Shown: positions 1 through 64,000 of the stretch, piece by piece | How the letters are laid out: each line of letters starts with the position of its first letter | Numbering within the stretch: position 1 is the first letter of the stretch | Source of the DNA: Streptomyces sp. NBC_01255 | GTDB lineage: Bacteria > Actinomycetota > Actinomycetes > Streptomycetales > Streptomycetaceae | Length of the DNA stretch: 64,000 nucleotides | Assembly (NCBI RefSeq): GCF_036226445.1 | Contig: NZ_CP108474.1 | Span: 4,402,001 to 4,466,000 of the forward strand | Direction: 5' to 3' | Position numbers and translations under genes: made by a program | Notes under the pieces: generated by a model | Told to the model about the DNA's origin: nothing | Databases searched by the model: none | What the model saw: the letters and a program-made list of their open reading frames with translations, nothing else

Positions 1-47
1 GGACCGTAGGCTGGGTGGGACGAGCCGGAACGAGGACGTGGGCGGGC

Positions 48-1046
48 GTGAACGTGAGCGTGGACCAGGGTGCGAACGACGAGCCCGAGGCCGAGCGGTC
101 CGCGGACGAGCGGCCTGCGGGCGAGCCGTCTGCGAGTGGCGAGCGGGCCGAGAACGGGCCCTCCGTAGGTTCGGAGTGGGCCGAGAGCGGGCCGTCCGTA
201 GGTCCGGGGCGGGCTGAGAGTGAGGCGTCTGTGAGTGGTGAGGCGTCCGCCAGTGGCGAGCGGGGTGCGGACGAGCGGCCCGAGGCTCGGCTGGAGCGGG
301 CCGTGCGGGTCGCCGAGCAGGCGCTGATCGAGTTCGAGATCGCCGTCGAGACCTTCCGGGTCGAGGTGGAGAACTTCTCGCGGCTGCACCACCAGAAGCT
401 CGGCCCCATGTACGCGCGGCTCGACGAGCTCGACGCGCGGATCGCCGAGGCTCGGGCGGCGCGTACCGGAGATCCCGAGGATCTGCGGCGAGCCCAGGAG
501 GCGCGGGCCGCGGTCATGCCCATGCCCGGGGTGGAGGAGCTCTTCCACGACTGGATCGACTCCGACGGCCTCTCCCCCGAGGCGGCGGCGATGCTCAACG
601 AGCGGCCGGTGCAGGCTCCGAAGCGGGTCCGGCCCAGCGAGGAGGCCCGCAGGCTCTACCGCGAGCTGGCCCGCAAGGCCCACCCCGACCTGGCCCGGGA
701 GGACGCCGAGCGGCAGCGTCGCGAGGAGTTCATCACGCGGGTGAACGCCGCCTACGCCCGGGGCGACGAGGCGCAGCTGCGTGAGCTCTCCGACGAATGG
801 GCGGCCGGTCCTGTGCCGGCCGAGGAGCGGCTCAGCGAGAGCGAGGAGCTGTACGCCCGGCTGGAGTGGCTGGCGCAGCGCAAGGACCTGCTGTCCGTGA
901 TGGCGCGTGAGCTGGAGGAGTCCGCGATCGGCGCGATGCTGCGGATGGCTCCGGACGACCCGGACCGGCTCCTGGAGGAGGTCGCGGAGCAGCTGCTCGC
1001 GCAGGTCTCCGAGCGTGAGACGGAGCTTGCCGGGCTGGTGGAGTAG
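48..1046 (+). CDS. J-domain-like protein with coiled-coil regions
   Basis: Function unknown. The protein is about 332 aa from the GTG at 48, which has an AGGA 11 nt upstream; GTG codons at 15, 54 and 60 are also in frame. The first 85 residues are low-complexity Glu/Ser/Gly repeats. A charged, probably coiled-coil segment with an HHQKLGPMYARLDELDARI core follows. Around residues 200-240 there is a J-domain-like helix with the HPD signature (RELARKAHPDLARED), so it may contact a DnaK-type chaperone, although the canonical glycine-rich and Cys zinc regions of DnaJ are absent. The C-terminus is again helical and acidic. It lies 57 nt before the rhodanese gene. Confidence 0.7.
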   Translation: MNVSVDQGANDEPEAERSADERPAGEPSASGERAENGPSVGSEWAESGPSVGPGRAESEASVSGEASASGERGADERPEARLERAVRVAEQALIEFEIAVETFRVEVENFSRLHHQKLGPMYARLDELDARIAEARAARTGDPEDLRRAQEARAAVMPMPGVEELFHDWIDSDGLSPEAAAMLNERPVQAPKRVRPSEEARRLYRELARKAHPDLAREDAERQRREEFITRVNAAYARGDEAQLRELSDEWAAGPVPAEERLSESEELYARLEWLAQRKDLLSVMARELEESAIGAMLRMAPDDPDRLLEEVAEQLLAQVSERETELAGLVE

Positions 1047-1103
1047 GTTTTTTCCGTGCGCTCGAACTTCTTCGGGCGGTTCTGACGAGAGAAGGCCAGT
1101 CCC

Positions 1104-1448
1104 ATGAATTTCTCCCCGCTGCCCTCGGTGGACGCGGCTGCCGTGCCGGCCGATGGCCTGGTGCTGGACGTCCGGGAGGACAACGAATGGGAAGCCGGCC
1201 ACGTCGAGGGTGCGCTGCACGTGCCGATGAGCGACTTCGTGGCGCGCTTCGGTGAGGTGACGGAGGCGGTGGCCGAGCACGGTCGCGCCTATGTGATGTG
1301 CCGGGTGGGCGGCCGGTCGGCGCAGGTCACGCAGTATCTGGTGCAGCAGGGCTTCGATGCGGTGAACATCGACGGCGGGATGCTGGCCTGGGACGGTGCC
1401 GGGCGTCCGATGGTGACGGGAAGCGGGAGCCCGGCTTTCGTCCTCTGA
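1104..1448 (+). CDS. Rhodanese-like domain protein
   Basis: A single rhodanese domain of 114 aa, the usual size for a stand-alone GlpE-like sulfurtransferase. It has the N-terminal LDVRE motif with the domain Asp. The active-site loop is CRVGGRS, with the catalytic Cys at about residue 66, and the family DGGMLAW motif lies near the C-terminus. It would transfer sulfane sulfur from thiosulfate or a persulfide donor in the cytoplasm; the substrate cannot be read from the sequence. The start is preceded by AGAGAAGG. The stop codon is the first three bases of a 5-bp tandem repeat. Confidence 0.88.
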   Translation: MNFSPLPSVDAAAVPADGLVLDVREDNEWEAGHVEGALHVPMSDFVARFGEVTEAVAEHGRAYVMCRVGGRSAQVTQYLVQQGFDAVNIDGGMLAWDGAGRPMVTGSGSPAFVL

Positions 1449-1480
1449 GCTGAGCTGAGCTGAGCTGAGCTGAGCTGAGT
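1446..1480. repeat. TGAGC pentamer tandem repeat
   Basis: Six perfect copies of TGAGC followed by TGAGT. The rhodanese stop codon TGA is the first three bases of the array. The array ends 2 nt before the convergent acyl-CoA dehydrogenase stop. A pentamer repeat next to a stop is a typical polymerase-slippage site. Confidence 0.9.
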
Positions 1481-1482
1481 CG

Positions 1483-2613
1483 TCAGGCGAGGGGGTGGGT
1501 GGCCAGGAGGTCGCCCAGGGCCTCCTCGTGGGCGGCCGCGGGGCCGAGGGACAGTTCGAGCTGCTTGGCCCAGGCGTGGTAGCGGTGCAGGGGGTAGTCG
1601 GTGTCGGCGCCGAAGCCCCCGTGGAGGTGCTGGGCGGTCTGCACCACGCGCCGTACGCCCTCGGACGCCCAGATCTTCGCGACGGCGATGTCCCCGGCCG
1701 CGGGGAGCGCCCCCTCGGCCCCGGTGGAGACGCGCCAGGCGGCCTGCCAGAGGGTGGCCTCCATGGCGCGCAGGTCGATGTAGCGGTCGGCGGTCTGGAC
1801 GGCGACGGCCTGGAAGGTGGCCACGGGGTGGCCGAACTGTTCGCGTTTGCCGGTGTACTGGCTCGTCATGGTGAGGACGGCCTCGCCGAGTCCGAGGGCG
1901 AGTGCGCAGGTGCCGGTGGTGAGGAGCTCGCTCAGTCGCTCGCAGGCGCCTTCGGCGTCGATGACCTCGGTGCTGTCGAGGCGTACGGCGTCGAGGTGGA
2001 GTTCGGCGAGGAGTTCACCGCTGGTGGAGTACTGCTCGGCGAGGGTGACGCCTTCGTGGGTGCGGGGGATCAGGGCGAGGACGGTGCGGTCCTCGGTGTG
2101 CGCGGGGACGGCGACGATGTCGGCGCCGTGGGCCCAGGGGACGGTGCTCTGGAGTCCGTCGAGGATCCAGGTGGTGCCGTCGCGGTGGGCGGTGACGGCG
2201 CGGTCGGCCGGGTCGTGGCCGGTGCGTCCGTGGGAGGCGGCGGTGAGGACGAGTTCGCCGCGGCAGACCCGGGGGAGGAGCGCGGCGGCCGTCGACGGGT
2301 CCGCGTACCGGTCGACGGTCATGGCCACGGCGCCCGTTTCCAGCAGGGGTACGCGGGCGAGGACGCGGGCGGATTCGCGCAGCACGAGGCAGAACGCGAC
2401 GGGGTCGAGTCCGGCGCCGCCGTGCTCGGGGGGCAGGACGAGACCGAGCAGGTCGGCGGCGGCGAGGCGGGACCAGAGTGACCGGTCGAGGTCCTCGGAG
2501 ACGGCGCCCGGGGTGAGGGCCGGGCTCGGTACCGCGTCGGGTGTGACGCTCGTGAAGACCGCCTTGGCCGCCTCGACGGCTGCCTGTTGCTCTTCGGTGA
2601 AGGTGAAGTCCAC
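1483..2613 (-). CDS. Acyl-CoA dehydrogenase family protein
   Basis: A 376-aa flavoprotein of the acyl-CoA dehydrogenase superfamily. It starts MDFTFTEEQQAAVEAAKAVF, the usual N-terminal helix. It then shows the mid beta-domain and a C-terminal domain with QFGHPVATFQAVAVQTADRYIDL and HLHGGFGADTDYPLHRYHAWAK, the flavin-binding and adenine-contact region. The conserved catalytic Glu of medium-chain enzymes is not obvious, as in the shorter FadE-type heteromeric subunits of steroid and polyketide catabolism. A KstR-like palindrome lies 56 nt upstream of the ATG. It follows the paa operon on the same strand but probably has its own promoter. Confidence 0.88.
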   Translation of the reverse strand: MDFTFTEEQQAAVEAAKAVFTSVTPDAVPSPALTPGAVSEDLDRSLWSRLAAADLLGLVLPPEHGGAGLDPVAFCLVLRESARVLARVPLLETGAVAMTVDRYADPSTAAALLPRVCRGELVLTAASHGRTGHDPADRAVTAHRDGTTWILDGLQSTVPWAHGADIVAVPAHTEDRTVLALIPRTHEGVTLAEQYSTSGELLAELHLDAVRLDSTEVIDAEGACERLSELLTTGTCALALGLGEAVLTMTSQYTGKREQFGHPVATFQAVAVQTADRYIDLRAMEATLWQAAWRVSTGAEGALPAAGDIAVAKIWASEGVRRVVQTAQHLHGGFGADTDYPLHRYHAWAKQLELSLGPAAAHEEALGDLLATHPLA

Positions 2614-2668
2614 TGTCCTGCCCTCCCGTTGCCGCTCCTGCTCTCTCTGCCCTGACGAGCCGTCAAGA

Positions 2669-2682
2669 TAGAACAGGTTCTA
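2669..2682. promoter_or_regulatory. KstR-type palindrome TAGAACAGGTTCTA
   Basis: A perfect inverted repeat, TAGAAC-AG-GTTCTA, upstream of the minus-strand acyl-CoA dehydrogenase. It matches the AACnnGTT core known for KstR, the TetR-family regulator of steroid and lipid catabolism in mycobacteria and relatives (recalled motif). No kstR gene is in the window. Confidence 0.6.
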
Positions 2683-2711
2683 GCGGAAGGGAATGGCGGC
2701 GCCGGGACTCG

Positions 2712-3800
2712 TCAGCGGTCGAAGTCCAACTCCACGTCCGGGGTGACGGGATGGGACTGGCAGGCCAGGACGTATCCGGCCTCGGTCTCCTCGGGTTCCA
2801 GCGCGAAGTTGCGGTCCATCCGCACCTCTCCGCCGACGAGGAAGGCGCGGCAGGTGCCGCACACGCCGCCCTTGCAGGCGTACGGGGCGTCCGCGCGGGA
2901 GCGCAGCACGGTGTCGAGGAGGGACTCGCCCCGGTCGACCGGCCAGGTGCCGGAGCGGCCGTGCAGGGTCGCGGTCAGGGTCGCGTGCGCGGGGGTGTCG
3001 GCCGCGGCGACCGGCGCGGGCGCCGAGCCGTCGTCGACGTGGAAGATCTCCTGGTGGATCCTGCCCCGGTCCACTCCGAGGCCGCGCAGCGCCTGCTCGG
3101 CGCCCTGGACGAGCCCGAAGGGGCCGCAGAGGAACCAGCCGTCGATCTCGCCGACCGGCAGGAGCGCGGGCAGCAGGGTGTCCAGCCGCTCGCGGTCGAG
3201 GCGGCCGGAGGGCAGTCCCGCCTGCTGTTCCTCGCGGGAGAGCACGGTGACCAGCTGGAAGCGGTCCGGGTAGCGGTCCTTGAGGTCGGCCACCTCGTCG
3301 AGGAACATCGTGGAGGCGGCGGTGCGGTCGCTCCGGATCAGGCAGAACCTGGCCTCGGGCTCCCGGGCGAGCAGCGTGGCCGCCATGGACAGGACCGGGG
3401 TGATGCCGCTGCCGCCGACGACGGCGGCGAAGTGGCCGGGGCGCGGGGTGAGCGCGAAGCGGCCCATGGGTTCCATGACCTCGACGAGGTCGCCGACGGT
3501 CAGCTCCTTGAGCGCGTACGTCGAGAACGCGCCGCCGTCGACGAGCCGGATGCCCACGCGCAGGACGGGGGGCTCGCCCGCGGGGGCGGCGGGGGCGCAG
3601 ATCGAGTACGTACGCCGGATCTCCTCGCCCTGTTCGCCCGCGCGGCGCAGGGCGAGGTGCTGGCCGGGGAGGTGCCGGTACGTCTCGTGGAGCTCAGGCG
3701 GTACCGCGAAGGTGACGGCCACGGAGTCGTCCGTGAGCCGCTCGACGTCGCTCACCCTGAGCGGATGGAACCCGGCCCGTCCGGCGGCTGAGGGCAGCAT
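2712..3800 (-). CDS. paaE: Phenylacetyl-CoA epoxidase reductase subunit PaaE
   Basis: The 362-aa reductase that passes electrons from NADPH to the PaaA/PaaC di-iron centre. The N-terminal FAD domain (about residues 10-110) contains the RRTYSIC motif. An NAD-binding domain follows, with GGSGITPVLSM and the FLCGPFGLV motif. The C-terminal plant-type 2Fe-2S domain has the cluster CKGGVCGTC with the fourth Cys in YVLACQSHP. This is the domain order of E. coli PaaE. The ATG immediately follows the paaD stop with no gap, so it is the last gene of the paaABCDE operon. Confidence 0.95.
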   Translation of the reverse strand: MLPSAAGRAGFHPLRVSDVERLTDDSVAVTFAVPPELHETYRHLPGQHLALRRAGEQGEEIRRTYSICAPAAPAGEPPVLRVGIRLVDGGAFSTYALKELTVGDLVEVMEPMGRFALTPRPGHFAAVVGGSGITPVLSMAATLLAREPEARFCLIRSDRTAASTMFLDEVADLKDRYPDRFQLVTVLSREEQQAGLPSGRLDRERLDTLLPALLPVGEIDGWFLCGPFGLVQGAEQALRGLGVDRGRIHQEIFHVDDGSAPAPVAAADTPAHATLTATLHGRSGTWPVDRGESLLDTVLRSRADAPYACKGGVCGTCRAFLVGGEVRMDRNFALEPEETEAGYVLACQSHPVTPDVELDFDR

Positions 3801-4298
3801 CTACAGCTCCTTGAAGTGGTCGAACGGTTCGCGGCACGCGATGCAGCGGCGGAGGGCCTTGCACGCGGTGGAGGAGAAGCGGCTGAGGAGTTCGGTGTCG
3901 GTGGAGCCGCAGTTCGGGCAGCGGATCGCCAGGGTGAGGAGCACGGGGCCACCGGCCGGGCCCTGGGGGCGGGGCGGGGCGATGCCGAACTCGGCGAGCT
4001 TGCGCCGCCCTTCCTCGCTGATGTCGTCGGTGGACCAGGCGGGCGCGAGGACCGTGACGACGGAGACGTCGGGCACGCCGTGCTCGTGGAGGGCGCGCTC
4101 GATGTCGGAGGACATCGCCTCTATCGCGGGACAGCCCGTGTACGTCGGGGTGAGGGAGACCTCGACGCTGCCCGGGCCGGTGACGTGGACGCCCCGCATG
4201 ACGCCGAGTTCCTCCAGGGTGAGGACGGGCATCTCGGGGTCGAGAACGGCGCCGGCGATCCGGCTGAGCTCCTCCTCCAGGGCCGTCATGGTCACCAT
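3801..4298 (-). CDS. paaD: Phenylacetyl-CoA epoxidase accessory protein PaaD
   Basis: A MIP18/DUF59-type protein of 165 aa (162 if the ATG at 4289 is used). The N-terminal half has the family motif DPEMPVLTLEELGVMRG and TPTYTGCPAIEAM. The C-terminal half has four Cys in two CxxC pairs (CPNC and CIAC), with another Cys between them, expected to bind zinc or an Fe-S cluster. PaaD is needed for PaaABCE activity, probably in cofactor maturation (family knowledge). The start overlaps the paaC stop by 7 nt. Confidence 0.93.
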   Translation of the reverse strand: MVTMTALEEELSRIAGAVLDPEMPVLTLEELGVMRGVHVTGPGSVEVSLTPTYTGCPAIEAMSSDIERALHEHGVPDVSVVTVLAPAWSTDDISEEGRRKLAEFGIAPPRPQGPAGGPVLLTLAIRCPNCGSTDTELLSRFSSTACKALRRCIACREPFDHFKEL

Positions 4299-5029
4299 GT
4301 CGCCCCCGGGTGGCTGCGGTGCAGGTGCTGCATCTCGGCGAGCATCCGTCCGAAGGACTCGGTGTGGAGGCCCTGGCGGCCGGCGCCCGCGGCCCAGGCT
4401 CCGGTGCGGGGGCCGGCGGGCACGGTGAGCGTGGCCTTGTCGAGGACGGCCGTGACGGAGTCCAGCCAGGCGCTCTCCATGGCCGTGCGGTCCAGGTCGA
4501 GGCCGTCGACGGGCTGGAACAGCTCGCCGGTGTACCGCCAGAGGGCGTCGCAGGCCCGCTGCATCCGGTCGTGGCTCTCGGGGGTGCCGTCGCCGAGGCG
4601 CAGGGTCCAGTGCTCGGCGTGGTCCTGGTGGTAGGCGACCTCCTTGACGGCCTTGGCCGCCAGGCCGGCGAAGGGGCCGTCGCCGGCCGCCAGCTGTCCG
4701 TACAGGAGGCGCTGGTAGGTGGAGAAGTACAGCTGCCGGGCGATGGTGTGGGCGAAGTCGCCGTTCGGCTGTTCGACCAGCTGGGCGTTCCGGAAGGAGC
4801 GCTCCTCGCGGAGGTAGGCCAGTTCGTCCTCGTCGCCGGCGAGGGAGAGCAGGACGCGGGCCTGGCCGAGGAGGTCGAGCGCGATGTTCGCGAGGGCGAC
4901 CTCTTCTTCCAGGACGGGGGCGGCGCCGGCCCACTCCCCCAGGCGGTGGGAGAGGACGAGGGCGTCGTCGCCGAGGGCGAGGGCGGCGGTGGTGATCGCG
5001 GCGGTCTCGCGGGTGTCGGGGGTGCTCAC
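4292..5029 (-). CDS. paaC: Phenylacetyl-CoA epoxidase structural subunit PaaC
   Basis: A ferritin-like four-helix protein of 245 aa that forms the PaaAC heterodimer and lacks a full di-iron site. Recognisable segments are LGDDALVLSHRLGEWAG, EVALANIALDLLGQAR and YFSTYQRLLYGQL, and the KEVAYHQDHAEHW helix. The GTG start shares GTGA with the paaB stop. That coupling rules out the much longer upstream extension of the reading frame, which is only paaB and paaA in another frame. Confidence 0.95.
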   Translation of the reverse strand: MSTPDTRETAAITTAALALGDDALVLSHRLGEWAGAAPVLEEEVALANIALDLLGQARVLLSLAGDEDELAYLREERSFRNAQLVEQPNGDFAHTIARQLYFSTYQRLLYGQLAAGDGPFAGLAAKAVKEVAYHQDHAEHWTLRLGDGTPESHDRMQRACDALWRYTGELFQPVDGLDLDRTAMESAWLDSVTAVLDKATLTVPAGPRTGAWAAGAGRQGLHTESFGRMLAEMQHLHRSHPGATW

Positions 5030-5313
5030 AGGTGCTTCACCCCCTCCGGGATCTCGTAGAACGTCGGGTGGCGGTAGGGCTTGTCCGCGGCCGGTTCGAA
5101 GAAGGGGTCCTTCTCGTCGGGCGAGGAGGCGGTGATCGTCGCGGAGGGCACGACCCAGATCGAGACGCCTTCGCTCCTGCGGGTGTACAGGTCGCGGGCG
5201 TTGCGCAGGGCCATCTCCGCGTCGGGCGCGTGGAGACTGCCCGCGTGGGTGTGGGACAGTCCGCGGCGGGAGCGCACGAACACCTCCCACAGCGGCCAAC
5301 CGTCGGTGGTCAT
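5026..5313 (-). CDS. paaB: Phenylacetyl-CoA epoxidase subunit PaaB
   Basis: A 95-aa small subunit that bridges the PaaAC heterodimers in the 1,2-phenylacetyl-CoA epoxidase. It shows the PaaB features [36 protein letters not shown] and [10 protein letters not shown]. The ATG overlaps the paaA stop in an ATGA and the stop overlaps the paaC start in a GTGA, so the three subunits should be made in step. Confidence 0.95.
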
Positions 5314-6326
5314 CCCTGTGCCTCCCCGTGCTTTCCGGTGTGCTTCTCCGCGTAGACCGCGGCCGCTTCTCTGACCCAGGCGCCGTCCTCGTGGGCCTGG
5401 CGCCGCTTGCTCAGCCGCTGGTCGTTGCAGGGGCCGTTCCCCTTGAGGACGTCCCAGAACTCGGTCCAGTCGATGGGGCCGAAGTCGTAGTGCCCGCGCT
5501 CCTCGTTCCACCGGAGGTCGGGGTCGGGGAGGGTGAGGCCGAGTGCCTCGGCCTGCGGGACGGCGATGTCGACGAAGCGCTGGCGCAGTTCGTCGTTGGT
5601 GTGGCGCTTGATCTTCCAGGCCATCGCCTGGGCGGTGTGGGTCGACTCGTCGTCCGGCGGGCCGAACATCATCAGCGAGGGCCACCACCAGCGGTCCACC
5701 GCGTCCTGCGCCATGGCGTGCTGGGCCTCGGTGCCGTTCGACAGGGCGAGAAGGGCCTCGTACCCCTGGCGCTGGTGGAACGACTCCTCCTTGCAGACCC
5801 GGACCATCGCGCGGGCGTACGGGCCGTAGGAGCAGCGGCACAGGGGGACCTGGTTGGTGATTGCGGCCCCGTCCACGAGCCAGCCGATCGCGCCGACGTC
5901 GGCCCAGGTCAGCGTCGGGTAGTTGAAGATCGAGGAGTACTTCTGGCGGCCGGAGTGGAGCTTGTCGAGCAGCTCGTCGCGGCTGGTGCCGAGGGTCTCC
6001 GCGGCGCTGTACAGGTACAGGCCGTGGCCGGCCTCGTCCTGGACCTTGGCCATGAGGATCGCCTTGCGGCGCAGCGAGGGCGCGCGGGTGATCCAGTTCG
6101 CCTCGGGCTGCATGCCGATGATCTCTGAGTGGGCGTGCTGCGCGATCTGCCGGACGAGCGAGGCGCGGTAGGCCTCGGGCATCCAGTCGCGCGGCTCGAT
6201 CCGCTCGTCGGCGGCCACTGCGGCGTCGAAAACGGCTTCGTAGGCGGCCTGTGTCGCCGCTACGGCCGCGTCCGACACGCCGGGCGCGCCCGTGGTTCCT
6301 GTCGTCCCTGCCGTCACTGCGGTCAT
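5310..6326 (-). CDS. paaA: Phenylacetyl-CoA epoxidase catalytic subunit PaaA
   Basis: The 338-aa ferritin-like di-iron subunit that epoxidises the ring of phenylacetyl-CoA. Both metal-binding helix signatures are visible: [15 protein letters not shown] (ExxH) and [14 protein letters not shown] (ExxH). It is first gene of a five-gene operon. Downstream it is coupled to paaB. Fifteen to 31 nt upstream of the ATG lies the palindrome shared with paaN and the bkd2-like operon, so repression by the TetR regulator encoded at 12611 is likely. Confidence 0.96.
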
Positions 6327-6340
6327 CGGACCCCCTACCG

Positions 6341-6357
6341 ACCGATCGTTCGGTTCA
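6341..6357. promoter_or_regulatory. PaaR-type operator, copy 1 (paaA)
   Basis: Core ACCGATCGTTCGGT at 6341-6354, in the form ACCGNNCGNNCGGT. Read on the minus strand and extended by 3 nt, the 17-mer ACCGAACGATCGGTCGG is identical to the copy at paaN. It also matches the core of the TetR-family PaaR motif reported for Corynebacterium (recalled). It sits between the paaA promoter region and its ATG. Confidence 0.8.
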
Positions 6358-6398
6358 ATGACTTCAATGGTGAGTCGGGGGCCCGTATGGTGTCAACC

Positions 6399-6410
6399 CT
6401 GTGGATAACC
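6399..6410 (-). promoter_or_regulatory. TTATCCACAG element upstream of paaA
   Basis: The plus strand reads CTGTGGATAACC; in the paaA direction it is GGTTATCCACAG and contains the 9-mer TTATCCACA, the E. coli DnaA-box consensus. It lies 44 nt upstream of the PaaR-type operator. Related elements occupy the same relative position at paaN and at the bkd2-like operon. Confidence 0.6.
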
Positions 6411-6438
6411 GAGGTGGGCCGATCGGGATCGGGGCGGG

Positions 6439-7245
6439 ATGGACGCGGACGTCGAAAGGGACATCGACGCGGACGTCGAAAGGGACATCGACGCGGACGT
6501 CGAAACGGACGCTGACGCGGTGACGAACGGCCCGTCCGCGGCGACGCCGGCCGGCAGCGGGATCATGGCCCTGTCGCTGCCCTACCAGGTCGTCGCCGCC
6601 GTGGCGCTCGCCGTGGCCGGCGTCTTCGTCTGCGTCCACCTGGCGATGGTGTTCCTGCACGTCGCACCGTCCAACACGCTCACCAAGCGGCACGGCCAGG
6701 CCGTCGACGACTGGATCTACCCCGAGTTCGAACAGAACTGGAAGCTCTTCGCGCCCAACCCGCTCCAGCAGAACGTCTCCGTCGAGGTCCGCGCCGAGGT
6801 CGTCACCACCGGTGACGGCCGCCGCACCACCGGCTGGATCGACCTCACCGCCCAGGACGCCGCGGCGATCCGCCACAACCCGCTGCCCAGCCACACACAG
6901 CAGAACGAGCTCCGCAGGGCCGTGGACTTCTACCTGAACTCGCACGCCGACGACGGCAGCCCCAACGGGACGCGCGGTCACCTCTCGGAGGAGTACATGC
7001 GCCGGATCGCGATGCTCCGGCTCGACGGCCTCGCCTCCCTCGACGGGGCCGACGTGCGACGGGTCCAGCTGCGCGCGGTCACCCGGCCCGTACCCGCGCC
7101 CCGGTGGAGCACCGAGAAGAACGAGGTCACCCCCTCCTACCGCGACTTCCCCTGGTGGAAGGTGACCGACGCCGACCGGCCGGACGGCGCGTCCCGGAGC
7201 CGTACGGACGCCGTCGGCCCGAGCCGTGGGGAGGCGGGTCGATGA
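6439..7245 (+). CDS. DUF5819 family membrane protein
   Basis: A 268-aa protein with one N-terminal membrane helix (about residues 50-72, VVAAVALAVAGVFVCVHLAMVFLHV) followed by a family-typical domain containing FEQNWKLFAPNPLQQNVSVEVRAE. The first 25 residues are an acidic repeat (DADVERDI) from a 24-bp DNA repeat. Function is unknown. Its stop overlaps the start of the HTTM gene by ATGA. Pairing with an HTTM protein, a family containing vitamin-K-dependent gamma-carboxylases, suggests the two proteins work together at the membrane. Confidence 0.85.
   Translation: MDADVERDIDADVERDIDADVETDADAVTNGPSAATPAGSGIMALSLPYQVVAAVALAVAGVFVCVHLAMVFLHVAPSNTLTKRHGQAVDDWIYPEFEQNWKLFAPNPLQQNVSVEVRAEVVTTGDGRRTTGWIDLTAQDAAAIRHNPLPSHTQQNELRRAVDFYLNSHADDGSPNGTRGHLSEEYMRRIAMLRLDGLASLDGADVRRVQLRAVTRPVPAPRWSTEKNEVTPSYRDFPWWKVTDADRPDGASRSRTDAVGPSRGEAGR
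6442..6513 (+). repeat. 24-bp tandem repeat encoding DADVERDI
   Basis: Three consecutive 24-nt units begin at 6442, 6466 and 6490. The first two are identical and the third is degenerate at its end. They lie inside the N-terminus of the DUF5819 gene and keep the frame. Confidence 0.85.
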
Positions 7246-8471
7246 GCGGTCCCACCAGCACGCGCGCGCGGACGCGTGAGCCCTTCGACCGGCGGATCGC
7301 CCGCGCCGTCCAGGCCGTCACCGGCCGCGCGCTCGGCCCGCACCAGACCGCGATCGTGCGGATCGGCTTCTCGCTGACCTGGCTGGTCTTCCTGCTGCGC
7401 GAGCTGCCGCACCGGCACGAGATGTACGGGCCCGACGGCCCGTGGTCCTGGGAGCTGGCGAGCCGGCTGATCGCCGACAACCGGGCCTTCACCGTGCTGA
7501 TGTGGTCGGACGGACGGGTCTGGTTCGAGCTCGTCTACGGGCTCGCGGTGCTCTCCGCCGCCCTGCTCCTCGTCGGCTGGCACACCCGGGCCGTGTCGGT
7601 GGTCTTCATGGTCGGGGTCCTCTCGCTGCAGAACCGGTCCGTCTTCCTCGGCGACGGCGGCGACAACGTCCTCCACCTCGCCGCGATCTACCTCGTCCTG
7701 ACCCGCTGCGGCCAGGTGTGGTCCCTCGACGCCAGGAGGGCCGCCCGCAGGGCCGTCCGAGGGGCTCGTGAGGACGTCGTCGGCCCGCTGCTGTGGATCG
7801 TGCTCGGCGGCTTCCTGCTCGCCACCACCTGGTTCAGCGACGTCACCGGAGAGTGGTGGCTGCCGGTGCTGCTGTGGGTGCTGTGGCTCGGGCACGGGCT
7901 GTGGTGGCTGGTCTGCCGGCTCGCGCCCGGGGAGCCGCGCACCCTGCTCGACGTCCTCGCCAACCTCACGCACAACGCCGCCCTCGTCGTGATCATGGCC
8001 GAGGTCTGTCTGATCTACGCCACGGCCGGCTGGTACAAGATCCAGGGCTCGCGCTGGCAGGACGGCACCGCCCTCTACTACCCGCTCCACCTGGACTACT
8101 TCTCGCCCTGGCCCGCGCTCTCCGAGCTGCTCGCCTCCAGCGGGATCATGGTGATGCTGCTGACCTACGGCACGGTGATCGTGCAGGTCGCCTTCCCGTT
8201 CACGCTCTTCCACCGCAAGGTGAAGAACGTCCTGCTGGTCGCGATGATGCTGGAGCACGCCGGGATCGCCCTGCTCCTCGGGCTGCCGGTCTTCTCCCTC
8301 GCGATGATCTCCGCCGACGCGGTGTTCCTGCCGACGGCCTTCCTGGTGGCCCTCGGCGCACGGGCCGCGCGGGGCAGGGACCGGCTGCTGGGACGGCGGC
8401 GGTCCGCCGGAGCGCTGCCCGAGCAGCGCCGTACGGGTGAGGAGCACGGCCCCCGTACCCTCGTCGGGTGA
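7242..8471 (+). CDS. HTTM domain multi-spanning membrane protein
   Basis: A 409-aa protein with about 8 hydrophobic helices, of the horizontally transferred transmembrane (HTTM) domain class related to vitamin-K-dependent gamma-carboxylase. It contains the conserved motifs RIGFSLTWLVFLLRELPHR and ATAGWYKIQGSRWQDGTALYYPLH, the latter close to the HTTM signature. The carboxylase Lys equivalent cannot be confirmed by eye. The ATG overlaps the DUF5819 stop and its own stop overlaps the GTG of the methyltransferase, so it is in the middle of a tightly coupled three-gene unit. Confidence 0.88.
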   Translation: MSGPTSTRARTREPFDRRIARAVQAVTGRALGPHQTAIVRIGFSLTWLVFLLRELPHRHEMYGPDGPWSWELASRLIADNRAFTVLMWSDGRVWFELVYGLAVLSAALLLVGWHTRAVSVVFMVGVLSLQNRSVFLGDGGDNVLHLAAIYLVLTRCGQVWSLDARRAARRAVRGAREDVVGPLLWIVLGGFLLATTWFSDVTGEWWLPVLLWVLWLGHGLWWLVCRLAPGEPRTLLDVLANLTHNAALVVIMAEVCLIYATAGWYKIQGSRWQDGTALYYPLHLDYFSPWPALSELLASSGIMVMLLTYGTVIVQVAFPFTLFHRKVKNVLLVAMMLEHAGIALLLGLPVFSLAMISADAVFLPTAFLVALGARAARGRDRLLGRRRSAGALPEQRRTGEEHGPRTLVG

Positions 8472-9202
8472 GCACCACCGAAGAGAATCCCCGAGCCGAG
8501 GCGGCTGAGGCAGTCGACGTGGCTGACGCGGTCGACGTGGCCGAGCCGGCTCAGTACGACGAGGGGTTCGGCCCCGAGATCGGCGTCGGGCCGCACCCGG
8601 AGCCGTGGCCGGAGGGCGAGCGGTACGACCCCGAGCTGCTCGCCGGCGGCGACCGGCGCAATGTCGTGGACCACTACCGGTACTGGACGCGGGAGGCGAT
8701 CGTCGCCGACCTCGACACCCACCGTCACGACTTCCACGTGGCCGTGGAGAACTGGGGCCACGACTTCAACATCGGCTCGGTCGTACGGACCGCCAACGCC
8801 TTCCTCGCGAAGGAGGTCCACATCGTGGGCCGACGGCGCTGGAACCGGCGGGGCGCCATGGTCACCGACCGCTACCAGCACGTCCGCCACCACCCGGACA
8901 CCGAGTCGCTGACCGCGTGGGCGGCGGCCGAGGGCCTGCCGATCATCGGGATCGACAACCTCCCGGGCGCGGTGCCGCTGGAGCGGACCGTGCTGCCGCG
9001 CCGCTGTGTGCTGCTCTTCGGACAGGAGGGCCCGGGGCTCACGGACGAGGCTCGCGCCCGCGTGGAGACGGTCTGCTCGATCGCCCAGTTCGGCTCGACC
9101 CGGTCGATCAACGCCGGTGCGGCCGCCGCGATCGCCATGCACGCGTGGGTGCAGCGGTACGCGGAGATCGACAGCCCGCAGGGGGGCGTGGAGGCCCCGT
9201 AG
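8468..9202 (+). CDS. SpoU-family RNA ribose methyltransferase
   Basis: A 244-aa SPOUT-class enzyme that would methylate a ribose 2'-OH in tRNA or rRNA using S-adenosylmethionine. Motif 1 is NWGHDFNIGSVVRTANAF with the conserved Asn and Arg. Motif 2 is VLLFGQEGPGLT and motif 3 is IAQFGSTRSINAGAAAAIAMHAW, where the SAM knot forms. The first 45 residues are an acidic Ala/Val/Glu extension. The GTG start shares GTGA with the HTTM stop. The target RNA position is unknown. Confidence 0.92.
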   Translation: MSTTEENPRAEAAEAVDVADAVDVAEPAQYDEGFGPEIGVGPHPEPWPEGERYDPELLAGGDRRNVVDHYRYWTREAIVADLDTHRHDFHVAVENWGHDFNIGSVVRTANAFLAKEVHIVGRRRWNRRGAMVTDRYQHVRHHPDTESLTAWAAAEGLPIIGIDNLPGAVPLERTVLPRRCVLLFGQEGPGLTDEARARVETVCSIAQFGSTRSINAGAAAAIAMHAWVQRYAEIDSPQGGVEAP

Positions 9203-9213
9203 GGCCCCCACGC
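9186..9213. terminator. Bidirectional hairpin between methyltransferase gene and paaN
   Basis: A 12-nt arm GCGTGGAGGCCC pairs with GGGCCCCCACGC with one mismatch across a 4-nt loop. It overlaps the end of the methyltransferase gene and lies just before the convergent paaN stop at 9221. Confidence 0.6.
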
Positions 9214-9220
9214 GCCTGGG

Positions 9221-10918
9221 TCAGGCCTGGCGGCGGACCTCCACCACCCGGAAGCGGTTCGAGACGAAGGCGCCGTCGCACAGCGCCGCGTTCGCCGCGG
9301 GGTTGCCGCCGGAGCCGTGGAAGTCGGAGAACGCCGCCGTCTGGTTGACGTACACCCCGCCCGTGAGGTTCAGCGAGAGCTGCGCCGACTCCTCCAGGCA
9401 GACCTCCTCGACCGCACGCTCGGTTTCGGCCGAGGTCGTGTACGCGCCGACCGTCATCGCGCCCTTCTCGCGGACCGTGCGCCGCAGCAGCTCCAGGGCG
9501 TCGGCGGTGGAGTCCACCGAGACGGCGAAGGAGACCGGGCCGAAGCACTCGGAGAAGTACGCGGCCTGGGCGTCCGGCTTGGAGCCGTCCAGCTTCACGA
9601 TGACCGGGGTACGGACCACGGCGTCCGGGAAGTCGGGGTTGACGACCTCACGGGACGCGAGCGCCACCTCGCCGAGGCCGGCGGCCGCCTCCAGACGCGC
9701 CTTCACGTCCGGGTTGACCAGCGCGCCGAGCAGACCGTTCGCCCGGGCGTCGTCGCCGAGCAGGCCGCCGACCGCCGCCGCGAGGTCGGCGACGACCTCG
9801 TCGTACGCCTTGGGGCCCTGATCGGTGGTGATGCCGTCGCGGGGGATCAGCAGGTTCTGCGGGGTCGTGCACATCTGGCCGCTGTACAGCGACAGCGAGA
9901 ACGCCAGGTTGGCCAGCATGCCCTTGTAGTCGTCGGTCGAGTCGACCACGACCGTGTTGACCCCGGCCTTCTCCGTGTAGACCTGCGCCTGGCGGGCGTT
10001 GGCCTCCAGCCAGTCGCCGAAGGCGGTCGAGCCGGTGTAGTCGATGATCCGGACCTCGGGCCGCACGGCCAGGGTCTTGGCGATGCCCTCGCCCGGGCGC
10101 TCGACCGCGAGCGCGACGAGGTTCGGGTCGAAGCCGGACTCGGCGAGCACCTCGCGGGCGACGCTGACAGTGAGCGCGAGCGGCAGGACGGCGCGCGGGT
10201 GGGGCTTGACCAGGACCGGGTTGCCGGTCGCCAGCGAGGCGAACAGGCCCGGGTAGCCGTTCCACGTGGGGAAGGTGTTGCAGCCGATCACCAGGGCGAT
10301 GCCGCGGCCGACCGGGGTGAACTCCTTGGACAGCTCCAGCGGGTCGCGCTTGCCCTGGGGCTTGGACCAGCCGGACCGCCCGGCGGGGGTGCGGGTCTGC
10401 TCCTCGTACGCGTACGCCACGGCCTCCAGGCCGCGGTCCTGGGCGTGCGGGCCGCCGGCCTGGAACGCCATCATGAACGCCTGTCCGCTGGTGTGCATGA
10501 CGGCGTGGGCGAACTCGTGGGTGCGGGCCGAGATCCGGGACAGGATCTCCAGGCAGACGAGCGCGCGGGTCTCCGCCCCGGCGTCGCGCCAGGCGGCCGT
10601 GCCCGCGCGCATCGCGGGCAGCAGGACGTCGATGTCGGCGTGCGGGTACTCGATGCCGAGCTCCGGGCCGTACGGCGAGACCTCGCCGCCGGTCCAGCCG
10701 TCCGTGCCGGGCTGGTCGAGCTCGAAGCGGGTGTTCAGCAGGGCCTTGTGGGCGGCGAGGCCGGCCGCCGCGTCGAGCGAGCCGTCCTCCCCGTAGGCCT
10801 TCGGGTGCTCGGGGTACGGCGACCAGTAGGCGCGGGTGCGGATCGTGGCGAGTGCCTGATCGAGCGTGGACCGGTGCTTCTCGGCCAGACGGTCGGTGGT
10901 CGGCAGAGCGGTGGCCAT
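9221..10918 (-). CDS. paaN: Phenylacetate degradation protein PaaN (aldehyde dehydrogenase type)
   Basis: A 565-aa aldehyde dehydrogenase superfamily protein. The nucleotide-binding Rossmann region includes IGCNTFPTWNGYPGLFASLATGNPVLVKPHP. The catalytic Cys is in LYSGQMCTTPQNLL. It would oxidise the open-chain semialdehyde-CoA after ring cleavage. It lacks the C-terminal MaoC hydratase domain found in E. coli PaaZ, so the oxepin-CoA hydrolase must be a separate protein. The ATG at 10918 is the natural start; the longer reading frame upstream is an extension through the promoter. It diverges from the paaH-like gene, sharing the operator at 10974. Confidence 0.92.
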   Translation of the reverse strand: MATALPTTDRLAEKHRSTLDQALATIRTRAYWSPYPEHPKAYGEDGSLDAAAGLAAHKALLNTRFELDQPGTDGWTGGEVSPYGPELGIEYPHADIDVLLPAMRAGTAAWRDAGAETRALVCLEILSRISARTHEFAHAVMHTSGQAFMMAFQAGGPHAQDRGLEAVAYAYEEQTRTPAGRSGWSKPQGKRDPLELSKEFTPVGRGIALVIGCNTFPTWNGYPGLFASLATGNPVLVKPHPRAVLPLALTVSVAREVLAESGFDPNLVALAVERPGEGIAKTLAVRPEVRIIDYTGSTAFGDWLEANARQAQVYTEKAGVNTVVVDSTDDYKGMLANLAFSLSLYSGQMCTTPQNLLIPRDGITTDQGPKAYDEVVADLAAAVGGLLGDDARANGLLGALVNPDVKARLEAAAGLGEVALASREVVNPDFPDAVVRTPVIVKLDGSKPDAQAAYFSECFGPVSFAVSVDSTADALELLRRTVREKGAMTVGAYTTSAETERAVEEVCLEESAQLSLNLTGGVYVNQTAAFSDFHGSGGNPAANAALCDGAFVSNRFRVVEVRRQA

Positions 10919-10973
10919 GGATGGACCAACTCCTCGTCGAGCTGGGCAGGGAGACGCGTACGGAGTTAGAGTA

Positions 10974-10990
10974 ACCGAACGATCGGTCGG
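10974..10990. promoter_or_regulatory. PaaR-type operator, copy 2 (paaN/paaH divergent promoter)
   Basis: The 17-mer ACCGAACGATCGGTCGG, an imperfect palindrome (ACCG-AA-CG-AT-CGGT core at 10974-10987), identical to the paaA copy on the other strand. It lies 56 nt upstream of the paaN ATG and 52 nt upstream of the paaH-like ATG, so one bound dimer could control both genes. Confidence 0.82.
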
Positions 10991-11010
10991 GACAAGGGGG
11001 TCCGCCGATC

Positions 11011-11022
11011 CTGTGGAAAACC
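11011..11022 (-). promoter_or_regulatory. TTTTCCACAG element upstream of paaN
   Basis: The plus strand reads CTGTGGAAAACC; in the paaN direction it is GGTTTTCCACAG. It is 23 nt upstream of the PaaR-type operator and directly before the ribosome binding site of the divergent paaH-like gene. Confidence 0.55.
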
Positions 11023-11042
11023 CATCGGGGAGGATCACTCCT

Positions 11043-12614
11043 ATGAGCGCCAACGTGACCGTCAGGGGGAGCGACGACGTGACCGCCAGTGAGCCGACCG
11101 CCCTCGCACAGGACCGCACCGTCGCCGTCGTCGGCACCGGCACCATGGGCCAGGGGATCGCCCAGGTCGCGCTGGTCGCCGGCCATCCCGTACGGCTCTA
11201 CGACAGCGCCCCCGGCCGGGCCGGGGAGGCCGTGGCCGCCCTCGCCGCCCGCCTGGACCGGCTCGTGGAGAAGGGCCGCCTGGACGCCGCCGCGCGCGAG
11301 GCGGCCGCCGGCCGGCTGCACGCGGCGGAGGACCTCGCCGAGCTCGCGGACGCGGCGCTCGTCGTCGAGGCGATCGTCGAGAACCTCGCCGTCAAACAGC
11401 AGCTCTTCGCCGACCTGGAGAAGGTCGTCGGCGACGACACCGTCCTCGCCACGAACACCTCCTCCCTCTCCGTCACCGCGATCGCGGGCGGGCTGCGCCT
11501 GCCCGGCCGGTTCGTCGGACTCCACTTCTTCAACCCGGCGCCGCTGCTCCCGCTCGTCGAGGTCGTCAGCGGCTTCGCCACCGACGCGGACGTCGCCACG
11601 CGCGCGTACGAGACGATGAAGGGCTGGGGCAAGACGCCGGTGCGCTGCGCGGACACCCCCGGCTTCATCGTGAACCGGGTCGCGCGCCCCTTCTACGCGG
11701 AGGCGCTGCGGGTCTACGAGGAGGGCGCGGCCGACCCCGCCACCATCGACGCCGCCCTGCGCGAGTGCGGCGGCTTCCGCATGGGGCCCTTCGAGCTCAC
11801 GGACCTCATCGGGCAGGACGTGAACGAGGCCGTCACCCGCTCGGTCTGGGAGTCCTTCTACCAGGACCCGAAGTTCACGCCGTCGCTCGCGCAGCGGCGG
11901 CTCGTGGAGTCGGGGAGGCTCGGCCGCAAGTCGGGGCAGGGCTGGTTCTCGTACGAGGAGGGCGCCGAGCGGCCCGAGCCGCACAACGCGCCGCCGGCCG
12001 AGGCGCCCGCGCGGATCGTCGTCCGTGGCGACCTGGGGCCCGCCGAGCCGCTGGCGGGCCTCTTCGAGGAGGCGGGGATCAAGGTACGGCGCAAGGGCGG
12101 TGACGGGTTCATCGTGCTGCCCGGCGGCGGCCAGCTCGTCCTCGCGGACGGCGAGACCGCCTTCGAGTACTTCAGCGACGAGATCATCTACTTCGATCTC
12201 GCGCTCGACTACGCGCGAGCGACCCGGATCGTGCTCTCCACCGGGGAGCGGACCTCGCCCGAGGTCCTCGCGGAGGCCGTGGGCCTCTTCCAGGCGCTCG
12301 GCAAGCAGGTGTCCGTGATCGGTGACGTGCCCGGCATGATCGTCGCCCGTACGGTCGCGATGCTGGCCGATCTGGCGGCCGACGCGGTCGACCGGGGCGT
12401 CGCCACCGCCGAGGACGTGGACACGGCGATGAGGCTCGGGGTCAACTACCCCGCCGGCCCCTTGGAGTGGGCCGAGAAGGTGGGGCACATGCGTGTGTGC
12501 GACCTGCTGTCGGAGATGAACAAGCGCTACCCGACGGGGCGGTACGCGCCGTGCCTGGCCTCCGCCCGCAAGGGAAGCGCCGATGCGGCCCGGATAGGAA
12601 AGGAAGGCCGATGA
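11043..12614 (+). CDS. paaH: 3-hydroxyacyl-CoA dehydrogenase, PaaH type
   Basis: A 523-aa NAD-dependent dehydrogenase expected to oxidise 3-hydroxyadipyl-CoA late in phenylacetate degradation. The NAD fold starts VAVVGTGTMGQGIAQVALVAGHPV at about residue 29. The catalytic His/Glu region is GLHFFNPAPLLPLVEVV, and a first C-domain includes DTPGFIVNRVARPFYAEALRV. From about residue 320 a second, more divergent C-domain copy (PGMIVARTVAMLADLAAD, GVNYPAGPLEWAEKVG) gives the long PaaH architecture. The ATG has a GGGAGG site. Its stop overlaps the TetR gene in ATGA. Confidence 0.9.
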   Translation: MSANVTVRGSDDVTASEPTALAQDRTVAVVGTGTMGQGIAQVALVAGHPVRLYDSAPGRAGEAVAALAARLDRLVEKGRLDAAAREAAAGRLHAAEDLAELADAALVVEAIVENLAVKQQLFADLEKVVGDDTVLATNTSSLSVTAIAGGLRLPGRFVGLHFFNPAPLLPLVEVVSGFATDADVATRAYETMKGWGKTPVRCADTPGFIVNRVARPFYAEALRVYEEGAADPATIDAALRECGGFRMGPFELTDLIGQDVNEAVTRSVWESFYQDPKFTPSLAQRRLVESGRLGRKSGQGWFSYEEGAERPEPHNAPPAEAPARIVVRGDLGPAEPLAGLFEEAGIKVRRKGGDGFIVLPGGGQLVLADGETAFEYFSDEIIYFDLALDYARATRIVLSTGERTSPEVLAEAVGLFQALGKQVSVIGDVPGMIVARTVAMLADLAADAVDRGVATAEDVDTAMRLGVNYPAGPLEWAEKVGHMRVCDLLSEMNKRYPTGRYAPCLASARKGSADAARIGKEGR

Positions 12615-13204
12615 CGACGGCGAAGCGCGACACGTACACCCCGGAGACGCTGCTCTCGGTCGCCGTACGGGTCTTCAACGAGCGCGGCTACGACGGCACC
12701 TCCATGGAGCACCTGTCCAAGGCGGCGGGGATCTCCAAGTCGTCGATCTACCACCACGTGTCCGGCAAGGAGGAGCTGCTGCGGCGCGCGGTCAGCCGGG
12801 CGCTCGACGGGCTCTTCGCGGTGCTCGACGAGCCGGGAGCGGTACGCGGCCGGGCCGTCGAGCGGGTCGAGTACGTCACGCGCCGGACCGTGGAGGTGCT
12901 GATCGCGGAGCTGCCGTACGTGACGCTGCTGCTGCGGGTGCGGGGCAACACCGCGACCGAGCGGTGGGCGATGGAGCGGCGGCGCGAGTTCGACCACCGG
13001 GTGGCCGAGCTGCTGAAGGCCGCGGCGGCGGAGGGCGACCTGCGGGCGGACGTGGACATACGGCTGGCGACCCGGCTGCTCTTCGGCATGATCAACTCGC
13101 TGGTGGAGTGGTACCGGCCGCATCCCGACGCGGTGGGCGAGCGGGAGCAGCTCGCCGAGACCGTCGCGCATCTGGCGTTCGACGGGCTGCGGACGGCCCG
13201 CTGA
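12611..13204 (+). CDS. paaR: TetR-family regulator, probable PaaR
   Basis: A 197-aa TetR protein. The N-terminal helix-turn-helix is at residues 12-58 (LLSVAVRVFNERGYDGTSMEHLSKAAGISKSSIYHHVSGKEELL). The rest is the helical ligand domain, ending in AETVAHLAFDGLRTAR. Coupling to paaH and the palindromes at paaA, paaN/paaH and the bkd2-like promoter make it the likely repressor of phenylacetate catabolism. In other bacteria the inducer is phenylacetyl-CoA (family knowledge). Because its gene is downstream of one of the operators, it should regulate itself. Confidence 0.85.
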   Translation: MTTAKRDTYTPETLLSVAVRVFNERGYDGTSMEHLSKAAGISKSSIYHHVSGKEELLRRAVSRALDGLFAVLDEPGAVRGRAVERVEYVTRRTVEVLIAELPYVTLLLRVRGNTATERWAMERRREFDHRVAELLKAAAAEGDLRADVDIRLATRLLFGMINSLVEWYRPHPDAVGEREQLAETVAHLAFDGLRTAR

Positions 13205-13223
13205 GCGAGCGTGGACGGCTTGT

Positions 13224-13254
13224 GGACGGCCCCTACGGGGGCCGTCCTGCTTTT
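13224..13254 (+). terminator. Intrinsic terminator after the TetR gene
   Basis: A 10-bp stem (GGACGGCCCC / GGGGCCGTCC) with a TACG tetraloop, followed by TGCTTTTC. It lies between the TetR stop and the convergent Lrp-type gene. Confidence 0.8.
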
Positions 13255-13261
13255 CGGGCGG

Positions 13262-13912
13262 TCAGAGGCGGTGGTCGGTGTTGAGGTCCGTCTCCTCGAA
13301 GACCAGCAGGGTGCGGGTCGACAGCACTTCGGGGATCGACTGGAGCCGGGTGAGTACCAGCTCGCGCAGTGTCCGGTTGTCCGGGGTGTGCACGAGCAGC
13401 AGCACATCGAAATCACCGCTGACCAGCGCGATGTGCGTGGCGCCCGGGAGCGCCCTGAGCTGCTCGCGGACCGTCCGCCAGGAGTTCTGGACGATCTTGA
13501 GCGTGATGTAGGCGGAGGCGCCGTGTCCCGCCCGTTCGTGGTTGACGCGGGCGCTGAAGCCGCGGATCACGCCGTCGTCGATGAGCCGGTTGATCCGTGC
13601 GTAGGCGTTGGCCCGGGACACGTGCACCCGCTCGGCCACGGAGCGTACCGAGGCGCGGCCGTCCGTTTGCAGCAACCTCAGGATGTCGCGGTCGATCGCG
13701 TCCAGTGGGCGTGGCGGAGGGGCGCCCGTCGGCGTGCCGATCGGTGCGCTGAGGGCCTCTTCGGGCACCTCGCCCTCGGTCCCGCCGTGGGGCCTGCCGA
13801 GTGCCTCGTTCAATGCCCCGCCCAGTGCCTCGCCCGGTGTGCTGCCGGGTGCTCCGCCCGTGGTGCCGGCCGGAGCCCCGCTCCGGTCGACGGCCATTTG
13901 TTCTTCCGCCAT
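13262..13912 (-). CDS. bkdR: Lrp/AsnC-family regulator, BkdR type
   Basis: A 216-aa feast/famine regulator. The DNA-binding domain is at about residues 70-125 (LDAIDRDILRLLQTDGRASVRSVAERVHVSRANAYARINRLIDDGVI) and is followed by the RAM ligand-binding domain (ASAYITLKIV, GDFDVLLLVHTPDN). A 65-residue Gly/Pro/Ala/Glu-rich N-terminal extension is unusual for Lrp proteins. It diverges from a branched-chain-type 2-oxoacid dehydrogenase operon. An Lrp-like BkdR next to bkd genes has been described in S. coelicolor (recalled), so control of the neighbouring operon is likely. Confidence 0.85.
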   Translation of the reverse strand: MAEEQMAVDRSGAPAGTTGGAPGSTPGEALGGALNEALGRPHGGTEGEVPEEALSAPIGTPTGAPPPRPLDAIDRDILRLLQTDGRASVRSVAERVHVSRANAYARINRLIDDGVIRGFSARVNHERAGHGASAYITLKIVQNSWRTVREQLRALPGATHIALVSGDFDVLLLVHTPDNRTLRELVLTRLQSIPEVLSTRTLLVFEETDLNTDHRL

Positions 13913-13956
13913 GTCCCCCCGCCTCTCTCCGGTGGACGACCTGCTCCTATCCCAGG

Positions 13957-13980
13957 CTGTGGAGAACCGTTTGTCCACAG
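13957..13980. promoter_or_regulatory. 24-bp palindrome with two opposed TTNTCCACA elements
   Basis: CTGTGGAGAACC (13957-13968) is followed directly by GTTTGTCCACAG (13969-13980); the 7-nt ends CTGTGGA/TCCACAG are perfectly inverted. The right copy contains TTGTCCACA, the Streptomyces DnaA-box form. It lies 33 nt upstream of the operator copy at 14014 and 44 nt upstream of the Lrp start codon. Confidence 0.6.
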
Positions 13981-14013
13981 GCTGGAGGTGCCTGTAGCCA
14001 AAATGCCTCCACG

Positions 14014-14027
14014 ACCGAACAATCGGT
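14014..14027. promoter_or_regulatory. PaaR-type operator, copy 3 (bkd2-like operon)
   Basis: ACCGAACAATCGGT differs from the paaN copy at one base, the central CG being CA; 3 nt further, AGG replaces CGG. It lies 71 nt before the E1alpha start and 101 nt from the Lrp start. This is the only operator of the three not next to a recognised paa gene. Confidence 0.65.
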
Positions 14028-14098
14028 AGGTGAGGCGCGCCACACTCGCGCCACCCGCCTTCGGGTCTTATGCCCGCTCCCACGAGGAGGTGGACTCG

Positions 14099-15250
14099 TT
14101 GCAACAGCGCAGTTCGACAGTCCAAGAGCCGCCCGGTGCCGTTCCCGCCTACCGGCCCACCCCGCCGCCGGCGTGGCAGCCGCGTACCGACCCTGGCCCG
14201 CTGCTGCCCGACGCCGAGCCGCTGCGCGTGCTCGGCACGGACGCCGTGGCCGATGCCGACCCCGCGCTGCTGCTCCGGCTGTACGCGGAGCTGATCCGCG
14301 GCCGTCGGTACAACACGCAGGCCACCGCTCTCACCAAGCAGGGCCGGCTCGCCGTGTACCCGTCCACCACCGGCCAGGAGGCGTGCGAGGTCGCCGCCGC
14401 CCTGGCCCTGGAGGAGCGGGACTGGCTCTTCCCCTCGTACCGCGACACCCTCGCGGCGGTCGCCCGCGGCCTCGACCCCGTGCAGGCGCTGACGCTGCTG
14501 CGCGGCGACTGGCACACCGGGTACGACCCGCGCGAGCACCGCATCGCGCCGCTCTGCACCCCGCTGGCCACCCAGCTCCCGCACGCGGTGGGCCTCGCCC
14601 ACGCCGCCCGCCTCAAGGGGGACGACGTGGTCGCCCTCGCCATGGTCGGCGACGGCGGCACCAGCGAGGGCGACTTCCACGAGGCGCTGAACTTCGCGGC
14701 CGTCTGGCAGGCCCCCGTGGTCTTCTTCGTGCAGAACAACGGCTTCGCGATCTCCGTGCCGCTGGCCAAGCAGACCGCCGCCCCCTCCCTGGCCCACAAG
14801 GCCGTCGGATACGGGATGCCGGGCCGGCTGGTCGACGGCAACGACGCGGTGGCCGTGCACCAGGTGCTGACCGAGGCCGTGGCACGCGCGCGGCGCGGCG
14901 GCGGCCCCACCCTCGTCGAGGCGATCACCTACCGGATCGACGCCCACACCAACGCCGACGACGCCACCCGCTACCGCGCCGCCGGCGAGGTCGAGACCTG
15001 GCGGGCACACGACCCGATCCTGATCCTCGAACGGGAACTGACCGAGCGTGGCCTGCTCGACGAGGACGGCAGGCGCGCGGCGGCCGAGGCCGCCGAGACG
15101 ATGGCGGCGGAGCTGCGCGAACGGATGAACGCCGACCCGGTGCTCGACCCGATGGAGCTCTTCTCCCACGTGTACGCCGAGCAGACGACGCAGCTGCGCG
15201 AACAGGCGGCGCAGCTGCGCGCCGAGCTCGAAGCCGAGGGTGAGGCGTGA
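14099..15250 (+). CDS. bkdA2: 2-oxoacid dehydrogenase E1 alpha subunit (bkd2-like)
   Basis: A 383-aa thiamine-diphosphate E1 alpha subunit. The ThDP motif begins GDGGTSEGDFHEALNFAAVWQAP and ends in the NN of FVQNNGFAIS. The substrate-channel region is YRDTLAAVARG and the phosphorylation-loop segment is YRIDAHTNADDATRYR. The start is a TTG at 14099, 8 nt after GAGGAGG; the GTG at 14090 lies inside that Shine-Dalgarno. First gene of an E1alpha-E1beta-E2 operon without E3. The nearby paa operator suggests an aryl substrate rather than, or besides, branched-chain 2-oxoacids (inference). Confidence 0.9.
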   Translation: MQQRSSTVQEPPGAVPAYRPTPPPAWQPRTDPGPLLPDAEPLRVLGTDAVADADPALLLRLYAELIRGRRYNTQATALTKQGRLAVYPSTTGQEACEVAAALALEERDWLFPSYRDTLAAVARGLDPVQALTLLRGDWHTGYDPREHRIAPLCTPLATQLPHAVGLAHAARLKGDDVVALAMVGDGGTSEGDFHEALNFAAVWQAPVVFFVQNNGFAISVPLAKQTAAPSLAHKAVGYGMPGRLVDGNDAVAVHQVLTEAVARARRGGGPTLVEAITYRIDAHTNADDATRYRAAGEVETWRAHDPILILERELTERGLLDEDGRRAAAEAAETMAAELRERMNADPVLDPMELFSHVYAEQTTQLREQAAQLRAELEAEGEA

Positions 15251-16305
15251 TGACGACCGCGACGACCGGCCCCACGGCGGCCAAGGCGGCCAAGGCCGCC
15301 GGTGCCGCCGGGAAGCCCAAGCCCGCGACGATGGCGCAGGCGCTCCAGCGCGCCATGCGCGACGCGATGGCCGAGGACCCGACCGTCCATGTGATGGGCG
15401 AGGACGTCGGCACGCTCGGCGGTGTCTTCCGGGTCACCGACGGGCTCGCCAAGGAGTTCGGCGAGGACCGCTGCACCGACACCCCGCTGGCCGAGGCGGG
15501 CATCCTCGGCGCGGCCGTCGGCATGGCCATGTACGGCCTGCGGCCGGTCGTCGAGATGCAGTTCGACGCCTTCGCCTACCCGGCGTTCGAGCAGCTGATC
15601 TCGCACGTGGCGAAGATGCGGAACCGCACGCGCGGCGCCATGCCGATGCCGATCGTCATCCGTGTCCCGTACGGCGGCGGGATCGGCGGGGTCGAGCACC
15701 ACAGTGACTCCTCCGAGGCCTACTACATGGCCACCCCCGGCCTGCACGTCGTCACCCCGGCGACCGTCGAGGACGCCTACGGGCTGCTGCGCGCGGCCAT
15801 CGCCTCCGACGACCCGGTGGTCTTCCTCGAGCCCAAGCGGCTCTACTGGTCGAAGTCCGACTGGTCGCCCGAGGCGCCCGCGCCCGTCGAGCCGATCGGC
15901 AAGGCGGTCGTACGGCGGCGGGGCACCGGCGCCACCCTGATCACCTACGGCCCGTCGGTTCCGGTCTGCCTGGAGGCGGCGGAGGCCGCCCAGGCCGAGG
16001 GCTGGGACCTGGAGGTCGTCGACCTGCGCTCGCTCGTGCCGTTCGACGACGAGACCGTCTGCGCCTCGGTACGGCGCACGGGCCGGGCGGTCGTGGTCCA
16101 CGAGTCGACCGGTTTCGCCGGCCCCGGCGCGGAGATCGCCGCGCGCGTCATGGAGCGCTGCTTCCACCACCTGGAGGCGCCGGTGCTGCGGGTCGCGGGC
16201 TTCGACATCCCGTACCCGCCGCCGATGCTGGAGCGGCACCATCTGCCCGGCGTGGACCGTGTCCTGGACGCGGTGGCACGGCTTCAGTGGGAGGCGCAGA
16301 GCTGA
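15250..16305 (+). CDS. bkdB2: 2-oxoacid dehydrogenase E1 beta subunit (bkd2-like)
   Basis: A 351-352 aa transketolase-type beta subunit; GTG at 15247 and ATG at 15250 both overlap the E1alpha stop. It has EDVGTLGGVFRVTDGLAKEFGEDRCTDTPLAEAGILG, the pyrimidine-binding region with the catalytic Glu, and RVPYGGGIGGVEHHSDSSEAY. The C-terminal transketolase domain holds ITYGPSVPVCLEAAE. It starts with a 25-residue Ala/Lys-rich leader missing in the second E1beta of this window. Its stop overlaps the E2 start as TGATG. Confidence 0.93.
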   Translation: MTTATTGPTAAKAAKAAGAAGKPKPATMAQALQRAMRDAMAEDPTVHVMGEDVGTLGGVFRVTDGLAKEFGEDRCTDTPLAEAGILGAAVGMAMYGLRPVVEMQFDAFAYPAFEQLISHVAKMRNRTRGAMPMPIVIRVPYGGGIGGVEHHSDSSEAYYMATPGLHVVTPATVEDAYGLLRAAIASDDPVVFLEPKRLYWSKSDWSPEAPAPVEPIGKAVVRRRGTGATLITYGPSVPVCLEAAEAAQAEGWDLEVVDLRSLVPFDDETVCASVRRTGRAVVVHESTGFAGPGAEIAARVMERCFHHLEAPVLRVAGFDIPYPPPMLERHHLPGVDRVLDAVARLQWEAQS

Positions 16306-17687
16306 TGGCCCAGGTGCTCGAATTCAAGCTGCCCGACCTCGGCGAGGGTCTCACCGAGGCCGAGATCGTCCGCTGGCTCGTCGCCGTCGGCGACGTCGTC
16401 GCCATCGACCAGCCGGTCGTCGAGGTCGAGACGGCCAAGGCCATGGTCGAGGTGCCCTGCCCGTACGGCGGCGTCGTCACCGCCCGGTACGGCGAGGAGG
16501 GCACCGAACTGCCCGTCGGCGCGCCGCTCCTGACGGTCGCGGTGGGCGGTACGGGTGCGCCGGAGGAGCTCGCGGAGGCTGCTCCGGAAGCGGCCCTCAC
16601 GGCGGGTGGGTCCGCCGCCGAGTCCGCCGTCTCCTCGGAGCACTCGGGCAACGTGCTCGTGGGCTACGGCACGGCGGGGCCCGCCGCCCGGCGCCGACGG
16701 GTGCAGCACGCGAGCCCGACGGCCGCCCAGGCTCCGGCCGCCGTCTCCGCACCCGCACCCGCGGCCGTCGTGGCAGCGGTTCCGGCGTCCGCCGAGCCCG
16801 CGGGCCCGGTGCCGGTCATCTCGCCGCTCGTACGGAAGCTGGCCCGGGACCGGGGACTCGACCTGCGGGAGGTACGCGGATCGGGGCCCGAGGGTCTGAT
16901 CCTGCGGGCGGACGTGGAGCTGGCGCTCGCGGCCCTGGACCGGCCGGTCGCCGCCCCGACGCCCGCCGCGAGCCCCGCAGTGACTCCTGTCGCGGCGGTC
17001 GGCGAGCGGATTCCGCTGCGCGGGCTCCGCGGCGTGGTGGCGGACAAGCTCTCGCGCAGCCGTACGGAGATTCCGGACGCGACCTGCTGGGTCGACGCCG
17101 ACGCGACCGAGCTGATGGCGGCCCGGCGCGCGATGAACTCGGCGGGCGGGCCGAAGATCTCGCTGCTCGCGCTCCTCGCCCGGATCTGCGCCCACGCCCT
17201 GGCCCGGTTCCCCGAGCTCAACTCCACGGTGGACACGGCCGCCCGGGAGATCGTCCGGCTGCCGGCCGTGCACCTCGGCTTCGCCGCCCAGACCCCGCGC
17301 GGTCTGGTCGTCCCGGTGGTCAGGGACGCGGGGACGCGGACGGCCGAGTCGCTCACGGCGGAGTTCGCCCGGCTCACGGAGTCCGCCCGGCAGGGCACGC
17401 TCACGCCGGCCGATCTGACGGGCGGCACGTTCACCCTGAACAACTACGGGGTGTTCGGGGTCGACGGCTCCACGCCGATCATCAACCACCCCGAGGCCGC
17501 GATGCTCGGTGTCGGCCGGATCATCCCCAAGCCCTGGGTCCACCAGGGCGAACTGGCCGTCCGTCAGGTGGTGCAGCTCTCGCTCACCTTCGACCACCGC
17601 GTCTGCGACGGCGGCACGGCGGGCGGCTTCCTGCGGTACGTGGCGGACTGCGTCGAACAGCCCGCGGTCCTGCTCCGTACGGTCTGA
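16305..17687 (+). CDS. bkdC2: 2-oxoacid dehydrogenase E2 acyltransferase (bkd2-like)
   Basis: A 460-aa dihydrolipoamide acyltransferase. One lipoyl domain lies at residues 1-80, with the lipoyl Lys in VETAKAMVE. An Ala/Pro linker follows, then the peripheral-subunit-binding domain (SPLVRKLARDRGLDLREVRGSGPEG) at about 165-205. The catalytic domain carries the HxxxDG motif in TFDHRVCDGG. It transfers the acyl group from lipoate to CoA. The ATG at 16305 overlaps the E1beta stop. A hairpin terminator follows. The E3 component must be supplied from elsewhere in the genome. Confidence 0.93.
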   Translation: MAQVLEFKLPDLGEGLTEAEIVRWLVAVGDVVAIDQPVVEVETAKAMVEVPCPYGGVVTARYGEEGTELPVGAPLLTVAVGGTGAPEELAEAAPEAALTAGGSAAESAVSSEHSGNVLVGYGTAGPAARRRRVQHASPTAAQAPAAVSAPAPAAVVAAVPASAEPAGPVPVISPLVRKLARDRGLDLREVRGSGPEGLILRADVELALAALDRPVAAPTPAASPAVTPVAAVGERIPLRGLRGVVADKLSRSRTEIPDATCWVDADATELMAARRAMNSAGGPKISLLALLARICAHALARFPELNSTVDTAAREIVRLPAVHLGFAAQTPRGLVVPVVRDAGTRTAESLTAEFARLTESARQGTLTPADLTGGTFTLNNYGVFGVDGSTPIINHPEAAMLGVGRIIPKPWVHQGELAVRQVVQLSLTFDHRVCDGGTAGGFLRYVADCVEQPAVLLRTV

Positions 17688-17704
17688 CACCCCGTCCGGC
17701 CGGC

Positions 17705-17735
17705 CCGGCCCGTCTCTTGTGAGGGGACGGGCCGG
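17705..17735 (+). terminator. Hairpin after the bkd2-like operon
   Basis: A 10-bp perfect stem CCGGCCCGTC / GACGGGCCGG with an 11-nt loop, 18 nt after the E2 stop. No T-tract follows. Confidence 0.6.
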
Positions 17736-17769
17736 ACGTCCGCGGTGCCCGGCGGCCCATACTGCTGGG

Positions 17770-18627
17770 GTGACCACCGCATACGACGCCGTCGTGCTCG
17801 CCGGGGGCGCCGCCAGGCGCCTCGGCGGCTCCGACAAGCCCGGGGTACGGGTAGGGGGCCGGACACTCCTCGACAGGGTGCTCGCGGCCTGCCCCGACGC
17901 CGGCCGGACCGTGGTCGTCGGGGACCCCCGCCCGACCGCCCGCCCCGTCCGCTGGACCAGGGAGGAGCCGCCCGGCGGCGGCCCGGTGCCCGCCGTCGCC
18001 GCCGGCGTGCGCGAGACGGACGCCGACGTCCTCCTCGTCTTCTCCGCCGACCTGCCCTTCCTCGGCCAGGACACCGTCCGGCGCCTCCTGGAAGAGCTCG
18101 CCGGGGCACCCGACGCGGAAGCCGCCGTCCTCACCGACGAAGACGGCCGGGACCAGCCGCTCGTCGCCGCGTACCGGACCGGGCCGCTCGTCCGCGAACT
18201 GACCCGGCTCACGCACGACCACCGCGGACTGGCCCACATGCCGCTGCGGTACCTCACGGACGGGCTTCGCCTCACCCGGGTCGCCGCAGGGCCGCTCGCC
18301 TCCTTCGACTGCGACACCTGGGAGGACATCGCCACAGCCCGGGCCCGCGTCAGGGAGCATGGGACCGTGCTGGACGAATGGATCACCGCAGTCAAGGACG
18401 AACTGGGCATCGAGCTGGACGTCGACACCGGCGTGCTGCTCGACCTGGCCCGTGACGCCGCCCACGGAGTGGCCCGCCCCGCCGCGCCCCTGACCACCTT
18501 CCTGGTCGGCTACGCGGCGGCGAGCGCGGGTGCTGCCGGGGGCGGCCCCGAGGCGGTCGCCGAGGCGGCCCGCAAGGCGGCGGAGCTCGCCAAGCGCTGG
18601 GCCGCCGAACAGGACGAGGCCGGATGA
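17770..18627 (+). CDS. MobA-like NTP transferase with C-terminal DUF6457 domain
   Basis: A 285-aa fusion. Residues 5-195 are a MobA/GlmU-type nucleotidyltransferase with LAGGAARRLGGSDKP and FSADLPFL, expected to attach GMP to molybdopterin. Residues 200-285 (LDEWITAVKDELGIELDVDTGVLLDLARDAAHGVARPAAPLTTFLVGYAA) match the small helical DUF6457 family often found with molybdenum-cofactor genes. The GTG at 17770 was chosen because it opens the LAGG motif directly. The stop is coupled by ATGA to moeA, supporting a cofactor role. Confidence 0.85.
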   Translation: MTTAYDAVVLAGGAARRLGGSDKPGVRVGGRTLLDRVLAACPDAGRTVVVGDPRPTARPVRWTREEPPGGGPVPAVAAGVRETDADVLLVFSADLPFLGQDTVRRLLEELAGAPDAEAAVLTDEDGRDQPLVAAYRTGPLVRELTRLTHDHRGLAHMPLRYLTDGLRLTRVAAGPLASFDCDTWEDIATARARVREHGTVLDEWITAVKDELGIELDVDTGVLLDLARDAAHGVARPAAPLTTFLVGYAAASAGAAGGGPEAVAEAARKAAELAKRWAAEQDEAG

Positions 18628-20018
18628 CCCTCAAGGAGTCCGCCCTCGTGGCCCCCGACACCGCTCCCCGCCCACAGGCGGCCGAGGAGCCGCACCGCGC
18701 CACCGCCTGGCCCGCGGCGCGGACAGCTGCCGCCGAAGCCGGCGCCGCGGCCCGCGCCGGACAGATCGGTCAGGCGAGGAAAGCCGGGCACGCCGGTCAG
18801 GCCAGTCAGGCCGGGCACGGTGTGCGGGAGCCGCTGGCTGTTCCTCTCGGCGTGGCGCTCGGCCGGGTCCTCGCGGGGCCGCTCCTGGCCCTCACCGACC
18901 TGCCCTCCTTCGACACCTCCGCCATGGACGGCTGGGCGGTCGCCGGGCCGGGCCCCTGGACGGTGCGTGAAGAAGGCGCCGTCCTCGCGGGCCACGCCCC
19001 CGCGGCCGTACTGGCCGACGGCGAGGCCGTACGGATCGCCACCGGAGCCCGCGTCCCGGCCGGGACGACCGCGGTCATCCGGAGCGAGCACTCCCGCACC
19101 GAGCAGAGCGGTGTGAAGCCCGGCCCGCTCCTGCACACCCTGCACGCCCTGCGCGAGGTGCGGCCCCGGCAGGACATCCGCCCCCGGGGCCAGGAGTGCC
19201 GCGCCGGAGACCGGCTGCTCCCCGCGGGCTCCGCCGTCACCCCGGCCGTCCTCGGTCTCGCAGCGGCCGCAGGCTACGACACCTTGCCCGTCCTCCCCCG
19301 CCCCCGCGTGGAGATCCTGGTCCTCGGCGACGAGCTGCTCACGACGGGACTCCCCCACGAGGGGCTCATCCGTGACGCCCTCGGCCCGATGCTCGGACCC
19401 TGGCTGGAGGCGCTCGGCGCCGAGGTCCTCGCCACGCGCCGGATCGGCGACGACGCCGAGGAGCTGTACACCGCCGTCACCGGCTCCACCGCCGACCTGC
19501 TGATCACCACCGGGGGGACCGCCGCCGGGCCCGTCGACCATCTGCATCGCGTGCTCGACGCGGCGGGCGCCACCCTCCTCGTCGACGGGGTGAAGGTACG
19601 GCCCGGCCACCCGATGCTCCTCGCCCGGCTCGCGGGCACGGACCCCCGCCATCTCGTCGGGCTCCCCGGCAACCCGCTCGCGGCGGTCTCCGGGCTCCTC
19701 ACCCTCGCCGAGCCGCTGCTCGCCGCCCTCGCCGGGTACTCCCGGGCGCCGCACGGCGCACCCGGCGTGGCCGCCGTCGAGGACGAGGTCCAGGGGCACC
19801 CCCACGACACCCGGCTCGTCCCGGTCGTCCGCCGCGCCGACCGGGCCGTCCCGCTGCACTACAACGGACCGGCCATGCTCCGTGGCATCGCCGCGGCCGA
19901 CGGCCTGGCGGTCGTCCCGCCCGGTGGTGCCCGATCGGGGCAACAACTGGAGATCCTCGGCCTTCCCTGGCCGACACCGGCGGGGGACGCCCCGGCCGAA
20001 GGAGTGTGTTTCACGTGA
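18624..20018 (+). CDS. moeA: Molybdopterin molybdenumtransferase MoeA
   Basis: A 464-aa MoeA-family protein that inserts molybdate into adenylylated molybdopterin. Recognisable parts are the LPSFDTSAMDGWAVAG motif, IATGARVPAGTTAVIRSE, the MoCF-binding domain (VEILVLGDELLTTGL, LITTGGTAAGPVDHLHRVLDAAGA) and the LPGNPLAAV motif. The first 60 residues are a disordered Ala/Gly/Gln leader with repeated GQA units. Its stop codon lies inside a perfect parS site that also contains the start of the next gene. Confidence 0.9.
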   Translation: MTLKESALVAPDTAPRPQAAEEPHRATAWPAARTAAAEAGAAARAGQIGQARKAGHAGQASQAGHGVREPLAVPLGVALGRVLAGPLLALTDLPSFDTSAMDGWAVAGPGPWTVREEGAVLAGHAPAAVLADGEAVRIATGARVPAGTTAVIRSEHSRTEQSGVKPGPLLHTLHALREVRPRQDIRPRGQECRAGDRLLPAGSAVTPAVLGLAAAAGYDTLPVLPRPRVEILVLGDELLTTGLPHEGLIRDALGPMLGPWLEALGAEVLATRRIGDDAEELYTAVTGSTADLLITTGGTAAGPVDHLHRVLDAAGATLLVDGVKVRPGHPMLLARLAGTDPRHLVGLPGNPLAAVSGLLTLAEPLLAALAGYSRAPHGAPGVAAVEDEVQGHPHDTRLVPVVRRADRAVPLHYNGPAMLRGIAAADGLAVVPPGGARSGQQLEILGLPWPTPAGDAPAEGVCFT

Positions 20019-20021
20019 AAC
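20008..20021. promoter_or_regulatory. parS centromere site 1
   Basis: GTTTCACGTGAAAC, a perfect match to the 14-bp ParB-binding parS consensus of Streptomyces (recalled). It spans the moeA stop (20016-20018) and the GTG start of the channel gene (20015-20017), so coding and centromere functions share the bases. parS sites cluster near oriC in Streptomyces. Confidence 0.92.
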
Positions 20022-21100
20022 TTCCCAGCCGTGACGTGATGGCCCGCAACGCGGACGAGCGGATCGCGGGTCCCCAGATCCGGCTGCCCCGCCGAGTCGT
20101 CGAGAAGCCGCTGCGCCAGGTCGGCAAGCGGCTGCTCATGGCGCTCGGCGTGCTCCTCTTGACGGTGCTCATCGTCTACGTCGACCGCGACGGCTATCAC
20201 GACAACGCCGATGAGACGCTCGACTTCCTCGACTGCGTCTACTACGCGACCGTGACGCTCTCCACCACCGGCTACGGCGACATCGTCCCGTACAGCGACA
20301 CGGCGCGGCTCGCCAACATCCTGCTGGTCACGCCCCTGCGCGTGCTGTTCCTGATCATCCTGGTCGGTACCACTCTCGAGGTCCTCACGGAGAGGACCCG
20401 GGAGGAGTTCCGGCTGAATCGCTGGAGGTCCACCTTGCGCGACCACACCGTCATCGTCGGCTTCGGCACCAAGGGACGGTCCGCGATCCAGACCCTCTGC
20501 GCCACCGGTCTCCACAAGGACCAGATCGTCATCGTCGACCCCTCCAACAAGGTGATCGAGACGGCGAACGCGGACGGCTTCGTCGGTGTCGTCGGCGATG
20601 CGACGCGCAGCGACGTGCTGCTGCGGGCGGAAGTGCAGCGGGCCCGCCAGATCGTCATCGCCACCCAGCGCGACGACACGGCCGTCCTGGTCACCCTGAC
20701 CGCCCGCCAGCTCAACCGGGGCGCGAAGATCGTCGCCGCGGTCCGCGAGGAGGAGAACGCGCCGCTGCTGCGCCAGTCCGGCGCGGACGCGGTCATCACC
20801 AGCGCCAGCGCCGCCGGTCGGCTGCTCGGCCTGTCCGTGCTGAGTCCCAGTGCCGGCACGGTGATGGAGGACCTCATCCAGCAGGGCTCCGGCCTGGACC
20901 TCGTCGAGCGTCCGGTGACCAAGGCCGAGGTGGGCAAGAGCGTGCGGGAGACCGAGGACCTCGTGGTGAGCGTGCTCCGTGGCCACCGGCTGCTGGGCTA
21001 CGACGACAAGGCCGCCAGTCCCCTCCAGCCCACCGACCGGGTGATCACCATCGTGCGCGCCGCGCCGGTGACCCCGCTCACCACGCCACCGCAGGACTGA
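20015..21100 (+). CDS. Potassium channel family protein with TrkA-N (RCK) domain
   Basis: A 361-aa ligand-gated K+ channel-like protein. The pore has two membrane helices (about residues 40-60 and 100-125). Between them is the selectivity filter TLSTTGYGDIVPYSDTARLAN. The cytoplasmic RCK/TrkA-N Rossmann domain starts HTVIVGFGTKGRSAIQTL, followed by ASAAGRLLGLSVL and a TrkA-C-like end. The GTG at 20015 is 10 nt from GGAG and shares GTGA with the moeA stop; a GTG at 20006 is too close to that GGAG. The start lies in parS. Confidence 0.88.
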   Translation: MKLPSRDVMARNADERIAGPQIRLPRRVVEKPLRQVGKRLLMALGVLLLTVLIVYVDRDGYHDNADETLDFLDCVYYATVTLSTTGYGDIVPYSDTARLANILLVTPLRVLFLIILVGTTLEVLTERTREEFRLNRWRSTLRDHTVIVGFGTKGRSAIQTLCATGLHKDQIVIVDPSNKVIETANADGFVGVVGDATRSDVLLRAEVQRARQIVIATQRDDTAVLVTLTARQLNRGAKIVAAVREEENAPLLRQSGADAVITSASAAGRLLGLSVLSPSAGTVMEDLIQQGSGLDLVERPVTKAEVGKSVRETEDLVVSVLRGHRLLGYDDKAASPLQPTDRVITIVRAAPVTPLTTPPQD

Positions 21101-21143
21101 GGGTGCGGGACCGGGCACCGGCCGCCGGAGTAGCCTCGCCGCC

Positions 21144-22130
21144 ATGTACGCGATCACGATTCCCGAACCCGGCGGTCCCGAGGCACTCGTCTGGGCCGAG
21201 GTGCCCGATCCCGTGCCCGGCGAGGGCGAGGTCCTCGTCGAGGTGGTGGCGAGCGCCGTCAACCGCGCCGATCTGCTCCAGCGCCAGGGCTTCTACGACC
21301 CGCCGCCGGGCAGTTCCCCGTACCCCGGTCTGGAGTGTTCGGGGCGGATCGCCGCGATCGGGCCGGGGGTGTCCGGCTGGTCCGTCGGCGACGAGGTCTG
21401 CGCGCTGCTCGTCGGCGGCGGTTACGCCGAGAAGGTCGTCGTCCCGGTCGGCCAGCTCCTGCCGGTGCCGGAGGGCGTCGACCTGACCACGGCCGCGGCG
21501 CTCCCCGAGGTCGCCTGCACGGTCTGGTCCAACATCTTCATGATCGCCCACCTGCGTCCCGGCGAGACGGTGCTCGTGCACGGCGGGGCGAGCGGGATCG
21601 GCACGATGGCGATCCAGCTCGCGAAGGCCGTCGGCGCGCGGGTCGCGGTCACGGCCGGGAGCCCCGGGAAACTGGCCCGCTGTGCCGAACTGGGCGCGGA
21701 CATCCTCATCGACTACCGCGAGCAGGACTTCGTCGAGGAGCTGCACAAGGCGACGGACGGGGCCGGTGCGGACGTCATCCTGGACATCGTCGGCGCCAAG
21801 TACCTGGAGCGGAACGTGAAGGCACTGGCCGTCAGCGGCCGGCTGGTGATCATCGGGCTCCAGGGTGGCGTGAAGGGCGAGCTCAACCTGGGGGCGCTGC
21901 TCGCCAAGCGTGCGGCGGTCATGGCGACCACGCTGCGTTCCCGCCCGCCGCACGAGAAGGCGGCGATCGTCGCCGCCGTCCGCGAGCACGTCTGGCCGCT
22001 GATCGGCGCGGGCACGGTCCGGCCGGTCGTCGACCGTACGGTGCCGATGCCGGAGGCCGCCGAGGCGCATCGGGTGCTGGAGTCCGGCGGTCACGTCGGC
22101 AAGGTGCTGCTGCTGGCGCCGCAGGGCTGA
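21144..22130 (+). CDS. NAD(P)H-quinone oxidoreductase (PIG3/zeta-crystallin type MDR)
   Basis: A 328-aa medium-chain dehydrogenase/reductase without zinc ligands. The N-terminal GroES-like fold has VVASAVNRADLLQRQGFYDPPPGSSPYPGLECSG, the quinone-oxidoreductase signature of the PIG3 group. The NADPH-binding fold has VLVHGGASGIGTMAIQLAKAVGARV. It is expected to reduce quinones with NADPH in the cytoplasm. It starts with an ATG 44 nt after the channel stop and ends at a bidirectional hairpin. Confidence 0.92.
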   Translation: MYAITIPEPGGPEALVWAEVPDPVPGEGEVLVEVVASAVNRADLLQRQGFYDPPPGSSPYPGLECSGRIAAIGPGVSGWSVGDEVCALLVGGGYAEKVVVPVGQLLPVPEGVDLTTAAALPEVACTVWSNIFMIAHLRPGETVLVHGGASGIGTMAIQLAKAVGARVAVTAGSPGKLARCAELGADILIDYREQDFVEELHKATDGAGADVILDIVGAKYLERNVKALAVSGRLVIIGLQGGVKGELNLGALLAKRAAVMATTLRSRPPHEKAAIVAAVREHVWPLIGAGTVRPVVDRTVPMPEAAEAHRVLESGGHVGKVLLLAPQG

Positions 22131-22148
22131 TCCGCGGGACACGAAGGA

Positions 22149-22179
22149 GGGGCCCGGCGCATCTCGTGCGCCGGGCCCC
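22149..22179. terminator. Bidirectional terminator between quinone oxidoreductase and bpa
   Basis: A 13-bp perfect stem GGGGCCCGGCGCA / TGCGCCGGGCCCC with loop TCTCG, followed by TCTTCC on the plus strand. It is placed between convergent stops. Confidence 0.85.
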
Positions 22180-22202
22180 TCTTCCGTACCGACCTCGCGG
22201 AC

Positions 22203-22751
22203 CTACAGGTACGGCCCCGAGCGGACCGCGTGGCCGTGGCCGCGGTCGTCGTCGTCATCGTCGTGCGAAGCGCCCGGCGGCAGCGCCCGGCGCATCTGCT
22301 CCAACTGGGCGCGGGCCGCCATCTGCTGGGCGAACAGCGCCGTCTGGATTCCGTGGAAGAGGCCCTCCAGCCACCCCACCAACTGGGCCTGCGCGATCCG
22401 CAGTTCCGCCTCGGAGGGGACCGCCTCGTCCGTGAACGGCAGGGAGAGCCGCTCCAGTTCCTCGACCAGCTCGGGCGCGAGCCCGTCTTCCAGCTCCTTC
22501 ACGGAGCTGGCGTGGATGTTCTTGAGCCTGACGCGGCTGGCCTCGTCGAGAGGGGCCGCCCGTACTTCCTCCAGGAGCTGCTTGATCATGCTGCCGATGC
22601 GCATGACCTTCGCAGGCTGCTCGACCATTTCCGTCACCGGGACCTCGCGGGATTCGTCGTCACCCTGAGTGCCGCCGAGCGCCGTTCCGTCCTGTCCCAC
22701 GATGAGGACCTGGGGGCTCTCCTGCGACCTGTCATTCCTCGGCATCTCCAT
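22203..22751 (-). CDS. bpa: Bacterial proteasome activator Bpa (DUF2587)
   Basis: A 182-aa protein of the Bpa/PafE family, ATP-independent rings that open the 20S proteasome gate. The helical core runs EMVEQPAKVMRIGSMIKQLLEEVRAAPLDEASRVRLKNIH and LVGWLEGLFHGIQTALFAQQMAARAQLEQMR. The C-terminus is GPYL, close to the GQYL tail by which Mycobacterium Bpa docks on the proteasome (recalled). Before the tail is a run of six Asp and a His/Gly stretch. The start ATG at 22751 was chosen at MEMPRNDRSQ; the longer frame is intergenic. A 16-bp palindrome lies 37 nt upstream. Confidence 0.92.
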   Translation of the reverse strand: MEMPRNDRSQESPQVLIVGQDGTALGGTQGDDESREVPVTEMVEQPAKVMRIGSMIKQLLEEVRAAPLDEASRVRLKNIHASSVKELEDGLAPELVEELERLSLPFTDEAVPSEAELRIAQAQLVGWLEGLFHGIQTALFAQQMAARAQLEQMRRALPPGASHDDDDDDRGHGHAVRSGPYL

Positions 22752-22787
22752 GCCGCCATTCTCTCGCACACATGCCTCACCACACGG

Positions 22788-22830
22788 TGTGCCCCTGTAC
22801 GAGAGTGATCCACCCTCGTACAGGGGCACA
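22788..22830. terminator. 16-bp stem hairpin between ABC permease and bpa
   Basis: Arms TGTGCCCCTGTACGAG and CTCGTACAGGGGCACA are perfectly complementary over 16 bp, with an 11-nt loop. It lies after the permease stop (22862) on the minus strand and before the bpa start. A T-tract is missing, so it may equally act as an operator for bpa. Confidence 0.65.
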
Positions 22831-22861
22831 GGAACGCAACGAACCGACGGGGCCGGGTCTG

Positions 22862-25735
22862 TCAGGTCGCCGCGCGCCGGGCCACGGCGCCGCGCGAGCG
22901 GGTCACCAGGGCGGCGAGGAGCGCGGCGCCGAGCGGTACGGCGACGAGGAGGCCGGCCAGCGTCTCCCAGGGGATGACGATCGGCACGTACGGCGGGCCC
23001 GACATGCCGTTGTCCCAGCCCTGAGCGATGGCCTGCTCGTAGAAGTTGGTCGCCTCGCGTCCCTCGGTGAGCCGGAGCCCGATCGCGGGCAGGACGCCGG
23101 CTGCCGATCCGAGGACCACGCCCATCGCCGCGACGACTCCGCACTGGAAGCCGCTGAGCGTACGGCGGACCCGGGGCGGGGCGCCCACGGCGGCGAGCGT
23201 CTTCAGGTCGGCCTCGGCGTCGGCCTGGGCGAGCCCGGTGGCGATACCGGCGGCGCCGATGGTGACGAGGCCGGCGAAGACGGCCAGCGCGATCACGAAG
23301 AGGCTGTCCTCGTTGACGAAGCCCTCCTCGACGTGCAGATCGGCGTTGCTGCCGAGCTTGGCGAGCTCGCCGTCGAGCTTCTGGCGCGCCTCGGTGTCCG
23401 GCATCCGCTCGGTGCTGAAGTACGCACCGGCCGGCAGGGTGGAGAGTCCGGCGGCCTTCGCGGTGGCCGGGGTCATCAGCAACTGGACGCCGTAGGACTT
23501 CTGCCCCTTGGGCACCAGGTAGGCGGGGATGGAGCTGACCTTCCCCGGCGCGGGCAGGCCCTTCTCGGAGGCCCGGTCGGCGGCGGGGATGTCGGTGACC
23601 TGCTTGATCCCGACGGTGCCGTTCTTGTCGATCTCGCCCCGGGAGAAGCTGACGATCTTTCCTTCGGCGAGGGCCTTCACGGCGCCCGGGTCGTCGACGC
23701 CGAGAACCTGGAGGACCTTCGCGTCACCGACGAGCAGACCGCCGTCGACGGACATCCAGCCGCCGCGGGAGGACTGGTCGCACCGCCAGTCCTCGGTGAT
23801 CAGCTTCCGCCGCTGTTCCGGGGTGTACTTCTCGCTGGGGTCGACGCCGCCGGGCAGTGAGGTGGCGTACAGCGGGCACTCGTGCGCCTTGGGAAGCACG
23901 ACCTCGTAGCGGCCGCAGCCCGCGCCGCCGCCGCCCCAAGGGGAACAGCCGGGCTTGCCGACCGAGACGCGCTCGACGTCGGCGCGGACGTCGACGGGGA
24001 GGTAGCGCTGGATCGCCTCGCGGACCGCGGGGACGTCCCGGCCGCCCTCCTCCAGGACGAAGGCGGAGACCGCGCCGTGCGGCAGCCGGGCCTCGTACGC
24101 GGCCCTCTGCTGCGCCTCGCTGCTGGCCATGAACGTGGAGACGGCAACCGTGCCCGCGACGGCGGCGAGGACGGCGGCGACAGCGGGTGCCGTACGCCCC
24201 CGGTTCCGGACGGCGTCCCGCAGCGCGAGCCGCGGGGAGAGCGGCAGCCAGCGCCCGGTGCGGCCGAAGAGCCCCACCAGGGCCGGGGTCATGGCGACGA
24301 CGCCCAGCTCGGCGATGGCGGAGCCGCCGCCCACGATGACGACCGACTCGGTGGCGAGCGAGCCGAAGAGCGCGATCGCGCCGCCCAGCAGGATGGCCGC
24401 GAGGCCGATCAGGGGCAGGACACGGCTGCTGCGGCGGACGCCGCGCCGGCCCGTGAGCGAGGCGAGGACGGTCTGCCGGGAGGCAGTGATCGCCGGGACG
24501 ATGGCGGCGAGCAGACCGGTCAGGACGGCGAGCAGCGCGATGCCGAGCAGTTCGAGCGGCCGGATGTCGAAGGCGCCGAACCGCTGGTTCATCATGTCCT
24601 CGAGAACCGGCTGCAGTGCCAGCGTGAGGATCACGGCGAGGACCGTGCCGACGACGGCCGCGGCGACGCCGATCACGAGACCACCGCTCAGCACGATGGC
24701 CCGGATGTGGCTGCGGGCACCGCCGTTGGCCCCGACCAGACCGAGCTGCCGGCGCGAGCGGCGGGCGCCGACCGCGAAGGCGGGTCCGGCCAGGAGGCAG
24801 ATCTCCAGCATCGCCAGGCCGACGACGGTGGCGACGGCGGCGAGCGCGGCGGCGTCGGCCGCCGGGCTGGAGTCGAAGCTGCCCCAGCCCTCCTTCTGGA
24901 AGAGCGGCACCTCGGACTCGGCGGGCGGGTCGATCATGACGGCACGCGAAGTGACGACCACGCCCTTGGTGTTGATCTGCTGGACCGTGTTCCACGTGAA
25001 ACCACCGGACTTCTTCACCAGATACGAGGTGGAGGTGTCGGGGGTGGGCATGCCGGACTTCTCGACAGCCTTCGCGTACGGGACGAGGAAGGCACCCGGC
25101 AGCGCGTTGACCTGGGAGACGGCGAGCGCGTCGGGAACTTCGTAGGAGCCGACGATCCGATACGTACGGTCGAAGTTGCGGGCGGAAAGGGTCGAGCCGA
25201 CCGACAGACCGCTGACCTCCAGGAAGTGCGAGGTCGCCATGACCTCGTCGTTCTTCTCCGGGAAACGCCCCGAGAGGAGGGTCATGATGCCGCGGGTGAT
25301 CGGGTCGGACGCCTTCAGCTCACGCACCTCGGCGGAGAGCAGACCGTGGGACGTCGTCAGCTTGGCACTGCCGGAGCGGTCCGTGACGACCGTGGAACCC
25401 GCCGGGATCGCCTTGGTGACGTCGGTGGGGCCGTTCGGCCACGGCTGGTCCTTGTAGTCCTTGACCGGCGTGTGCATCTCGCCCGGCGGGTCCTGAAGGA
25501 TCGGAACGCCCTCGGCGTGGGCGTCCCGGAATATCGCGTCCGCCGTGCCCATCGACCTGTCCGCCCGTTCCGTGGGGGAGAGTTCGGAGCTGCGGTAGGT
25601 CAGATCGAGGGCACTGACACCCAGGATCGGCAGGGCGATCATCGCCAGGACGAGGGCGCTGCGGCCCTTGGAGCGCCAGGCGTCGCGGCGGGCGATGCGG
25701 ATCGCGGCCCGCCAGGAGTGGAACCAGGTCTTCAC
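22862..25735 (-). CDS. ABC transporter permease, FtsX-like (two FtsX domains)
   Basis: A 957-aa membrane protein. A first helix near residue 30 (ALVLAMIALPILGVSAL) is followed by a large extracytoplasmic domain and a cluster of helices ending in the FtsX domain near residues 290-450. A second extracytoplasmic domain then precedes a C-terminal FtsX domain (FVIALAVFAGLVTIGAAGIATGLAQADAEADLKTLAAVGAPPRVRRTLS). This MacB/LolC-like plan is typical of exporters of peptides or lipids or of regulators of envelope enzymes. The GTG start shares GTGA with the ATPase stop. A near-parS 14-mer lies inside at 24989. Confidence 0.9.
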   Translation of the reverse strand: MKTWFHSWRAAIRIARRDAWRSKGRSALVLAMIALPILGVSALDLTYRSSELSPTERADRSMGTADAIFRDAHAEGVPILQDPPGEMHTPVKDYKDQPWPNGPTDVTKAIPAGSTVVTDRSGSAKLTTSHGLLSAEVRELKASDPITRGIMTLLSGRFPEKNDEVMATSHFLEVSGLSVGSTLSARNFDRTYRIVGSYEVPDALAVSQVNALPGAFLVPYAKAVEKSGMPTPDTSTSYLVKKSGGFTWNTVQQINTKGVVVTSRAVMIDPPAESEVPLFQKEGWGSFDSSPAADAAALAAVATVVGLAMLEICLLAGPAFAVGARRSRRQLGLVGANGGARSHIRAIVLSGGLVIGVAAAVVGTVLAVILTLALQPVLEDMMNQRFGAFDIRPLELLGIALLAVLTGLLAAIVPAITASRQTVLASLTGRRGVRRSSRVLPLIGLAAILLGGAIALFGSLATESVVIVGGGSAIAELGVVAMTPALVGLFGRTGRWLPLSPRLALRDAVRNRGRTAPAVAAVLAAVAGTVAVSTFMASSEAQQRAAYEARLPHGAVSAFVLEEGGRDVPAVREAIQRYLPVDVRADVERVSVGKPGCSPWGGGGAGCGRYEVVLPKAHECPLYATSLPGGVDPSEKYTPEQRRKLITEDWRCDQSSRGGWMSVDGGLLVGDAKVLQVLGVDDPGAVKALAEGKIVSFSRGEIDKNGTVGIKQVTDIPAADRASEKGLPAPGKVSSIPAYLVPKGQKSYGVQLLMTPATAKAAGLSTLPAGAYFSTERMPDTEARQKLDGELAKLGSNADLHVEEGFVNEDSLFVIALAVFAGLVTIGAAGIATGLAQADAEADLKTLAAVGAPPRVRRTLSGFQCGVVAAMGVVLGSAAGVLPAIGLRLTEGREATNFYEQAIAQGWDNGMSGPPYVPIVIPWETLAGLLVAVPLGAALLAALVTRSRGAVARRAAT

Positions 25736-26466
25736 GCCTCCGCCACCTGGCCCGAGAGGAGGGAGTCGGCCTCGCTGCGTACGGTCTGGTCGACGATCGC
25801 GCCGTCCCGCAGGAACACGACCCGGTCGGCCCAGGCGGCGAACCGCGGCTCGTGGGTGACCAGGACGCCGGCGGCGCCCGCGTCGCAGCGGGAGCGGAGC
25901 AGGGCGAGCACGGACTCGCCGGTCTCGGAGTCGAGGGCGCCGGTCGGCTCGTCGGCGAGGACGAGGCGGCGGTCGCCGACGAGGGCGCGGGCGATCGCCA
26001 CGCGCTGCTGCTGGCCGCCGGACATCTCGTCGGGGAAGCGGTCGGCGAGGTGGCCGAGCCCCATCTCCTCCAGGGCCGCCAGGGCCTCGACGCGGGCCTT
26101 GCGGGCCGAGGTGCCGTCGAGCTCGCGGGGCAGGGCGACGTTCTCGGCGGCGGTGAGCGCCGGGATGAGGTTGTAGTCCTGGAAGACGTACCCGATGCTG
26201 CGGCGGCGCAGGGCGGCGAGCTCCTTGACGCTCGCGGTGGTGATGTCGGTGTCCTCGACGATCACATGACCGGAGGTCGGGGTGTCCAGGCCGCCCGCGA
26301 TGGTGAGGAGCGTGGACTTGCCGGAGCCGGACGGGCCCATGACGGCGACGAGTTCGCCGGGATACACGGCGAGGTCGATACCGCGCAGGGCGTGCACCTC
26401 GGTGGCGCCCGAGCCGTGGACACGGGTCAGGTTCTGGAGCTGCAGCACGGGCTGCTGTGTGGACAT
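25732..26466 (-). CDS. ABC transporter ATP-binding protein (MacB/LolD type)
   Basis: A 244-aa ATPase partner of the FtsX-like permease. Walker A is GPSGSGKST, the Q-loop is in YVFQDYNLIPALTAAENV, the signature is MSGGQQQRVAIARAL, and Walker B is LVLADEPTGALDSETG. The H-loop lies in VLVTHEPRFAAW. The ATG at 26466 begins MSTQQPVLQLQNLTRV. It lies 98 nt downstream of the PadR gene on the same strand, and so probably in one PadR-controlled unit with the permease. Confidence 0.94.
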   Translation of the reverse strand: MSTQQPVLQLQNLTRVHGSGATEVHALRGIDLAVYPGELVAVMGPSGSGKSTLLTIAGGLDTPTSGHVIVEDTDITTASVKELAALRRRSIGYVFQDYNLIPALTAAENVALPRELDGTSARKARVEALAALEEMGLGHLADRFPDEMSGGQQQRVAIARALVGDRRLVLADEPTGALDSETGESVLALLRSRCDAGAAGVLVTHEPRFAAWADRVVFLRDGAIVDQTVRSEADSLLSGQVAEA

Positions 26467-26564
26467 GGAGGGGTCCCCCTTGGACGTACGCGGCGTTCGG
26501 CCGGTACGGAGCGAGCGGTGGAAGGTGGTGCGACAGCGGTACGGGGTGGGGTGCGACCGTGCGG

Positions 26565-27253
<689 letters not shown>

Positions 27254-27254
<1 letters not shown>

Positions 27255-27275
27255 ACTCAGTATGTATACCGAGTA
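27254..27275. promoter_or_regulatory. PadR operator-like palindrome over the padR start
   Basis: 22 nt with arms TACTC-GTAT and ATAC-GAGTA; 18 of 22 positions obey the inverted symmetry. The form ATAC...GTAT is typical of PadR-family operators (family knowledge). It begins at the A of the padR ATG, so binding would block transcription of the regulator and its ABC genes. Confidence 0.7.
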
Positions 27276-27349
27276 TGCCGTGGTCGACAACCGTCCTGAG
27301 ACGGAAGGCGCGAGTCCGACTCAAGGGGGACCCCGGCGGTCAGAGCGGC

Positions 27350-28159
27350 TCAGCGGCGGCGCATACGGAGCCCCAGGAAACCGATCCCGAGCCCCATCAG
27401 AGCCAGCCCCACACCCAGGGTGAGGACGGGAATCCGCTGGTCGACGAGGGTGGGCGCGGCATCGGCCGCCATCCCGGGCGCGGCGGCGGGCCGGGTCGCG
27501 GGCGCCACCTCGGTCAGCACCTCGTCCTCCTCGCGTACCGCCTCGACGTCCTCCTCGGCGGCCTCGTACGGGTCGGAGTCTGTTGCCGTCCTGGTACGAG
27601 CGGGGTCGGGCGACGGAGAGTCGGCGCTCGGCGGGACGGCGGGCGGCGTCTCGGAACGGCCGGGGCGCGGGTGCCCCTCTCCGGCCGGTCGGCCCGCCAG
27701 GGAGGCGGAGCCGCTGGGGGCGGGGGCGTCAGTGGGCGTGGAGCTCGGCGCGACGGGAGAGGAGGGGGCGGCGATGGAGGGCGAGGGCGACGCGGTGCCG
27801 GTCGGCGCGGGCGCCGGCGGGACGGGTGTGCCGGGGCTGCCGGTGCGCCCGGGGGACGCGGACCCGGACGCGGACCCGGTTCCGGTTCCCGTCCCGGGGA
27901 CAGGGGAAGAGGGCGGCGGGATGCCGGGGGACGTCGCCGAGGAGGGTGTCGTCCCCGTGGCGGGCGGCACGGGCGGTCTGGAGGGCCCGGTCGCGGTGGG
28001 CGGCGCGGGGGGCGTGGTCGGCGCGGCCACCCGCGTACCGCCGAGGGCCTCCGCTCCGTACGCGAGGGGCGCGGCACACAGGGCGAACGCGCAGGCGAAC
28101 GTGCAGGCGAGCGCGGGGCCGAGGGCCCGCGCCCGTGCCCTGCGGAGTGCTGGAGTCAC
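27350..28159 (-). CDS. Secreted Pro/Ser/Thr-rich protein with C-terminal membrane anchor
   Basis: About 269 aa from the GTG at 28159, which follows GGGAGGGGG. A signal peptide (ARALGPALACTFACAFALCAAPLAYGAEA) is followed by about 150 residues of Pro/Ser/Thr/Gly disorder. An acidic stretch (EEDVEAVREEDEVLTEVAP) follows, then a final membrane helix (IPVLTLGVGLALMGLGIGFLGL) and a basic RMRRR end. No LPXTG sortase motif is present. It is probably a cell-surface stalk protein. It lies beside the PASTA kinase; whether it is a substrate is not known. The longer frame upstream is in the kinase terminator region. Confidence 0.75.
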   Translation of the reverse strand: MTPALRRARARALGPALACTFACAFALCAAPLAYGAEALGGTRVAAPTTPPAPPTATGPSRPPVPPATGTTPSSATSPGIPPPSSPVPGTGTGTGSASGSASPGRTGSPGTPVPPAPAPTGTASPSPSIAAPSSPVAPSSTPTDAPAPSGSASLAGRPAGEGHPRPGRSETPPAVPPSADSPSPDPARTRTATDSDPYEAAEEDVEAVREEDEVLTEVAPATRPAAAPGMAADAAPTLVDQRIPVLTLGVGLALMGLGIGFLGLRMRRR

Positions 28160-28254
28160 CGGGTGACCCCCTCCCGTACCGAGCCGCCAAGGTGTCGACT
28201 CAGCGTCACATGCCGGGACACTTCCGGCATCCGGGACGAGGGCGGTGGACCTCA

Positions 28255-28291
28255 AAGGAGGAAAAGGGGACGGCCGTTCCCACCGGCCGTC
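28255..28291 (-). terminator. Intrinsic terminator of the PASTA kinase gene
   Basis: An 8-bp stem GACGGCCG / CGGCCGTC with a 7-nt loop, followed on the minus strand by CCCCTTTTCCTCCTTTGA. It starts 5 nt after the kinase stop at 28296. Confidence 0.75.
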
Positions 28292-28295
28292 TCTC

Positions 28296-29960
28296 CTACT
28301 GCGGCGGATTGCCCGTCGAGATCTTGAGGGTGAACTCGGCGTCGTCGGCCGTGATGTCCTCACCGGCCGGCGGGTACTGCTCCAGGACCGTGCCCTCGCC
28401 GTACGTCGACTCGTCCACGGGGGTCTGGGTCATGATCTTCCACCCGGCCGCCCGGGCGCAGTCCTTCACCGACTGGATGTTCTTGTACGTGAAGTTGGGG
28501 ACCTCGAACTTTGCGGGGTCGTCGCTCGACTCCGAAGGCTGGGTGCACTTCTTCACGTCGATGGTCTTGGTCAGGTCGGGACCCTTGTGGCCGGGGGCCG
28601 CCGTCTGGGTCTGCTCCGTGCCGCCGGTGGTGCCGCCCGTGCCGCCGGCCTCCTTGCCCGGGTCGTCCTTCTGGCTGAGCACCACGATCAGGCCGCCGAC
28701 CGCGAGGAGGACGGCGACGACGGCGCCCACGAGCACCGGGGTGTTCCGGCGGGAGCCGCCGCCCGTCGCCATGGGAGCGGGCGCGGGGGCCGGCGTGTGC
28801 ATCGGGCCCGTGGCGTACGGCGAGGGGGCCGGCGCGGTCTGGTAGACCGGCGCGGGCGTCGGGGCCTGCTGCGGGTAGCCGTACGACGGGCCGGGCGCGG
28901 GCGTCGCGGGGCCGTACGGTCCGGGCTGCGGCGTCGGCGGCAGGTAGGGCTGCTGTACGCCGTGCGGGCCGGGCTGCGGCTGCGGCGGCGGGGTCTGGCC
29001 GACCGGCGGGAAGACCGCCGAGCCGACGCCCGAGCCGCTGCTGACCGGACCGCCCTGGACGATCATCGGGGCGCCGGTCTGACCGGCCGCGAGCACCCGC
29101 AGGCACTCGTCGCGCATGGCCGCGGCGCTCGGGAACCGCTCGTTCGGGTTCTTCCGCAGCGCCCGGGCGACGAGCGCGTCCATCGCCGGCGTCACCGCGC
29201 GGTTGACGGAGGACGGGGCGACCGGCTCCTCCTGTACGTGCGCATACGCGATGGCGAGCGGCGAGTCGGCGTCGAAGGGGAGACGGCCCGTCAGCAGCTG
29301 GAAGAGCATGATGCCGACCGAATAGAGGTCGGAGCGGGCGTCCACCGCGCGGCCGAGGGCCTGCTCGGGGGAGAGGTACTGAGGAGTGCCGACGACCATG
29401 CCGGTCTGCGTCATCGACGTGACGCCGGACTGCATCGCCCGGGCGATGCCGAAGTCCATGACCTTGACCACGCCGCGCTTGGTCGTCATCACGTTGCCCG
29501 GCTTGATGTCCCGGTGGACCAGGCCCATCTCGTGGCTGACCTCCAGGGCGGCCAGCACGTCGGCCGTGACCTTGAGCGCCTTGTCGGCGGGCATCGCGCC
29601 GTACTGCCGCACGTCCGAGGCGAGGACCGAGCCGAGAGGCTGCCCCTCCACGTACTCCATGACGATGTACGGCATGACGGCGCCGTCGAGGGTGTCCTCG
29701 CCGGTGTCGAAGACCGAGACGATGTTCGTGTGCGACAGCTTCGCGACGGCCTGCGCCTCGCGCCGGAACCGCTCGCGGAACGACGCCTCGCGGCCGAGTT
29801 CCGTGTGCAGCGTCTTGATCGCGACCTGCCGGTCGAGGGCGCTGTCATAGGCCAGGTACACCGACGCCATGCCGCCCTCGCCGAGGAGATCGCGCAGCTG
29901 GTACCGGCCGCCCGCTACCGAACCGCCCGCATAGCGGCCCTGTGCGCCGTCCTGGCTCAT
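28296..29960 (-). CDS. PASTA-domain serine/threonine protein kinase (PknB-like)
   Basis: A 554-aa transmembrane kinase. The kinase domain is at residues 18-275, with the Gly loop LGEGGMASVY, VAIKTL Lys, HRDIKPGNV, DFGIAR and GTPQYLSPEQ. A Pro/Gln/Tyr-rich juxtamembrane linker follows at about 310-400. The membrane helix is VLVGAVVAVLLAVGGLIVVL (about 408-428). Outside the cell is one PASTA domain (about 485-552, VPNFTYKNIQSVKDCARAAGWKI), which in PknB binds muropeptides. It diverges from a second kinase across a 277-bp gap. Confidence 0.95.
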   Translation of the reverse strand: MSQDGAQGRYAGGSVAGGRYQLRDLLGEGGMASVYLAYDSALDRQVAIKTLHTELGREASFRERFRREAQAVAKLSHTNIVSVFDTGEDTLDGAVMPYIVMEYVEGQPLGSVLASDVRQYGAMPADKALKVTADVLAALEVSHEMGLVHRDIKPGNVMTTKRGVVKVMDFGIARAMQSGVTSMTQTGMVVGTPQYLSPEQALGRAVDARSDLYSVGIMLFQLLTGRLPFDADSPLAIAYAHVQEEPVAPSSVNRAVTPAMDALVARALRKNPNERFPSAAAMRDECLRVLAAGQTGAPMIVQGGPVSSGSGVGSAVFPPVGQTPPPQPQPGPHGVQQPYLPPTPQPGPYGPATPAPGPSYGYPQQAPTPAPVYQTAPAPSPYATGPMHTPAPAPAPMATGGGSRRNTPVLVGAVVAVLLAVGGLIVVLSQKDDPGKEAGGTGGTTGGTEQTQTAAPGHKGPDLTKTIDVKKCTQPSESSDDPAKFEVPNFTYKNIQSVKDCARAAGWKIMTQTPVDESTYGEGTVLEQYPPAGEDITADDAEFTLKISTGNPPQ

Positions 29961-30237
29961 CTGTGCTTCCCCCTACGCGCGCGTGGCGGCGTCGAATTCC
30001 GGAATTTCCTGGCCAAGTCTGCCCCAGGGCACCGACACGTCAAGCCGCGTGCCCGTTCCGTGACCCTCCGCACAGGGCGTGTCCTCGAAGCGTTCCCGAA
30101 GTGTCCGCGGAAACCCGTCGAATTTGCACAGGTGTACGTGGACGAGGTTGGATGGCCGGTCAACCGCGGACCGTGATGTCGTACGGAGCCTGTAGCGTGA
30201 CGACTGGACACGGCACGACAGACGACGGCGAGGACTG
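29961..30237. other. Divergent promoter region of the two kinases
   Basis: 277 bp with no convincing gene. It should hold both kinase promoters. No clear -35/-10 pair or palindrome could be assigned by eye. Confidence 0.5.
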
Positions 30238-31878
30238 ATGGCACCCGAATCCGGAACAGGTGGCGGTGTGCCGTCCTCGGACGCGGAATCGTGGGGCGTC
30301 GGTGGTGTCGTCGGCGACGGACGGTACCGGCTGACGCACCGCCTCGGCCGCGGCGGCATGGCCGAGGTCTTCGCCGCAGAGGACGTGCGCCTCGGGCGCA
30401 CGGTGGCGGTGAAGCTCCTCCGCGCCGATCTCGCCGAGGACCCCGTCTCGAAGGCACGCTTCACCCGTGAGGCGCAGTCGGTCGCGGGGCTCAACCACCA
30501 CGCCATCGTCGCCGTGTACGACTCCGGCGAGGACCTCGTGGGCGGCCGGCCCGTGCCGTACATCGTGATGGAGCTGGTCGAGGGCCGCACCATCCGTGAC
30601 CTGCTGATCAGCGCCGACGCGCCGGGGCCCGAGCAGGCGCTCATCATCGTCTCGGGTGTTCTCGAGGCGCTGGCCTACTCGCACCAGCACGGCATCGTGC
30701 ACCGCGACATCAAGCCGGCGAACGTCATCATCACGCACGGCGGCGCCGTGAAGGTCATGGACTTCGGCATCGCCCGCGCCCTGCACGGCGCGCAGTCGAC
30801 GATGACGCAGACCGGCATGGTCATGGGCACCCCGCAGTACCTCTCCCCCGAGCAGGCGCTCGGCAAGGCGGTCGACCACCGCTCCGACCTGTACGCGACG
30901 GGCTGCCTGCTCTACGAGCTGCTCGCGCTGCGGCCCCCCTTCACGGGTGAGACGCCGCTCTCCGTCGTGTACCAGCACGTGCAGGACGCGCCGGTCCCGC
31001 CGTCCGAGGTGACTCCCGGTGTGCCGCCGGAGCTCGACGGCCTGGTCATGCGTTCCCTCGCGAAGGACCCGGACGACCGGTTCCAGAGCGCGGAGGAGAT
31101 GCGCGGGCTCATCCAGTACGGCCTGCAGATGCTCCAGCAGCTGGGCGGCCACACCGGCGCGTGGAACACCGGTCCCGTCGACATGCACGACGGCGGGCAC
31201 ACGCCCGGCGGCGGCATGGCGGCGACGACCGCGATGGGTCACCCGATGCACGGGGAGACCGCGCAGGGCCGGATCCTTCCGCAGATGAACCCGGACGACG
31301 GGGGCGTCGGCGGGTACGGCGGCTACGACGGCGGCACCGGCGGCTACGGCCAGGACGGGGCGTACGGTTCGAACGGCGGCGGCCGGGGCGGCCGCGGCAA
31401 GCTGATCCTCTTCGTGGCGCTCGCGCTGGTCGCGGTCGTCGCGGGTGTCGTGTACGCCATCGACGCGGCGAGCAAGAAGGACGGCGAGACGGTGAAGCCG
31501 ATCCCGACGACCGTCAGCAACTCGCCGTCGACCGCCTCCGAGCAGCCCACCCCTTCGGAGGAGCCCTCCACCGAGGAGGAGCAGACGCGGGACCCGGACA
31601 CGTCGACCGGGGGCGGCGCCACGCAGCCGCCGTGGACGCAGCAGCCGCCGGTCACGCAGCCTCCGACCACGCAGCCGCCGACGACGGAGCCGACGCCGAC
31701 GGAGCCGACGACCACCGAGCCGACGACCACCGAGCCGACGCCGACGGAGACGACGACGGCGCCGCCGACGGACCCGACGGGCACCACGGATCCGCCGGTC
31801 GACCCGACCGGCGATCCCACCGACGACGGCGGCGACGGCGACACCCCGCCGACGGGCGGTTCCACCGCCACCGGCTGA
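30238..31878 (+). CDS. Serine/threonine protein kinase with Thr/Pro-rich extracellular tail
   Basis: A 546-aa transmembrane kinase. The domain at about residues 28-290 has LGRGGMAEVF, VAVKLL, HRDIKPANV, DFGIAR and GTPQYLSPEQ. A Gly/Tyr-rich linker is followed by a membrane helix at about 388-410 (LILFVALALVAVVAGVVYAI). The extracellular part has no PASTA domain but a tail of TEPTTTEPTPTE-type repeats, probably heavily glycosylated or phosphorylated. The kinase domains of the two neighbours are very similar, suggesting duplication with replacement of the sensor part. Confidence 0.94.
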   Translation: MAPESGTGGGVPSSDAESWGVGGVVGDGRYRLTHRLGRGGMAEVFAAEDVRLGRTVAVKLLRADLAEDPVSKARFTREAQSVAGLNHHAIVAVYDSGEDLVGGRPVPYIVMELVEGRTIRDLLISADAPGPEQALIIVSGVLEALAYSHQHGIVHRDIKPANVIITHGGAVKVMDFGIARALHGAQSTMTQTGMVMGTPQYLSPEQALGKAVDHRSDLYATGCLLYELLALRPPFTGETPLSVVYQHVQDAPVPPSEVTPGVPPELDGLVMRSLAKDPDDRFQSAEEMRGLIQYGLQMLQQLGGHTGAWNTGPVDMHDGGHTPGGGMAATTAMGHPMHGETAQGRILPQMNPDDGGVGGYGGYDGGTGGYGQDGAYGSNGGGRGGRGKLILFVALALVAVVAGVVYAIDAASKKDGETVKPIPTTVSNSPSTASEQPTPSEEPSTEEEQTRDPDTSTGGGATQPPWTQQPPVTQPPTTQPPTTEPTPTEPTTTEPTTTEPTPTETTTAPPTDPTGTTDPPVDPTGDPTDDGGDGDTPPTGGSTATG

Positions 31879-31936
31879 CCCGCCGGACGCGGCCTCCGTC
31901 CCGCCGGAAGCCGTTTCCGTCCCGCCTCCCGGCCGC

Positions 31937-32953
31937 TCAGCCGGCGAAGGCGTCACGCACGGCGTCGTACTCACGGGTCCACCAGACCGCCAGGGCCGAC
32001 ACCGCAGGAAACTGCGGGTCGGCCCTTCGGTCGTGCAGCTGGTAGCGCCAGCGCAGCGTCCAGAAGTCGTTGAGCCGCTCCCACCACACCCGGTGCGCCG
32101 CCGCGGCCAGCTCGGCACCGTCGGCGCCCGTCGCCCGCCGGTACGCCCGCGCGTACGCCCGCACCTTCTCCAGGGCCAGCTCGCCCCCGGGCCGTACGAA
32201 GAAGATGGCGGCCGCCCTGACCGCCTCCTCGGCCCGCGGCCGGACCCCGAGGCGGTCCCAGTCGACGATCGCGGCCGGCTCCGCGCCCCGGTAGAGCAGG
32301 TTCAGCGGGTGGAAGTCGCCGTGCACCCAGCCGGACGCGGCGGCCGGCGGCGGCCGGTGGTGGGCGTGCTGGGCGAGCAGCCGGCGGCGCTCCCGCAGCC
32401 GGTGCTCGGCGAGCGCGTCGAAACTGTCGTGGGGCCGGTGCGCGCGGGCGAGGCCGATCAGCTCCTCGATGGCACGGAAGGTGTCCTCGGGGCGGGCGCT
32501 CTCGTGGTCGTCCCCCGGCGGCGGGGACTCCATGACCCGCTCCAGACAGGTGTGGACGTGCCCCAGGAGCGCGCCGAGGCGGCGGGAGCCGCCGGTGGAG
32601 AGCTGGGTGCCGTCGCGGTGCCGGCCGTCGATCCACGGGTGCAGGGCGTAGCAGAGGCCGTCGATGACCGCGACCGTACGGCCCCGGCTGTCGGCGAGCG
32701 GCGGGGCCACCGGCAGGCCCAGGGCGTGCAGGCGCTGGGTGGCGCGGTGCTGCCGGGCGATGGTGACGCGGTCGGCGGTGGGGGCGTCCAGGTGCTGCTT
32801 GAGGAAGTAGGCGCCGCGCGTGGTGGAGAGGCGGTAGCCGCGGTTGAGCAGGCCCTGGGCCACGGGTTCGCAGGAGAGGGGCTCGCCCGCGGCCGCGTAG
32901 CGGCGAAGGAGGGCGCCGACGGGCGGAGCGAGGGTTGCAGATGAGCGCGGCAC
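31937..32953 (-). CDS. Phosphotransferase (APH/homoserine-kinase-like)
   Basis: A 338-aa member of the aminoglycoside-phosphotransferase/choline-kinase fold. The N-lobe has GAYFLKQHLDAP with the ATP Lys, and the hinge region LCYALHPWIDG. The catalytic loop is SGWVHGDFHPLNLLYRG and the metal-binding motif is AIVDWDRLGVRPRAEE. A small-molecule substrate is expected but cannot be named; a resistance role is not implied. It starts 15 nt after the PPOX stop, so both are probably one operon. Confidence 0.9.
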   Translation of the reverse strand: MPRSSATLAPPVGALLRRYAAAGEPLSCEPVAQGLLNRGYRLSTTRGAYFLKQHLDAPTADRVTIARQHRATQRLHALGLPVAPPLADSRGRTVAVIDGLCYALHPWIDGRHRDGTQLSTGGSRRLGALLGHVHTCLERVMESPPPGDDHESARPEDTFRAIEELIGLARAHRPHDSFDALAEHRLRERRRLLAQHAHHRPPPAAASGWVHGDFHPLNLLYRGAEPAAIVDWDRLGVRPRAEEAVRAAAIFFVRPGGELALEKVRAYARAYRRATGADGAELAAAAHRVWWERLNDFWTLRWRYQLHDRRADPQFPAVSALAVWWTREYDAVRDAFAG

Positions 32954-32968
32954 TCCCCAAATGTTAGA

Positions 32969-33478
32969 TCACGCTACGTGGTGGAGATGTCGCTCCAGGG
33001 AATGGTCCACGGGCCGCTCCGTGGAGTGGTCCATGGAGTGCAGCTCGACGGGCCGGCCGGCCGGCCCGGCGGCGTCCCCGGCCGAGTAGTCGAGCTCGTG
33101 CACGGTCACGAACTGCGGTTCGATCCGCAGGTAGACCGGTTCGAAGGGCTCGTCGTCCACGGCCCGCGGCTCGGGCCCGAACGCCGCGAGCTGCTCCTCG
33201 GTCGGCTCGACGATCTCCGCCGTGCCCGTGAACTGCACGGACCAGATCCTCTCGGCCCCGGTGTTGAAGTTGTCCGCGCCGTACGCGACGACGCTGCCAT
33301 GGCAGGCCCGGTGGTAGCCGAGCCCTCTGTGCATCCGGATCAGGACGCGTCCGTCGGTCACGATGTGCCGGGCGGGCGCGACGAACGGCATCGCCCGCAT
33401 GCTCGTCGCCACCCGGCCGTACGACACTCGGCCGAGCAATTCGATGGCGCGGATCTCCTCGGTGGACATGGCTTCCAC
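32969..33478 (-). CDS. Pyridoxamine 5'-phosphate oxidase family protein
   Basis: A 169-aa split-barrel flavin-binding protein of the PPOX superfamily. Typical segments are IRAIELLGRVSYGRVATSMRAMPFVAPARHIVTDGRVLIRMHRG, YGADNFNTGAERIWSVQFTGTAEIV and the following acidic loop; the last 40 residues are a His-rich tail. Such proteins bind FMN, F420 or heme. ATG codons at 33478 and 33469 are both possible. A DevR/DosR-type box lies 48 nt upstream, and the DevR-like regulator gene is just beyond it. Confidence 0.88.
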   Translation of the reverse strand: MEAMSTEEIRAIELLGRVSYGRVATSMRAMPFVAPARHIVTDGRVLIRMHRGLGYHRACHGSVVAYGADNFNTGAERIWSVQFTGTAEIVEPTEEQLAAFGPEPRAVDDEPFEPVYLRIEPQFVTVHELDYSAGDAAGPAGRPVELHSMDHSTERPVDHSLERHLHHVA

Positions 33479-33526
33479 TCTCCGCCACCGGCAGCGTGTC
33501 GGAAAAGGGGCCCCTGCCCCGCCTTC

Positions 33527-33546
33527 ACGGGGACGTAGGTCCCGAA
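33527..33546. promoter_or_regulatory. DevR/DosR-type box upstream of the PPOX gene
   Basis: ACGGGGACGTAGGTCCCGAA matches 16 of 20 positions of the recalled DosR box (TTSGGGACTWWAGTCCCSAA), including both GGGAC and GTCCC half sites. It lies between the PPOX gene and the response-regulator gene. Confidence 0.65.
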
Positions 33547-33613
33547 TCCGGGCCGTCGGCCCCGGGCTGCTCCGTACGGGTGACGCACGGGCGGGACCGG
33601 GGCCGCGCGGGCC

Positions 33614-34273
33614 TCAGTGGCGCTCGGCCTGGAGCCGTGCCACGTACGCCGCGGCCTGCGAACGCCGCTCCATGCCCAGCTTCGACAGCAGGCTGGAGAC
33701 GTAGTTCTTGATGGTCTTCTCCGCAAGATGGAGCCGCTCGCCGATGACCCGGTTCGTCAGGCCCTCGCCGATCAGGTCCAGGATCTTGCGCTCCTGGTCG
33801 GTCAGGTTGGCGAGCTTGTCGTCGCCCTTCGGGTTGTTGCCGTCGCGCAGCCGCTCCAGGACGCGGGCGGTCGCCACCGGGTCGAGCAGCGACTTGCCGG
33901 CCGCCACGTCCCGCACGGCGTTCAGCAGCTCGTTGCCCCGGATGGCCTTGAGGACGTATCCCGAGGCCCCGGCCATGATCGCGTCGAACAGCGCCTCGTC
34001 ATCGGCGTACGAGGTGAGCATCAGGCATTTGATGCTCTCGTCCTGCGAACGGATCTCACGGCACACCTCCACCCCGCTGCCGTCCGGCAGCCGGACATCG
34101 AGCACGGCGACGTCGGGGCGGGTCGCGGGGATCCTGACCAGCGCGTCTGCCGCCGTCCCGGCCTCGCCGACCACCTCGATGTCGTCTTCCACGGAGAGCA
34201 GCTCGTGGACGCCGCGCCGGACGACTTCGTGGTCGTCCAGCAGAAATACCCTGATTTTTCCTTCTTCGCGCAC
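33614..34273 (-). CDS. DevR/NarL-type response regulator (orphan)
   Basis: A 219-aa two-component regulator. The receiver domain is at residues 6-122, with acidic DD at 13-14, phospho-acceptor Asp in VAVLDVRLPDGSG, LMLTSYADDEALF, and the conserved Lys in GYVLKAIRG. The C-terminal LuxR helix-turn-helix (LTDQERKILDLIGEGLTNRVIGERLHLAEKTIKNYVSSLLSKLGMERRSQAAAYV) has the ERRSQAA end of DevR/DosR. No histidine kinase gene is nearby. The start is a GTG at 34273. It probably controls the adjacent PPOX operon. Confidence 0.92.
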   Translation of the reverse strand: MREEGKIRVFLLDDHEVVRRGVHELLSVEDDIEVVGEAGTAADALVRIPATRPDVAVLDVRLPDGSGVEVCREIRSQDESIKCLMLTSYADDEALFDAIMAGASGYVLKAIRGNELLNAVRDVAAGKSLLDPVATARVLERLRDGNNPKGDDKLANLTDQERKILDLIGEGLTNRVIGERLHLAEKTIKNYVSSLLSKLGMERRSQAAAYVARLQAERH

Positions 34274-34612
34274 CCAGTCAGTCTCACATATTGGCTCTTC
34301 CCGCGCCCGGGGTGCGCGGGATACCGTGCCGCTTGTTCCGACGACGGCGTCGAGCCGTTGTCCATGCGCTGACCAGGGCGGAGTCCCCCTTTTCTCGATT
34401 TACTTGGAAATCCAAGCAAAATCGCAGGTCAAGTGGGGTTTCGCGGGAATGGCGCACTATGGGTAACGTGCCTATGACGGCGCTCACCGGGACACCTGTC
34501 ACGCCCGACCCCGGCCGCGTCGCACCCACCCCGTGCGAAGGGTACGGAGAAGGCGGAGCCGCACTGGCCTGCCCGGCGAACCCGGGGGCCGGACCGACGG
34601 AGGAGCACGCAC
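34274..34612. other. Intergenic region upstream of the bkd1-like operon
   Basis: 339 bp without a supported gene. It holds a perfect palindrome CTTGGA-AA-TCCAAG (34403-34416) in a locally AT-rich stretch, a candidate operator. The Shine-Dalgarno GGAGGAG at 34599-34605 serves the E1alpha GTG. A short frame from the ATG at 34459 runs into the coding region in another frame and is not supported. Confidence 0.55.
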
Positions 34613-35806
34613 GTGACCGTGGAGAGCACTGCAGCGCGCAAGACGACGCGACGCAGCAGCGGCACCAAGCGCACCGCAAGCGCGAGCACGAGCACCACCA
34701 AGAAGACGAGCACGCGCGCCGAGGCGGTAGCGACGGAGCCCGAGCTCGTCCAGCTGCTGACGCCCGAGGGAGAGCGCGTCCAGCACCCCGACTACGACAT
34801 CGACTTGAGCGCCGAGGAGCTGCGCGGTCTCTACCGCGACATGGTCCTCACCCGTCGCTTCGATGCCGAGGCCACGTCCCTCCAGCGCCAGGGCGAACTG
34901 GGCCTGTGGGCCTCCCTGCTCGGCCAGGAGGCCGCGCAGATCGGCTCCGGCCGCGCCCTGCGGGACGACGACTACGTCTTCCCGACCTACCGCGAGCACG
35001 GCGTCGCCTGGGTCCGTGGGGTCGACCCCACGAACCTGCTGGGAATGTTCCGTGGCGTGAACCACGGCGGCTGGGATCCCAGCACCAACAATTTCCACCT
35101 GTACACGATCGTCCTCGGCTCGCAGACCCTGCACGCCACGGGCTATGCCATGGGTATCGCCAAGGACGGCGCGGATTCCGCCGTGCTCGCGTACTTCGGC
35201 GACGGCGCCTCGAGCCAGGGCGACGTCAACGAGTCGTTCGTCTTTTCCGCGGTCTATAACGCCCCGGTCGTGTTCTTCTGCCAGAACAACCAGTGGGCCA
35301 TTTCCGAGCCCACCGAGAAGCAGACCCGCGTCCCGCTCTACCAGCGCGCCGCCGGCTTCGGCTTCCCCGGCGTCCGCGTCGACGGCAACGACGTCCTCGC
35401 GTGCCTGGCCGTGACCCGCTGGGCGCTCGAGCGTGCCCGCAACGGCGAGGGCCCGACGCTCATCGAGGCGTTCACCTACCGCATGGCCGCCCACACCACC
35501 TCCGACGACCCGACGAAGTACCGCCGGGACGAGGAGCGCGAGGCCTGGGAGGCGAAGGACCCGATCCAGCGCCTCAAGACGTACATGGAGAACGAGGGCC
35601 ACGCCGACGCGGCCTTCTTCGAGGAGCTGGAGGCGGAGAGCGAAGCCCTCGGCAAGCAGGTCCGCGAGGTCGTGCGCGCCATGCCCGTCCCGGAGCACAT
35701 GGCGATCTTCGACAACGTGTACGCGGACGGGCACGCGCTCGTCGACGAGGAGCGCGCGGAGTTCGCCGCGTACCAGGCGTCCTTCGCGAACGGAGAGGCC
35801 GAGTAA
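34613..35806 (+). CDS. bkdA1: 2-oxoacid dehydrogenase E1 alpha subunit (bkd1-like)
   Basis: A 397-aa ThDP-dependent E1 alpha. The ThDP motif runs from FGDGASSQGDVNESFVFSAVYNAP to FCQNNQWAIS. Also seen are RRFDAEATSLQRQGELGLWASLLGQEAAQ and TYRMAAHTTSDDPTKYR. A 45-residue Ser/Thr/Lys-rich N-terminal extension precedes the fold. The GTG start follows GGAGGAG by 7 nt. In streptomycetes one such complex makes branched acyl-CoA primers for fatty acids and polyketides from valine, leucine and isoleucine (family knowledge); this better conserved copy is the stronger candidate. The stop is 2 nt before the E1beta ATG. Confidence 0.92.
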   Translation: MTVESTAARKTTRRSSGTKRTASASTSTTKKTSTRAEAVATEPELVQLLTPEGERVQHPDYDIDLSAEELRGLYRDMVLTRRFDAEATSLQRQGELGLWASLLGQEAAQIGSGRALRDDDYVFPTYREHGVAWVRGVDPTNLLGMFRGVNHGGWDPSTNNFHLYTIVLGSQTLHATGYAMGIAKDGADSAVLAYFGDGASSQGDVNESFVFSAVYNAPVVFFCQNNQWAISEPTEKQTRVPLYQRAAGFGFPGVRVDGNDVLACLAVTRWALERARNGEGPTLIEAFTYRMAAHTTSDDPTKYRRDEEREAWEAKDPIQRLKTYMENEGHADAAFFEELEAESEALGKQVREVVRAMPVPEHMAIFDNVYADGHALVDEERAEFAAYQASFANGEAE

Positions 35807-35808
35807 TC

Positions 35809-36789
35809 ATGGCTGTTCAGAAGCTTCCCCTCGCGAAGGCGCTCAACGAGTCGCTGCGCAAGGCCCTGGAGACCGATCCCAAGGTCCTCATCATGGGCCT
35901 GGACGTCGGCAAGCTCGGCGGTGTCTTCCGGATCACCGAAGGTCTGCAGAAGGACTTCGGCGAGGACCGTGTCATCGACACCCCGCTCGCCGAGTCCGGC
36001 ATCGTCGGCACCGCGATCGGCCTCGCGCTGCGCGGCTACCGGCCGGTAGTGGAGATCCAGTTCGACGGTTTCGTCTTCCCGGCGTACGACCAGATCGTCA
36101 CCCAGCTGGCGAAGATCCGGGCCCGTTCGCTCGGCACCGTGAAGATGCCGGTCGTCATCCGCATCCCGTACGGCGGCGGCATCGGCGCCGTCGAGCACCA
36201 CTCCGAGTCCCCCGAGTCGCTCTTCGCGCACGTCGCGGGCCTCAAGGTCGTCACCCCGGCGAACTCCTCCGACGCCTACTGGATGCTCCAGCAGGCGATC
36301 CAGAGCGACGACCCGGTCATCTTCTTCGAGCCCAAGCGCCGCTACTGGGACAAGGGCGAGGTCGACACCGAGGCCATCCCCGGCGAGCTGCACAAGGCCC
36401 GGGTCGCCCGCGAGGGCACGGACCTCACCCTGGTGGCCTACGGCCCGATGGTGAAGACCTGTCTGGAGGTGGCCGAGGCCGCCGCCGAGGAGGGCAAGTC
36501 GATCGAGGTCGTGGACCTCCGCTCGATCTCCCCGATCGACTTCGACACCATTCAGGCCTCGGTCGAGAAGACCCGCCGCCTGGTCGTCGTCCACGAGGCG
36601 CCGGTGTTCTTCGGCTCCGGCGCCGAGATCGCCGCTCGGATCACCGAGCGCTGCTTCTACCACCTGGAGGCCCCCGTCCTGCGGGTCGGCGGCTACCACG
36701 CGCCGTACCCGCCGGCGCGCCTGGAGGAGGAGTACCTGCCGGGCCTGGACCGCGTGCTCGACGCCGTCGACCGCTCGCTGGCGTACTGA
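35809..36789 (+). CDS. bkdB1: 2-oxoacid dehydrogenase E1 beta subunit (bkd1-like)
   Basis: A 326-aa E1 beta with GLDVGKLGGVFRITEGLQKDFGEDRVIDTPLAESGIVG, RIPYGGGIGAVEHHSESPESLFAHVAGLKV and the C-terminal transketolase domain (VAYGPMVKTCLEVAE, VDLRSISPIDFDTI, VVVHEAPVFFGSGAEIAA). It lacks the N-terminal leader of the bkd2-like E1beta. The ATG starts 2 nt after the E1alpha stop and the E2 gene starts 10 nt after its stop. Confidence 0.94.
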   Translation: MAVQKLPLAKALNESLRKALETDPKVLIMGLDVGKLGGVFRITEGLQKDFGEDRVIDTPLAESGIVGTAIGLALRGYRPVVEIQFDGFVFPAYDQIVTQLAKIRARSLGTVKMPVVIRIPYGGGIGAVEHHSESPESLFAHVAGLKVVTPANSSDAYWMLQQAIQSDDPVIFFEPKRRYWDKGEVDTEAIPGELHKARVAREGTDLTLVAYGPMVKTCLEVAEAAAEEGKSIEVVDLRSISPIDFDTIQASVEKTRRLVVVHEAPVFFGSGAEIAARITERCFYHLEAPVLRVGGYHAPYPPARLEEEYLPGLDRVLDAVDRSLAY

Positions 36790-36799
36790 GGAGAGCACC

Positions 36800-38242
36800 G
36801 TGACGATCCGCGAATTCAAGATGCCCGATGTGGGCGAGGGCCTCACCGAGGCTGAGATCCTCAAGTGGTACGTCCAGGTCGGTGACACGGTCACCGACGG
36901 ACAGGTCGTGTGCGAGGTCGAGACGGCCAAGGCCGCCGTCGAGCTGCCGATCCCCTTCGACGGGACGGTGCACGAGCTGCGCTTCTCCGAGGGGACGACG
37001 GTCGACGTCGGCCAGGTCATCATCTCGGTGAACGTGGGCGGCGGAGACGCCCCCGCCGCCGAGGCGCCGGTGGCCGAGGCTGCCCCGGTGGTGGCGGCCC
37101 CCGCCGCCCCGGCGGCCGAGGACGACGAGCCCAAGGGCCGCCAGCCCGTCCTCGTCGGCTACGGCGTGGCCGCGAGCTCCACCAAGCGCCGCCCGCGCAA
37201 GGCACCGGCGGGCACCACCCCGGCGGCTGCGACGGCCGCTCCGGTCCTCGTCTCCGTACCGGAGCAGCTCAACGGGCACGGGCCGGTCGGCGACCGGCCG
37301 CTGGCCAAGCCGCCGGTCCGCAAGCTCGCCAAGGACCTCGGCGTCGATCTGGCGACGGTCACCCCGACCGGCCCGGACGGCATCATCACCCGCGAGGACG
37401 TCCACGCGGCGGCGGCTCCCGCTCCCGCGCCGGTCGTCGAGGCCCCGGCTCCCGTGGCCACTCCGGCTCAGGCCACGGCCCAGGCGCCGGCTCCGGCTCA
37501 GGCTCCGGTCTCCGTCGCGGCGGCCGAGGTGTCGTCGGAGGCGCGAGAGATCCGTGTCCCCATCAAGGGGGTGCGGAAGGCGACGGCGGCCGCGATGGTC
37601 GGCTCGGCGTTCACGGCGCCGCACGTCACGGAGTTCGTGACGTTCGACATCACGCGGACGATGAAGCTGGTCGAGGAGCTGAAGTCCGACAAGGACATGG
37701 CGGGCCTGCGGGTCAATCCGCTGCTCCTCATCGCGAAGGCCGTGCTCGTCGCGGTCAAGCGGAACCCGGACATCAACGCGGCCTGGGACGAGGCGGCGCA
37801 GGAGATCGTGCTCAAGCGGTACGTGAACCTGGGCATCGCCGCGGCCACCCCGCGCGGTCTGATCGTGCCGAACATCAAGGACGCGCACGCCCAGACCCTG
37901 CCCGAGCTGTCGAAGTCCCTGAGCGAGCTGGTCTCCACCGCTCGCGAGGGCAAGACGACTCCGGCGGCCATGCAGGGCGGCACCTTCACCATCACCAACG
38001 TCGGCGTCTTCGGCGTCGACACCGGTACGCCGATCCTGAACCCGGGCGAGGCCGCGATCCTCGCGGTCGGTGCGATCAAGCTCCAGCCGTGGGTCCACAA
38101 GGGCAAGGTGAAGCCGCGTCAGGTCACGACGCTCGCGCTCTCCTTCGATCACCGCCTCGTCGACGGCGAGCTCGGCTCGAAGTTCCTCGCGGACATCGCC
38201 GCGGTCCTGGAGCAGCCGAAGCGGCTCATCACCTGGGCCTGA
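36800..38242 (+). CDS. bkdC1: 2-oxoacid dehydrogenase E2 acyltransferase (bkd1-like)
   Basis: A 480-aa dihydrolipoamide acyltransferase with one lipoyl domain (1-80, lipoyl Lys in VETAKAAVE). An Ala/Pro linker follows, then the E1/E3-binding domain (KPPVRKLAKDLGVDLATVTPTGPDG, about 170-210), a second Ala/Pro/Gln linker, and the catalytic domain from about 250 with HxxxDG in SFDHRLVDG. The GTG start follows GAGGAG. Directly downstream are a perfect parS site and a 16-bp hairpin. No E3 gene is present. Confidence 0.94.
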   Translation: MTIREFKMPDVGEGLTEAEILKWYVQVGDTVTDGQVVCEVETAKAAVELPIPFDGTVHELRFSEGTTVDVGQVIISVNVGGGDAPAAEAPVAEAAPVVAAPAAPAAEDDEPKGRQPVLVGYGVAASSTKRRPRKAPAGTTPAAATAAPVLVSVPEQLNGHGPVGDRPLAKPPVRKLAKDLGVDLATVTPTGPDGIITREDVHAAAAPAPAPVVEAPAPVATPAQATAQAPAPAQAPVSVAAAEVSSEAREIRVPIKGVRKATAAAMVGSAFTAPHVTEFVTFDITRTMKLVEELKSDKDMAGLRVNPLLLIAKAVLVAVKRNPDINAAWDEAAQEIVLKRYVNLGIAAATPRGLIVPNIKDAHAQTLPELSKSLSELVSTAREGKTTPAAMQGGTFTITNVGVFGVDTGTPILNPGEAAILAVGAIKLQPWVHKGKVKPRQVTTLALSFDHRLVDGELGSKFLADIAAVLEQPKRLITWA

Positions 38243-38271
38243 TCTCCTCGACGCGGTAGGCGGGTTCGCCC

Positions 38272-38285
38272 GTTTCACGTGAAAC
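38272..38285. promoter_or_regulatory. parS centromere site 2
   Basis: A second perfect GTTTCACGTGAAAC, 30 nt after the E2 stop in intergenic DNA, 18.3 kb from site 1. It is the ParB-binding centromere element of Streptomyces (recalled consensus). Confidence 0.93.
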
Positions 38286-38296
38286 ATCCGGTGGAG

Positions 38297-38330
38297 ACAT
38301 CCGGTGGTGGCATCTGCCACCACCGGATGT
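38297..38330 (+). terminator. 16-bp hairpin after the bkd1-like operon
   Basis: ACATCCGGTGGTGGCA and TGCCACCACCGGATGT are perfectly complementary around a 2-nt centre, followed by TTGGG. The outer 11 nt of the left arm (ACATCCGGTGG) also occur just upstream at 38284-38294, overlapping the parS edge. Confidence 0.8.
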
Positions 38331-38343
38331 TTGGGTAGAGGGC

Positions 38344-38820
38344 ATGGATCTCCCTATCGAACCGCCGCACGGTGTCGGGCCCGTACGCCTGGGCATGACC
38401 TTCGACGAGGCGGCGGCCGCCGTGACGCCCTGGGGCGAGCCCCGGCTCCGTCCCCGGGCGCGGAGCGGCTCCCTCTCCGCGTCCTGCGCGGGCGTGGGTG
38501 TCGAGGTGCTCCTTGAGGAGGAGAACACCGTCACGGCCGTCGAGTTGTGGTGGCCGGGTGAGGGGAAGGAAACCCCCACGCGCGTGCTCCTCGACGGGCA
38601 GGACGTCTTCCGTGCGCCCGCTGACGCAGTCCTCGACCATCTCGCGGCTCAGGGCCGGCGCGTCCACGACGCCGACGGCGAGGACCCGTTCGTGGCCGGT
38701 CTGTCTCTCGGCTTCACGCGCCGTACCTCGCAGGAGGTGCCGCGCCGGCCCGACGGTCTCCCCACGTGCTTCACCTCCGTCCTGGTCGGCGGCGAGAGCT
38801 ACTACGACTTCCGGATCTAA
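38344..38820 (+). CDS. Hypothetical protein
   Basis: 158 aa, function not recognised. It is soluble, without signal peptide or membrane helix. It starts MDLPIEPPHGVGPVRLGMTFDEAAAAV, a phrase seen in small actinobacterial proteins predicted to adopt alpha/beta folds. The rest alternates short strands (VGVEVLLEEENTVTAVELWWPG) and one helix, ending SVLVGGESYYDFRI. It is flanked by hairpins on both sides, so it is a single-gene unit. It could be an immunity- or adaptor-type protein, but nothing in the neighbours shows this. Confidence 0.7.
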   Translation: MDLPIEPPHGVGPVRLGMTFDEAAAAVTPWGEPRLRPRARSGSLSASCAGVGVEVLLEEENTVTAVELWWPGEGKETPTRVLLDGQDVFRAPADAVLDHLAAQGRRVHDADGEDPFVAGLSLGFTRRTSQEVPRRPDGLPTCFTSVLVGGESYYDFRI

Positions 38821-38823
38821 GGG

Positions 38824-38850
38824 GCCGCCGTCCGCATCTTGGACGGCGGC
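38824..38850 (+). terminator. Intrinsic terminator after the hypothetical gene
   Basis: A 10-bp perfect stem GCCGCCGTCC / GGACGGCGGC with a 7-nt loop, followed by TCCTGTTG, 4 nt after the stop codon. Confidence 0.85.
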
Positions 38851-38885
38851 TCCTGTTGCACCTCTGTTGTATCTAAGCTGTACGC

Positions 38886-39527
38886 ATGGCATCCGCACCC
38901 CCAGCCGCAGACCGCGTCTACATGCACGTCAAGCAGGCGGTGCTCGACCGTCGTTACGAGGGCGGCACCCTGCTCACCGAGGGGGAGCTCGCGCTGGCGG
39001 TGGGGGTGTCGCGGACCCCCGTCCGCGAGGCCCTGCTCAAGCTGGAGATGGAAGGGCTGCTCAAGCTCTACCCGAAGAAGGGCGCCCTCGTCCTGGCCGT
39101 CTCCGCGCAGGAGATCGCCGACGTCGTCGAGACCCGGCTGCTCGTCGAGGAGTTCGCGGTCCGCCGGGCCGTGCCCGCGCCGGCCGCGCTGATCGAGCGG
39201 CTCGAAGAGCTCCTGGAGGAGCAGAAGCAGCGCGCCGAGGCCGGGGACCTCGCCGAGGTCGCGATCACCGACCGCTGCTTCCACGCCGAGATCGTCCGGC
39301 ACGCCGGCAACCAGATCCTCGCCCGTCTCTACGACCAGCTCCGCGACCGTCAGCTCCGCATGGGTGTCGCCGTGATGCAGTCCCAGCCCGACCGGATCGC
39401 CAAGAACATCGCCGAGCACGCCGAGATCCTCGACCGGATCCGCGCGGGTGACGTGGAGGGCGCGGCCCACTGCGTCCGCCAGCACCTCACCTGGGTCAAG
39501 GTCCTGGTCCGGGGTGAGGACCGGTGA
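38886..39527 (+). CDS. GntR-family regulator, FCD (FadR) type
   Basis: 213 aa. The winged helix is at residues 10-75 (LLTEGELALAVGVSRTPVREALLKLEMEGLLKLYPKKGALV). The FCD ligand domain from about 85 carries metal-binding candidates in ITDRCFHAEIVRHAGN and AEHAEILDRI plus the C-terminal HCVRQHL. FCD regulators usually bind an organic acid with a metal ion. The stop overlaps the start of the MFS gene (GTGA), so the transported compound is probably also its ligand. Confidence 0.92.
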   Translation: MASAPPAADRVYMHVKQAVLDRRYEGGTLLTEGELALAVGVSRTPVREALLKLEMEGLLKLYPKKGALVLAVSAQEIADVVETRLLVEEFAVRRAVPAPAALIERLEELLEEQKQRAEAGDLAEVAITDRCFHAEIVRHAGNQILARLYDQLRDRQLRMGVAVMQSQPDRIAKNIAEHAEILDRIRAGDVEGAAHCVRQHLTWVKVLVRGEDR

Positions 39528-40903
39528 ACCCCGACAAGGGGAAGGGACGGGCCCGCCGCGGCCGGAACAAGAACGGGAACAAGAACGGGAAGAACCGGAA
39601 CGCGTACGGCTCCGCCGTCACCCTCCCCGGCGACCCGCCCGGCGGCCGCCGGGCCGCCCTCGTCTGGGGCGTCGGCGTCGCCGTCTACTTCGTCGCCATC
39701 ATCTTCCGCACGTCCCTGGGCGTCGCCGGACTCGACGCCGCCGACCGCTTCGACGTCAACGCCTCCGCGCTCTCCACCTTCTCCATACTCCAGCTGCTCG
39801 TCTACGCGGGCATGCAGATACCCGTCGGGCTCATGGTCGACCGGCTCGGCACCAAGAAGGTCCTGACCCTCGGAGTCCTGCTCTTCACCCTCGGCCAGCT
39901 GGGCTTCGCGCTCTCGCCCACCTACGGCACGGCGCTCGCCTCCCGCGCGCTTCTCGGCTGCGGCGACGCCATGACCTTCATCAGCGTCCTGCGGCTCGGC
40001 AGCCGCTGGTTCCCCGCCCGGCGCGGCCCGCTCATCGGCCAGGTCGCCGCTCTCTTCGGCATGGCCGGCAACCTCGTCTCGACCATCTTCATCGCCCGCG
40101 CCCTGCACGGCCTCGGCTGGACGACCACCTTCGTCGGCAGCTCGCTCGCGGGCGTCCTCGTCCTCGTCCTGCTGCTGATCTTCCTCAAGGACCACCCCGA
40201 GGGGTACGAGCCCGAGCCTGTCCGGCACGCGGGCGCCGCGTTCGTCCGCCGCCAGATCGCCGAGTCGTGGCGGGAGCCCGGCACCCGGCTCGGCATGTGG
40301 GTCCACTTCACGACCCAGTTCCCGGCCATGGTGTTCCTGTTGCTGTGGGGGCTGCCGTACCTCGTCGAGGCGCAGGGGCTGTCCCGTGGCACGGCGGGCG
40401 AGCTGCTGACCCTGGTCGTGCTCTCGAACATGGTCGTCGGCCTCGCGTACGGGCAGATCATCGCCCGCCACCACAACGCCCGTGTCCCGCTCGCCCTCAG
40501 TACGGTCGCGGCCACCGCGCTGCTGTGGGGGGCCACCCTCGCGTACCCCGGCGACCACGCCCCGATGTGGCTGCTGATCACCCTCTGCCTGGTCCTCGGG
40601 TCCTGCGGACCGGCCTCGATGATCGGCTTCGACTTCGCGCGCCCGGCCAATCCGCCGGAGCGTCAGGGCACCGCCTCGGGCATCGTCAACATGGGTGGTT
40701 TCGTCGCCTCGATGACGACGCTGCTCGCCGTCGGCGTGCTGCTCGACGCGACCGGTGGCGATTACCGGATCGCGTTCTCGTCCGTCTTCGTCCTGGAGGC
40801 GTTCGGCGTCGTGCAGATCCTGCGCCTCAAGGCCCGCACCCACCGCAGGGAGCGGGAGCGGCTCGTCGCCAGCCGTGTGGAGGCCGTGCACGTACCGGCG
40901 TGA
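39524..40903 (+). CDS. MFS transporter
   Basis: A 459-aa major facilitator protein with about 12 membrane helices from residue 45. The loop-2 motif is GLMVDRLGTKKV, and there is a second-half counterpart region. The first 30 residues are very basic with repeated KNGNK units from a 12-bp repeat. Substrate unknown; the class (AADRFDVNASALSTFSILQLLVYAGMQIPVG) fits anion or organic-acid importers. It is co-transcribed with the GntR regulator through a GTGA overlap, which suggests substrate-induced expression. Confidence 0.9.
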   Translation: MNPDKGKGRARRGRNKNGNKNGKNRNAYGSAVTLPGDPPGGRRAALVWGVGVAVYFVAIIFRTSLGVAGLDAADRFDVNASALSTFSILQLLVYAGMQIPVGLMVDRLGTKKVLTLGVLLFTLGQLGFALSPTYGTALASRALLGCGDAMTFISVLRLGSRWFPARRGPLIGQVAALFGMAGNLVSTIFIARALHGLGWTTTFVGSSLAGVLVLVLLLIFLKDHPEGYEPEPVRHAGAAFVRRQIAESWREPGTRLGMWVHFTTQFPAMVFLLLWGLPYLVEAQGLSRGTAGELLTLVVLSNMVVGLAYGQIIARHHNARVPLALSTVAATALLWGATLAYPGDHAPMWLLITLCLVLGSCGPASMIGFDFARPANPPERQGTASGIVNMGGFVASMTTLLAVGVLLDATGGDYRIAFSSVFVLEAFGVVQILRLKARTHRRERERLVASRVEAVHVPA

Positions 40904-40910
40904 AGCCGTT

Positions 40911-41738
40911 CTAGCGGGGCGTCACCGCGAAGTTGTCGAGTATCGCCCGCGCCAGGTCCTCGTCGCCCTCCGTCTTGACCCGGTCGGCGACATCGGCCGG
41001 CCGGACGCGACCGCAGGCGAGCCGTACGAACGTCTCCCAGTCCGTCGCGAGCGTCACCGCCGGGCCCAGCGAGGGCGCCCCGTCGACCGTCCCCCGGCCC
41101 TCGGCGTCGACCCGTACCGTCCGCAGGAACTCCACCGGACCGGTCACGTCGAGCACCACCGCCGAGGAGGCGGGCGCCCCGGCGTCCTTGGCGACCACCT
41201 TCGGCAGCGCCTCCAGGAGCACGTCCCGGGTGACGTGCGCGCCGGCCGAGTCCAGATTGCCCGGCACGCCGAGCGCGACCCGCAGGTCCTGCTCGTGCAC
41301 CCACACGTCGAAGGCGCGCATCCGGTAGGCCAGTTCGAGGGACTGCTCGGCGCCGAGAGGGGCGCGGATCAGGTGCTCGGGAGAGCGGTTCTCGTTGCGG
41401 AGCTGACGGGCCCTGCGGATGAGGATGTACTCCAGCTCCGAGGTCATCTCCGGCGCGGTGTGGTGCCGCCGCACATCGACCTGGACTTCCATGTAGCGGG
41501 CGAAGTCACTGCGTACGTGGTACAGATCGCGCGGCAGGGAGTGGATGGGGCGCGGGTCGCCCAGCATCTCCGTCTCCATGCCGATGACATGGGAGACGAT
41601 GTCCCGCACCGACCAGCCGATGCACGGGGTCGGCCGGTTCCACTCGCCCTCCACGAGCGGCTGCACCAGCTCGGCTATCGCCTCGATGGAATGGGTCCAG
41701 GCGTCGGCGTAGTTCTGGAGGCTGGGATGGACGGTCAC
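40911..41738 (-). CDS. Maleylpyruvate isomerase family mycothiol-dependent enzyme
   Basis: A 275-aa protein with the N-terminal MDMPI/DinB-like helical bundle (PTPCIGWSVRDIVSHVIGMETEMLGD). Its His residues, here and near DVWVHEQDLRVALG, form the probable metal site. The C-terminal SCP2-like domain contains VTLATDWETFVRLACGRVRP. The family couples mycothiol, the actinobacterial thiol, to isomerisation, transfer or detoxification; the substrate is not known. The start is a GTG at 41738. Confidence 0.88.
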   Translation of the reverse strand: MTVHPSLQNYADAWTHSIEAIAELVQPLVEGEWNRPTPCIGWSVRDIVSHVIGMETEMLGDPRPIHSLPRDLYHVRSDFARYMEVQVDVRRHHTAPEMTSELEYILIRRARQLRNENRSPEHLIRAPLGAEQSLELAYRMRAFDVWVHEQDLRVALGVPGNLDSAGAHVTRDVLLEALPKVVAKDAGAPASSAVVLDVTGPVEFLRTVRVDAEGRGTVDGAPSLGPAVTLATDWETFVRLACGRVRPADVADRVKTEGDEDLARAILDNFAVTPR

Positions 41739-41893
41739 GGGACCCCTCGGCGGTTCTTCGGTGCGCGGGCTGAAAACACGACTGGGTGGGAGGCTCGGAC
41801 GCTAAGTTACGCTGCCCGAAGGCACCCCGGCAGTGCTTTCGTGTGACGATCGTAGGCCGGTGTTGACGGCTCGAATGCCAGGACGGTGGTAGT

Positions 41894-42697
41894 GTGCGCG
41901 CCTCGCTGATCCAGATCGCGGTAGACCCGGACGAACCGGTCGACGCCCGACGGGCCCGCGTGGCCCGTCTCGTACGGGAGGAATCCGGCCACGCCGACCT
42001 CGTCGTCCTCCCCGAGCTGTGGCCCATGGGGGCCTTCGCGTACGAGCAGTTCGCCGCCGAGGCCGAGCCGCTGAACGGCCCGACGCACCGGGCGATGGCG
42101 GAGGCCGCGCGGGACGCCGGGGTCTGGCTGCACGCCGGGTCGTTCGTCGAGGCGGAGGGCGGCGCCCTCTACAACACCTCGCTCGTCCTCTCCCCCGACG
42201 GCGAACTCGCCGCCTCCTACCGCAAGATCCACCGCTTCGGCTTCGACAAGGGCGAGGCGGTGATGATGGCCGCCGGGGAGGACCTGGTCACCGTCGACCT
42301 GCCGCACCTCACGCTCGGCGTCGGCACCTGCTACGACCTGCGCTTCCCCGAGCTCTTCCGCGGCCTCGTCGACGCGGGCGCCCAGGCGTTCGTCGTCCCC
42401 GCCGGCTGGCCGGCCCGCCGCCGCGCGCACTGGACGCTCCTCGCGCAGGCGCGGGCGGTCGAGAACCAGGCGTACGTCCTCGCCTGCGGCACCGCCGGCA
42501 CCCACGCGGGCGTCGAACAGGCCGGGCACTCGATCGTCGTCGACCCGTGGGGCGAGGTCCTCGCGGAGGCCGGCCCGGACGAGGAGATCCTGCGGGTCGT
42601 CCTCGACCCGGCGAAGGTGACGGCGACGCGCGAGCAGTTCCCGGCCCTCAAGGACCGCGTCCTGGGCATCGCGGCGCCGCGCGTCCGCCGCCCCTGA
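41894..42697 (+). CDS. Carbon-nitrogen hydrolase (nitrilase superfamily, Nit2/omega-amidase-like)
   Basis: 267 aa with the complete catalytic triad: Glu in VVLPELWPMG (about 41), Lys in SYRKIHRFGF (about 114), Cys in GTCYDLRFPELFR (about 146). Omega-amidase-like enzymes hydrolyse 2-oxoglutaramate, 2-oxosuccinamate or deaminated glutathione. The exact substrate cannot be told from the sequence. The GTG start has AGGACGG upstream. A TTGACG at 41863-41868 is a possible -35 element, but no good -10 follows. Confidence 0.9.
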   Translation: MRASLIQIAVDPDEPVDARRARVARLVREESGHADLVVLPELWPMGAFAYEQFAAEAEPLNGPTHRAMAEAARDAGVWLHAGSFVEAEGGALYNTSLVLSPDGELAASYRKIHRFGFDKGEAVMMAAGEDLVTVDLPHLTLGVGTCYDLRFPELFRGLVDAGAQAFVVPAGWPARRRAHWTLLAQARAVENQAYVLACGTAGTHAGVEQAGHSIVVDPWGEVLAEAGPDEEILRVVLDPAKVTATREQFPALKDRVLGIAAPRVRRP

Positions 42698-42718
42698 GGC
42701 GGCCGGGCGGTCGGGCGG

Positions 42719-43018
42719 TCAGCTGTCGGGCGTGAGCGCGGCGAGGCCCTTGCTCAGGTCCTCCCCGTTCATGACCGGCGTGTAGGAGATCTTGGCGCCG
42801 AGTTGGAGGAAGAAGGGCTCCGAGATCTTCGGCATCTGGGACGGGTCGGCCAGGTCGAAGAAGATGAAGGCGGTCCGACAGCCGTCCTGGGCCGTGAAGT
42901 AGGCGGCCTCGGGTCGGAGCTCCGCCATGGCCTTCTCCACGATCTTCTGCAGGGTGCCCTGCTTGATGGCCTCGTTGGAGGCCTGGGTGTCCATCTGGAC
43001 CTTCAGCAGCATGCGCAT
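42719..43018 (-). CDS. Conserved hypothetical protein, 99 aa
   Basis: A small soluble protein, MRMLLKVQMDTQASNEAIKQ at the start, with YFTAQDGCRTAFIFFDLADPSQMPKISEPFFLQLGAKISYTPVMN. The pattern of strand-helix-strand-strand-helix suggests a ferredoxin-like alpha/beta dimeric barrel of the DUF3303 or GYD sort. Such short proteins are common in Streptomyces and unassigned. It is a single gene facing the nitrilase stop. Confidence 0.75.
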   Translation of the reverse strand: MRMLLKVQMDTQASNEAIKQGTLQKIVEKAMAELRPEAAYFTAQDGCRTAFIFFDLADPSQMPKISEPFFLQLGAKISYTPVMNGEDLSKGLAALTPDS

Positions 43019-43125
43019 GACGCGGCCTTTCCGACCGGGCAGGCGCTCCGTTCGGTACGCACCCTCGACACCCGGACGCGCTCACTTCCAGCGTCTCTCC
43101 TCCAGCCCGGCGGGACCACTCGGGC

Positions 43126-43734
43126 CTACGCCTGCGCCTCCGCCCACAGCTGGCCGACCCGGGAGAAGCCCGCGCGGACCGCGCCGCCCCGGGTGAGCGC
43201 CGCGCGGTCCACCCCCGCGAAGATCAGCGCCAGGGACAGGTCCGCCGCGCCCGCCCGGCCCGACACGGTGACGTCGAGCCGGCGCCGGCTGCCGCGCCCC
43301 GCCCCGCTCACCGACACGGTGACCCCCGGGTCCTCGGCGTCCGCGGCGCGCTCCAGCGTCCAGGAACGCCGGTCCCGCGCCCACAGCCGGTAGTGGTCGC
43401 CGCCGTACCGCAGCTGGAGCGCCCGCTGCCGGGCCGTCGCGCCGATCCTGTTGCGGGTCATGTAGACGTGGGCGTCGCCGACGCGGAGGGTCGCGCGGTT
43501 CAGGGTCGGCAGCCGGATCGTCTCCGTGTGGATGCCCCGTGTCTCGTACGACGCCGGCGGGAGCAGACCGCCCCGCAGCTCCGAGACGACGACCTCCTGC
43601 ACGGTCTGCCGCAGCGGCGCCTCCACGGTGATCTCGCCGAACTCGGCGGAGGCGCCCCGCCAGCCGGCCCGCCGCTCGTACCCCTTGCCCTCGCGCCACG
43701 GGCGCAGCGCGAACGGTGTGACGGTGGTGTGCAT
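43126..43734 (-). CDS. Hypothetical protein, 202 aa
   Basis: Not recognised. No signal peptide or membrane helix. It is Arg-rich and predicted mostly beta (TVQEVVVSELRGGLLPPASYETRGIHTETIRLPTLNRATLRVGDAHVYMTRNRIGATARQRALQLRYGGDHYRLW). The ATG at 43734 was chosen because it opens the region that reads as native protein; the extension to 43950 overlaps the MocR gene tail. It sits between small orphan genes and gives no context. Confidence 0.65.
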   Translation of the reverse strand: MHTTVTPFALRPWREGKGYERRAGWRGASAEFGEITVEAPLRQTVQEVVVSELRGGLLPPASYETRGIHTETIRLPTLNRATLRVGDAHVYMTRNRIGATARQRALQLRYGGDHYRLWARDRRSWTLERAADAEDPGVTVSVSGAGRGSRRRLDVTVSGRAGAADLSLALIFAGVDRAALTRGGAVRAGFSRVGQLWAEAQA

Positions 43735-43762
43735 GGCGCCCCCTGATGTGCCTCCGGCCGTT

Positions 43763-45223
43763 TCAGACGACGATCGCATGAAGGGACGCGCGCTCCGCCT
43801 CCGGGTCCGGGGCGTACTCCGCCCAGGCCGCCGCCAGCCTCCGTACCGCCTCCGTGAGGATCTCGGGCGGTGCGAGGAAGTGGAGCCGGAGGTGGCGGAG
43901 GCTGCCGCCGAGGGCGTCCGTCGTGGCGCCCGGGAGGACGGCGACCCCATGGCGGAGGGCGAGTTGGGCGAAGGAGACGCCGTCGCCGTGCGGGAGCCGC
44001 ACCCACAGGGTCTGGCCGCCGGCCGTCGGCGCGCAGGACCAGGAGGGCAGCCGCCGGGCGAGCTCGGCCCTGAGGTGGTCGTGGCCCGCCCGTGCCGCCG
44101 CCGTGCGGGCGGCCAGGACCGGGGCGAAGTCGTCGAGGAGGCGGGTCGCGGCGAGTTGGGACGGGAGGTCGCTGCCCAGGTCGTGGAGGGCCTTGAGCCG
44201 GGCGAGGCGGGCGATCAGCGGCGCCGGACCCCGTACCCAGCCGATCCGCAGCCCGCCCCACACGACCTTGCTCAGCGAGCCGACCGCGATCACCTCGCCG
44301 TAGGAGGAGAGCGACGGCTGCCCTTCTCCCGGGGTGAACGCGAGGTCGGCGAGGACCTCGTCGTCGACGAGCGGCACGCCCAGCGCGGTCGCCGCCTCGA
44401 CGAGCCGGCGGCCGGCGAGCGGCGGCAGGACGGTCCCGGTGGGGTTCTGGAAGCGGGGCACGACATAGGCCAGGGCCGGACGGTGACGTTCCATCACCCG
44501 TACCGCCTCCGCCACGTCCACGCCGTCGGGGCCCACCGCCACCGGCAGCGGTACGGCCGCCGCCTCCCGGAAGAGGTCGAGCGCCCCCGGATACGTCGGC
44601 GCCTCCACCAGCACCCCGTCGCCGGGCGCGAGCAGCAGCCGGGTGAGGAGCGAAAGGCCCTGCTGGGCGCCGGTGGTGACGAGGATCCGCTCCGGACCGG
44701 TCGGCACGCCCCGCGCCGCGTACCGCGCGGCGACCGCCGCCCGCAGCGCGCCGAGCCCGGCCGGGTGGTAGCCGAGGTCCGCGTCCGGCAGGACGAGCGA
44801 GCGGTACGCCTCCGCCAGCTCGGGCGGCGGCTGCGAGGGCGCGGCGCAGCTCAGCAGGATCACGTCGTCGGGCGCCTCCAGGAGGTGCAGGAAGAGCGGG
44901 TTCGACGTCTCGGTCACCCGGGGCCGTTCCGGCGCGAGCGCCGCCCGGGCGACCCGGGTGCCGCTGCCCTGCCGCCGTACGAGCCGCCCCTCCTGGCGCA
45001 GGGTGTCGTAGGCGGCGACGACCGTCGTACGGCCCACGGCGAGGGCCGTCGCGAACCGCCGGTCCGGCGGCAGCCGCGTGCCGGGCGGCAGCGCGCCCTC
45101 GTCGATCAGCCGGCGCAGCCGGGCGGCGAGCAGGAGGTAGAGCGGGCCGCGCCCGGCGGACCAGCGGCCGAGCCGGGCGACCAGCGCGTCGATCGTGTCG
45201 GGGGAGGGACTGATTGGCTCCAT
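43763..45223 (-). CDS. MocR-type regulator (GntR HTH fused to aminotransferase class I fold)
   Basis: A 486-aa MocR/PdxR-like protein. The GntR winged helix is at residues 25-95 (LYLLLAARLRRLIDEGALPPGTRLPPDRRFATALAVGRTTVVAAYDTLRQEGRLV). From about 120 it has a PLP aminotransferase fold with PRFQNPTGTVLPP, VPLVDDEVLADL and the PLP Lys in VGSLSKVVWGGLRIGW. Such proteins sense PLP or amino-compounds. It diverges from the trans-sulfuration enzyme gene across 63 bp carrying three ATTGG boxes, one of them in its own start region. Confidence 0.93.
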   Translation of the reverse strand: MEPISPSPDTIDALVARLGRWSAGRGPLYLLLAARLRRLIDEGALPPGTRLPPDRRFATALAVGRTTVVAAYDTLRQEGRLVRRQGSGTRVARAALAPERPRVTETSNPLFLHLLEAPDDVILLSCAAPSQPPPELAEAYRSLVLPDADLGYHPAGLGALRAAVAARYAARGVPTGPERILVTTGAQQGLSLLTRLLLAPGDGVLVEAPTYPGALDLFREAAAVPLPVAVGPDGVDVAEAVRVMERHRPALAYVVPRFQNPTGTVLPPLAGRRLVEAATALGVPLVDDEVLADLAFTPGEGQPSLSSYGEVIAVGSLSKVVWGGLRIGWVRGPAPLIARLARLKALHDLGSDLPSQLAATRLLDDFAPVLAARTAAARAGHDHLRAELARRLPSWSCAPTAGGQTLWVRLPHGDGVSFAQLALRHGVAVLPGATTDALGGSLRHLRLHFLAPPEILTEAVRRLAAAWAEYAPDPEAERASLHAIVV

Positions 45224-45248
45224 CGCCGAACCAATCTGCCGGGATTGG
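45212..45248. promoter_or_regulatory. Triple ATTGG array, MocR-type operator
   Basis: GATTGG (45212-45217), CCAATC (45231-45236) and GATTGG (45243-45248). Boxes 1 and 2 are inverted with 13 nt between, boxes 1 and 3 are direct. MocR proteins typically bind a mix of direct and inverted boxes in a divergent promoter (family knowledge). Confidence 0.65.
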
Positions 45249-45286
45249 ACCTGGGAAGGCAAACGGCCGGTCCACAGACTGGGCAC

Positions 45287-46501
45287 ATGAGCCACGCCGA
45301 CTCCGCAGACTCCGCAGCAGCGTTCCGTACCCGTCCCGAGACGCTCGCCGTCCACCCGCCCCACGTCGAGATCACCGGCAGCAGGCCGCTCGGCGTCCCC
45401 CTCCACCAGGGCCACGTCTTCGCCTTCGACTCGGCCGACGCCCTCGCCGAGGCCTTCACCTCCCCCGACGCGTTCATGTACAGCCGCCACGGCAACCCCA
45501 CTGTCCGCACCCTGGAGAACGCCGTGGCCCGCCTCGAAGGCGGGGCCGCCGCCCTCTCCTTCGCCTCCGGCATGGGCGCCGTCAACGGCGTCCTCCACGC
45601 CCTGCTCGGCAGCGGGGGCCATGTCGTCGCCCAGACCTGCCTGTACGGCGGTACGTACGCGGTCCTCACCGACCTCGCCACGCGCTGGGGCGTCGACGTC
45701 ACCTACGTCTCCGGTACGGACCCGGAGGAGGTGCGCGCGGCCCTGCGCCCCGAGACCCGCCTCCTCTACCTGGAGACCATCGCCAACCCGACGACCCGCG
45801 TCTCCGACCTGCCCGCGCTCGCCGCCGTCGCGGGCGAGGCCGGGGTGCCGGTCGTCGTCGACAACACCTTCGCCTCCCCGCTGCTCTGCCGGCCCCTCCA
45901 CCACGGCGCCGACATCGTCGTCCACTCCGCCACCAAGTACCTCGCGGGGCACGCCGACGTCCTCGGCGGTGTCGCCGTCTTCAAGGACCCCGACCTCCAC
46001 CGCAGTGTCCGCCGCCACACGATCGAACAGGGCGCGTCCACCGACCCGTTCGCCGCCTGGCTCACCCTGCGCGGCATGCAGACCCTGTCGCTGCGCATCG
46101 CGCGCCAGTGCGCGAACGCCGCCGAGCTCGGCGCCCGGCTGGAAGCGCACCCGGCGGTCACGGCCGTCCGCCACCCCTCCCTCGCGAGCCACCCGGACCG
46201 GGAGATCGCCGAGCGGCTGCTGCCGGACGGGGGCGGCGGCGTGATCTCGGTCGACCTCGCGGGCGGCCGCGAGGCGGGCCGGACGTTCGTCGAGGCGGTC
46301 CGGGTGGCATCGCTGAGCGTCTCCCTGGGCGACGTGAAGACCCTGGTGATGCACCCGGCCTCCACCTCGCACCACCAGCTCGACGCGGAGGCCCTGGCGG
46401 CGGCGGGCATCGGGCCGGGCACGGTCCGGATCTCGGTCGGCATCGAGCATGTCGAGGACCTGTGGACGGACCTGGAGCAGGCCCTGGCCAAGGCGGTGTG
46501 A
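45287..46501 (+). CDS. Trans-sulfuration enzyme family PLP-dependent lyase
   Basis: A 404-aa Cys/Met-metabolism PLP enzyme (methionine gamma-lyase/cystathionine gamma-lyase type). It has YSRHGNPTVRTLENAVARLEGG, the substrate and PLP phosphate region ASGMGAVNGVLHALLGSGGHV, the Asp of VVVDNTFASPLLCRP, the PLP Lys in VHSATKYLAGHADVLGG, and SVSLGDVKTLVMHPASTSHHQL near the end. The substrate, such as methionine, homocysteine or cystathionine, is not certain. The divergent MocR gene points to PLP- or substrate-dependent control. Confidence 0.92.
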   Translation: MSHADSADSAAAFRTRPETLAVHPPHVEITGSRPLGVPLHQGHVFAFDSADALAEAFTSPDAFMYSRHGNPTVRTLENAVARLEGGAAALSFASGMGAVNGVLHALLGSGGHVVAQTCLYGGTYAVLTDLATRWGVDVTYVSGTDPEEVRAALRPETRLLYLETIANPTTRVSDLPALAAVAGEAGVPVVVDNTFASPLLCRPLHHGADIVVHSATKYLAGHADVLGGVAVFKDPDLHRSVRRHTIEQGASTDPFAAWLTLRGMQTLSLRIARQCANAAELGARLEAHPAVTAVRHPSLASHPDREIAERLLPDGGGGVISVDLAGGREAGRTFVEAVRVASLSVSLGDVKTLVMHPASTSHHQLDAEALAAAGIGPGTVRISVGIEHVEDLWTDLEQALAKAV

Positions 46502-46514
46502 GGAGCCGTCAGCG

Positions 46515-47006
46515 TCAGTCCTCGCGCTCCCGCTCGGCCATCCGGATCACGCACACGGCCACCGCGACGAGCAGCGCCGCGTCCGCGTCCTCGCGGACGA
46601 CGTTCACGGCGTACGTGTCGCGGACGCGGAACCACTGCCGGGAGATGTGGGCCAGGAGCTCGCCGTCGTACTCGACGGTGAACTCCCGGTCCAGGATCCG
46701 GCCGCTGACGTCCAGTTCGGTGCCCTCGACGAGGGTCACCCGGTAGTGGTTGCGCAGGAGCGAGAGCCGTTTGCGGCGGATGGTCGCGAGGGGGCGGTCG
46801 TCCCGCTCGATCGTCATCGCGTCCCGGAGGCTGAACATCTTCTGGCGCAGGGTGATCAGGACCTGCCCGTCGGGGTCCTTCAGCTCCAGGGTGTCGCGCA
46901 GCCGCATGGCCTTGCCGTCGACGAGGAAGGCGTGGCGGCCCTGCTCGTCCTCGATCCAGTAGTCGTCGCCGATCGCGAAGATCTTGTCCCGTACGAGATA
47001 TTTCAC
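46515..47006 (-). CDS. LURP-one-related (Tubby C-like) family protein
   Basis: A 163-aa protein built of beta hairpins. It starts MKYLVRDKIFAIGDDYWIED, and has AFLVDGKAMRLRDTLELKDPDGQVLITLRQKMFSLRDAMTIER, the typical LURP-one pattern. These proteins form a tubby-like barrel with a buried C-terminal helix, here AALLVAVAVCVIRM. Bacterial functions are unknown; membrane lipid binding has been suggested for related proteins. It is convergent with the lyase gene. Confidence 0.9.
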   Translation of the reverse strand: MKYLVRDKIFAIGDDYWIEDEQGRHAFLVDGKAMRLRDTLELKDPDGQVLITLRQKMFSLRDAMTIERDDRPLATIRRKRLSLLRNHYRVTLVEGTELDVSGRILDREFTVEYDGELLAHISRQWFRVRDTYAVNVVREDADAALLVAVAVCVIRMAERERED

Positions 47007-47036
47007 GCGGATATGCCTGCCCCGTGATCGCTCGGC

Positions 47037-47789
47037 TCACGCCGAGAAATAGCGGACGAAGGCGTCCGGGGTCGCGCCGAGCGTCTCGCCGAAGGGCGAG
47101 TCGAGCTGATGGATCAGCAGCACCGTGAACGCGATGAACCCGGAAAGACCCATCACCATCACCACATGGGTCGTGCTCTTCTTGATCCCGAAGAGGAACA
47201 TGAACGCCAGCGTCAGCGCGCCGCCGATGATCAGGCCCGTCCACAGCACCGGCGAGAGCCGCTCCTGCGCCGCCGCTTCCCGGCCGCGCCGCGCGTCGTC
47301 GACGTAACCGAGCTGGGCGAGCACCTCCTGCGCGGCGATGTGCTCGGACACCTTGTCGGAGTCGGACACCTCGCTCGCGCGCCGCAGCTGTTCGAGCATC
47401 GCCCAGCCGGAGGCGTCGAGGGGCTCGCGGGCGGCCATCGCCGGCCACTCGACGCCGACGACGTGGTTCGCGTACGAGCGGGCGGCGTCGCGCAGCGGCT
47501 GCCGATGGCCGGCGGGGAGCGCGTCCGCGAGCAGGTACGTCTGGTGCAGGGCGCTCGCCTCGGCCTGGACGTGGTCGGCGGCGGAGGAGCGGGTGTCCCA
47601 GACGGAGACCAGGCAGAGGCCGAGCACGACGGCGTAGAGGACCGACACCATCATGGCGATGTACTCGGCGACGTCCTCGCGCGGTTCCTCGTCCTCGCCG
47701 ACCGGGAAGAGCCGGGTCTTGGCGACGACGGCGAGGGCGGCGACGAACGCGACGCCGAGGACGACGACGAGCGTTTCGAACAGGGCCAC
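47037..47789 (-). CDS. DUF4239 (bestrophin-like) membrane protein
   Basis: A 250-aa protein with four membrane helices, two N-terminal (FETLVVVLGVAFVAALAVVA; YIAMMVSVLYAVVLGLCLVSVWD) and two C-terminal (WTGLIIGGALTLAFMFLFGI; VVMVMGLSGFIAFTVLLIHQLDSPF). A helical cytoplasmic or extracytoplasmic domain lies between them. The layout resembles DUF4239 proteins distantly related to bestrophin channels; transport is not shown. It follows the Pro/Gly-rich membrane protein gene by 2 nt on the same strand. Confidence 0.85.
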   Translation of the reverse strand: MALFETLVVVLGVAFVAALAVVAKTRLFPVGEDEEPREDVAEYIAMMVSVLYAVVLGLCLVSVWDTRSSAADHVQAEASALHQTYLLADALPAGHRQPLRDAARSYANHVVGVEWPAMAAREPLDASGWAMLEQLRRASEVSDSDKVSEHIAAQEVLAQLGYVDDARRGREAAAQERLSPVLWTGLIIGGALTLAFMFLFGIKKSTTHVVMVMGLSGFIAFTVLLIHQLDSPFGETLGATPDAFVRYFSA

Positions 47790-47791
47790 GG

Positions 47792-49207
47792 TCAGCCCCG
47801 CCGGTTGCCGAGGAGGGCCGCGGCGATCGCCGCGGGGATCAGAAGCAGCAGCAGGGTGATCACGATCCCGAGCTCGTGCGCCTCCCGGCCACGGCGCCGC
47901 AGCCGCCCGAGGAAGCCCTCGTCGTCGGGGGCGGCGGCGCGGAGGGCGGCGGGGGCAGTGGTGGTGCCGGGCCGCTCACCGGCGACGGGTTGGGTGCCAT
48001 CCGGCCCGACGGCGGGCGGTGCCGGCGGCGGAGGGGGAGGCGGAGCCGGTACGGGAACGGCCCCGGTGGCGACCCCCGCGCCCCCGGGAGCCACGACCGC
48101 ACCTGCCGCAGCCGCCGTACCGCCCGCAGCACCCCCCGGAATCGCGGGAGCCCCCGCAGCCCCGGCAACTTCAGCAGGCCCAGCAGGCCCAGCGGGCCCA
48201 GTGGCCCCAGCAACCCCCACACCCCCAGGAGCCCCTGGAACGGCACTGCCCCCCGGCGCCCCACCGCTCCCCGGCCGATTCGGCTTGGGCGCCGCGACGC
48301 TCGCGCGTCGCGGGAGGGTGAAGACGGCCGAGGACCGGGCGGTGAGCGTCGGCGCGAGGAGGCGCTCGCCGCCGGGCCCGTAGGTGGTGACCCGGTCGCT
48401 GCCGGAGGCGATCCCGGTGCTCCGGTGGGTGCCCGGCGGCCGCCGCACGACGGCCGTACAGCGGGCCGAGGCCCCGGGCGCGAGCACGGCGACGGTCCCG
48501 CCGCCCGCCCCGCAGTCGAGGGAGCCGGGCGCGAGCCCCAGCCCCGGGTCCTCGACGCGTACCGCGTGGACGGCCCGGTTGCCGCGATTGGTCACGGTGT
48601 ACGCGACGCCGACCGACCCCGCCCCAGACCCCGACCCAGACCCCGACCCCACCCCCAGGCCTCGCCCCGCGCCCGCACCGGCTCCCGGCACCGTGACCCG
48701 CTCGGTGAGACGGAGGCCGCCGGCGACCCCGGTGTACCCGGTGCGGGCGGTCGCGGTGAGCCGCCGCCGCAGCGACGGGATGTCGCCCTCGACGCGCGCG
48801 GTGGCCCGGCGTACGCCGCCGACCGCCGGGAACCGGGCGACGCACTCCAGCTCCCCGAGCGCGGCGAGCGTGCGCCCGGGGCACCGCACGGCCCCGGCGG
48901 GCACCGCCGGATCGACGACCCGGACCCCGTACAGATGGGCCTCCCCGCTGTTCACGAGGCGGTACCGCTTCACGACCTGCGCCCCGACCCGTACGGCCGG
49001 CGGCCGCAGCCCGCTGTGCCCCCGCCCGTTCACGGTCACGGTCATCCGTAGCGCCCCGTCCCCGACCCCACCCGCCGCCCACGCCCCGGGGAGTCCGGGC
49101 AGGGCCAAGCAGGGCAGGACGAGCAGCCCCACCAGCAGTCCGCCTCTCACCCGATGGCGGTAATAGTCCGATGATCTGCCCACGCGCGTCATGGGGGCCA
49201 TGCTCAC
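47792..49207 (-). CDS. Secreted DUF11-like surface protein with collagen-like and Pro tracts
   Basis: 471 aa from the GTG at 49207, 7 nt after GGAGGG. The signal peptide is RGGLLVGLLVLPCLALPGLPGAWAAG. Two immunoglobulin-like DUF11-type modules follow (VVKRYRLVNSGEAHLYGVRVVDP; VAYTVTNRGNRAVHAVRVEDPG), separated by a Gly-Ser repeat. A collagen-like stretch (GPAGPAGPAEVAGAAGAP) and a poly-Pro run come next. A C-terminal membrane helix (LGIVITLLLLLIPAAIAAALL) ends it. It is probably a cell-wall-spanning anchor. A functional partner could be the DUF4239 protein 2 nt downstream. Confidence 0.82.
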   Translation of the reverse strand: MSMAPMTRVGRSSDYYRHRVRGGLLVGLLVLPCLALPGLPGAWAAGGVGDGALRMTVTVNGRGHSGLRPPAVRVGAQVVKRYRLVNSGEAHLYGVRVVDPAVPAGAVRCPGRTLAALGELECVARFPAVGGVRRATARVEGDIPSLRRRLTATARTGYTGVAGGLRLTERVTVPGAGAGAGRGLGVGSGSGSGSGAGSVGVAYTVTNRGNRAVHAVRVEDPGLGLAPGSLDCGAGGGTVAVLAPGASARCTAVVRRPPGTHRSTGIASGSDRVTTYGPGGERLLAPTLTARSSAVFTLPRRASVAAPKPNRPGSGGAPGGSAVPGAPGGVGVAGATGPAGPAGPAEVAGAAGAPAIPGGAAGGTAAAAGAVVAPGGAGVATGAVPVPAPPPPPPPAPPAVGPDGTQPVAGERPGTTTAPAALRAAAPDDEGFLGRLRRRGREAHELGIVITLLLLLIPAAIAAALLGNRRG

Positions 49208-49291
49208 CAGCCCACCCTCCGACCCCACCCCCGGACACGCACCCCCGCCCCGCCCGGCCCCCACTTTCCACCCGTACGGCACCCTTGACCC

Positions 49292-51085
49292 ATGAGCGAC
49301 CCCGCGACCGCACCCGCGCCCCGACGTGCCCGTGTCCGTGCCCCCGAGCTGATCGGCAAGGGCGGCTGGCTGAACACGGGAGGAGACGACCTCACCCTCG
49401 CCGACCTGCGAGGAAAAGTCGTTCTTCTCGACTTTTGGACCTTTTGCTGTGTGAACTGCCTCCACGTCCTCGACGAGCTGCGGGACCTGGAGGAGAAGCA
49501 CCGCGACACGCTCGTCATCGTCGGTGTGCACTCGCCGAAGTTCGTGCACGAGGCCGAGCATCAGGCCGTCGTCGATGCCGTCGAGCGGTACGAGGTGCAT
49601 CACCCCGTGCTCGACGACCCGGAGCTCGCGACCTGGAAGCAGTACGCCGTCCGGGCTTGGCCGACGCTCGTCGTGATCGACCCCGAGGGGTACGTCGTCG
49701 CCCAGCACGCCGGTGAGGGGCACGCCAACGCGATCCGGACCCTCGTCGAGGAGCTGGAGGCCGAGCACGAGGCCAAGGGGACGCTGCGGCGCGGGGACGG
49801 GCCGTACGTGGCGCCGGAGCCCGTCGCCACCGACCTCCGCTTCCCCGGCAAGGCGGTCCTGCTGCCGTCCGGGAACCTCCTCGTCTCCGACACCACCCGG
49901 CACCAGCTCGTCGAGCTCGCGGCGGACGGGGAGACCGTCGTGCGGCGGATCGGGGAAGGGGTGTTCCGGGAGCCGCAGGGCCTCGCGATGCTGCCCGACG
50001 GCAAGATCGTCGTCGCCGACACCGTGAACCACGCCCTGCGCGTGTTCGACCCGGAGAGCGGCGCGATCGAGCTCGTCGCCGGCACCGGAAAGCAGTGGTG
50101 GCAGGGGTCGCCCACGTCCGGGCCCGCCCTGGAGGTCGACCTGTCCTCGCCGTGGGACGTCGCCTGGTGGCAGGGCAAGGTGTGGATCGCCATGGCCGGC
50201 GTCCACCAGATCTGGACGTACGACCCCGAGAGCGGGACCGTCGAGGTCGCCGCCGGGACGACGAACGAGGGCCTCGTCGACGGGCCCGCCGCCGAGGCCT
50301 GGTTCGCGCAGCCGTCCGGGCTCGCCGCCACCGAGGACCGGCTGTGGATCGCCGACTCCGAGACCAGCTCCGTGCGCTGGATCGACACCGAAGGAATCGT
50401 CCACACGGCCGTCGGCACCGGGCTCTTCGACTTCGGGCACCGCGACGGCGCCGCCGACCAGGCCCTGCTCCAGCACCCGCTGGGCGTGACCGCCCTCCCC
50501 GACGGCTCGGTCGCGATCAGCGACACGTACAACCACGCCCTGCGCCGCTTCGACCCGGCGACGGGCGAGGTGACGACGCTCGCCACCGATCTGCGCGAGC
50601 CGAGCGACGCCGTGCTCGTCGACGGCGACATCGTGGTCGTCGAGTCCGCCCGGCACCGGCTGACGCGGCTCCGCCTGCCCGAGGAGGCCGTCCAGGTCGA
50701 GTCGGTCGCCCACCGCACCAAGCGCGAGGCCACGGAGGTCGCCCCCGGCCGCCTCCGCCTGGATGTCGTCTTCCAGGCCCCGACGGGCCAGAAGCTCGAT
50801 GACCGCTACGGCCCGTCGACGCGGCTCCTGGTCTCCTCGACCCCGCCGGAGCTGCTGCTCGGCGGCGAGGGCACGGGAACCGATCTCTTCCGTGAGCTCG
50901 ACCTGAACCCGGAGCTGACCGAAGGCGTCCTGCACGTCTCCGCGATGGCCGCGTCATGCGACGACGACCCCGCCAACGAGTACCCGGCCTGCCACGTCCA
51001 CCAGCAGGACTGGGGCGTCCCGGTGAAGATCACGGAGACGGGCACGGCCCGCCTCCCCCTGATCCTCGCGGGCATGGACGCCTAA
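49292..51085 (+). CDS. NHL-repeat protein with N-terminal thioredoxin-like domain
   Basis: 597 aa. Residues 15-165 form a TlpA-like thioredoxin domain with LADLRGKVVLLDFWTFCCVNCLHVLDEL, so the redox motif is CVNC preceded by an extra Cys. Residues 180-490 form an NHL beta-propeller with repeats such as GVTALPDGSVAISDTYNHALRRF. No signal peptide is visible, so it would be cytoplasmic. The combination, as in NHLRC2, has an unknown redox role. It overlaps the convergent small-protein gene by 4 nt. Confidence 0.92.
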   Translation: MSDPATAPAPRRARVRAPELIGKGGWLNTGGDDLTLADLRGKVVLLDFWTFCCVNCLHVLDELRDLEEKHRDTLVIVGVHSPKFVHEAEHQAVVDAVERYEVHHPVLDDPELATWKQYAVRAWPTLVVIDPEGYVVAQHAGEGHANAIRTLVEELEAEHEAKGTLRRGDGPYVAPEPVATDLRFPGKAVLLPSGNLLVSDTTRHQLVELAADGETVVRRIGEGVFREPQGLAMLPDGKIVVADTVNHALRVFDPESGAIELVAGTGKQWWQGSPTSGPALEVDLSSPWDVAWWQGKVWIAMAGVHQIWTYDPESGTVEVAAGTTNEGLVDGPAAEAWFAQPSGLAATEDRLWIADSETSSVRWIDTEGIVHTAVGTGLFDFGHRDGAADQALLQHPLGVTALPDGSVAISDTYNHALRRFDPATGEVTTLATDLREPSDAVLVDGDIVVVESARHRLTRLRLPEEAVQVESVAHRTKREATEVAPGRLRLDVVFQAPTGQKLDDRYGPSTRLLVSSTPPELLLGGEGTGTDLFRELDLNPELTEGVLHVSAMAASCDDDPANEYPACHVHQQDWGVPVKITETGTARLPLILAGMDA

Positions 51086-51426
51086 CGCACGATCCCCTGG
51101 TTCCTGGACGGGCGCCCTGCGGCCCCGTCCAGGCACCCGGCCACCCACGCCGCCGGGTCGTGGACGGCCCGTTCGCCGCCCATCCCCTGCCGCTCCATGA
51201 GCGCGCACTCCCCGGCGAGCAGCGCCTTCGTGCGCGAGCCGTCGACGTCGTACCCGCGGATGCGGGAGGCCAGGATGTAGCCGCCCTCGTACGCGATGTC
51301 CGTGCCCCACGGCGGCCGGTCGTCGTACCGGTCGATGACGACGCCCGCCGCCGCCGCGGCGAGCGCGACGGCGACGGTGATACCGGCGGTGAACTTCCCC
51401 CGGGACGGGCCCTCGTGACGGTGCAT
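51082..51426 (-). CDS. Small membrane-anchored or secreted hypothetical protein
   Basis: 114 aa with one hydrophobic helix near the N-terminus (FTAGITVAVALAAAAAGVVI) and a short exported domain containing two Cys (GECALMERQ and AGCLDGAAG) that may form a disulfide. No known family. Its stop overlaps the NHL gene stop by 4 nt. A possible target of the neighbouring thioredoxin-like protein, but only by position. Confidence 0.7.
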   Translation of the reverse strand: MHRHEGPSRGKFTAGITVAVALAAAAAGVVIDRYDDRPPWGTDIAYEGGYILASRIRGYDVDGSRTKALLAGECALMERQGMGGERAVHDPAAWVAGCLDGAAGRPSRNQGIVR

Positions 51427-51486
51427 GAGGACGAGGCTGCCGGGCGGGGCCTTTCGTCGATGTTTCGCTCGGCGCCCCGGACGTGC

Positions 51487-52794
51487 TCAGCCCTCCAGGA
51501 AGGCGACCAGGGCGTTTGCGAGGAGGTACGGGTCGTCGGCGCCGCAGAGTTCGCGGGCGCTGTGCATCGAGAGGATCGCGACGCCGATGTCGACGGTCTT
51601 GATGCCGTGGCGGGCGGCGGTGATCGGGCCGATCGTCGTGCCGCAGGGCATGTCGTTGTTGGAGACGAACGACTGCCAGGGCACGCCCGCCTTCTCGCAG
51701 GCGGCGGCGAAGACGGCCCGGCCGCTGCCGTCGGTGGCGTACCGCTGGTTGACGTTGACCTTGAGGATCGGGCCGCCGTTGACGCGCGGGTGGTGCGTCG
51801 GGTCGTGGCGCTCCGCGTAGTTGGGGTGGACGGCGTGGCCGGTGTCGGAGGAGAGGCAGACCGTGCCGGCGAAGGCGCGGGCGCGGTCCTCGTAGGCGCC
51901 GCCGCGGGCGTAGACCGAGCGCTCCAGGACGTTGCCGAGCAGCGGGCCCTGGGCGCCGGTGTCGGCCTCGGAGCCGTTCTCCTCGTGGTCGAAGGCGGCG
52001 AGGACCGGGATGTACGGCAGGTCGTCGCGGCCCGCGAGGGAGGCGAGCGCGGCGACGGCGGCGTGGACGGAGAGGAGGTTGTCCATGCGCGGTCCGGCGA
52101 GGAGTTCGCGGTCGCGGCCCAGGTAGGCGGGCGCCTCGACGGGGTGGACCATGAGGTCCCAGCCGGTGACGTCCTCGGCGTCGACGCCGGCCTCGGCGGC
52201 GACGAAGGAGATCAGGTCGCCCTCGTGGACCTTGCCGATGCCCCAGATGGGCTGCATGTGGCGCTGGCGCTCCAGCTTGAGGCCGTCGTTGGCCCCGCGG
52301 TCGAGGTGGATGGCGAGCTGCGGGACGCGCAGCAGCGGCCGGTCCACGTTGACGAGGTGGTGGCTGCCGTCGCGGAGGGTGAGGCGGCCGGCGAGGCCGA
52401 GGTCGCGGTCGAGCCAGGTGTTGAGGAGGGTCCCGCCGTAGATCTCGACGGCGACCTGACGCCAGCCTTGGGCGCCCATGTCGGGGCGGGGCTTGACGCG
52501 CAGGTTGGGGGAGTCGGTGTGGGCGCCGACGATCCGGTACGGGGTGTGGGCGGCGGCGCCCTCCGGCACGTACCAGGCGATGATCGCGCCGCCGCGGACC
52601 ACGTACTTCCCGCCGCTCGTCCCGTCCCACTCGGCGGTCTCCTCGACGCGCCGGAAGCCGGCCTTCTCCAGGCGTGAGGCGGCGCTCGCCACCGCGTGGT
52701 ACGCCGACGGGGAGGCCGTCAGGAAGGACATGAGGTCATCGGTGTGACCGCGGTCGAAGGGGCCGGCCGTGGGGCGGGAAGCTGCGCTGCTCAT
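51487..52794 (-). CDS. M18 family aminopeptidase (aspartyl aminopeptidase type)
   Basis: 435 aa with a two-zinc M18 metallopeptidase fold. The metal and active-site motifs are VGAHTDSPNLRVKPRPD (His/Asp), AAFDHEENGSEADTGAQG (Glu-Glu), LSSDTGHAVHPNYAERHDPTHHP (Asp/His) and MPCGTTIGPITAARHGIKTVDIGVAILSMHSARE (His near the end). It removes N-terminal acidic residues from peptides in the cytoplasm, as a tetrahedral dodecamer in the family. The ATG at 52794 starts MSSAASRPTAG; the frame extends 19 codons further but without support. Confidence 0.94.
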   Translation of the reverse strand: MSSAASRPTAGPFDRGHTDDLMSFLTASPSAYHAVASAASRLEKAGFRRVEETAEWDGTSGGKYVVRGGAIIAWYVPEGAAAHTPYRIVGAHTDSPNLRVKPRPDMGAQGWRQVAVEIYGGTLLNTWLDRDLGLAGRLTLRDGSHHLVNVDRPLLRVPQLAIHLDRGANDGLKLERQRHMQPIWGIGKVHEGDLISFVAAEAGVDAEDVTGWDLMVHPVEAPAYLGRDRELLAGPRMDNLLSVHAAVAALASLAGRDDLPYIPVLAAFDHEENGSEADTGAQGPLLGNVLERSVYARGGAYEDRARAFAGTVCLSSDTGHAVHPNYAERHDPTHHPRVNGGPILKVNVNQRYATDGSGRAVFAAACEKAGVPWQSFVSNNDMPCGTTIGPITAARHGIKTVDIGVAILSMHSARELCGADDPYLLANALVAFLEG

Positions 52795-52899
52795 GGGCTC
52801 CACCTTACGCAGCACGGCTCCTGAGGGGCCGGTGGGTACCGGCGCCCACATGGGCCTGGCAAGTGAGCCCGGCTGGAGCGCCCCGGAGGTGAACCGAGC

Positions 52900-52950
52900 C
52901 GTAAAAAGAAAACAGCACGGCCCGCCCCCCTCCCCGGGGACGGGCCGTGC
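52900..52950 (-). terminator. Intrinsic terminator of the large acyl-CoA dehydrogenase gene
   Basis: A 10-bp perfect stem (GCACGGCCCG / CGGGCCGTGC) with a 16-nt loop, followed on the minus strand by TGTTTTCTTTTTAC. It is 23 nt after the stop codon. Confidence 0.92.
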
Positions 52951-52972
52951 CGGCAGGACGTGGTGGCGTTCC

Positions 52973-54802
52973 TTAGAACGCGGCCTCGTCCAGGTCCATC
53001 ACCGAGGAGTCGATCGCCTCGGCGAGCGCGCGCTCGGCGGAGACGCCCGGCAGGACGTTCGCGGCGAAGAACTTCGCGGCCGCGATCTTGCCCTGGTAGA
53101 AGGCGACATCCTTGCCCGTGGCGCCGGCGGCCAGCTTCTCGGCGGCGACAGCGGCGCCCTTGAGGAGCAGGTAGCCGACGACGACGTCGCCGGAGGCGAG
53201 CAGCAGGCGGGTGGTGTTGAGGCCGACCTTGTAGATGTTCTTGACGTCCTCGCCGGTGGCGGTGAGGTCGGTGATCATCGTGCCGACGATGCCTTCGAGG
53301 TCGACGGCGGCCTTGGCGAGCGCGTCGCGGGCGCCGGCCAGCTCCTCGCCGCCGGTGCCGACCGCGAGGAACTTCTTGATCTCCTCGGAGAGCGTGTTCA
53401 GGGCGGCGCCCTGGTCACGGACGATCTTGCGGAAGAAGAAGTCCTGGCCCTGGATGGCCGTGGTGCCCTCGTAGAGGGTGTCGATCTTGGCGTCCCGGAT
53501 GTACTGCTCGATCGGGTACTCCTGGAGGAACCCGGAGCCGCCGAAGGTCTGGAGCGACTGCGCGAGCTGCTCGTAGCCCTTCTCGGAGCCGTAGCCCTTG
53601 ACGATCGGGAGCAGCAGGTCGTTGAGACCGTGCAGCGCCTTGACGTCCTCGCCGGCCGCTTCCTTGAGCGCGATCTCGTCCTGCACGGAGGCCGTGTAGA
53701 GGACGAGGGTGCGCATGCCCTCGGCGTACGCCTTCTGCGTCATCAGCGAGCGGCGGACGTCGGGGTGGTGCGTGATGGTGACCTTGGGCGCGGCCTTGTC
53801 CATGAAGTTGGCCAGGTCGGTGCCCTGGACGCGCTCCTTGGCGTACTCCAGGGCGTTGAGGTAGCCCGTGGAGAGGGTGGAGATCGCCTTCGTGCCGACC
53901 ATCATGCGGGCGAACTCGATGATGAGGAACATCTGGCGGATGCCCTCGTGCTTGTCGCCGATGAGCCAGCCCTTGGCGGGGTGCTGGTCGCCGAAGGTCA
54001 TCTCGCACGTGTTGGAGGCCTTGAGGCCCATCTTGTGCTCGACGTTGGTGGCGTAGACGCCGTTGCGGGCGCCGAGCTCGCCGGTCTCCCAGTCGAACTC
54101 GTACTTCGGGACGAGGAAGAGGGAGAGGCCCTTGGTGCCGGGGCCGGCACCCTCGGGGCGGGCGAGGACGTAGTGGAGGATGTTCTCCTCCATGTCGTGC
54201 TCGCCGGAGGTGATGAAGCGCTTCACGCCCTCGATGTGCCAGGAGCCGTCCTCCTGCTGGACGGCCTTGGTGCGGCCGGCGCCGACGTCCGAGCCGGCGT
54301 CGGGCTCGGTGAGGACCATGGTGGAGCCCCAGCGCTTCTCGACCGCGATCTGGGCGACCTTCTTCTGCGCCTCGTTGCCCTCGTTGTAGAGGACGCCGGC
54401 GAACGCCGGGCCGGAGGAGTACATCCAGATGGCCGGGTTCGAGCCGAGGAGGAGCTCCGCGTAGGCCCAGACGAGGGAGCGCGGGGCGGTGGTGCCGCCG
54501 ATGCCCTCGGGGATGCCGAGGCGCCAGTACTCGGAGTCCATGAAGGCCTTGTAGGACTTCTTGAAGGAGGCCGGTACGGGGGCGGTGTTGGTCTCCGGGT
54601 CGAAGACCGGCGGGTTGCGGTCGGCGTCGGCGAAGGACTCCGCGAGCTCGTTCTCGGCGAGGCGGCGGATCTCGTCGAGGATGCTCTTGGCGGTCTCGAC
54701 GTCCATCTCCTCGAACGGACCGGTGCCGTACACCTTGTCGCGGCCGAGCACCTCGAAGAGGTTGAACTCGATGTCGCGGAGATTCGACTTGTAGTGCCCC
54801 AT
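52973..54802 (-). CDS. Long-chain acyl-CoA dehydrogenase, FadE5-like, 609 aa
   Basis: A 609-aa flavoprotein with an extended N-terminus and a C-terminal extra domain. It has [16 protein letters not shown], the substrate-loop [14 protein letters not shown], and near residue 450 the catalytic-Glu region [23 protein letters not shown]. The long form is the actinobacterial FadE5/AcdE group that oxidises saturated acyl-CoAs to trans-2-enoyl-CoAs. The ATG at 54802 follows GGAG by 8 nt. The T-rich terminator marks it as a highly expressed single gene. Confidence 0.94.
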
Positions 54803-54946
54803 GGCGACGGCTCCGTAAAGGCTCGGGGAGGCAGGTTCCTCGTACACGTACCAGCGAGTAGCAACACGCTCTCTCCGATGATGCTACCCACCGGTAATAA
54901 GAGCAACCCCTTCCGGGCCATCTGTGACGCAGTAGGCTCAGGGCCC

Positions 54947-55399
54947 ATGTACGGCTACGACCAGAATCCGGGTGCCCAGCAGCAGTACGCCCCGCCGCAG
55001 CAGGGGTACGCGCAGCAGCCTCCGCTCTATCCGGAGCCCTCGCCTCCGTCTCTTGCCGACGCCGTACGCGCCTTCACGACCGGCACCCTCGCCCCCGAGG
55101 ACTTCCAGCAGATCTTCGCGACCTCGAAGGTCTACTGCCCGCGCGGCGACAACCCCGGCTTCCTGGCCCTGCACAACACCCAGCAGCCGGTGATCCCGAT
55201 GTTCACCACGCTCAAGGAGCTGCGGCGGTACGCGGGCAAGGAGTCGAAGTACTTCGTCATCACCGGCGCCGAGGTGATCGACCTGCTGCCGACCGGCTAC
55301 GGCTTCGTCCTCGACATGGAGGGCGACCACCGCATGGTCTTCGACGCCAAGGCCGTGGAGCAGATGGTCGACTACGCGATGCGCCGGATGTACGGCTGA
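54947..55399 (+). CDS. SseB family protein
   Basis: 150 aa. A Gln/Pro/Tyr-rich disordered N-terminus (NPGAQQQYAPPQQGYAQQPP) is followed by an SseB N-terminal domain (FTTGTLAPEDFQQIFATSKVYCPRGDNPGFLALHNTQQPVIPMFTTLKELRRYAGKESKYFVITGAEVIDLLPTGYGFVLD). This fold is known from E. coli SseB and type VII/EspG-like proteins; the function is not assigned. The ATG at 54947 was chosen since the long upstream frame runs through the acyl-CoA dehydrogenase gene on the other strand. Confidence 0.88.
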   Translation: MYGYDQNPGAQQQYAPPQQGYAQQPPLYPEPSPPSLADAVRAFTTGTLAPEDFQQIFATSKVYCPRGDNPGFLALHNTQQPVIPMFTTLKELRRYAGKESKYFVITGAEVIDLLPTGYGFVLDMEGDHRMVFDAKAVEQMVDYAMRRMYG

Positions 55400-55420
55400 C
55401 CGATTCTTGACCCCATGGGG

Positions 55421-55446
55421 CGCCCGGGAGGAATTCCTCCCGGGCG
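55421..55446 (+). terminator. 26-nt perfect palindrome after the SseB gene
   Basis: Arms CGCCCGGGAGGAA and TTCCTCCCGGGCG form a full 13+13 palindrome centred on an EcoRI-type GAATTC, followed by TTCCGCG. Probably a terminator 21 nt after the stop, though a loopless palindrome can also be a protein site. Confidence 0.6.
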
Positions 55447-55468
55447 TTCCGCGTTCCAGGTGGCAGAA

Positions 55469-55484
55469 AGTTCAGTGTTCAACT
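55469..55484. promoter_or_regulatory. Candidate operator before the pirin gene
   Basis: AGTTCAGTGTTCAACT: two direct GTTCA units and AGTT/AACT ends, 38 nt before the pirin ATG. The surrounding stretch is AT-richer than its neighbourhood. The binding protein is unknown. Confidence 0.4.
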
Positions 55485-55522
55485 AAAGTGGACGTACAAG
55501 GTCGCACCTAGGAGGTCCGGTC

Positions 55523-56485
55523 ATGCCCGCTGTGACTGTCGAGAACCCGCTCACCCTGCCGCGCGTCGCCGCCCCGGCCGACGCCGGCTCCCGCCCCGTG
55601 CTCGCCGTCACGACGGCCCCGTCCGGCTTCGAGGGCGAGGGTTTCCCGGTGCGACGCGCGTTCGCCGGGATCAACTACCAGTACCTCGACCCGTTCATCA
55701 TGATGGACCAGATGGGCGAGGTGGAGTACGCCCCCGGCGAGCCCAAGGGCACGCCCTGGCACCCCCACCGAGGCTTCGAGACCGTCACCTACATCATCGA
55801 CGGGACCTTCGACCACCAGGACTCCAACGGCGGCGGCGGCACCATCACCGACGGCGACACCCAGTGGATGACCGCAGGTCAAGGCTTGCTTCATATCGAG
55901 GCCCCGCCGGAGTCCCTCGTCGTCAGCGGCGGACTCTTCCACGGTCTCCAGCTCTGGGTGAACCTGCCCGCGGCCGACAAGATGATGGCCCCGCGCTACC
56001 AGGACATCCGCGGCCGCCAGGTCCAGCTGCTCACCTCCCCCGACGGCGGCGCGCTGCTCCGCGTCATCGCGGGCGAGCTCGACGGCCACGAGGGCCCGGG
56101 CATCACCCACACCCCGATCACGATGATCCACGCCACCCTGCGGCCGGGCGCCGAGATCAGCCTGCCGTGGCGCGAGGACTTCAACGGCCTCGCGTACGTC
56201 CTCGCCGGCCGCGGCACCGTCGGCGCCGAACGCCGCCCCGTCCACATGGGCCAGACCGCCGTCTTCGGCAAGGGCGGCGCGCTCACCGTCCGCGCGGACG
56301 AGAAGCAGGACGGCCACACGCCGGACCTGGAGGTCGTCCTCCTCGGCGGGCAGCCGATCCGCGAGCCCATGGCGCACTACGGCCCGTTCGTCATGAACAC
56401 CCAGGCCGAACTCCGCCAGGCCTTCGAGGACTTCCAGGCGGGCCGGCTCGGCACGATCCCGGCGGTCCACGGGATCGGCGAGTAG
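55523..56485 (+). CDS. Pirin family protein
   Basis: A 320-aa bicupin. The N-terminal cupin has the pirin metal ligands in WHPHRGFETVTYIIDG (HxH, Glu or His further on) and WMTAGQGLLHIE, plus GLQLWVNLPAADK; the C-terminal cupin ends WREDFNGLAYVLAGRGTV. Pirins bind iron and many act as quercetinases or redox regulators (family knowledge). A very good AGGAGG precedes the ATG. Confidence 0.93.
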   Translation: MPAVTVENPLTLPRVAAPADAGSRPVLAVTTAPSGFEGEGFPVRRAFAGINYQYLDPFIMMDQMGEVEYAPGEPKGTPWHPHRGFETVTYIIDGTFDHQDSNGGGGTITDGDTQWMTAGQGLLHIEAPPESLVVSGGLFHGLQLWVNLPAADKMMAPRYQDIRGRQVQLLTSPDGGALLRVIAGELDGHEGPGITHTPITMIHATLRPGAEISLPWREDFNGLAYVLAGRGTVGAERRPVHMGQTAVFGKGGALTVRADEKQDGHTPDLEVVLLGGQPIREPMAHYGPFVMNTQAELRQAFEDFQAGRLGTIPAVHGIGE

Positions 56486-56487
56486 GA

Positions 56488-56526
56488 GTACGTACGTCAC
56501 AGGAGGAGCAGCAGGCGTACGTACGT
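56488..56526. repeat. Pair of GTACGTACGT repeats
   Basis: The 10-mer GTACGTACGT occurs at 56488-56497 and 56517-56526, 19 nt apart, between the pirin stop and the permease start. Each is itself palindromic (ACGTACGT), so it may be a two-site operator or a chance repeat. Confidence 0.5.
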
Positions 56527-56603
56527 AACCGGTGGTGACGTGCCGTCACCCGTACGGCCGTCAGCACGCGACGACACGCCGACGGGCGTGGTCCGGTGGA
56601 CGG

Positions 56604-57701
56604 GTGCAGACGACCCGAGCGCTCCTCCCCGAACCCGCCCGTCGTTTCGCCGCGTGGTGCGTGGTCCTGCTGCTCGCCGCGGGGGTCTTCGCCATCGGGA
56701 TCTGGCTGTGCGTCGTCTTCCAGACGGCCGTCACACCCGTCCTCCTCGCGATCCTCGGCACCGCCCTCCTCGGGCCGCTCTACCGCTGGCTCCTCCGCAT
56801 GAAGGTGCGGAAGTCGTTCGCCGCCGGGCTCACCGTCGTCGCCGTCGTCACGGTCGTCGGCGGCGCCACGTACATCGTCGTCCTCGCGCTCATCGACACC
56901 GGCGACCAGATCATCACCTCGCTGCGGCAGGCCGCCGCCGACATCGCGAAGCATCTCGGCGCCGCCGGGACCTCCCTCGACGACCTCGCCAAGAACGCCG
57001 AGGGCCTCCTCAAGCAGTTCGGCGGCACCGCCGCCTCCGGGGTGATCAGCGGGCTCAGCGTCGTCGCCCAGATGCTCGCCACCGCCGTCCTGGCCCTGCT
57101 CCTGATCTTCTTCTTCCTGAAGGACTCCGACCGGGCCGCCGGCGCCCTGCGCGCCCTCGCGCCCCACGCCACCGGCGACACCGTCGAGGCCATGGCCCGA
57201 CGCGCCTTCGAGGCCGTCGAGGGGTACATGCGGGGGACGACCCTCGTCGCCCTCGTCGACGCCGTCATCATCGGCGTCGGACTGCTCGTCCTCCAGGTGC
57301 CCGGCGCCGTGGGACTCGCCGCGCTCGTCTTCGTCACCGCCTACATCCCGTACCTCGGCGCCTTCCTCTCCGGCGCCGTCGCCGTCCTCGTCGCCCTCGC
57401 CGACCGGGGCTTCGTCATCGCCCTGTGGGTGCTCGGCATCGTCCTCGCCGTCCAGGTCCTGGAGGGCAACGTCCTCCAGCCCTTCGTCCAGAGCAAGACC
57501 GTGCAGATGCACCCGGCCGCGGTCATGCTGGCGATCACGGCGGGTGCGTCCGTCGCGGGCATCCTGGGCATGCTCCTCGCCGTACCGCTGACCGCGGCGG
57601 CGACGGGCGTCCTCGGCGAACTGCGCGCGCGGTACGGGGCGCCCCGCGAGCCCGAGGTTCCCGAGGTTCCCGAGGTTCCCGAGGCTCCCGAGGTCCCCTA
57701 G
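56604..57701 (+). CDS. AI-2E-type transporter family protein
   Basis: A 365-aa membrane protein of the PerM/AI-2E family. Helices include AWCVVLLLAAGVFAIGIWLCVVF, LLGPLYRWL, FAAGLTVVAVVTVVGGATYIVV and VVAQMLATAVLALLLIFFFLKD, and the conserved YIPYLGAFLSGAVAVLVALAD is near residue 265. Family members are proton-coupled exporters whose substrate is mostly unknown; autoinducer-2 export is only one case. The C-terminus PEVPEVPEVPEAPEVP is encoded by a 9-bp repeat that also supplies the stop codon. The GTG at 56604 was chosen over 56532 on weak grounds. Confidence 0.87.
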   Translation: MQTTRALLPEPARRFAAWCVVLLLAAGVFAIGIWLCVVFQTAVTPVLLAILGTALLGPLYRWLLRMKVRKSFAAGLTVVAVVTVVGGATYIVVLALIDTGDQIITSLRQAAADIAKHLGAAGTSLDDLAKNAEGLLKQFGGTAASGVISGLSVVAQMLATAVLALLLIFFFLKDSDRAAGALRALAPHATGDTVEAMARRAFEAVEGYMRGTTLVALVDAVIIGVGLLVLQVPGAVGLAALVFVTAYIPYLGAFLSGAVAVLVALADRGFVIALWVLGIVLAVQVLEGNVLQPFVQSKTVQMHPAAVMLAITAGASVAGILGMLLAVPLTAAATGVLGELRARYGAPREPEVPEVPEVPEAPEVP

Positions 57702-57740
57702 GTTCCCGAGGTTCCTTAGGTTCCCGAGGTTCCCTAAGCG
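57651..57740. repeat. 9-bp minisatellite CCCGAGGTT crossing the stop codon
   Basis: Ten consecutive units of CCCGAGGTT and near variants. Units 1-5 are coding (PEV), unit 6 (CCCTAGGTT) supplies the TAG stop at 57699-57701 by a GAG to TAG change, and units 7-10 lie after it. Unit 8 (CCTTAGGTT) has another TAG and unit 10 (CCCTAAGCG) a TAA. Unit 10 overlaps the end of the convergent metallohydrolase gene. Confidence 0.9.
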
Positions 57741-58549
57741 GTCGCCATCCCGCCCGGCTCGAACGAGGCCAGCATCTGCTCCAGGGCCGCCTGGTCGGGG
57801 CCGACGAACGGGTCCGTGTCCGGAGCCATCGCGATCGTGTCGATCATCGAAGCCGTCATCCGGACCGCGGGCGGCAGATGCGTGGACAGCACGATCTCCG
57901 GGGCCATGTCCTGCAGCGGGTCGATCGTCGCCCGGTACTTGACCGGGTCCACGACGTGCACCCAGGGGCTGTCCAGACTCGCCCACAGCAGCTGGGCCTG
58001 CCGCAGCTCCTCGGGCTTGAGGTCGTTCGCGTGCCCGCTCTCCGCGAGCTCGGCGGTCGGCATGGGCCCGCCGAAGCAGTCGGAGCTGAAGCAGATCCGG
58101 GTCTTCTCGTCGTAGAAGCCGACGGTGGCGGGGTTGTCGAACAGCGGCGGCCTGAACGCGCGCAGCATGCGGTCGCCGACGTCGAGGGACTGGCCGGGGT
58201 TGAGGAAGTACAGGCGGTCCATCGGCAGCGGGCGTTCCGTCGTCATGATCCCGGCGCCGATGAAGGTGGTGACGACCTTCGCCCGGGGCGCGGCCACGAG
58301 CAGGTCGAAGATGCCGCCCGTGTGGTCGCGGTCCGGGTGAGTGAGCCAGATCCAGAGGACATCGGCGGGGTCGATGACCGAACCGAGCGTCTCGACGAAG
58401 TTCCGGTCGGCTATCGAGAGTCCGGTGTCGACGACGACGGGCTCGGCGGCGGTCAGGACGTAGGCGTTGACGGGGATGTGGCCGATCCCCGGGATTTCGA
58501 GGCTGTCGGCGATCACGGTGGTGTCGCTGCCGACCTTGTGGGTGTCCAT
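57734..58549 (-). CDS. MBL-fold hydrolase with flavodiiron-like site
   Basis: A 271-aa metallo-beta-lactamase-fold protein. The metal motif is H71-P-D73-R-D75-H76 (LTHPDRDHTGG), where the usual second His is Asp, as in oxygen-reductase (flavodiiron/ODP) variants with HxExDH. Other ODP-like parts are FSSDCFGG and STHLPPAVRM. No flavodoxin domain is attached. A role in O2 or NO chemistry or as a hydrolase cannot be decided. The ATG at 58549 has GGAG at a good distance; the one at 58558 is too close. Confidence 0.83.
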   Translation of the reverse strand: MDTHKVGSDTTVIADSLEIPGIGHIPVNAYVLTAAEPVVVDTGLSIADRNFVETLGSVIDPADVLWIWLTHPDRDHTGGIFDLLVAAPRAKVVTTFIGAGIMTTERPLPMDRLYFLNPGQSLDVGDRMLRAFRPPLFDNPATVGFYDEKTRICFSSDCFGGPMPTAELAESGHANDLKPEELRQAQLLWASLDSPWVHVVDPVKYRATIDPLQDMAPEIVLSTHLPPAVRMTASMIDTIAMAPDTDPFVGPDQAALEQMLASFEPGGMATA

Positions 58550-58682
58550 GGCACGCATGCTCCGTGGTCCCCCCGGGCGGCCGTACGACACCAGTCTGCG
58601 CCGTACGAGGGGGCGGCGCGCGCCGGGCGGAAGCGGGCTCGGCAGGGGCTCTACCCGCAGCGGCCTTTCCTTGATGGTGGCC

Positions 58683-60800
58683 CTACCCGCAGCAGCCCTG
58701 CCCCGACGGGGTCTCGTTCAGCTCGAACCAGATCGACTTGCCCTCGCCCCGCGGGTCGAAGCCCCACGCGTCCGCCAGCATCTCCATCAGGAGCAGCCCG
58801 CGGCCGCTCGACGCCATCTCGCCCGGGTGCCGCTTGTGCGGCAGCTCGTCGCTCTGGTCGGAGACCTCGACGCGCAGCCGCCGCGCCTTCTCGCCGCAGG
58901 CGACCTCGGCGACCAGGAGCGCGTCGCCGTCCGTGTGGACGAGGACGTTGGTGACCATCTCGGAGACCATCAGGACCGCCGAGTCGAGCTGGTCCTCGTC
59001 CGTCCAGTCGTGCAGGAGCTGGCGCAGCTGCTCGCGCGCCTCGGCGATCCGCTCCGGCTCCGCCTGGGCGATCGTCATCAGGGTGCGGCGCGGGGCCTCC
59101 GGCGGCGCGCCCGCGGGCCGGCGGGAGAGGAGCAGGACCGCGATGTCGTCCTCGCGGCGGTCGGCGAGCGGCCCGGTGGTGTGGTGCGAGCCGGGCCCGT
59201 GCACCGCCTCCACCAGGGTGTCGGCGAGCTGCTCCAGGTCCTCGCCGTCGTGGGACTCCAGGAGCGTCTTGACCCGCTCCCAGCCGGTGTCCAGGTCGTG
59301 CCCGCCGGTCTCCAGGAGGCCGTCGGTGCAGATCATCAGGGTCTCGCCGGGCTCCAGGGTGAGCCGGGTCGTGGGGTAGTCGGTGTCGGGGTCGATGCCG
59401 AGCGGCAGACCGCCGGCCGTGGGCCTGAGGAGAACCGTTCCGTCGTTCATCCGTACCGCCGGGTCCGGATGCCCGGCCCGCGCGATGTCGACCGTGCCCG
59501 TCTCCAGGTCGACCTCCAGGTAGAGGCAGGTCGCGAAGCGCGGGCCGACGTTCTCCCCGTCGTCGCCGTCCGTGATCCCGTACAGGAAGCGCGAGGCGCG
59601 CGAGAGCACCGCGTCCGGCCGGTGGCCCTCGGAGGCGTACGCGCGCAGGGCGATCCGCAGCTGCCCCATCAGGCCCGCCGCCCGTACGTCGTGGCCCTGG
59701 ACGTCGCCGATGACGAGCGCGATGCGCCCGGCGCCGTGCCCGCCGGCGCGGGTGGTGCCGCCGGGCAGCCGGATCATGTCGTACCAGTCGCCGCCGACCT
59801 GGAGCCCGCCGCCGGTCGGCACGTACCGGGCGGCGACCTGGATGCCGGGGATGCCGGGGCCGAGGACCGGCATCATCGTCCGCTGGAGCCCGAGCGACAG
59901 CTCGCGCTCCGACTCGGCCACCCCGGCGCGCGCGAGGGCCTGCGCGAGCATCCGCGCGACCGTCGTGAGCACCGAGCGCTCGTCGGGGGTGAAGGCGACC
60001 GGATGCTTGAAGGCGGCCATCCAGGCGCCCATCGTGCGCCCGGCGACGACGAGCGGCACGAACGCCCAGGAGCGGCGGCCGAAGCGCTGGGCGAGCGGCC
60101 AGGTGGTGGGGTAGCGGCGCAGGTACTCGTCGGGTGTCGGCAGATAGATCGCCCGCCCGGTCCGTACGACCTCCGCCGCCGGATAGTCGGTGTCGAGCGC
60201 CATCGACGAGAACGGGCCCTCGTCGCCCTGGCTGTGCCCGTGGTGGCCGATGACGGTCAGCCGGTCGCCGGCCACGCCGAAGACGGCGAGCCCGTCCGGC
60301 GAGAAGCCGGGCATCGACAGGGAGGCCGCCACCCGCAGCACCTCGGCGGTCGAGCGGGCTTCGGCGAGGGCCCGTCCCGCGTCGAGGAGGAAGGCCTCGC
60401 GGGAGCGGCGCCAGTCGCCGGTGATCGGGGTGTGAGCGGCGGTGCCGGGCTGCTGCTCGGCGACTTCCTGGAGGGTGCCGACGAGCTGGTAGTCGTTGCC
60501 CTCGATGAGCGGCTTGGACCTGCTCCGTACGGTACGGATCACCCGGCCGTGCTCGTCCATGATCCGCAGCCGGGCCTCGGCGAGGGTGCCCTCGGCGACG
60601 GCCAGATTGACGACGCCGTCGATCTCGTTCCAGTCGACCGGGTGAAATCGCGAGCGTACGGCCGCCTCGGTGAGGCGCACGGACTCGGCGGGCAGCCCGA
60701 GCAGCCGGGCCGCCTCGGCGTCGAGCGAGACGATCCCGGACGCGTTGTCCCAGCGCCACAGGCCGGTCGCGATCGCGGCCAGGACGTCCTCGGTGCGCAT
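58683..60800 (-). CDS. PAS-GAF-SpoIIE phosphatase-HATPase regulator
   Basis: A 705-aa signalling protein with four domains: PAS (about 1-115, RWDNASGIVSLDAEAARLLGLP), GAF (about 140-295), SpoIIE PP2C phosphatase (about 325-540, GGDWYDMIRL, VIGDVQGHDVRAA, ICTDGLLETGGHDLD, EDDIAVLLL) and an anti-sigma HATPase_c (about 565-700, SEMVTNVLVHTDG, RGLLLMEMLADAWGFD). Phosphatase and kinase together suggest control of an anti-sigma-factor antagonist, a frequent Streptomyces arrangement. Ligands of PAS/GAF are unknown. It diverges from aspS. Confidence 0.93.
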   Translation of the reverse strand: MRTEDVLAAIATGLWRWDNASGIVSLDAEAARLLGLPAESVRLTEAAVRSRFHPVDWNEIDGVVNLAVAEGTLAEARLRIMDEHGRVIRTVRSRSKPLIEGNDYQLVGTLQEVAEQQPGTAAHTPITGDWRRSREAFLLDAGRALAEARSTAEVLRVAASLSMPGFSPDGLAVFGVAGDRLTVIGHHGHSQGDEGPFSSMALDTDYPAAEVVRTGRAIYLPTPDEYLRRYPTTWPLAQRFGRRSWAFVPLVVAGRTMGAWMAAFKHPVAFTPDERSVLTTVARMLAQALARAGVAESERELSLGLQRTMMPVLGPGIPGIQVAARYVPTGGGLQVGGDWYDMIRLPGGTTRAGGHGAGRIALVIGDVQGHDVRAAGLMGQLRIALRAYASEGHRPDAVLSRASRFLYGITDGDDGENVGPRFATCLYLEVDLETGTVDIARAGHPDPAVRMNDGTVLLRPTAGGLPLGIDPDTDYPTTRLTLEPGETLMICTDGLLETGGHDLDTGWERVKTLLESHDGEDLEQLADTLVEAVHGPGSHHTTGPLADRREDDIAVLLLSRRPAGAPPEAPRRTLMTIAQAEPERIAEAREQLRQLLHDWTDEDQLDSAVLMVSEMVTNVLVHTDGDALLVAEVACGEKARRLRVEVSDQSDELPHKRHPGEMASSGRGLLLMEMLADAWGFDPRGEGKSIWFELNETPSGQGCCG

Positions 60801-61007
60801 TGCCCCACTTTATGAATATCGGACAGCAGGTCGCCACTGAGAGTATTCGAAAAGGGATCATGGGGCGGCCGGTACCCTGGGTGCGTCTGTCTGCGTGTCC
60901 TGTGACTTGCGTCCCGTGAGTGAGGGCGCGCGGCGACTGAGTGCGGACGCGCGCCGACCCACTCCAAGATCCCGAAGATCCCGATATCGAAGACTGGATG
61001 AACGACG

Positions 61008-62834
61008 ATGCATCGGTACAGGTCCCACACCTGCGGCGAGCTCCGCGCCTCTGACGTCGGCACCGACGTCCGGCTGAGCGGCTGGCTGCACAATCGGCGC
61101 GACCTGGGCGGCATCCTCTTCATCGATCTGCGCGACCACTACGGCATCACGCAGCTCGTCGCCCGCCCCGGCACCGCCGCGGCCGAGGTCCTCGACAAGC
61201 TGACGAAGGAGACCGTCGTCCGCGTCGACGGCAAGGTCGTCTCGCGTGGCGCGGACAACGTCAACCCGGAGCTCGGCACCGGCGAGATCGAGATCGAGGC
61301 CGCCACGGTCGAGGTCCTGGGCGCGGCCAAGCAGATCCCGTTCACGGTCAACACCGACGACGGCGTGAACGAGGAGCGGCGTCTGGAGTACCGCTTCCTC
61401 GACCTGCGCCGCGAGCGCATGCACCGCAACATCATGCTGCGCTCGGCCGTCATCGCCTCCATCCGTTCGAAGATGGTGGCCCTCGGCTTCAACGAGATGG
61501 CGACCCCGATCCTCGCCGCGACCTCCCCCGAGGGCGCCCGCGACTTCGTCGTCCCGTCCCGTCTGAACCCGGGCAAGTTCTACGCGCTGCCGCAGGCGCC
61601 GCAGCAGTTCAAGCAGCTGCTGATGATCTCCGGCTTCGACCGCTACTTCCAGATCGCGCCCTGCTTCCGCGACGAGGACGCCCGCGCGGACCGCTCGCCG
61701 GGCGAGTTCTACCAGCTCGACGTCGAGATGAGCTTCGTCGAGCAGGAAGACGTCTTCCAGCCGATCGAGAAGCTGATGACGGAGATCTTCGAGGAGTTCG
61801 GCGGCGGCCGCCACGTCACGTCTCCGTTCCCCCGCATCCCCTTCCGCGAGTCGATGCTGAAGTACGGCAACGACAAGCCGGACCTGCGCACGGCCCTGGA
61901 GCTCGTCGACATCTCCGACGTCTTCGAGGCGTCCGAGTTCAAGGCCTTCGCCGGCAAGCACGTCCGCGCGCTCGCCGTGCCGAACACGGGCGACCAGCCC
62001 CGCAAGTTCTTCGACGCGCTGGGCGACTTCGCGGTCTCCCTCGGCGCGAAGGGCCTGGCCTGGGTCCGCGTAGGCGAGGGCAACGCCCTCACCGGCCCGA
62101 TCGCCAAGTTCCTCACCGAGGAGAACGTCAAGGTCCTCACCGAGCGCCTCGGCCTGGAGCCGGGCCACGCGATCTTCTTCGGCGCGGGCGAGTTCGACGA
62201 GGTCTCCAAGATCATGGGCCCGGTCCGGGTCGAGGCCGCCAAGCGCGCCGGCCAGTTCGAGGAGAACGTCTTCCGCTTCGCGTGGATCGTCGACTTCCCG
62301 ATGTACGAGCGGGACGAGGAGACCGGCAAGATCGACTTCTCGCACAACCCGTTCTCCATGCCGCAGGGCGGCATCGAGGCCCTGGCGACCCAGGACCCGC
62401 TGGACGTCCTCGGCTGGCAGTACGACATCGTCTGCAACGGCATCGAGCTGTCCTCGGGCGCGATCCGGAACCACGAGCCCGAGATCATGTTCAAGGCCTT
62501 CGAGATCGCGGGCTACTCGCGCGAGACGGTCGAGCACGAGTTCGCGGGCATGCTCCGCGCCTTCGAGTACGGCGCCCCGCCGCACGGCGGCATCGCCCCC
62601 GGCGTCGACCGCATCGTCATGCTCCTCGCGGACGAGCCCAACATCCGCGAGACGATCGCCTTCCCGCTCAACGGCAACGCCCAGGACCTCCTGATGGGCG
62701 CCCCGACGGAGCTGGACGAGTCCCGCCTGCGCGAGCTGAACATCCAGCTCCGCAAGCCGGTCGAGAAGGCGGCCGAGAAGCCGTCCGACGACCGCCCGGT
62801 CACGGACGCGGTCCACCCGGACGCGGCGCGGTAA
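61008..62834 (+). CDS. aspS: Aspartyl-tRNA synthetase
   Basis: A 608-aa class II synthetase of the bacterial type. The N-terminal OB-fold anticodon domain has [28 protein letters not shown]. Motif 1 is near [18 protein letters not shown], motif 2 in [25 protein letters not shown], and motif 3 is [13 protein letters not shown]. The bacterial GAD insert occupies about residues 290-420. The last 25 residues are an Actinobacteria-like Lys/Asp tail. A 15-bp hairpin terminator follows. No T-box leader was seen in the upstream 207 bp. Confidence 0.98.
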
Positions 62835-62853
62835 TCAGCTCGTAAACGTCGCT

Positions 62854-62886
62854 GGGGCCCGGAACCGTAGAACGGTTCCGGGCCCC
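62854..62886 (+). terminator. Intrinsic terminator after aspS
   Basis: A 15-bp perfect stem (GGGGCCCGGAACCGT / ACGGTTCCGGGCCCC) with a 3-nt AGA loop, followed by TCTCGC, 20 nt after the stop. Confidence 0.9.
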
Positions 62887-63048
62887 TCTCGCGCTGTCGC
62901 CGACCGAGACACCCCCGCTGCGATCGCGTCGGAAGTCGATCCGGAACGGCGTGCCGACACCGACGCGCCACACCTGGCCCGTGTTCCACTCTCTGGAGGT
63001 CAATGACCGCCAACTGTTCTTTCGGCCAAGCCTGGCGGAGGGTGCCTC
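62887..63048. other. Region between aspS terminator and immunity gene
   Basis: 162 bp. Frames on both strands exist but lack family signatures and ribosome sites; nothing supported. The GC content falls across this stretch toward the toxin locus. Confidence 0.5.
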
Positions 63049-63516
63049 CTACAGGACCTTCGGTTCCGTAGATTCGAAATCGGGTGGGAAATACATTCGG
63101 ATGATCCCGTCACCGTTGTACTCTGCAAAGTCCCCGAAATTAGGACGCGGTCCGTCACTGCCCAGGTCGGTGCCGCAAAAGTATCGTGGACCGGGGGCGC
63201 TCGAGTAGAGGAAATCCAGATCGGTGATGGCGTCACTTATTCTGCACACAAATCCCGGCTCGCGACTTCCGTACATCAGGAAAATGAATTCGTGACTTCC
63301 TACTGGACTGTTGTGGAATTCTTTCCAGAAATCTTGGCCGGGGGAATCTTCTGGGACCTCGAGATCTCTATAGTTGAGGGCTGCCCATCTGACGCCACTC
63401 ACAGTCCAGGGAAGTTCGCTGAGTGTTCGATTGAACTCCTGTGAGTACTTTACGTCAAGGAGCCAGCTTTCGTGCTCTGACAACCAGTCGGCTACGTGGC
63501 CAGCTCTCGTATGCAT
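63049..63516 (-). CDS. Probable immunity protein for the adjacent polymorphic toxin
   Basis: 155 aa, no recognised family. It is acidic, soluble, rich in Trp, Tyr and Phe (ADWLSEHESWLLDVKYSQEFNRTL, PWTVSGVRWAALNYRDLEV, FDYSS-type ends). The gene starts 12 nt after the toxin stop on the same strand, with GAGGGTGA as ribosome site, the normal toxin-immunity spacing. Base composition is much lower in GC than the rest of the window, with A/T third positions. Function is inferred only from position and composition. Confidence 0.72.
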   Translation of the reverse strand: MHTRAGHVADWLSEHESWLLDVKYSQEFNRTLSELPWTVSGVRWAALNYRDLEVPEDSPGQDFWKEFHNSPVGSHEFIFLMYGSREPGFVCRISDAITDLDFLYSSAPGPRYFCGTDLGSDGPRPNFGDFAEYNGDGIIRMYFPPDFESTEPKVL

Positions 63517-63528
63517 GATTTCACCCTC

Positions 63529-64000
63529 TCACGTGTGCGGATAGTGCTCAAGGATGGCCAGGAAGTCGTCCTCGGTGCCGCCTCTTACCGTGTCGGCTCC
63601 GTACTGCCACTGGTCGCTTCTCTTGCGTCCGACTCGGGACCACCAATTGATATGGAAGCCTTTATTGGGGTTGTCGGGATCGAAGTCGATTCGCCATCCG
63701 CGCATTCCGTCCGGGCTCTGCATGCCCGTGATCCGACCGGCGTGGGGGCCGATTTCCTGCACGAAAGGCACCTGGTCGTCCCCGAGGCTAGCGCGCTCCT
63801 TCGCGTGCTGGCGAGCCTCGGTGTAACTATCGAAGAAGTCGTGTATCTCCCGAGATTTCTTCCTCTCCCCTTCTTCTTCGGGGCACGGCGACAGCCCCAG
63901 GGGGTCGCTCCACGTATGTGGATTGCGGACGTACGTCGCGGGGTTCGGGGCCGGAGCCAGGCCCAGGGGGTCCTGGGAGAGGTAGCGGGCCGATTCCGGG
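63529..64000 (-). CDS. C-terminal end of an Rhs/YD-repeat polymorphic toxin (partial)
   Basis: Only the last 156 codons are in the window; the gene continues beyond 64000. It opens with the RHS core ending ARYLSQDPLGLAPAPNPAT, YVRNPHTWSDPLGLSPCP, the classic boundary after which Rhs toxins differ. The variable tail (about 110 residues) begins EEEGERKKSREIHDFFDSY and ends GGTEDDFLAILEHYPHT; it has GWRIDFDPDNPNKGFHINWWSR, a motif seen in some polymorphic-toxin nuclease-like domains (low certainty). Low GC in the tail fits shuffled tips. Confidence 0.85.
   Translation of the reverse strand, partial: PESARYLSQDPLGLAPAPNPATYVRNPHTWSDPLGLSPCPEEEGERKKSREIHDFFDSYTEARQHAKERASLGDDQVPFVQEIGPHAGRITGMQSPDGMRGWRIDFDPDNPNKGFHINWWSRVGRKRSDQWQYGADTVRGGTEDDFLAILEHYPHT

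What the first reader, a model, noticed from the sequence alone, without database searches (positions are those of the whole stretch)
6341..14027. A paa regulon that reaches a 2-oxoacid dehydrogenase operon
The palindrome ACCGNNCGNNCGGT occurs before paaA (6341) and between paaN and paaH (10974), in identical 17-mers. A one-base variant (ACCGAACAATCGGT) lies before the bkd2-like E1alpha gene (14014). All three can be bound by the TetR protein encoded at 12611. This is direct sequence evidence that the E1alpha-E1beta-E2 operon belongs with phenylacetate degradation, whereas by annotation alone it would be called a branched-chain complex.
Basis: partly seen in the sequence, partly recalled or inferred. 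Interest (0 to 1): 0.85.

Follow-up and report, generated by a model that had tools for sequence, protein, structure and literature searches.

The report
Phenylacetate repressor also controls keto-acid dehydrogenase
In Streptomyces the repressor of phenylacetate breakdown very probably also controls a neighbouring enzyme complex that is labelled 'branched-chain', which suggests that this complex feeds the pathway from phenylalanine.

Summary
ACCGAACNATCGGT occurs exactly three times in the 8.57-Mb genome, all within 7.7 kb (0.1 expected). The third site, in the exact form ACCGAACAATCGGT, precedes E1alpha in 100 of 101 genus genomes; the 101st lacks both the TetR gene and the E1alpha orthologue. 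At family level 61 of 66 promoters read have it, none of the three from genomes without a TetR hit. Streptomyces avicenniae has lost the TetR gene; its E1alpha site has decayed at three half-site bases. A fourth site precedes unlinked paaK. Published S. rimosus RNA-seq shows E1alpha-E1beta-E2, paaCDE and paaK rising together (PMC10612213). Divergent copies of the complex lie inside paa clusters, some with a phenylalanine-aminotransferase-like gene. I conclude that PaaR controls the operon (about 0.93) and that the complex most likely makes phenylacetyl-CoA from phenylpyruvate, a second entry beside PaaK (about 0.65). Binding, ligand and substrate are not shown. The operon corresponds to bkdA2B2C2, next to bkdR.

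The parts
6341..6354 (-). Operator 1 (ACCGAACGATCGGT on the - strand), before paaABCDE and in the gap to a divergent gene pair
   Evidence: exact before paaA in 71 of 72 loci that could be read
10974..10987 (+). Operator 2 (ACCGAACGATCGGT), between paaN (-) and paaH-tetR (+)
   Evidence: exact in 95 of 98 loci, 1-2 mismatches in the other 3
14014..14027 (+). Operator 3 (ACCGAACAATCGGT), before the E1alpha-E1beta-E2 operon
   Evidence: exact in 100 of 101 genus genomes and 61 of 66 family promoters read
12611..13204 (+). TetR-family repressor PaaR, orthologue of S. coelicolor SCO3833; its start overlaps the paaH stop
   Evidence: PDB 2iai (SCO3833) 306 bits, next chain 69; no NCBIfam model reaches its cut-off; coordinates
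5310..6326 (-). paaA
   Evidence: TIGR02156 524 bits, cut-off 280
2712..5313 (-). paaB (5026-5313), paaC (4292 to about 5029), paaD (3801-4298), paaE (2712-3800)
   Evidence: PaaE model 411 bits, just under its cut-off of 421; B, C and D named by position and likeness, not by a family search
9221..10918 (-). paaN
   Evidence: TIGR02288 894 bits, cut-off 579
11043..12614 (+). paaH
   Evidence: 3-hydroxyacyl-CoA dehydrogenase subfamily above cut-off; PaaH equivalog 634 bits, just under its cut-off of 669
13262..13912 (-). Lrp-family regulator, corresponds to bkdR (SCO3832)
   Evidence: Lrp models match below cut-off; SCO3832 adjoins bkdA2 in PMC12323332
13957..14000 (+). Promoter region: dyad CTGTGGA-N10-TCCACAG (13957-13980), -35-like TTGTCC (13971-13976), -10-like TAGCCA (13995-14000)
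   Evidence: roles inferred
14099..15250 (+). E1alpha (bkdA2 type), TTG start
   Evidence: TIGR03181 429 bits, cut-off 411
15250..16305 (+). E1beta
   Evidence: (best models below cut-off)
16305..17687 (+). E2 (lipoyl acyltransferase)
   Evidence: named by position and sequence, not by a family search
34613..38242 (+). Second E1alpha-E1beta-E2 operon (bkdA1B1C1 type), for comparison; its E1alpha is 41% identical to the one at 14099

Best explanation
The TetR protein at 12611 is PaaR. As a dimer it represses four transcription units through ACCGA-N4-TCGGT operators: paaABCDE, paaN with paaH-paaR, the unlinked paaK, and the E1alpha-E1beta-E2 operon. The ligand that releases it is most likely phenylacetyl-CoA, as for other PaaR proteins. 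The E1-E2 complex, with a shared E3, most likely converts phenylpyruvate (from transaminated phenylalanine) into phenylacetyl-CoA, so the regulon holds two entry enzymes: PaaK for free phenylacetate and the dehydrogenase for phenylalanine. Operator 3 lies just downstream of the likely promoter; the adjacent Lrp protein (BkdR) probably gives a second input. Shown by sequence here: operators, conservation, co-loss, gene linkage. Shown by others: co-expression in S. rimosus. Inferred: binding, ligand, substrate. Split confidence: PaaR control about 0.93; phenylpyruvate as a main substrate about 0.65.
For: Three exact sites in 8.57 Mb, all here. Operator 3 exact in 100 of 101 genus genomes and 61 of 66 family promoters read. 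TetR gene and E1alpha orthologue missing together in G035; no site in G109, G129, G135, which have no TetR hit. S. avicenniae: TetR gene gone, operator 3 decayed at three half-site bases. Operator before paaK in 30 of 30 loci read. Same half-sites and spacing as the B. cenocepacia PaaR operator (PMC9493321). S. rimosus RNA-seq (PMC10612213). Divergent E1-E2 genes inside or near paa clusters in 5 loci; a phenylalanine-aminotransferase-like gene beside three of them. V86 invariant where Thermus has F66.
Against: No binding data. The promoter around operator 3 is also highly conserved, so conservation alone does not name the binder. The clean loss-and-decay case is one event, and there paaH left the locus too. 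The Lrp neighbour and papers point to branched-chain acids; valine induces a 'BCDH II' in S. albus that I could not identify. 11 of 14 relatives without the operator (L405 set apart) show no paa gene in the stretch held. G008 has no PaaA or PaaK at the cut-offs yet keeps TetR, operators 2 and 3 and the E1alpha operon. The S. rimosus strain has 184 nucleotide changes and rearrangements, and 2497 of 8534 genes change.
Confidence: 0.66

Rival explanations
1. PaaR controls the operon, but the complex is a true branched-chain (or broad-range) 2-oxoacid dehydrogenase; PaaR only makes acyl-CoA supply follow phenylacetyl-CoA levels.
For: Published name bkdA2B2C2 and an Lrp-type neighbour named bkdR; valine induces a 'BCDH II' in S. 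albus, not identified; the Thr at the Thermus Ser144 position is closer to branched-chain enzymes than the Ile of the Geobacillus pyruvate enzyme (alignments; the role of that position is recalled).
Against: Divergent copies inside paa clusters, three beside a phenylalanine-aminotransferase-like gene; other branched-chain genes did not rise with it in S. rimosus: aminotransferase 1.0, valine dehydrogenase -1.7; another bkdA1-type operon is in the same window.
Confidence: 0.27
2. Operator 3 is bound by another TetR-like or unrelated regulator, not by the TetR protein at 12611.
For: It differs from operators 1 and 2 by one base, fixed in every genus genome that has the site; some genomes have a second, 62-64% identical TetR protein.
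Against: The difference lies in the spacer, not in the half-sites; the paaK operator differs in the spacer too; the second TetR is in 4 of 101 genomes while the site is in 100; site and TetR gene vanish together in S. avicenniae and G035.
Confidence: 0.05
3. The third site is a chance match.
For: The loose pattern has many chance hits in the window.
Against: 0.10 exact hits of the tight pattern expected per genome; all 14 bases unchanged in 100 of 101 genus genomes, while positions 31-58 counted from the operator start are close to random.
Confidence: 0.01

Closest known systems
PaaR of Streptomyces pristinaespiralis, SSDG_03033 (Zhao et al. 2015, not held; described in passages of PMC10933834 and PMC7089894)
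   Same: TetR repressor of the paa genes in the same genus; putative site AACGA-N4-TCGGT, one base from the half-site here
   Different: The passages name only paa genes as targets; no link to a 2-oxoacid dehydrogenase is mentioned in them
PaaR of Burkholderia cenocepacia (passages of PMC9493321)
   Same: Validated operator ACCGACCGGTCGGTT has the same half-sites ACCGA and TCGGT four bases apart; released by phenylacetyl-CoA
   Different: Its listed targets are paaA, paaH and paaZ promoters, no dehydrogenase complex
PaaR and PfmR of Thermus thermophilus (passages of PMC6651687, PMC7022988, PMC9493321)
   Same: TetR repressors; PaaR responds to phenylacetyl-CoA; PfmR's published consensus TACCGACCGNTNGGTN resembles the operator here
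   Different: Thermus PaaR uses another motif (CNAACGNNCGTTNG); PfmR is described with fatty acid genes
bkdA2B2C2 with bkdR, S. coelicolor SCO3831-3829 and SCO3832 (passages of PMC12323332 and PMC13033682)
   Same: Same operon type and Lrp neighbour; TetR orthologue SCO3833 has the next tag
   Different: Read there as a branched-chain complex; no phenylacetate link or PaaR control in the passages
PglB/PglC of S. pristinaespiralis (passages of PMC7089894)
   Same: E1alpha/E1beta-type pair stated to turn phenylpyruvate into phenylacetyl-CoA
   Different: Part of an antibiotic cluster; its sequence was not compared here

Membership tests
PaaR (TetR-type repressor of phenylacetate genes) | TetR-family protein | tested here: met
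   SCO3833 (2iai) 306 bits and many TetR-family chains
PaaR (TetR-type repressor of phenylacetate genes) | Gene linked to paa genes | tested here: met
   Directly after paaH, near paaN and paaABCDE; between paaN and lrp in most of the 101 stretches read
PaaR (TetR-type repressor of phenylacetate genes) | Shared operator before paa transcription units | tested here: met
   paaA 71 of 72, paaN/paaH 95 of 98 exact, paaK 30 of 30 loci with 0-2 mismatches
PaaR (TetR-type repressor of phenylacetate genes) | Released by phenylacetyl-CoA | not testable with these tools
   Known for B. cenocepacia and Thermus PaaR; needs an assay
PaaR regulon member (E1alpha-E1beta-E2 operon) | PaaR operator at the promoter, kept in relatives and lost with PaaR | tested here: met
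PaaR regulon member (E1alpha-E1beta-E2 operon) | Direct binding and derepression in a paaR mutant | not testable with these tools
   Only indirect co-expression in S. rimosus HP126
Branched-chain 2-oxoacid dehydrogenase | Acts on branched-chain 2-oxoacids | not testable with these tools
   Literature label only
Pyruvate dehydrogenase E1alpha (TIGR03181) | Score above the curated cut-off | tested here: met
   429 bits against 411; the name does not prove the substrate
Phenylpyruvate dehydrogenase (PglB/PglC type) | Makes phenylacetyl-CoA from phenylpyruvate | not testable with these tools
   Inferred from gene context and regulon

The most novel reading that the evidence does not exclude
The bkdA2B2C2 complex of Streptomyces is not mainly a branched-chain enzyme but a dedicated phenylpyruvate dehydrogenase, the main route from phenylalanine to phenylacetyl-CoA, held jointly by PaaR and the Lrp-type BkdR. 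The centre of its operator (CA, like the TG centre before most paaK genes, against CG before paaA and paaN) marks the two entry enzymes as a separately tuned operator class.
Probability: 0.5. Interest if true: 0.75.

Novelty: new variant of a known kind. Interest (0 to 1): 0.64.

Why it matters
An orthologue of this operon is in 100 of 101 genus genomes examined. It is read as branched-chain in the omics papers seen and sits beside bkdR, a regulator tied to antibiotic production and development (title of Sprusansky 2005 as cited). If PaaR holds it and it makes phenylacetyl-CoA, phenylalanine breakdown rather than branched-chain breakdown may explain those signals, and phenylacetyl-CoA supply for products such as phenylglycine antibiotics gains a new control point. 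One shift assay, one deletion and one enzyme assay can test it.

Tried and rejected
Loose palindrome scan of the window: too permissive to decide. Other one-mismatch sites of the own genome (L004, L005, L006): no clear target, not pursued. Names by family model: E1alpha passes a pyruvate dehydrogenase model, judged uninformative on substrate. Operator decay before paaK in S. avicenniae: no PaaK at E 1e-60 there, nor in S. harbinensis, so no test was possible. Operator 3 beyond the family: absent in 13 of 13 loci of other families. Paper searches for a PaaR-to-dehydrogenase link: (all 10 allowed); two searches found no paper, and none of the listings or passages I saw states the link, though PMC10612213 (listed) holds data that fit it. 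Zhao 2015, Sprusansky 2005 and Chen 2012 are not held, so I cannot exclude that they mention it. Structure prediction, fold search, the large protein search and the DNA-similarity collections were not used.
Full report
What was checked. The loose form ACCGNNCGNNCGGT does not decide the matter: it also matches inside paaN at 9411, and with one mismatch allowed gives 23 hits against a shuffle mean of 12.4 (0 of 100 shuffles reached 23). The tight form ACCGAACNATCGGT does: in 8.57 Mb it occurs exactly three times, at these three places, and seven times with up to one mismatch, against none for the reversed pattern. Base composition predicts 0.10 exact hits per genome and 0.00009 in 7.7 kb.

Anatomy. 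paaABCDE lie on the - strand, the paaA start 14 bases from operator 1. paaN (-) and paaH-tetR (+) diverge around operator 2; the tetR start overlaps the paaH stop. An Lrp gene (-) then diverges from E1alpha-E1beta-E2 (+). In that gap lie a dyad CTGTGGA-N10-TCCACAG, a -35-like TTGTCC, a -10-like TAGCCA and, 13 bases further, operator 3. That position suits a repressor; the promoter roles are inferred. The TetR protein matches the solved S. coelicolor protein SCO3833 (PDB 2iai) at 306 bits, the next chain at 69. PaaE and PaaH fall slightly under their equivalog cut-offs.

A fourth member. One of the one-mismatch sites, ACCGAATGATCGGT at 8.33 Mb, lies before a gene that passes the PaaK model (719 bits, cut-off 646). 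In the 30 paaK loci handed out (of 97 matches in 93 of 101 genomes), 30 of 30 have a site with 0-2 mismatches before paaK; 28 of 30 have TG at the centre. paaA has the exact operator in 71 of 72 loci; the other 29 of 101 were dropped because paaA was not in the stretch, under 78% identity, in the other orientation or lacked flank; the miss is G043. The paaN/paaH gap has it exactly in 95 of 98, with 1-2 mismatches in G020, G045 and G100.

Conservation of operator 3. An E1alpha match exists in 101 of 101 genus genomes, own genome included, but in G035 it is only a paralogue of 61-63%. ACCGAACAATCGGT is exact upstream of E1alpha in 100 of 101, G035 being the exception. All 14 positions are invariant, the 'variant' base included, while positions 31-58 from the operator start are close to random; the promoter elements upstream are also highly conserved, so conservation alone does not name the binder. 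A TetR orthologue is in 100 of 101 genomes, the one without again G035. At family level 66 promoters were read: 60 of the 81 listed, plus 6 loci; one (G191) is of the same genus. 61 have the exact site. The five without are G109, G129 and G135 (no TetR hit at 1e-45), G119 (TetR 64%, E1alpha 66%) and G168 (TetR present, E1alpha only a 59% paralogue, contamination 10%). Related genomes make these few independent events.

A natural deletion. Streptomyces avicenniae (L405) keeps paaA, paaN, the Lrp gene and E1alpha (75%), but the TetR gene is missing from the locus and from the genome at E 1e-20 (104 of 104 candidates scored). Its E1alpha promoter aligns with the others, but operator 3 reads CCCCAACAATCGGG: three changes, all at half-site bases. 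Near paaA and paaN nothing closer than 5 and 4 mismatches was found; paaH is also gone from that locus, so operator 2 may have left with the segment. This is the clearest sign that the TetR protein keeps the site. It is one event in one assembly.

Operator likeness. B. cenocepacia PaaR binds ACCGACCGGTCGGTT (PMC9493321, passages): the same half-sites, ACCGA and TCGGT, four bases apart. The third site thus differs from the other two only in the spacer. Each promoter keeps its own spacer: ACGA before paaA and paaN, ATGA before paaK in 25 of 30 loci, ACAA before E1alpha. The two entry enzymes share a CA/TG centre and the two degradation units a CG centre; with four promoters this is a hint only. 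The motif printed for S. pristinaespiralis PaaR, AACGA-N4-TCGGT, differs by one base (PMC10933834, passage).

Published expression. In S. rimosus HP126, Table 2 gives E1alpha 5.0, E2 4.7, E1beta 4.6, PaaE 4.1, PaaD 3.5, PaaC 3.3 and PaaK 3.1 (log2), with the branched-chain aminotransferase at 1.0 and valine dehydrogenase at -1.7; a second column for the deletion derivative reads -2.9, -2.7, -2.7, -1.4, -1.0, 0 and -1.3 for the first seven in that order (PMC10612213, passages and part 2 of 3 of its results). Tags SRIMR7_19935 to 20005 in steps of five fit the 15 genes from paaE to E2 of this window one to one (my inference). The authors read the data as branched-chain plus phenylacetate breakdown. 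The strain has 184 nucleotide changes and large rearrangements, 2497 of 8534 genes change, and fatty acid genes rise too, so the cause is unknown.

What the complex does. The own genome has three other E1alpha genes, 42, 41 and 37% identical; the 41% one heads a second E1-E2 operon at 34613. Relatives at 61-63% lie in or near paa clusters. G040 (L203) and S. guryensis (L415): an aminotransferase and a PaaN-like gene, the Lrp gene on the other strand, then E1alpha-E1beta-E2-paaN-(others)-paaH-paaA-paaB-paaC on one strand. G035 (L213): E1alpha-E1beta-E2, about 0.9 kb, then paaA-paaB-paaC, one strand. Sphaerisporangium (L410) and Nonomuraea (L412): paaABC and paaE (L412 also paaD) about 5-9 kb away, and in L412 the aminotransferase directly after E2. 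The aminotransferases pass NF002878 (481 and 471 bits, cut-off 374); the nearest solved relative of the L412 one is a 'Putative phenylalanine aminotransferase' (4r2n, 371 bits, next 147). L203 and L415 are one cluster type. Against this, 11 of the 14 relatives without the operator (L405 set apart) show no paa gene in the stretch held, some of it short. E1alpha V86 stands where the Thermus enzyme has F66 (the role of F66 in substrate contact is recalled): Val in 101 of 101 sequences of the genus set and in 20 of 21 further loci, one giving no motif match, Leu in the two bkdA1-type paralogues. A smaller residue would make room for a phenyl group; this is weak evidence. Seven genomes have PaaA but no PaaK at the cut-offs (G007, G026, G029, G035, G084, G086, G097), and each has this E1alpha or the G035 relative; the PaaK cut-off (1e-150) is strict, so a distant ligase may exist.

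Against. The operon is published as branched-chain bkdA2B2C2 beside bkdR (PMC12323332, PMC13033682, passages). Valine induces a 'BCDH II' in S. albus (PMC8176718, passages) that I could not identify; if it is this operon, that speaks for a branched-chain role. Recalled, from no call: a S. avermitilis bkdF mutant is said to lack branched-chain activity although bkdABC remains; which cluster matches this operon was not checked. G008 lacks PaaA and PaaK at the cut-offs, yet keeps the TetR gene, operators 2 and 3 and the E1alpha operon.

Conclusion. PaaR control of the operon: about 0.93. Phenylpyruvate as a main substrate: about 0.65. This extends a known regulon to an enzyme of another class; it is not a new kind of system.

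Noticed in passing
G000:C1:8331049-8331062 (L007:1501-1514): ACCGAATGATCGGT before an unlinked paaK: a fourth regulon site outside the window.
   Followed up: yes
L207, L208, L209, L210: Second paa/paaK clusters with their own TetR (62%); sites such as ACCGAATGTTCGGT or ACCGAACATTCGGT lie near their paaK or paaN.
   Followed up: partly
L415:6580-21069 and L203:5473-19890: Cluster that may run from phenylalanine to ring opening: aminotransferase, PaaN-like, Lrp, E1alpha-E1beta-E2, paaN, then paaH and paaABC, without the PaaR motif.
   Followed up: partly
window 6439-8471: Two divergent genes across operator 1 from paaA, seen beside paaA/paaN in most stretches; they may share operator 1. Function not examined.
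   Followed up: no
window 13957-13980: Dyad CTGTGGA-N10-TCCACAG between the Lrp gene and E1alpha; the right arm is about 98% conserved, the left arm less. Candidate Lrp/BkdR site.
   Followed up: no
L079, L080, L157 and similar stretches: paaH is missing between paaN and tetR in some genus genomes, while operators 2 and 3 remain.
   Followed up: no
G000:C1:4733629-4733642 (L006): ACCGAACTGTCGGT also occurs in G008 and G024; target unknown, it may be coding sequence.
   Followed up: no
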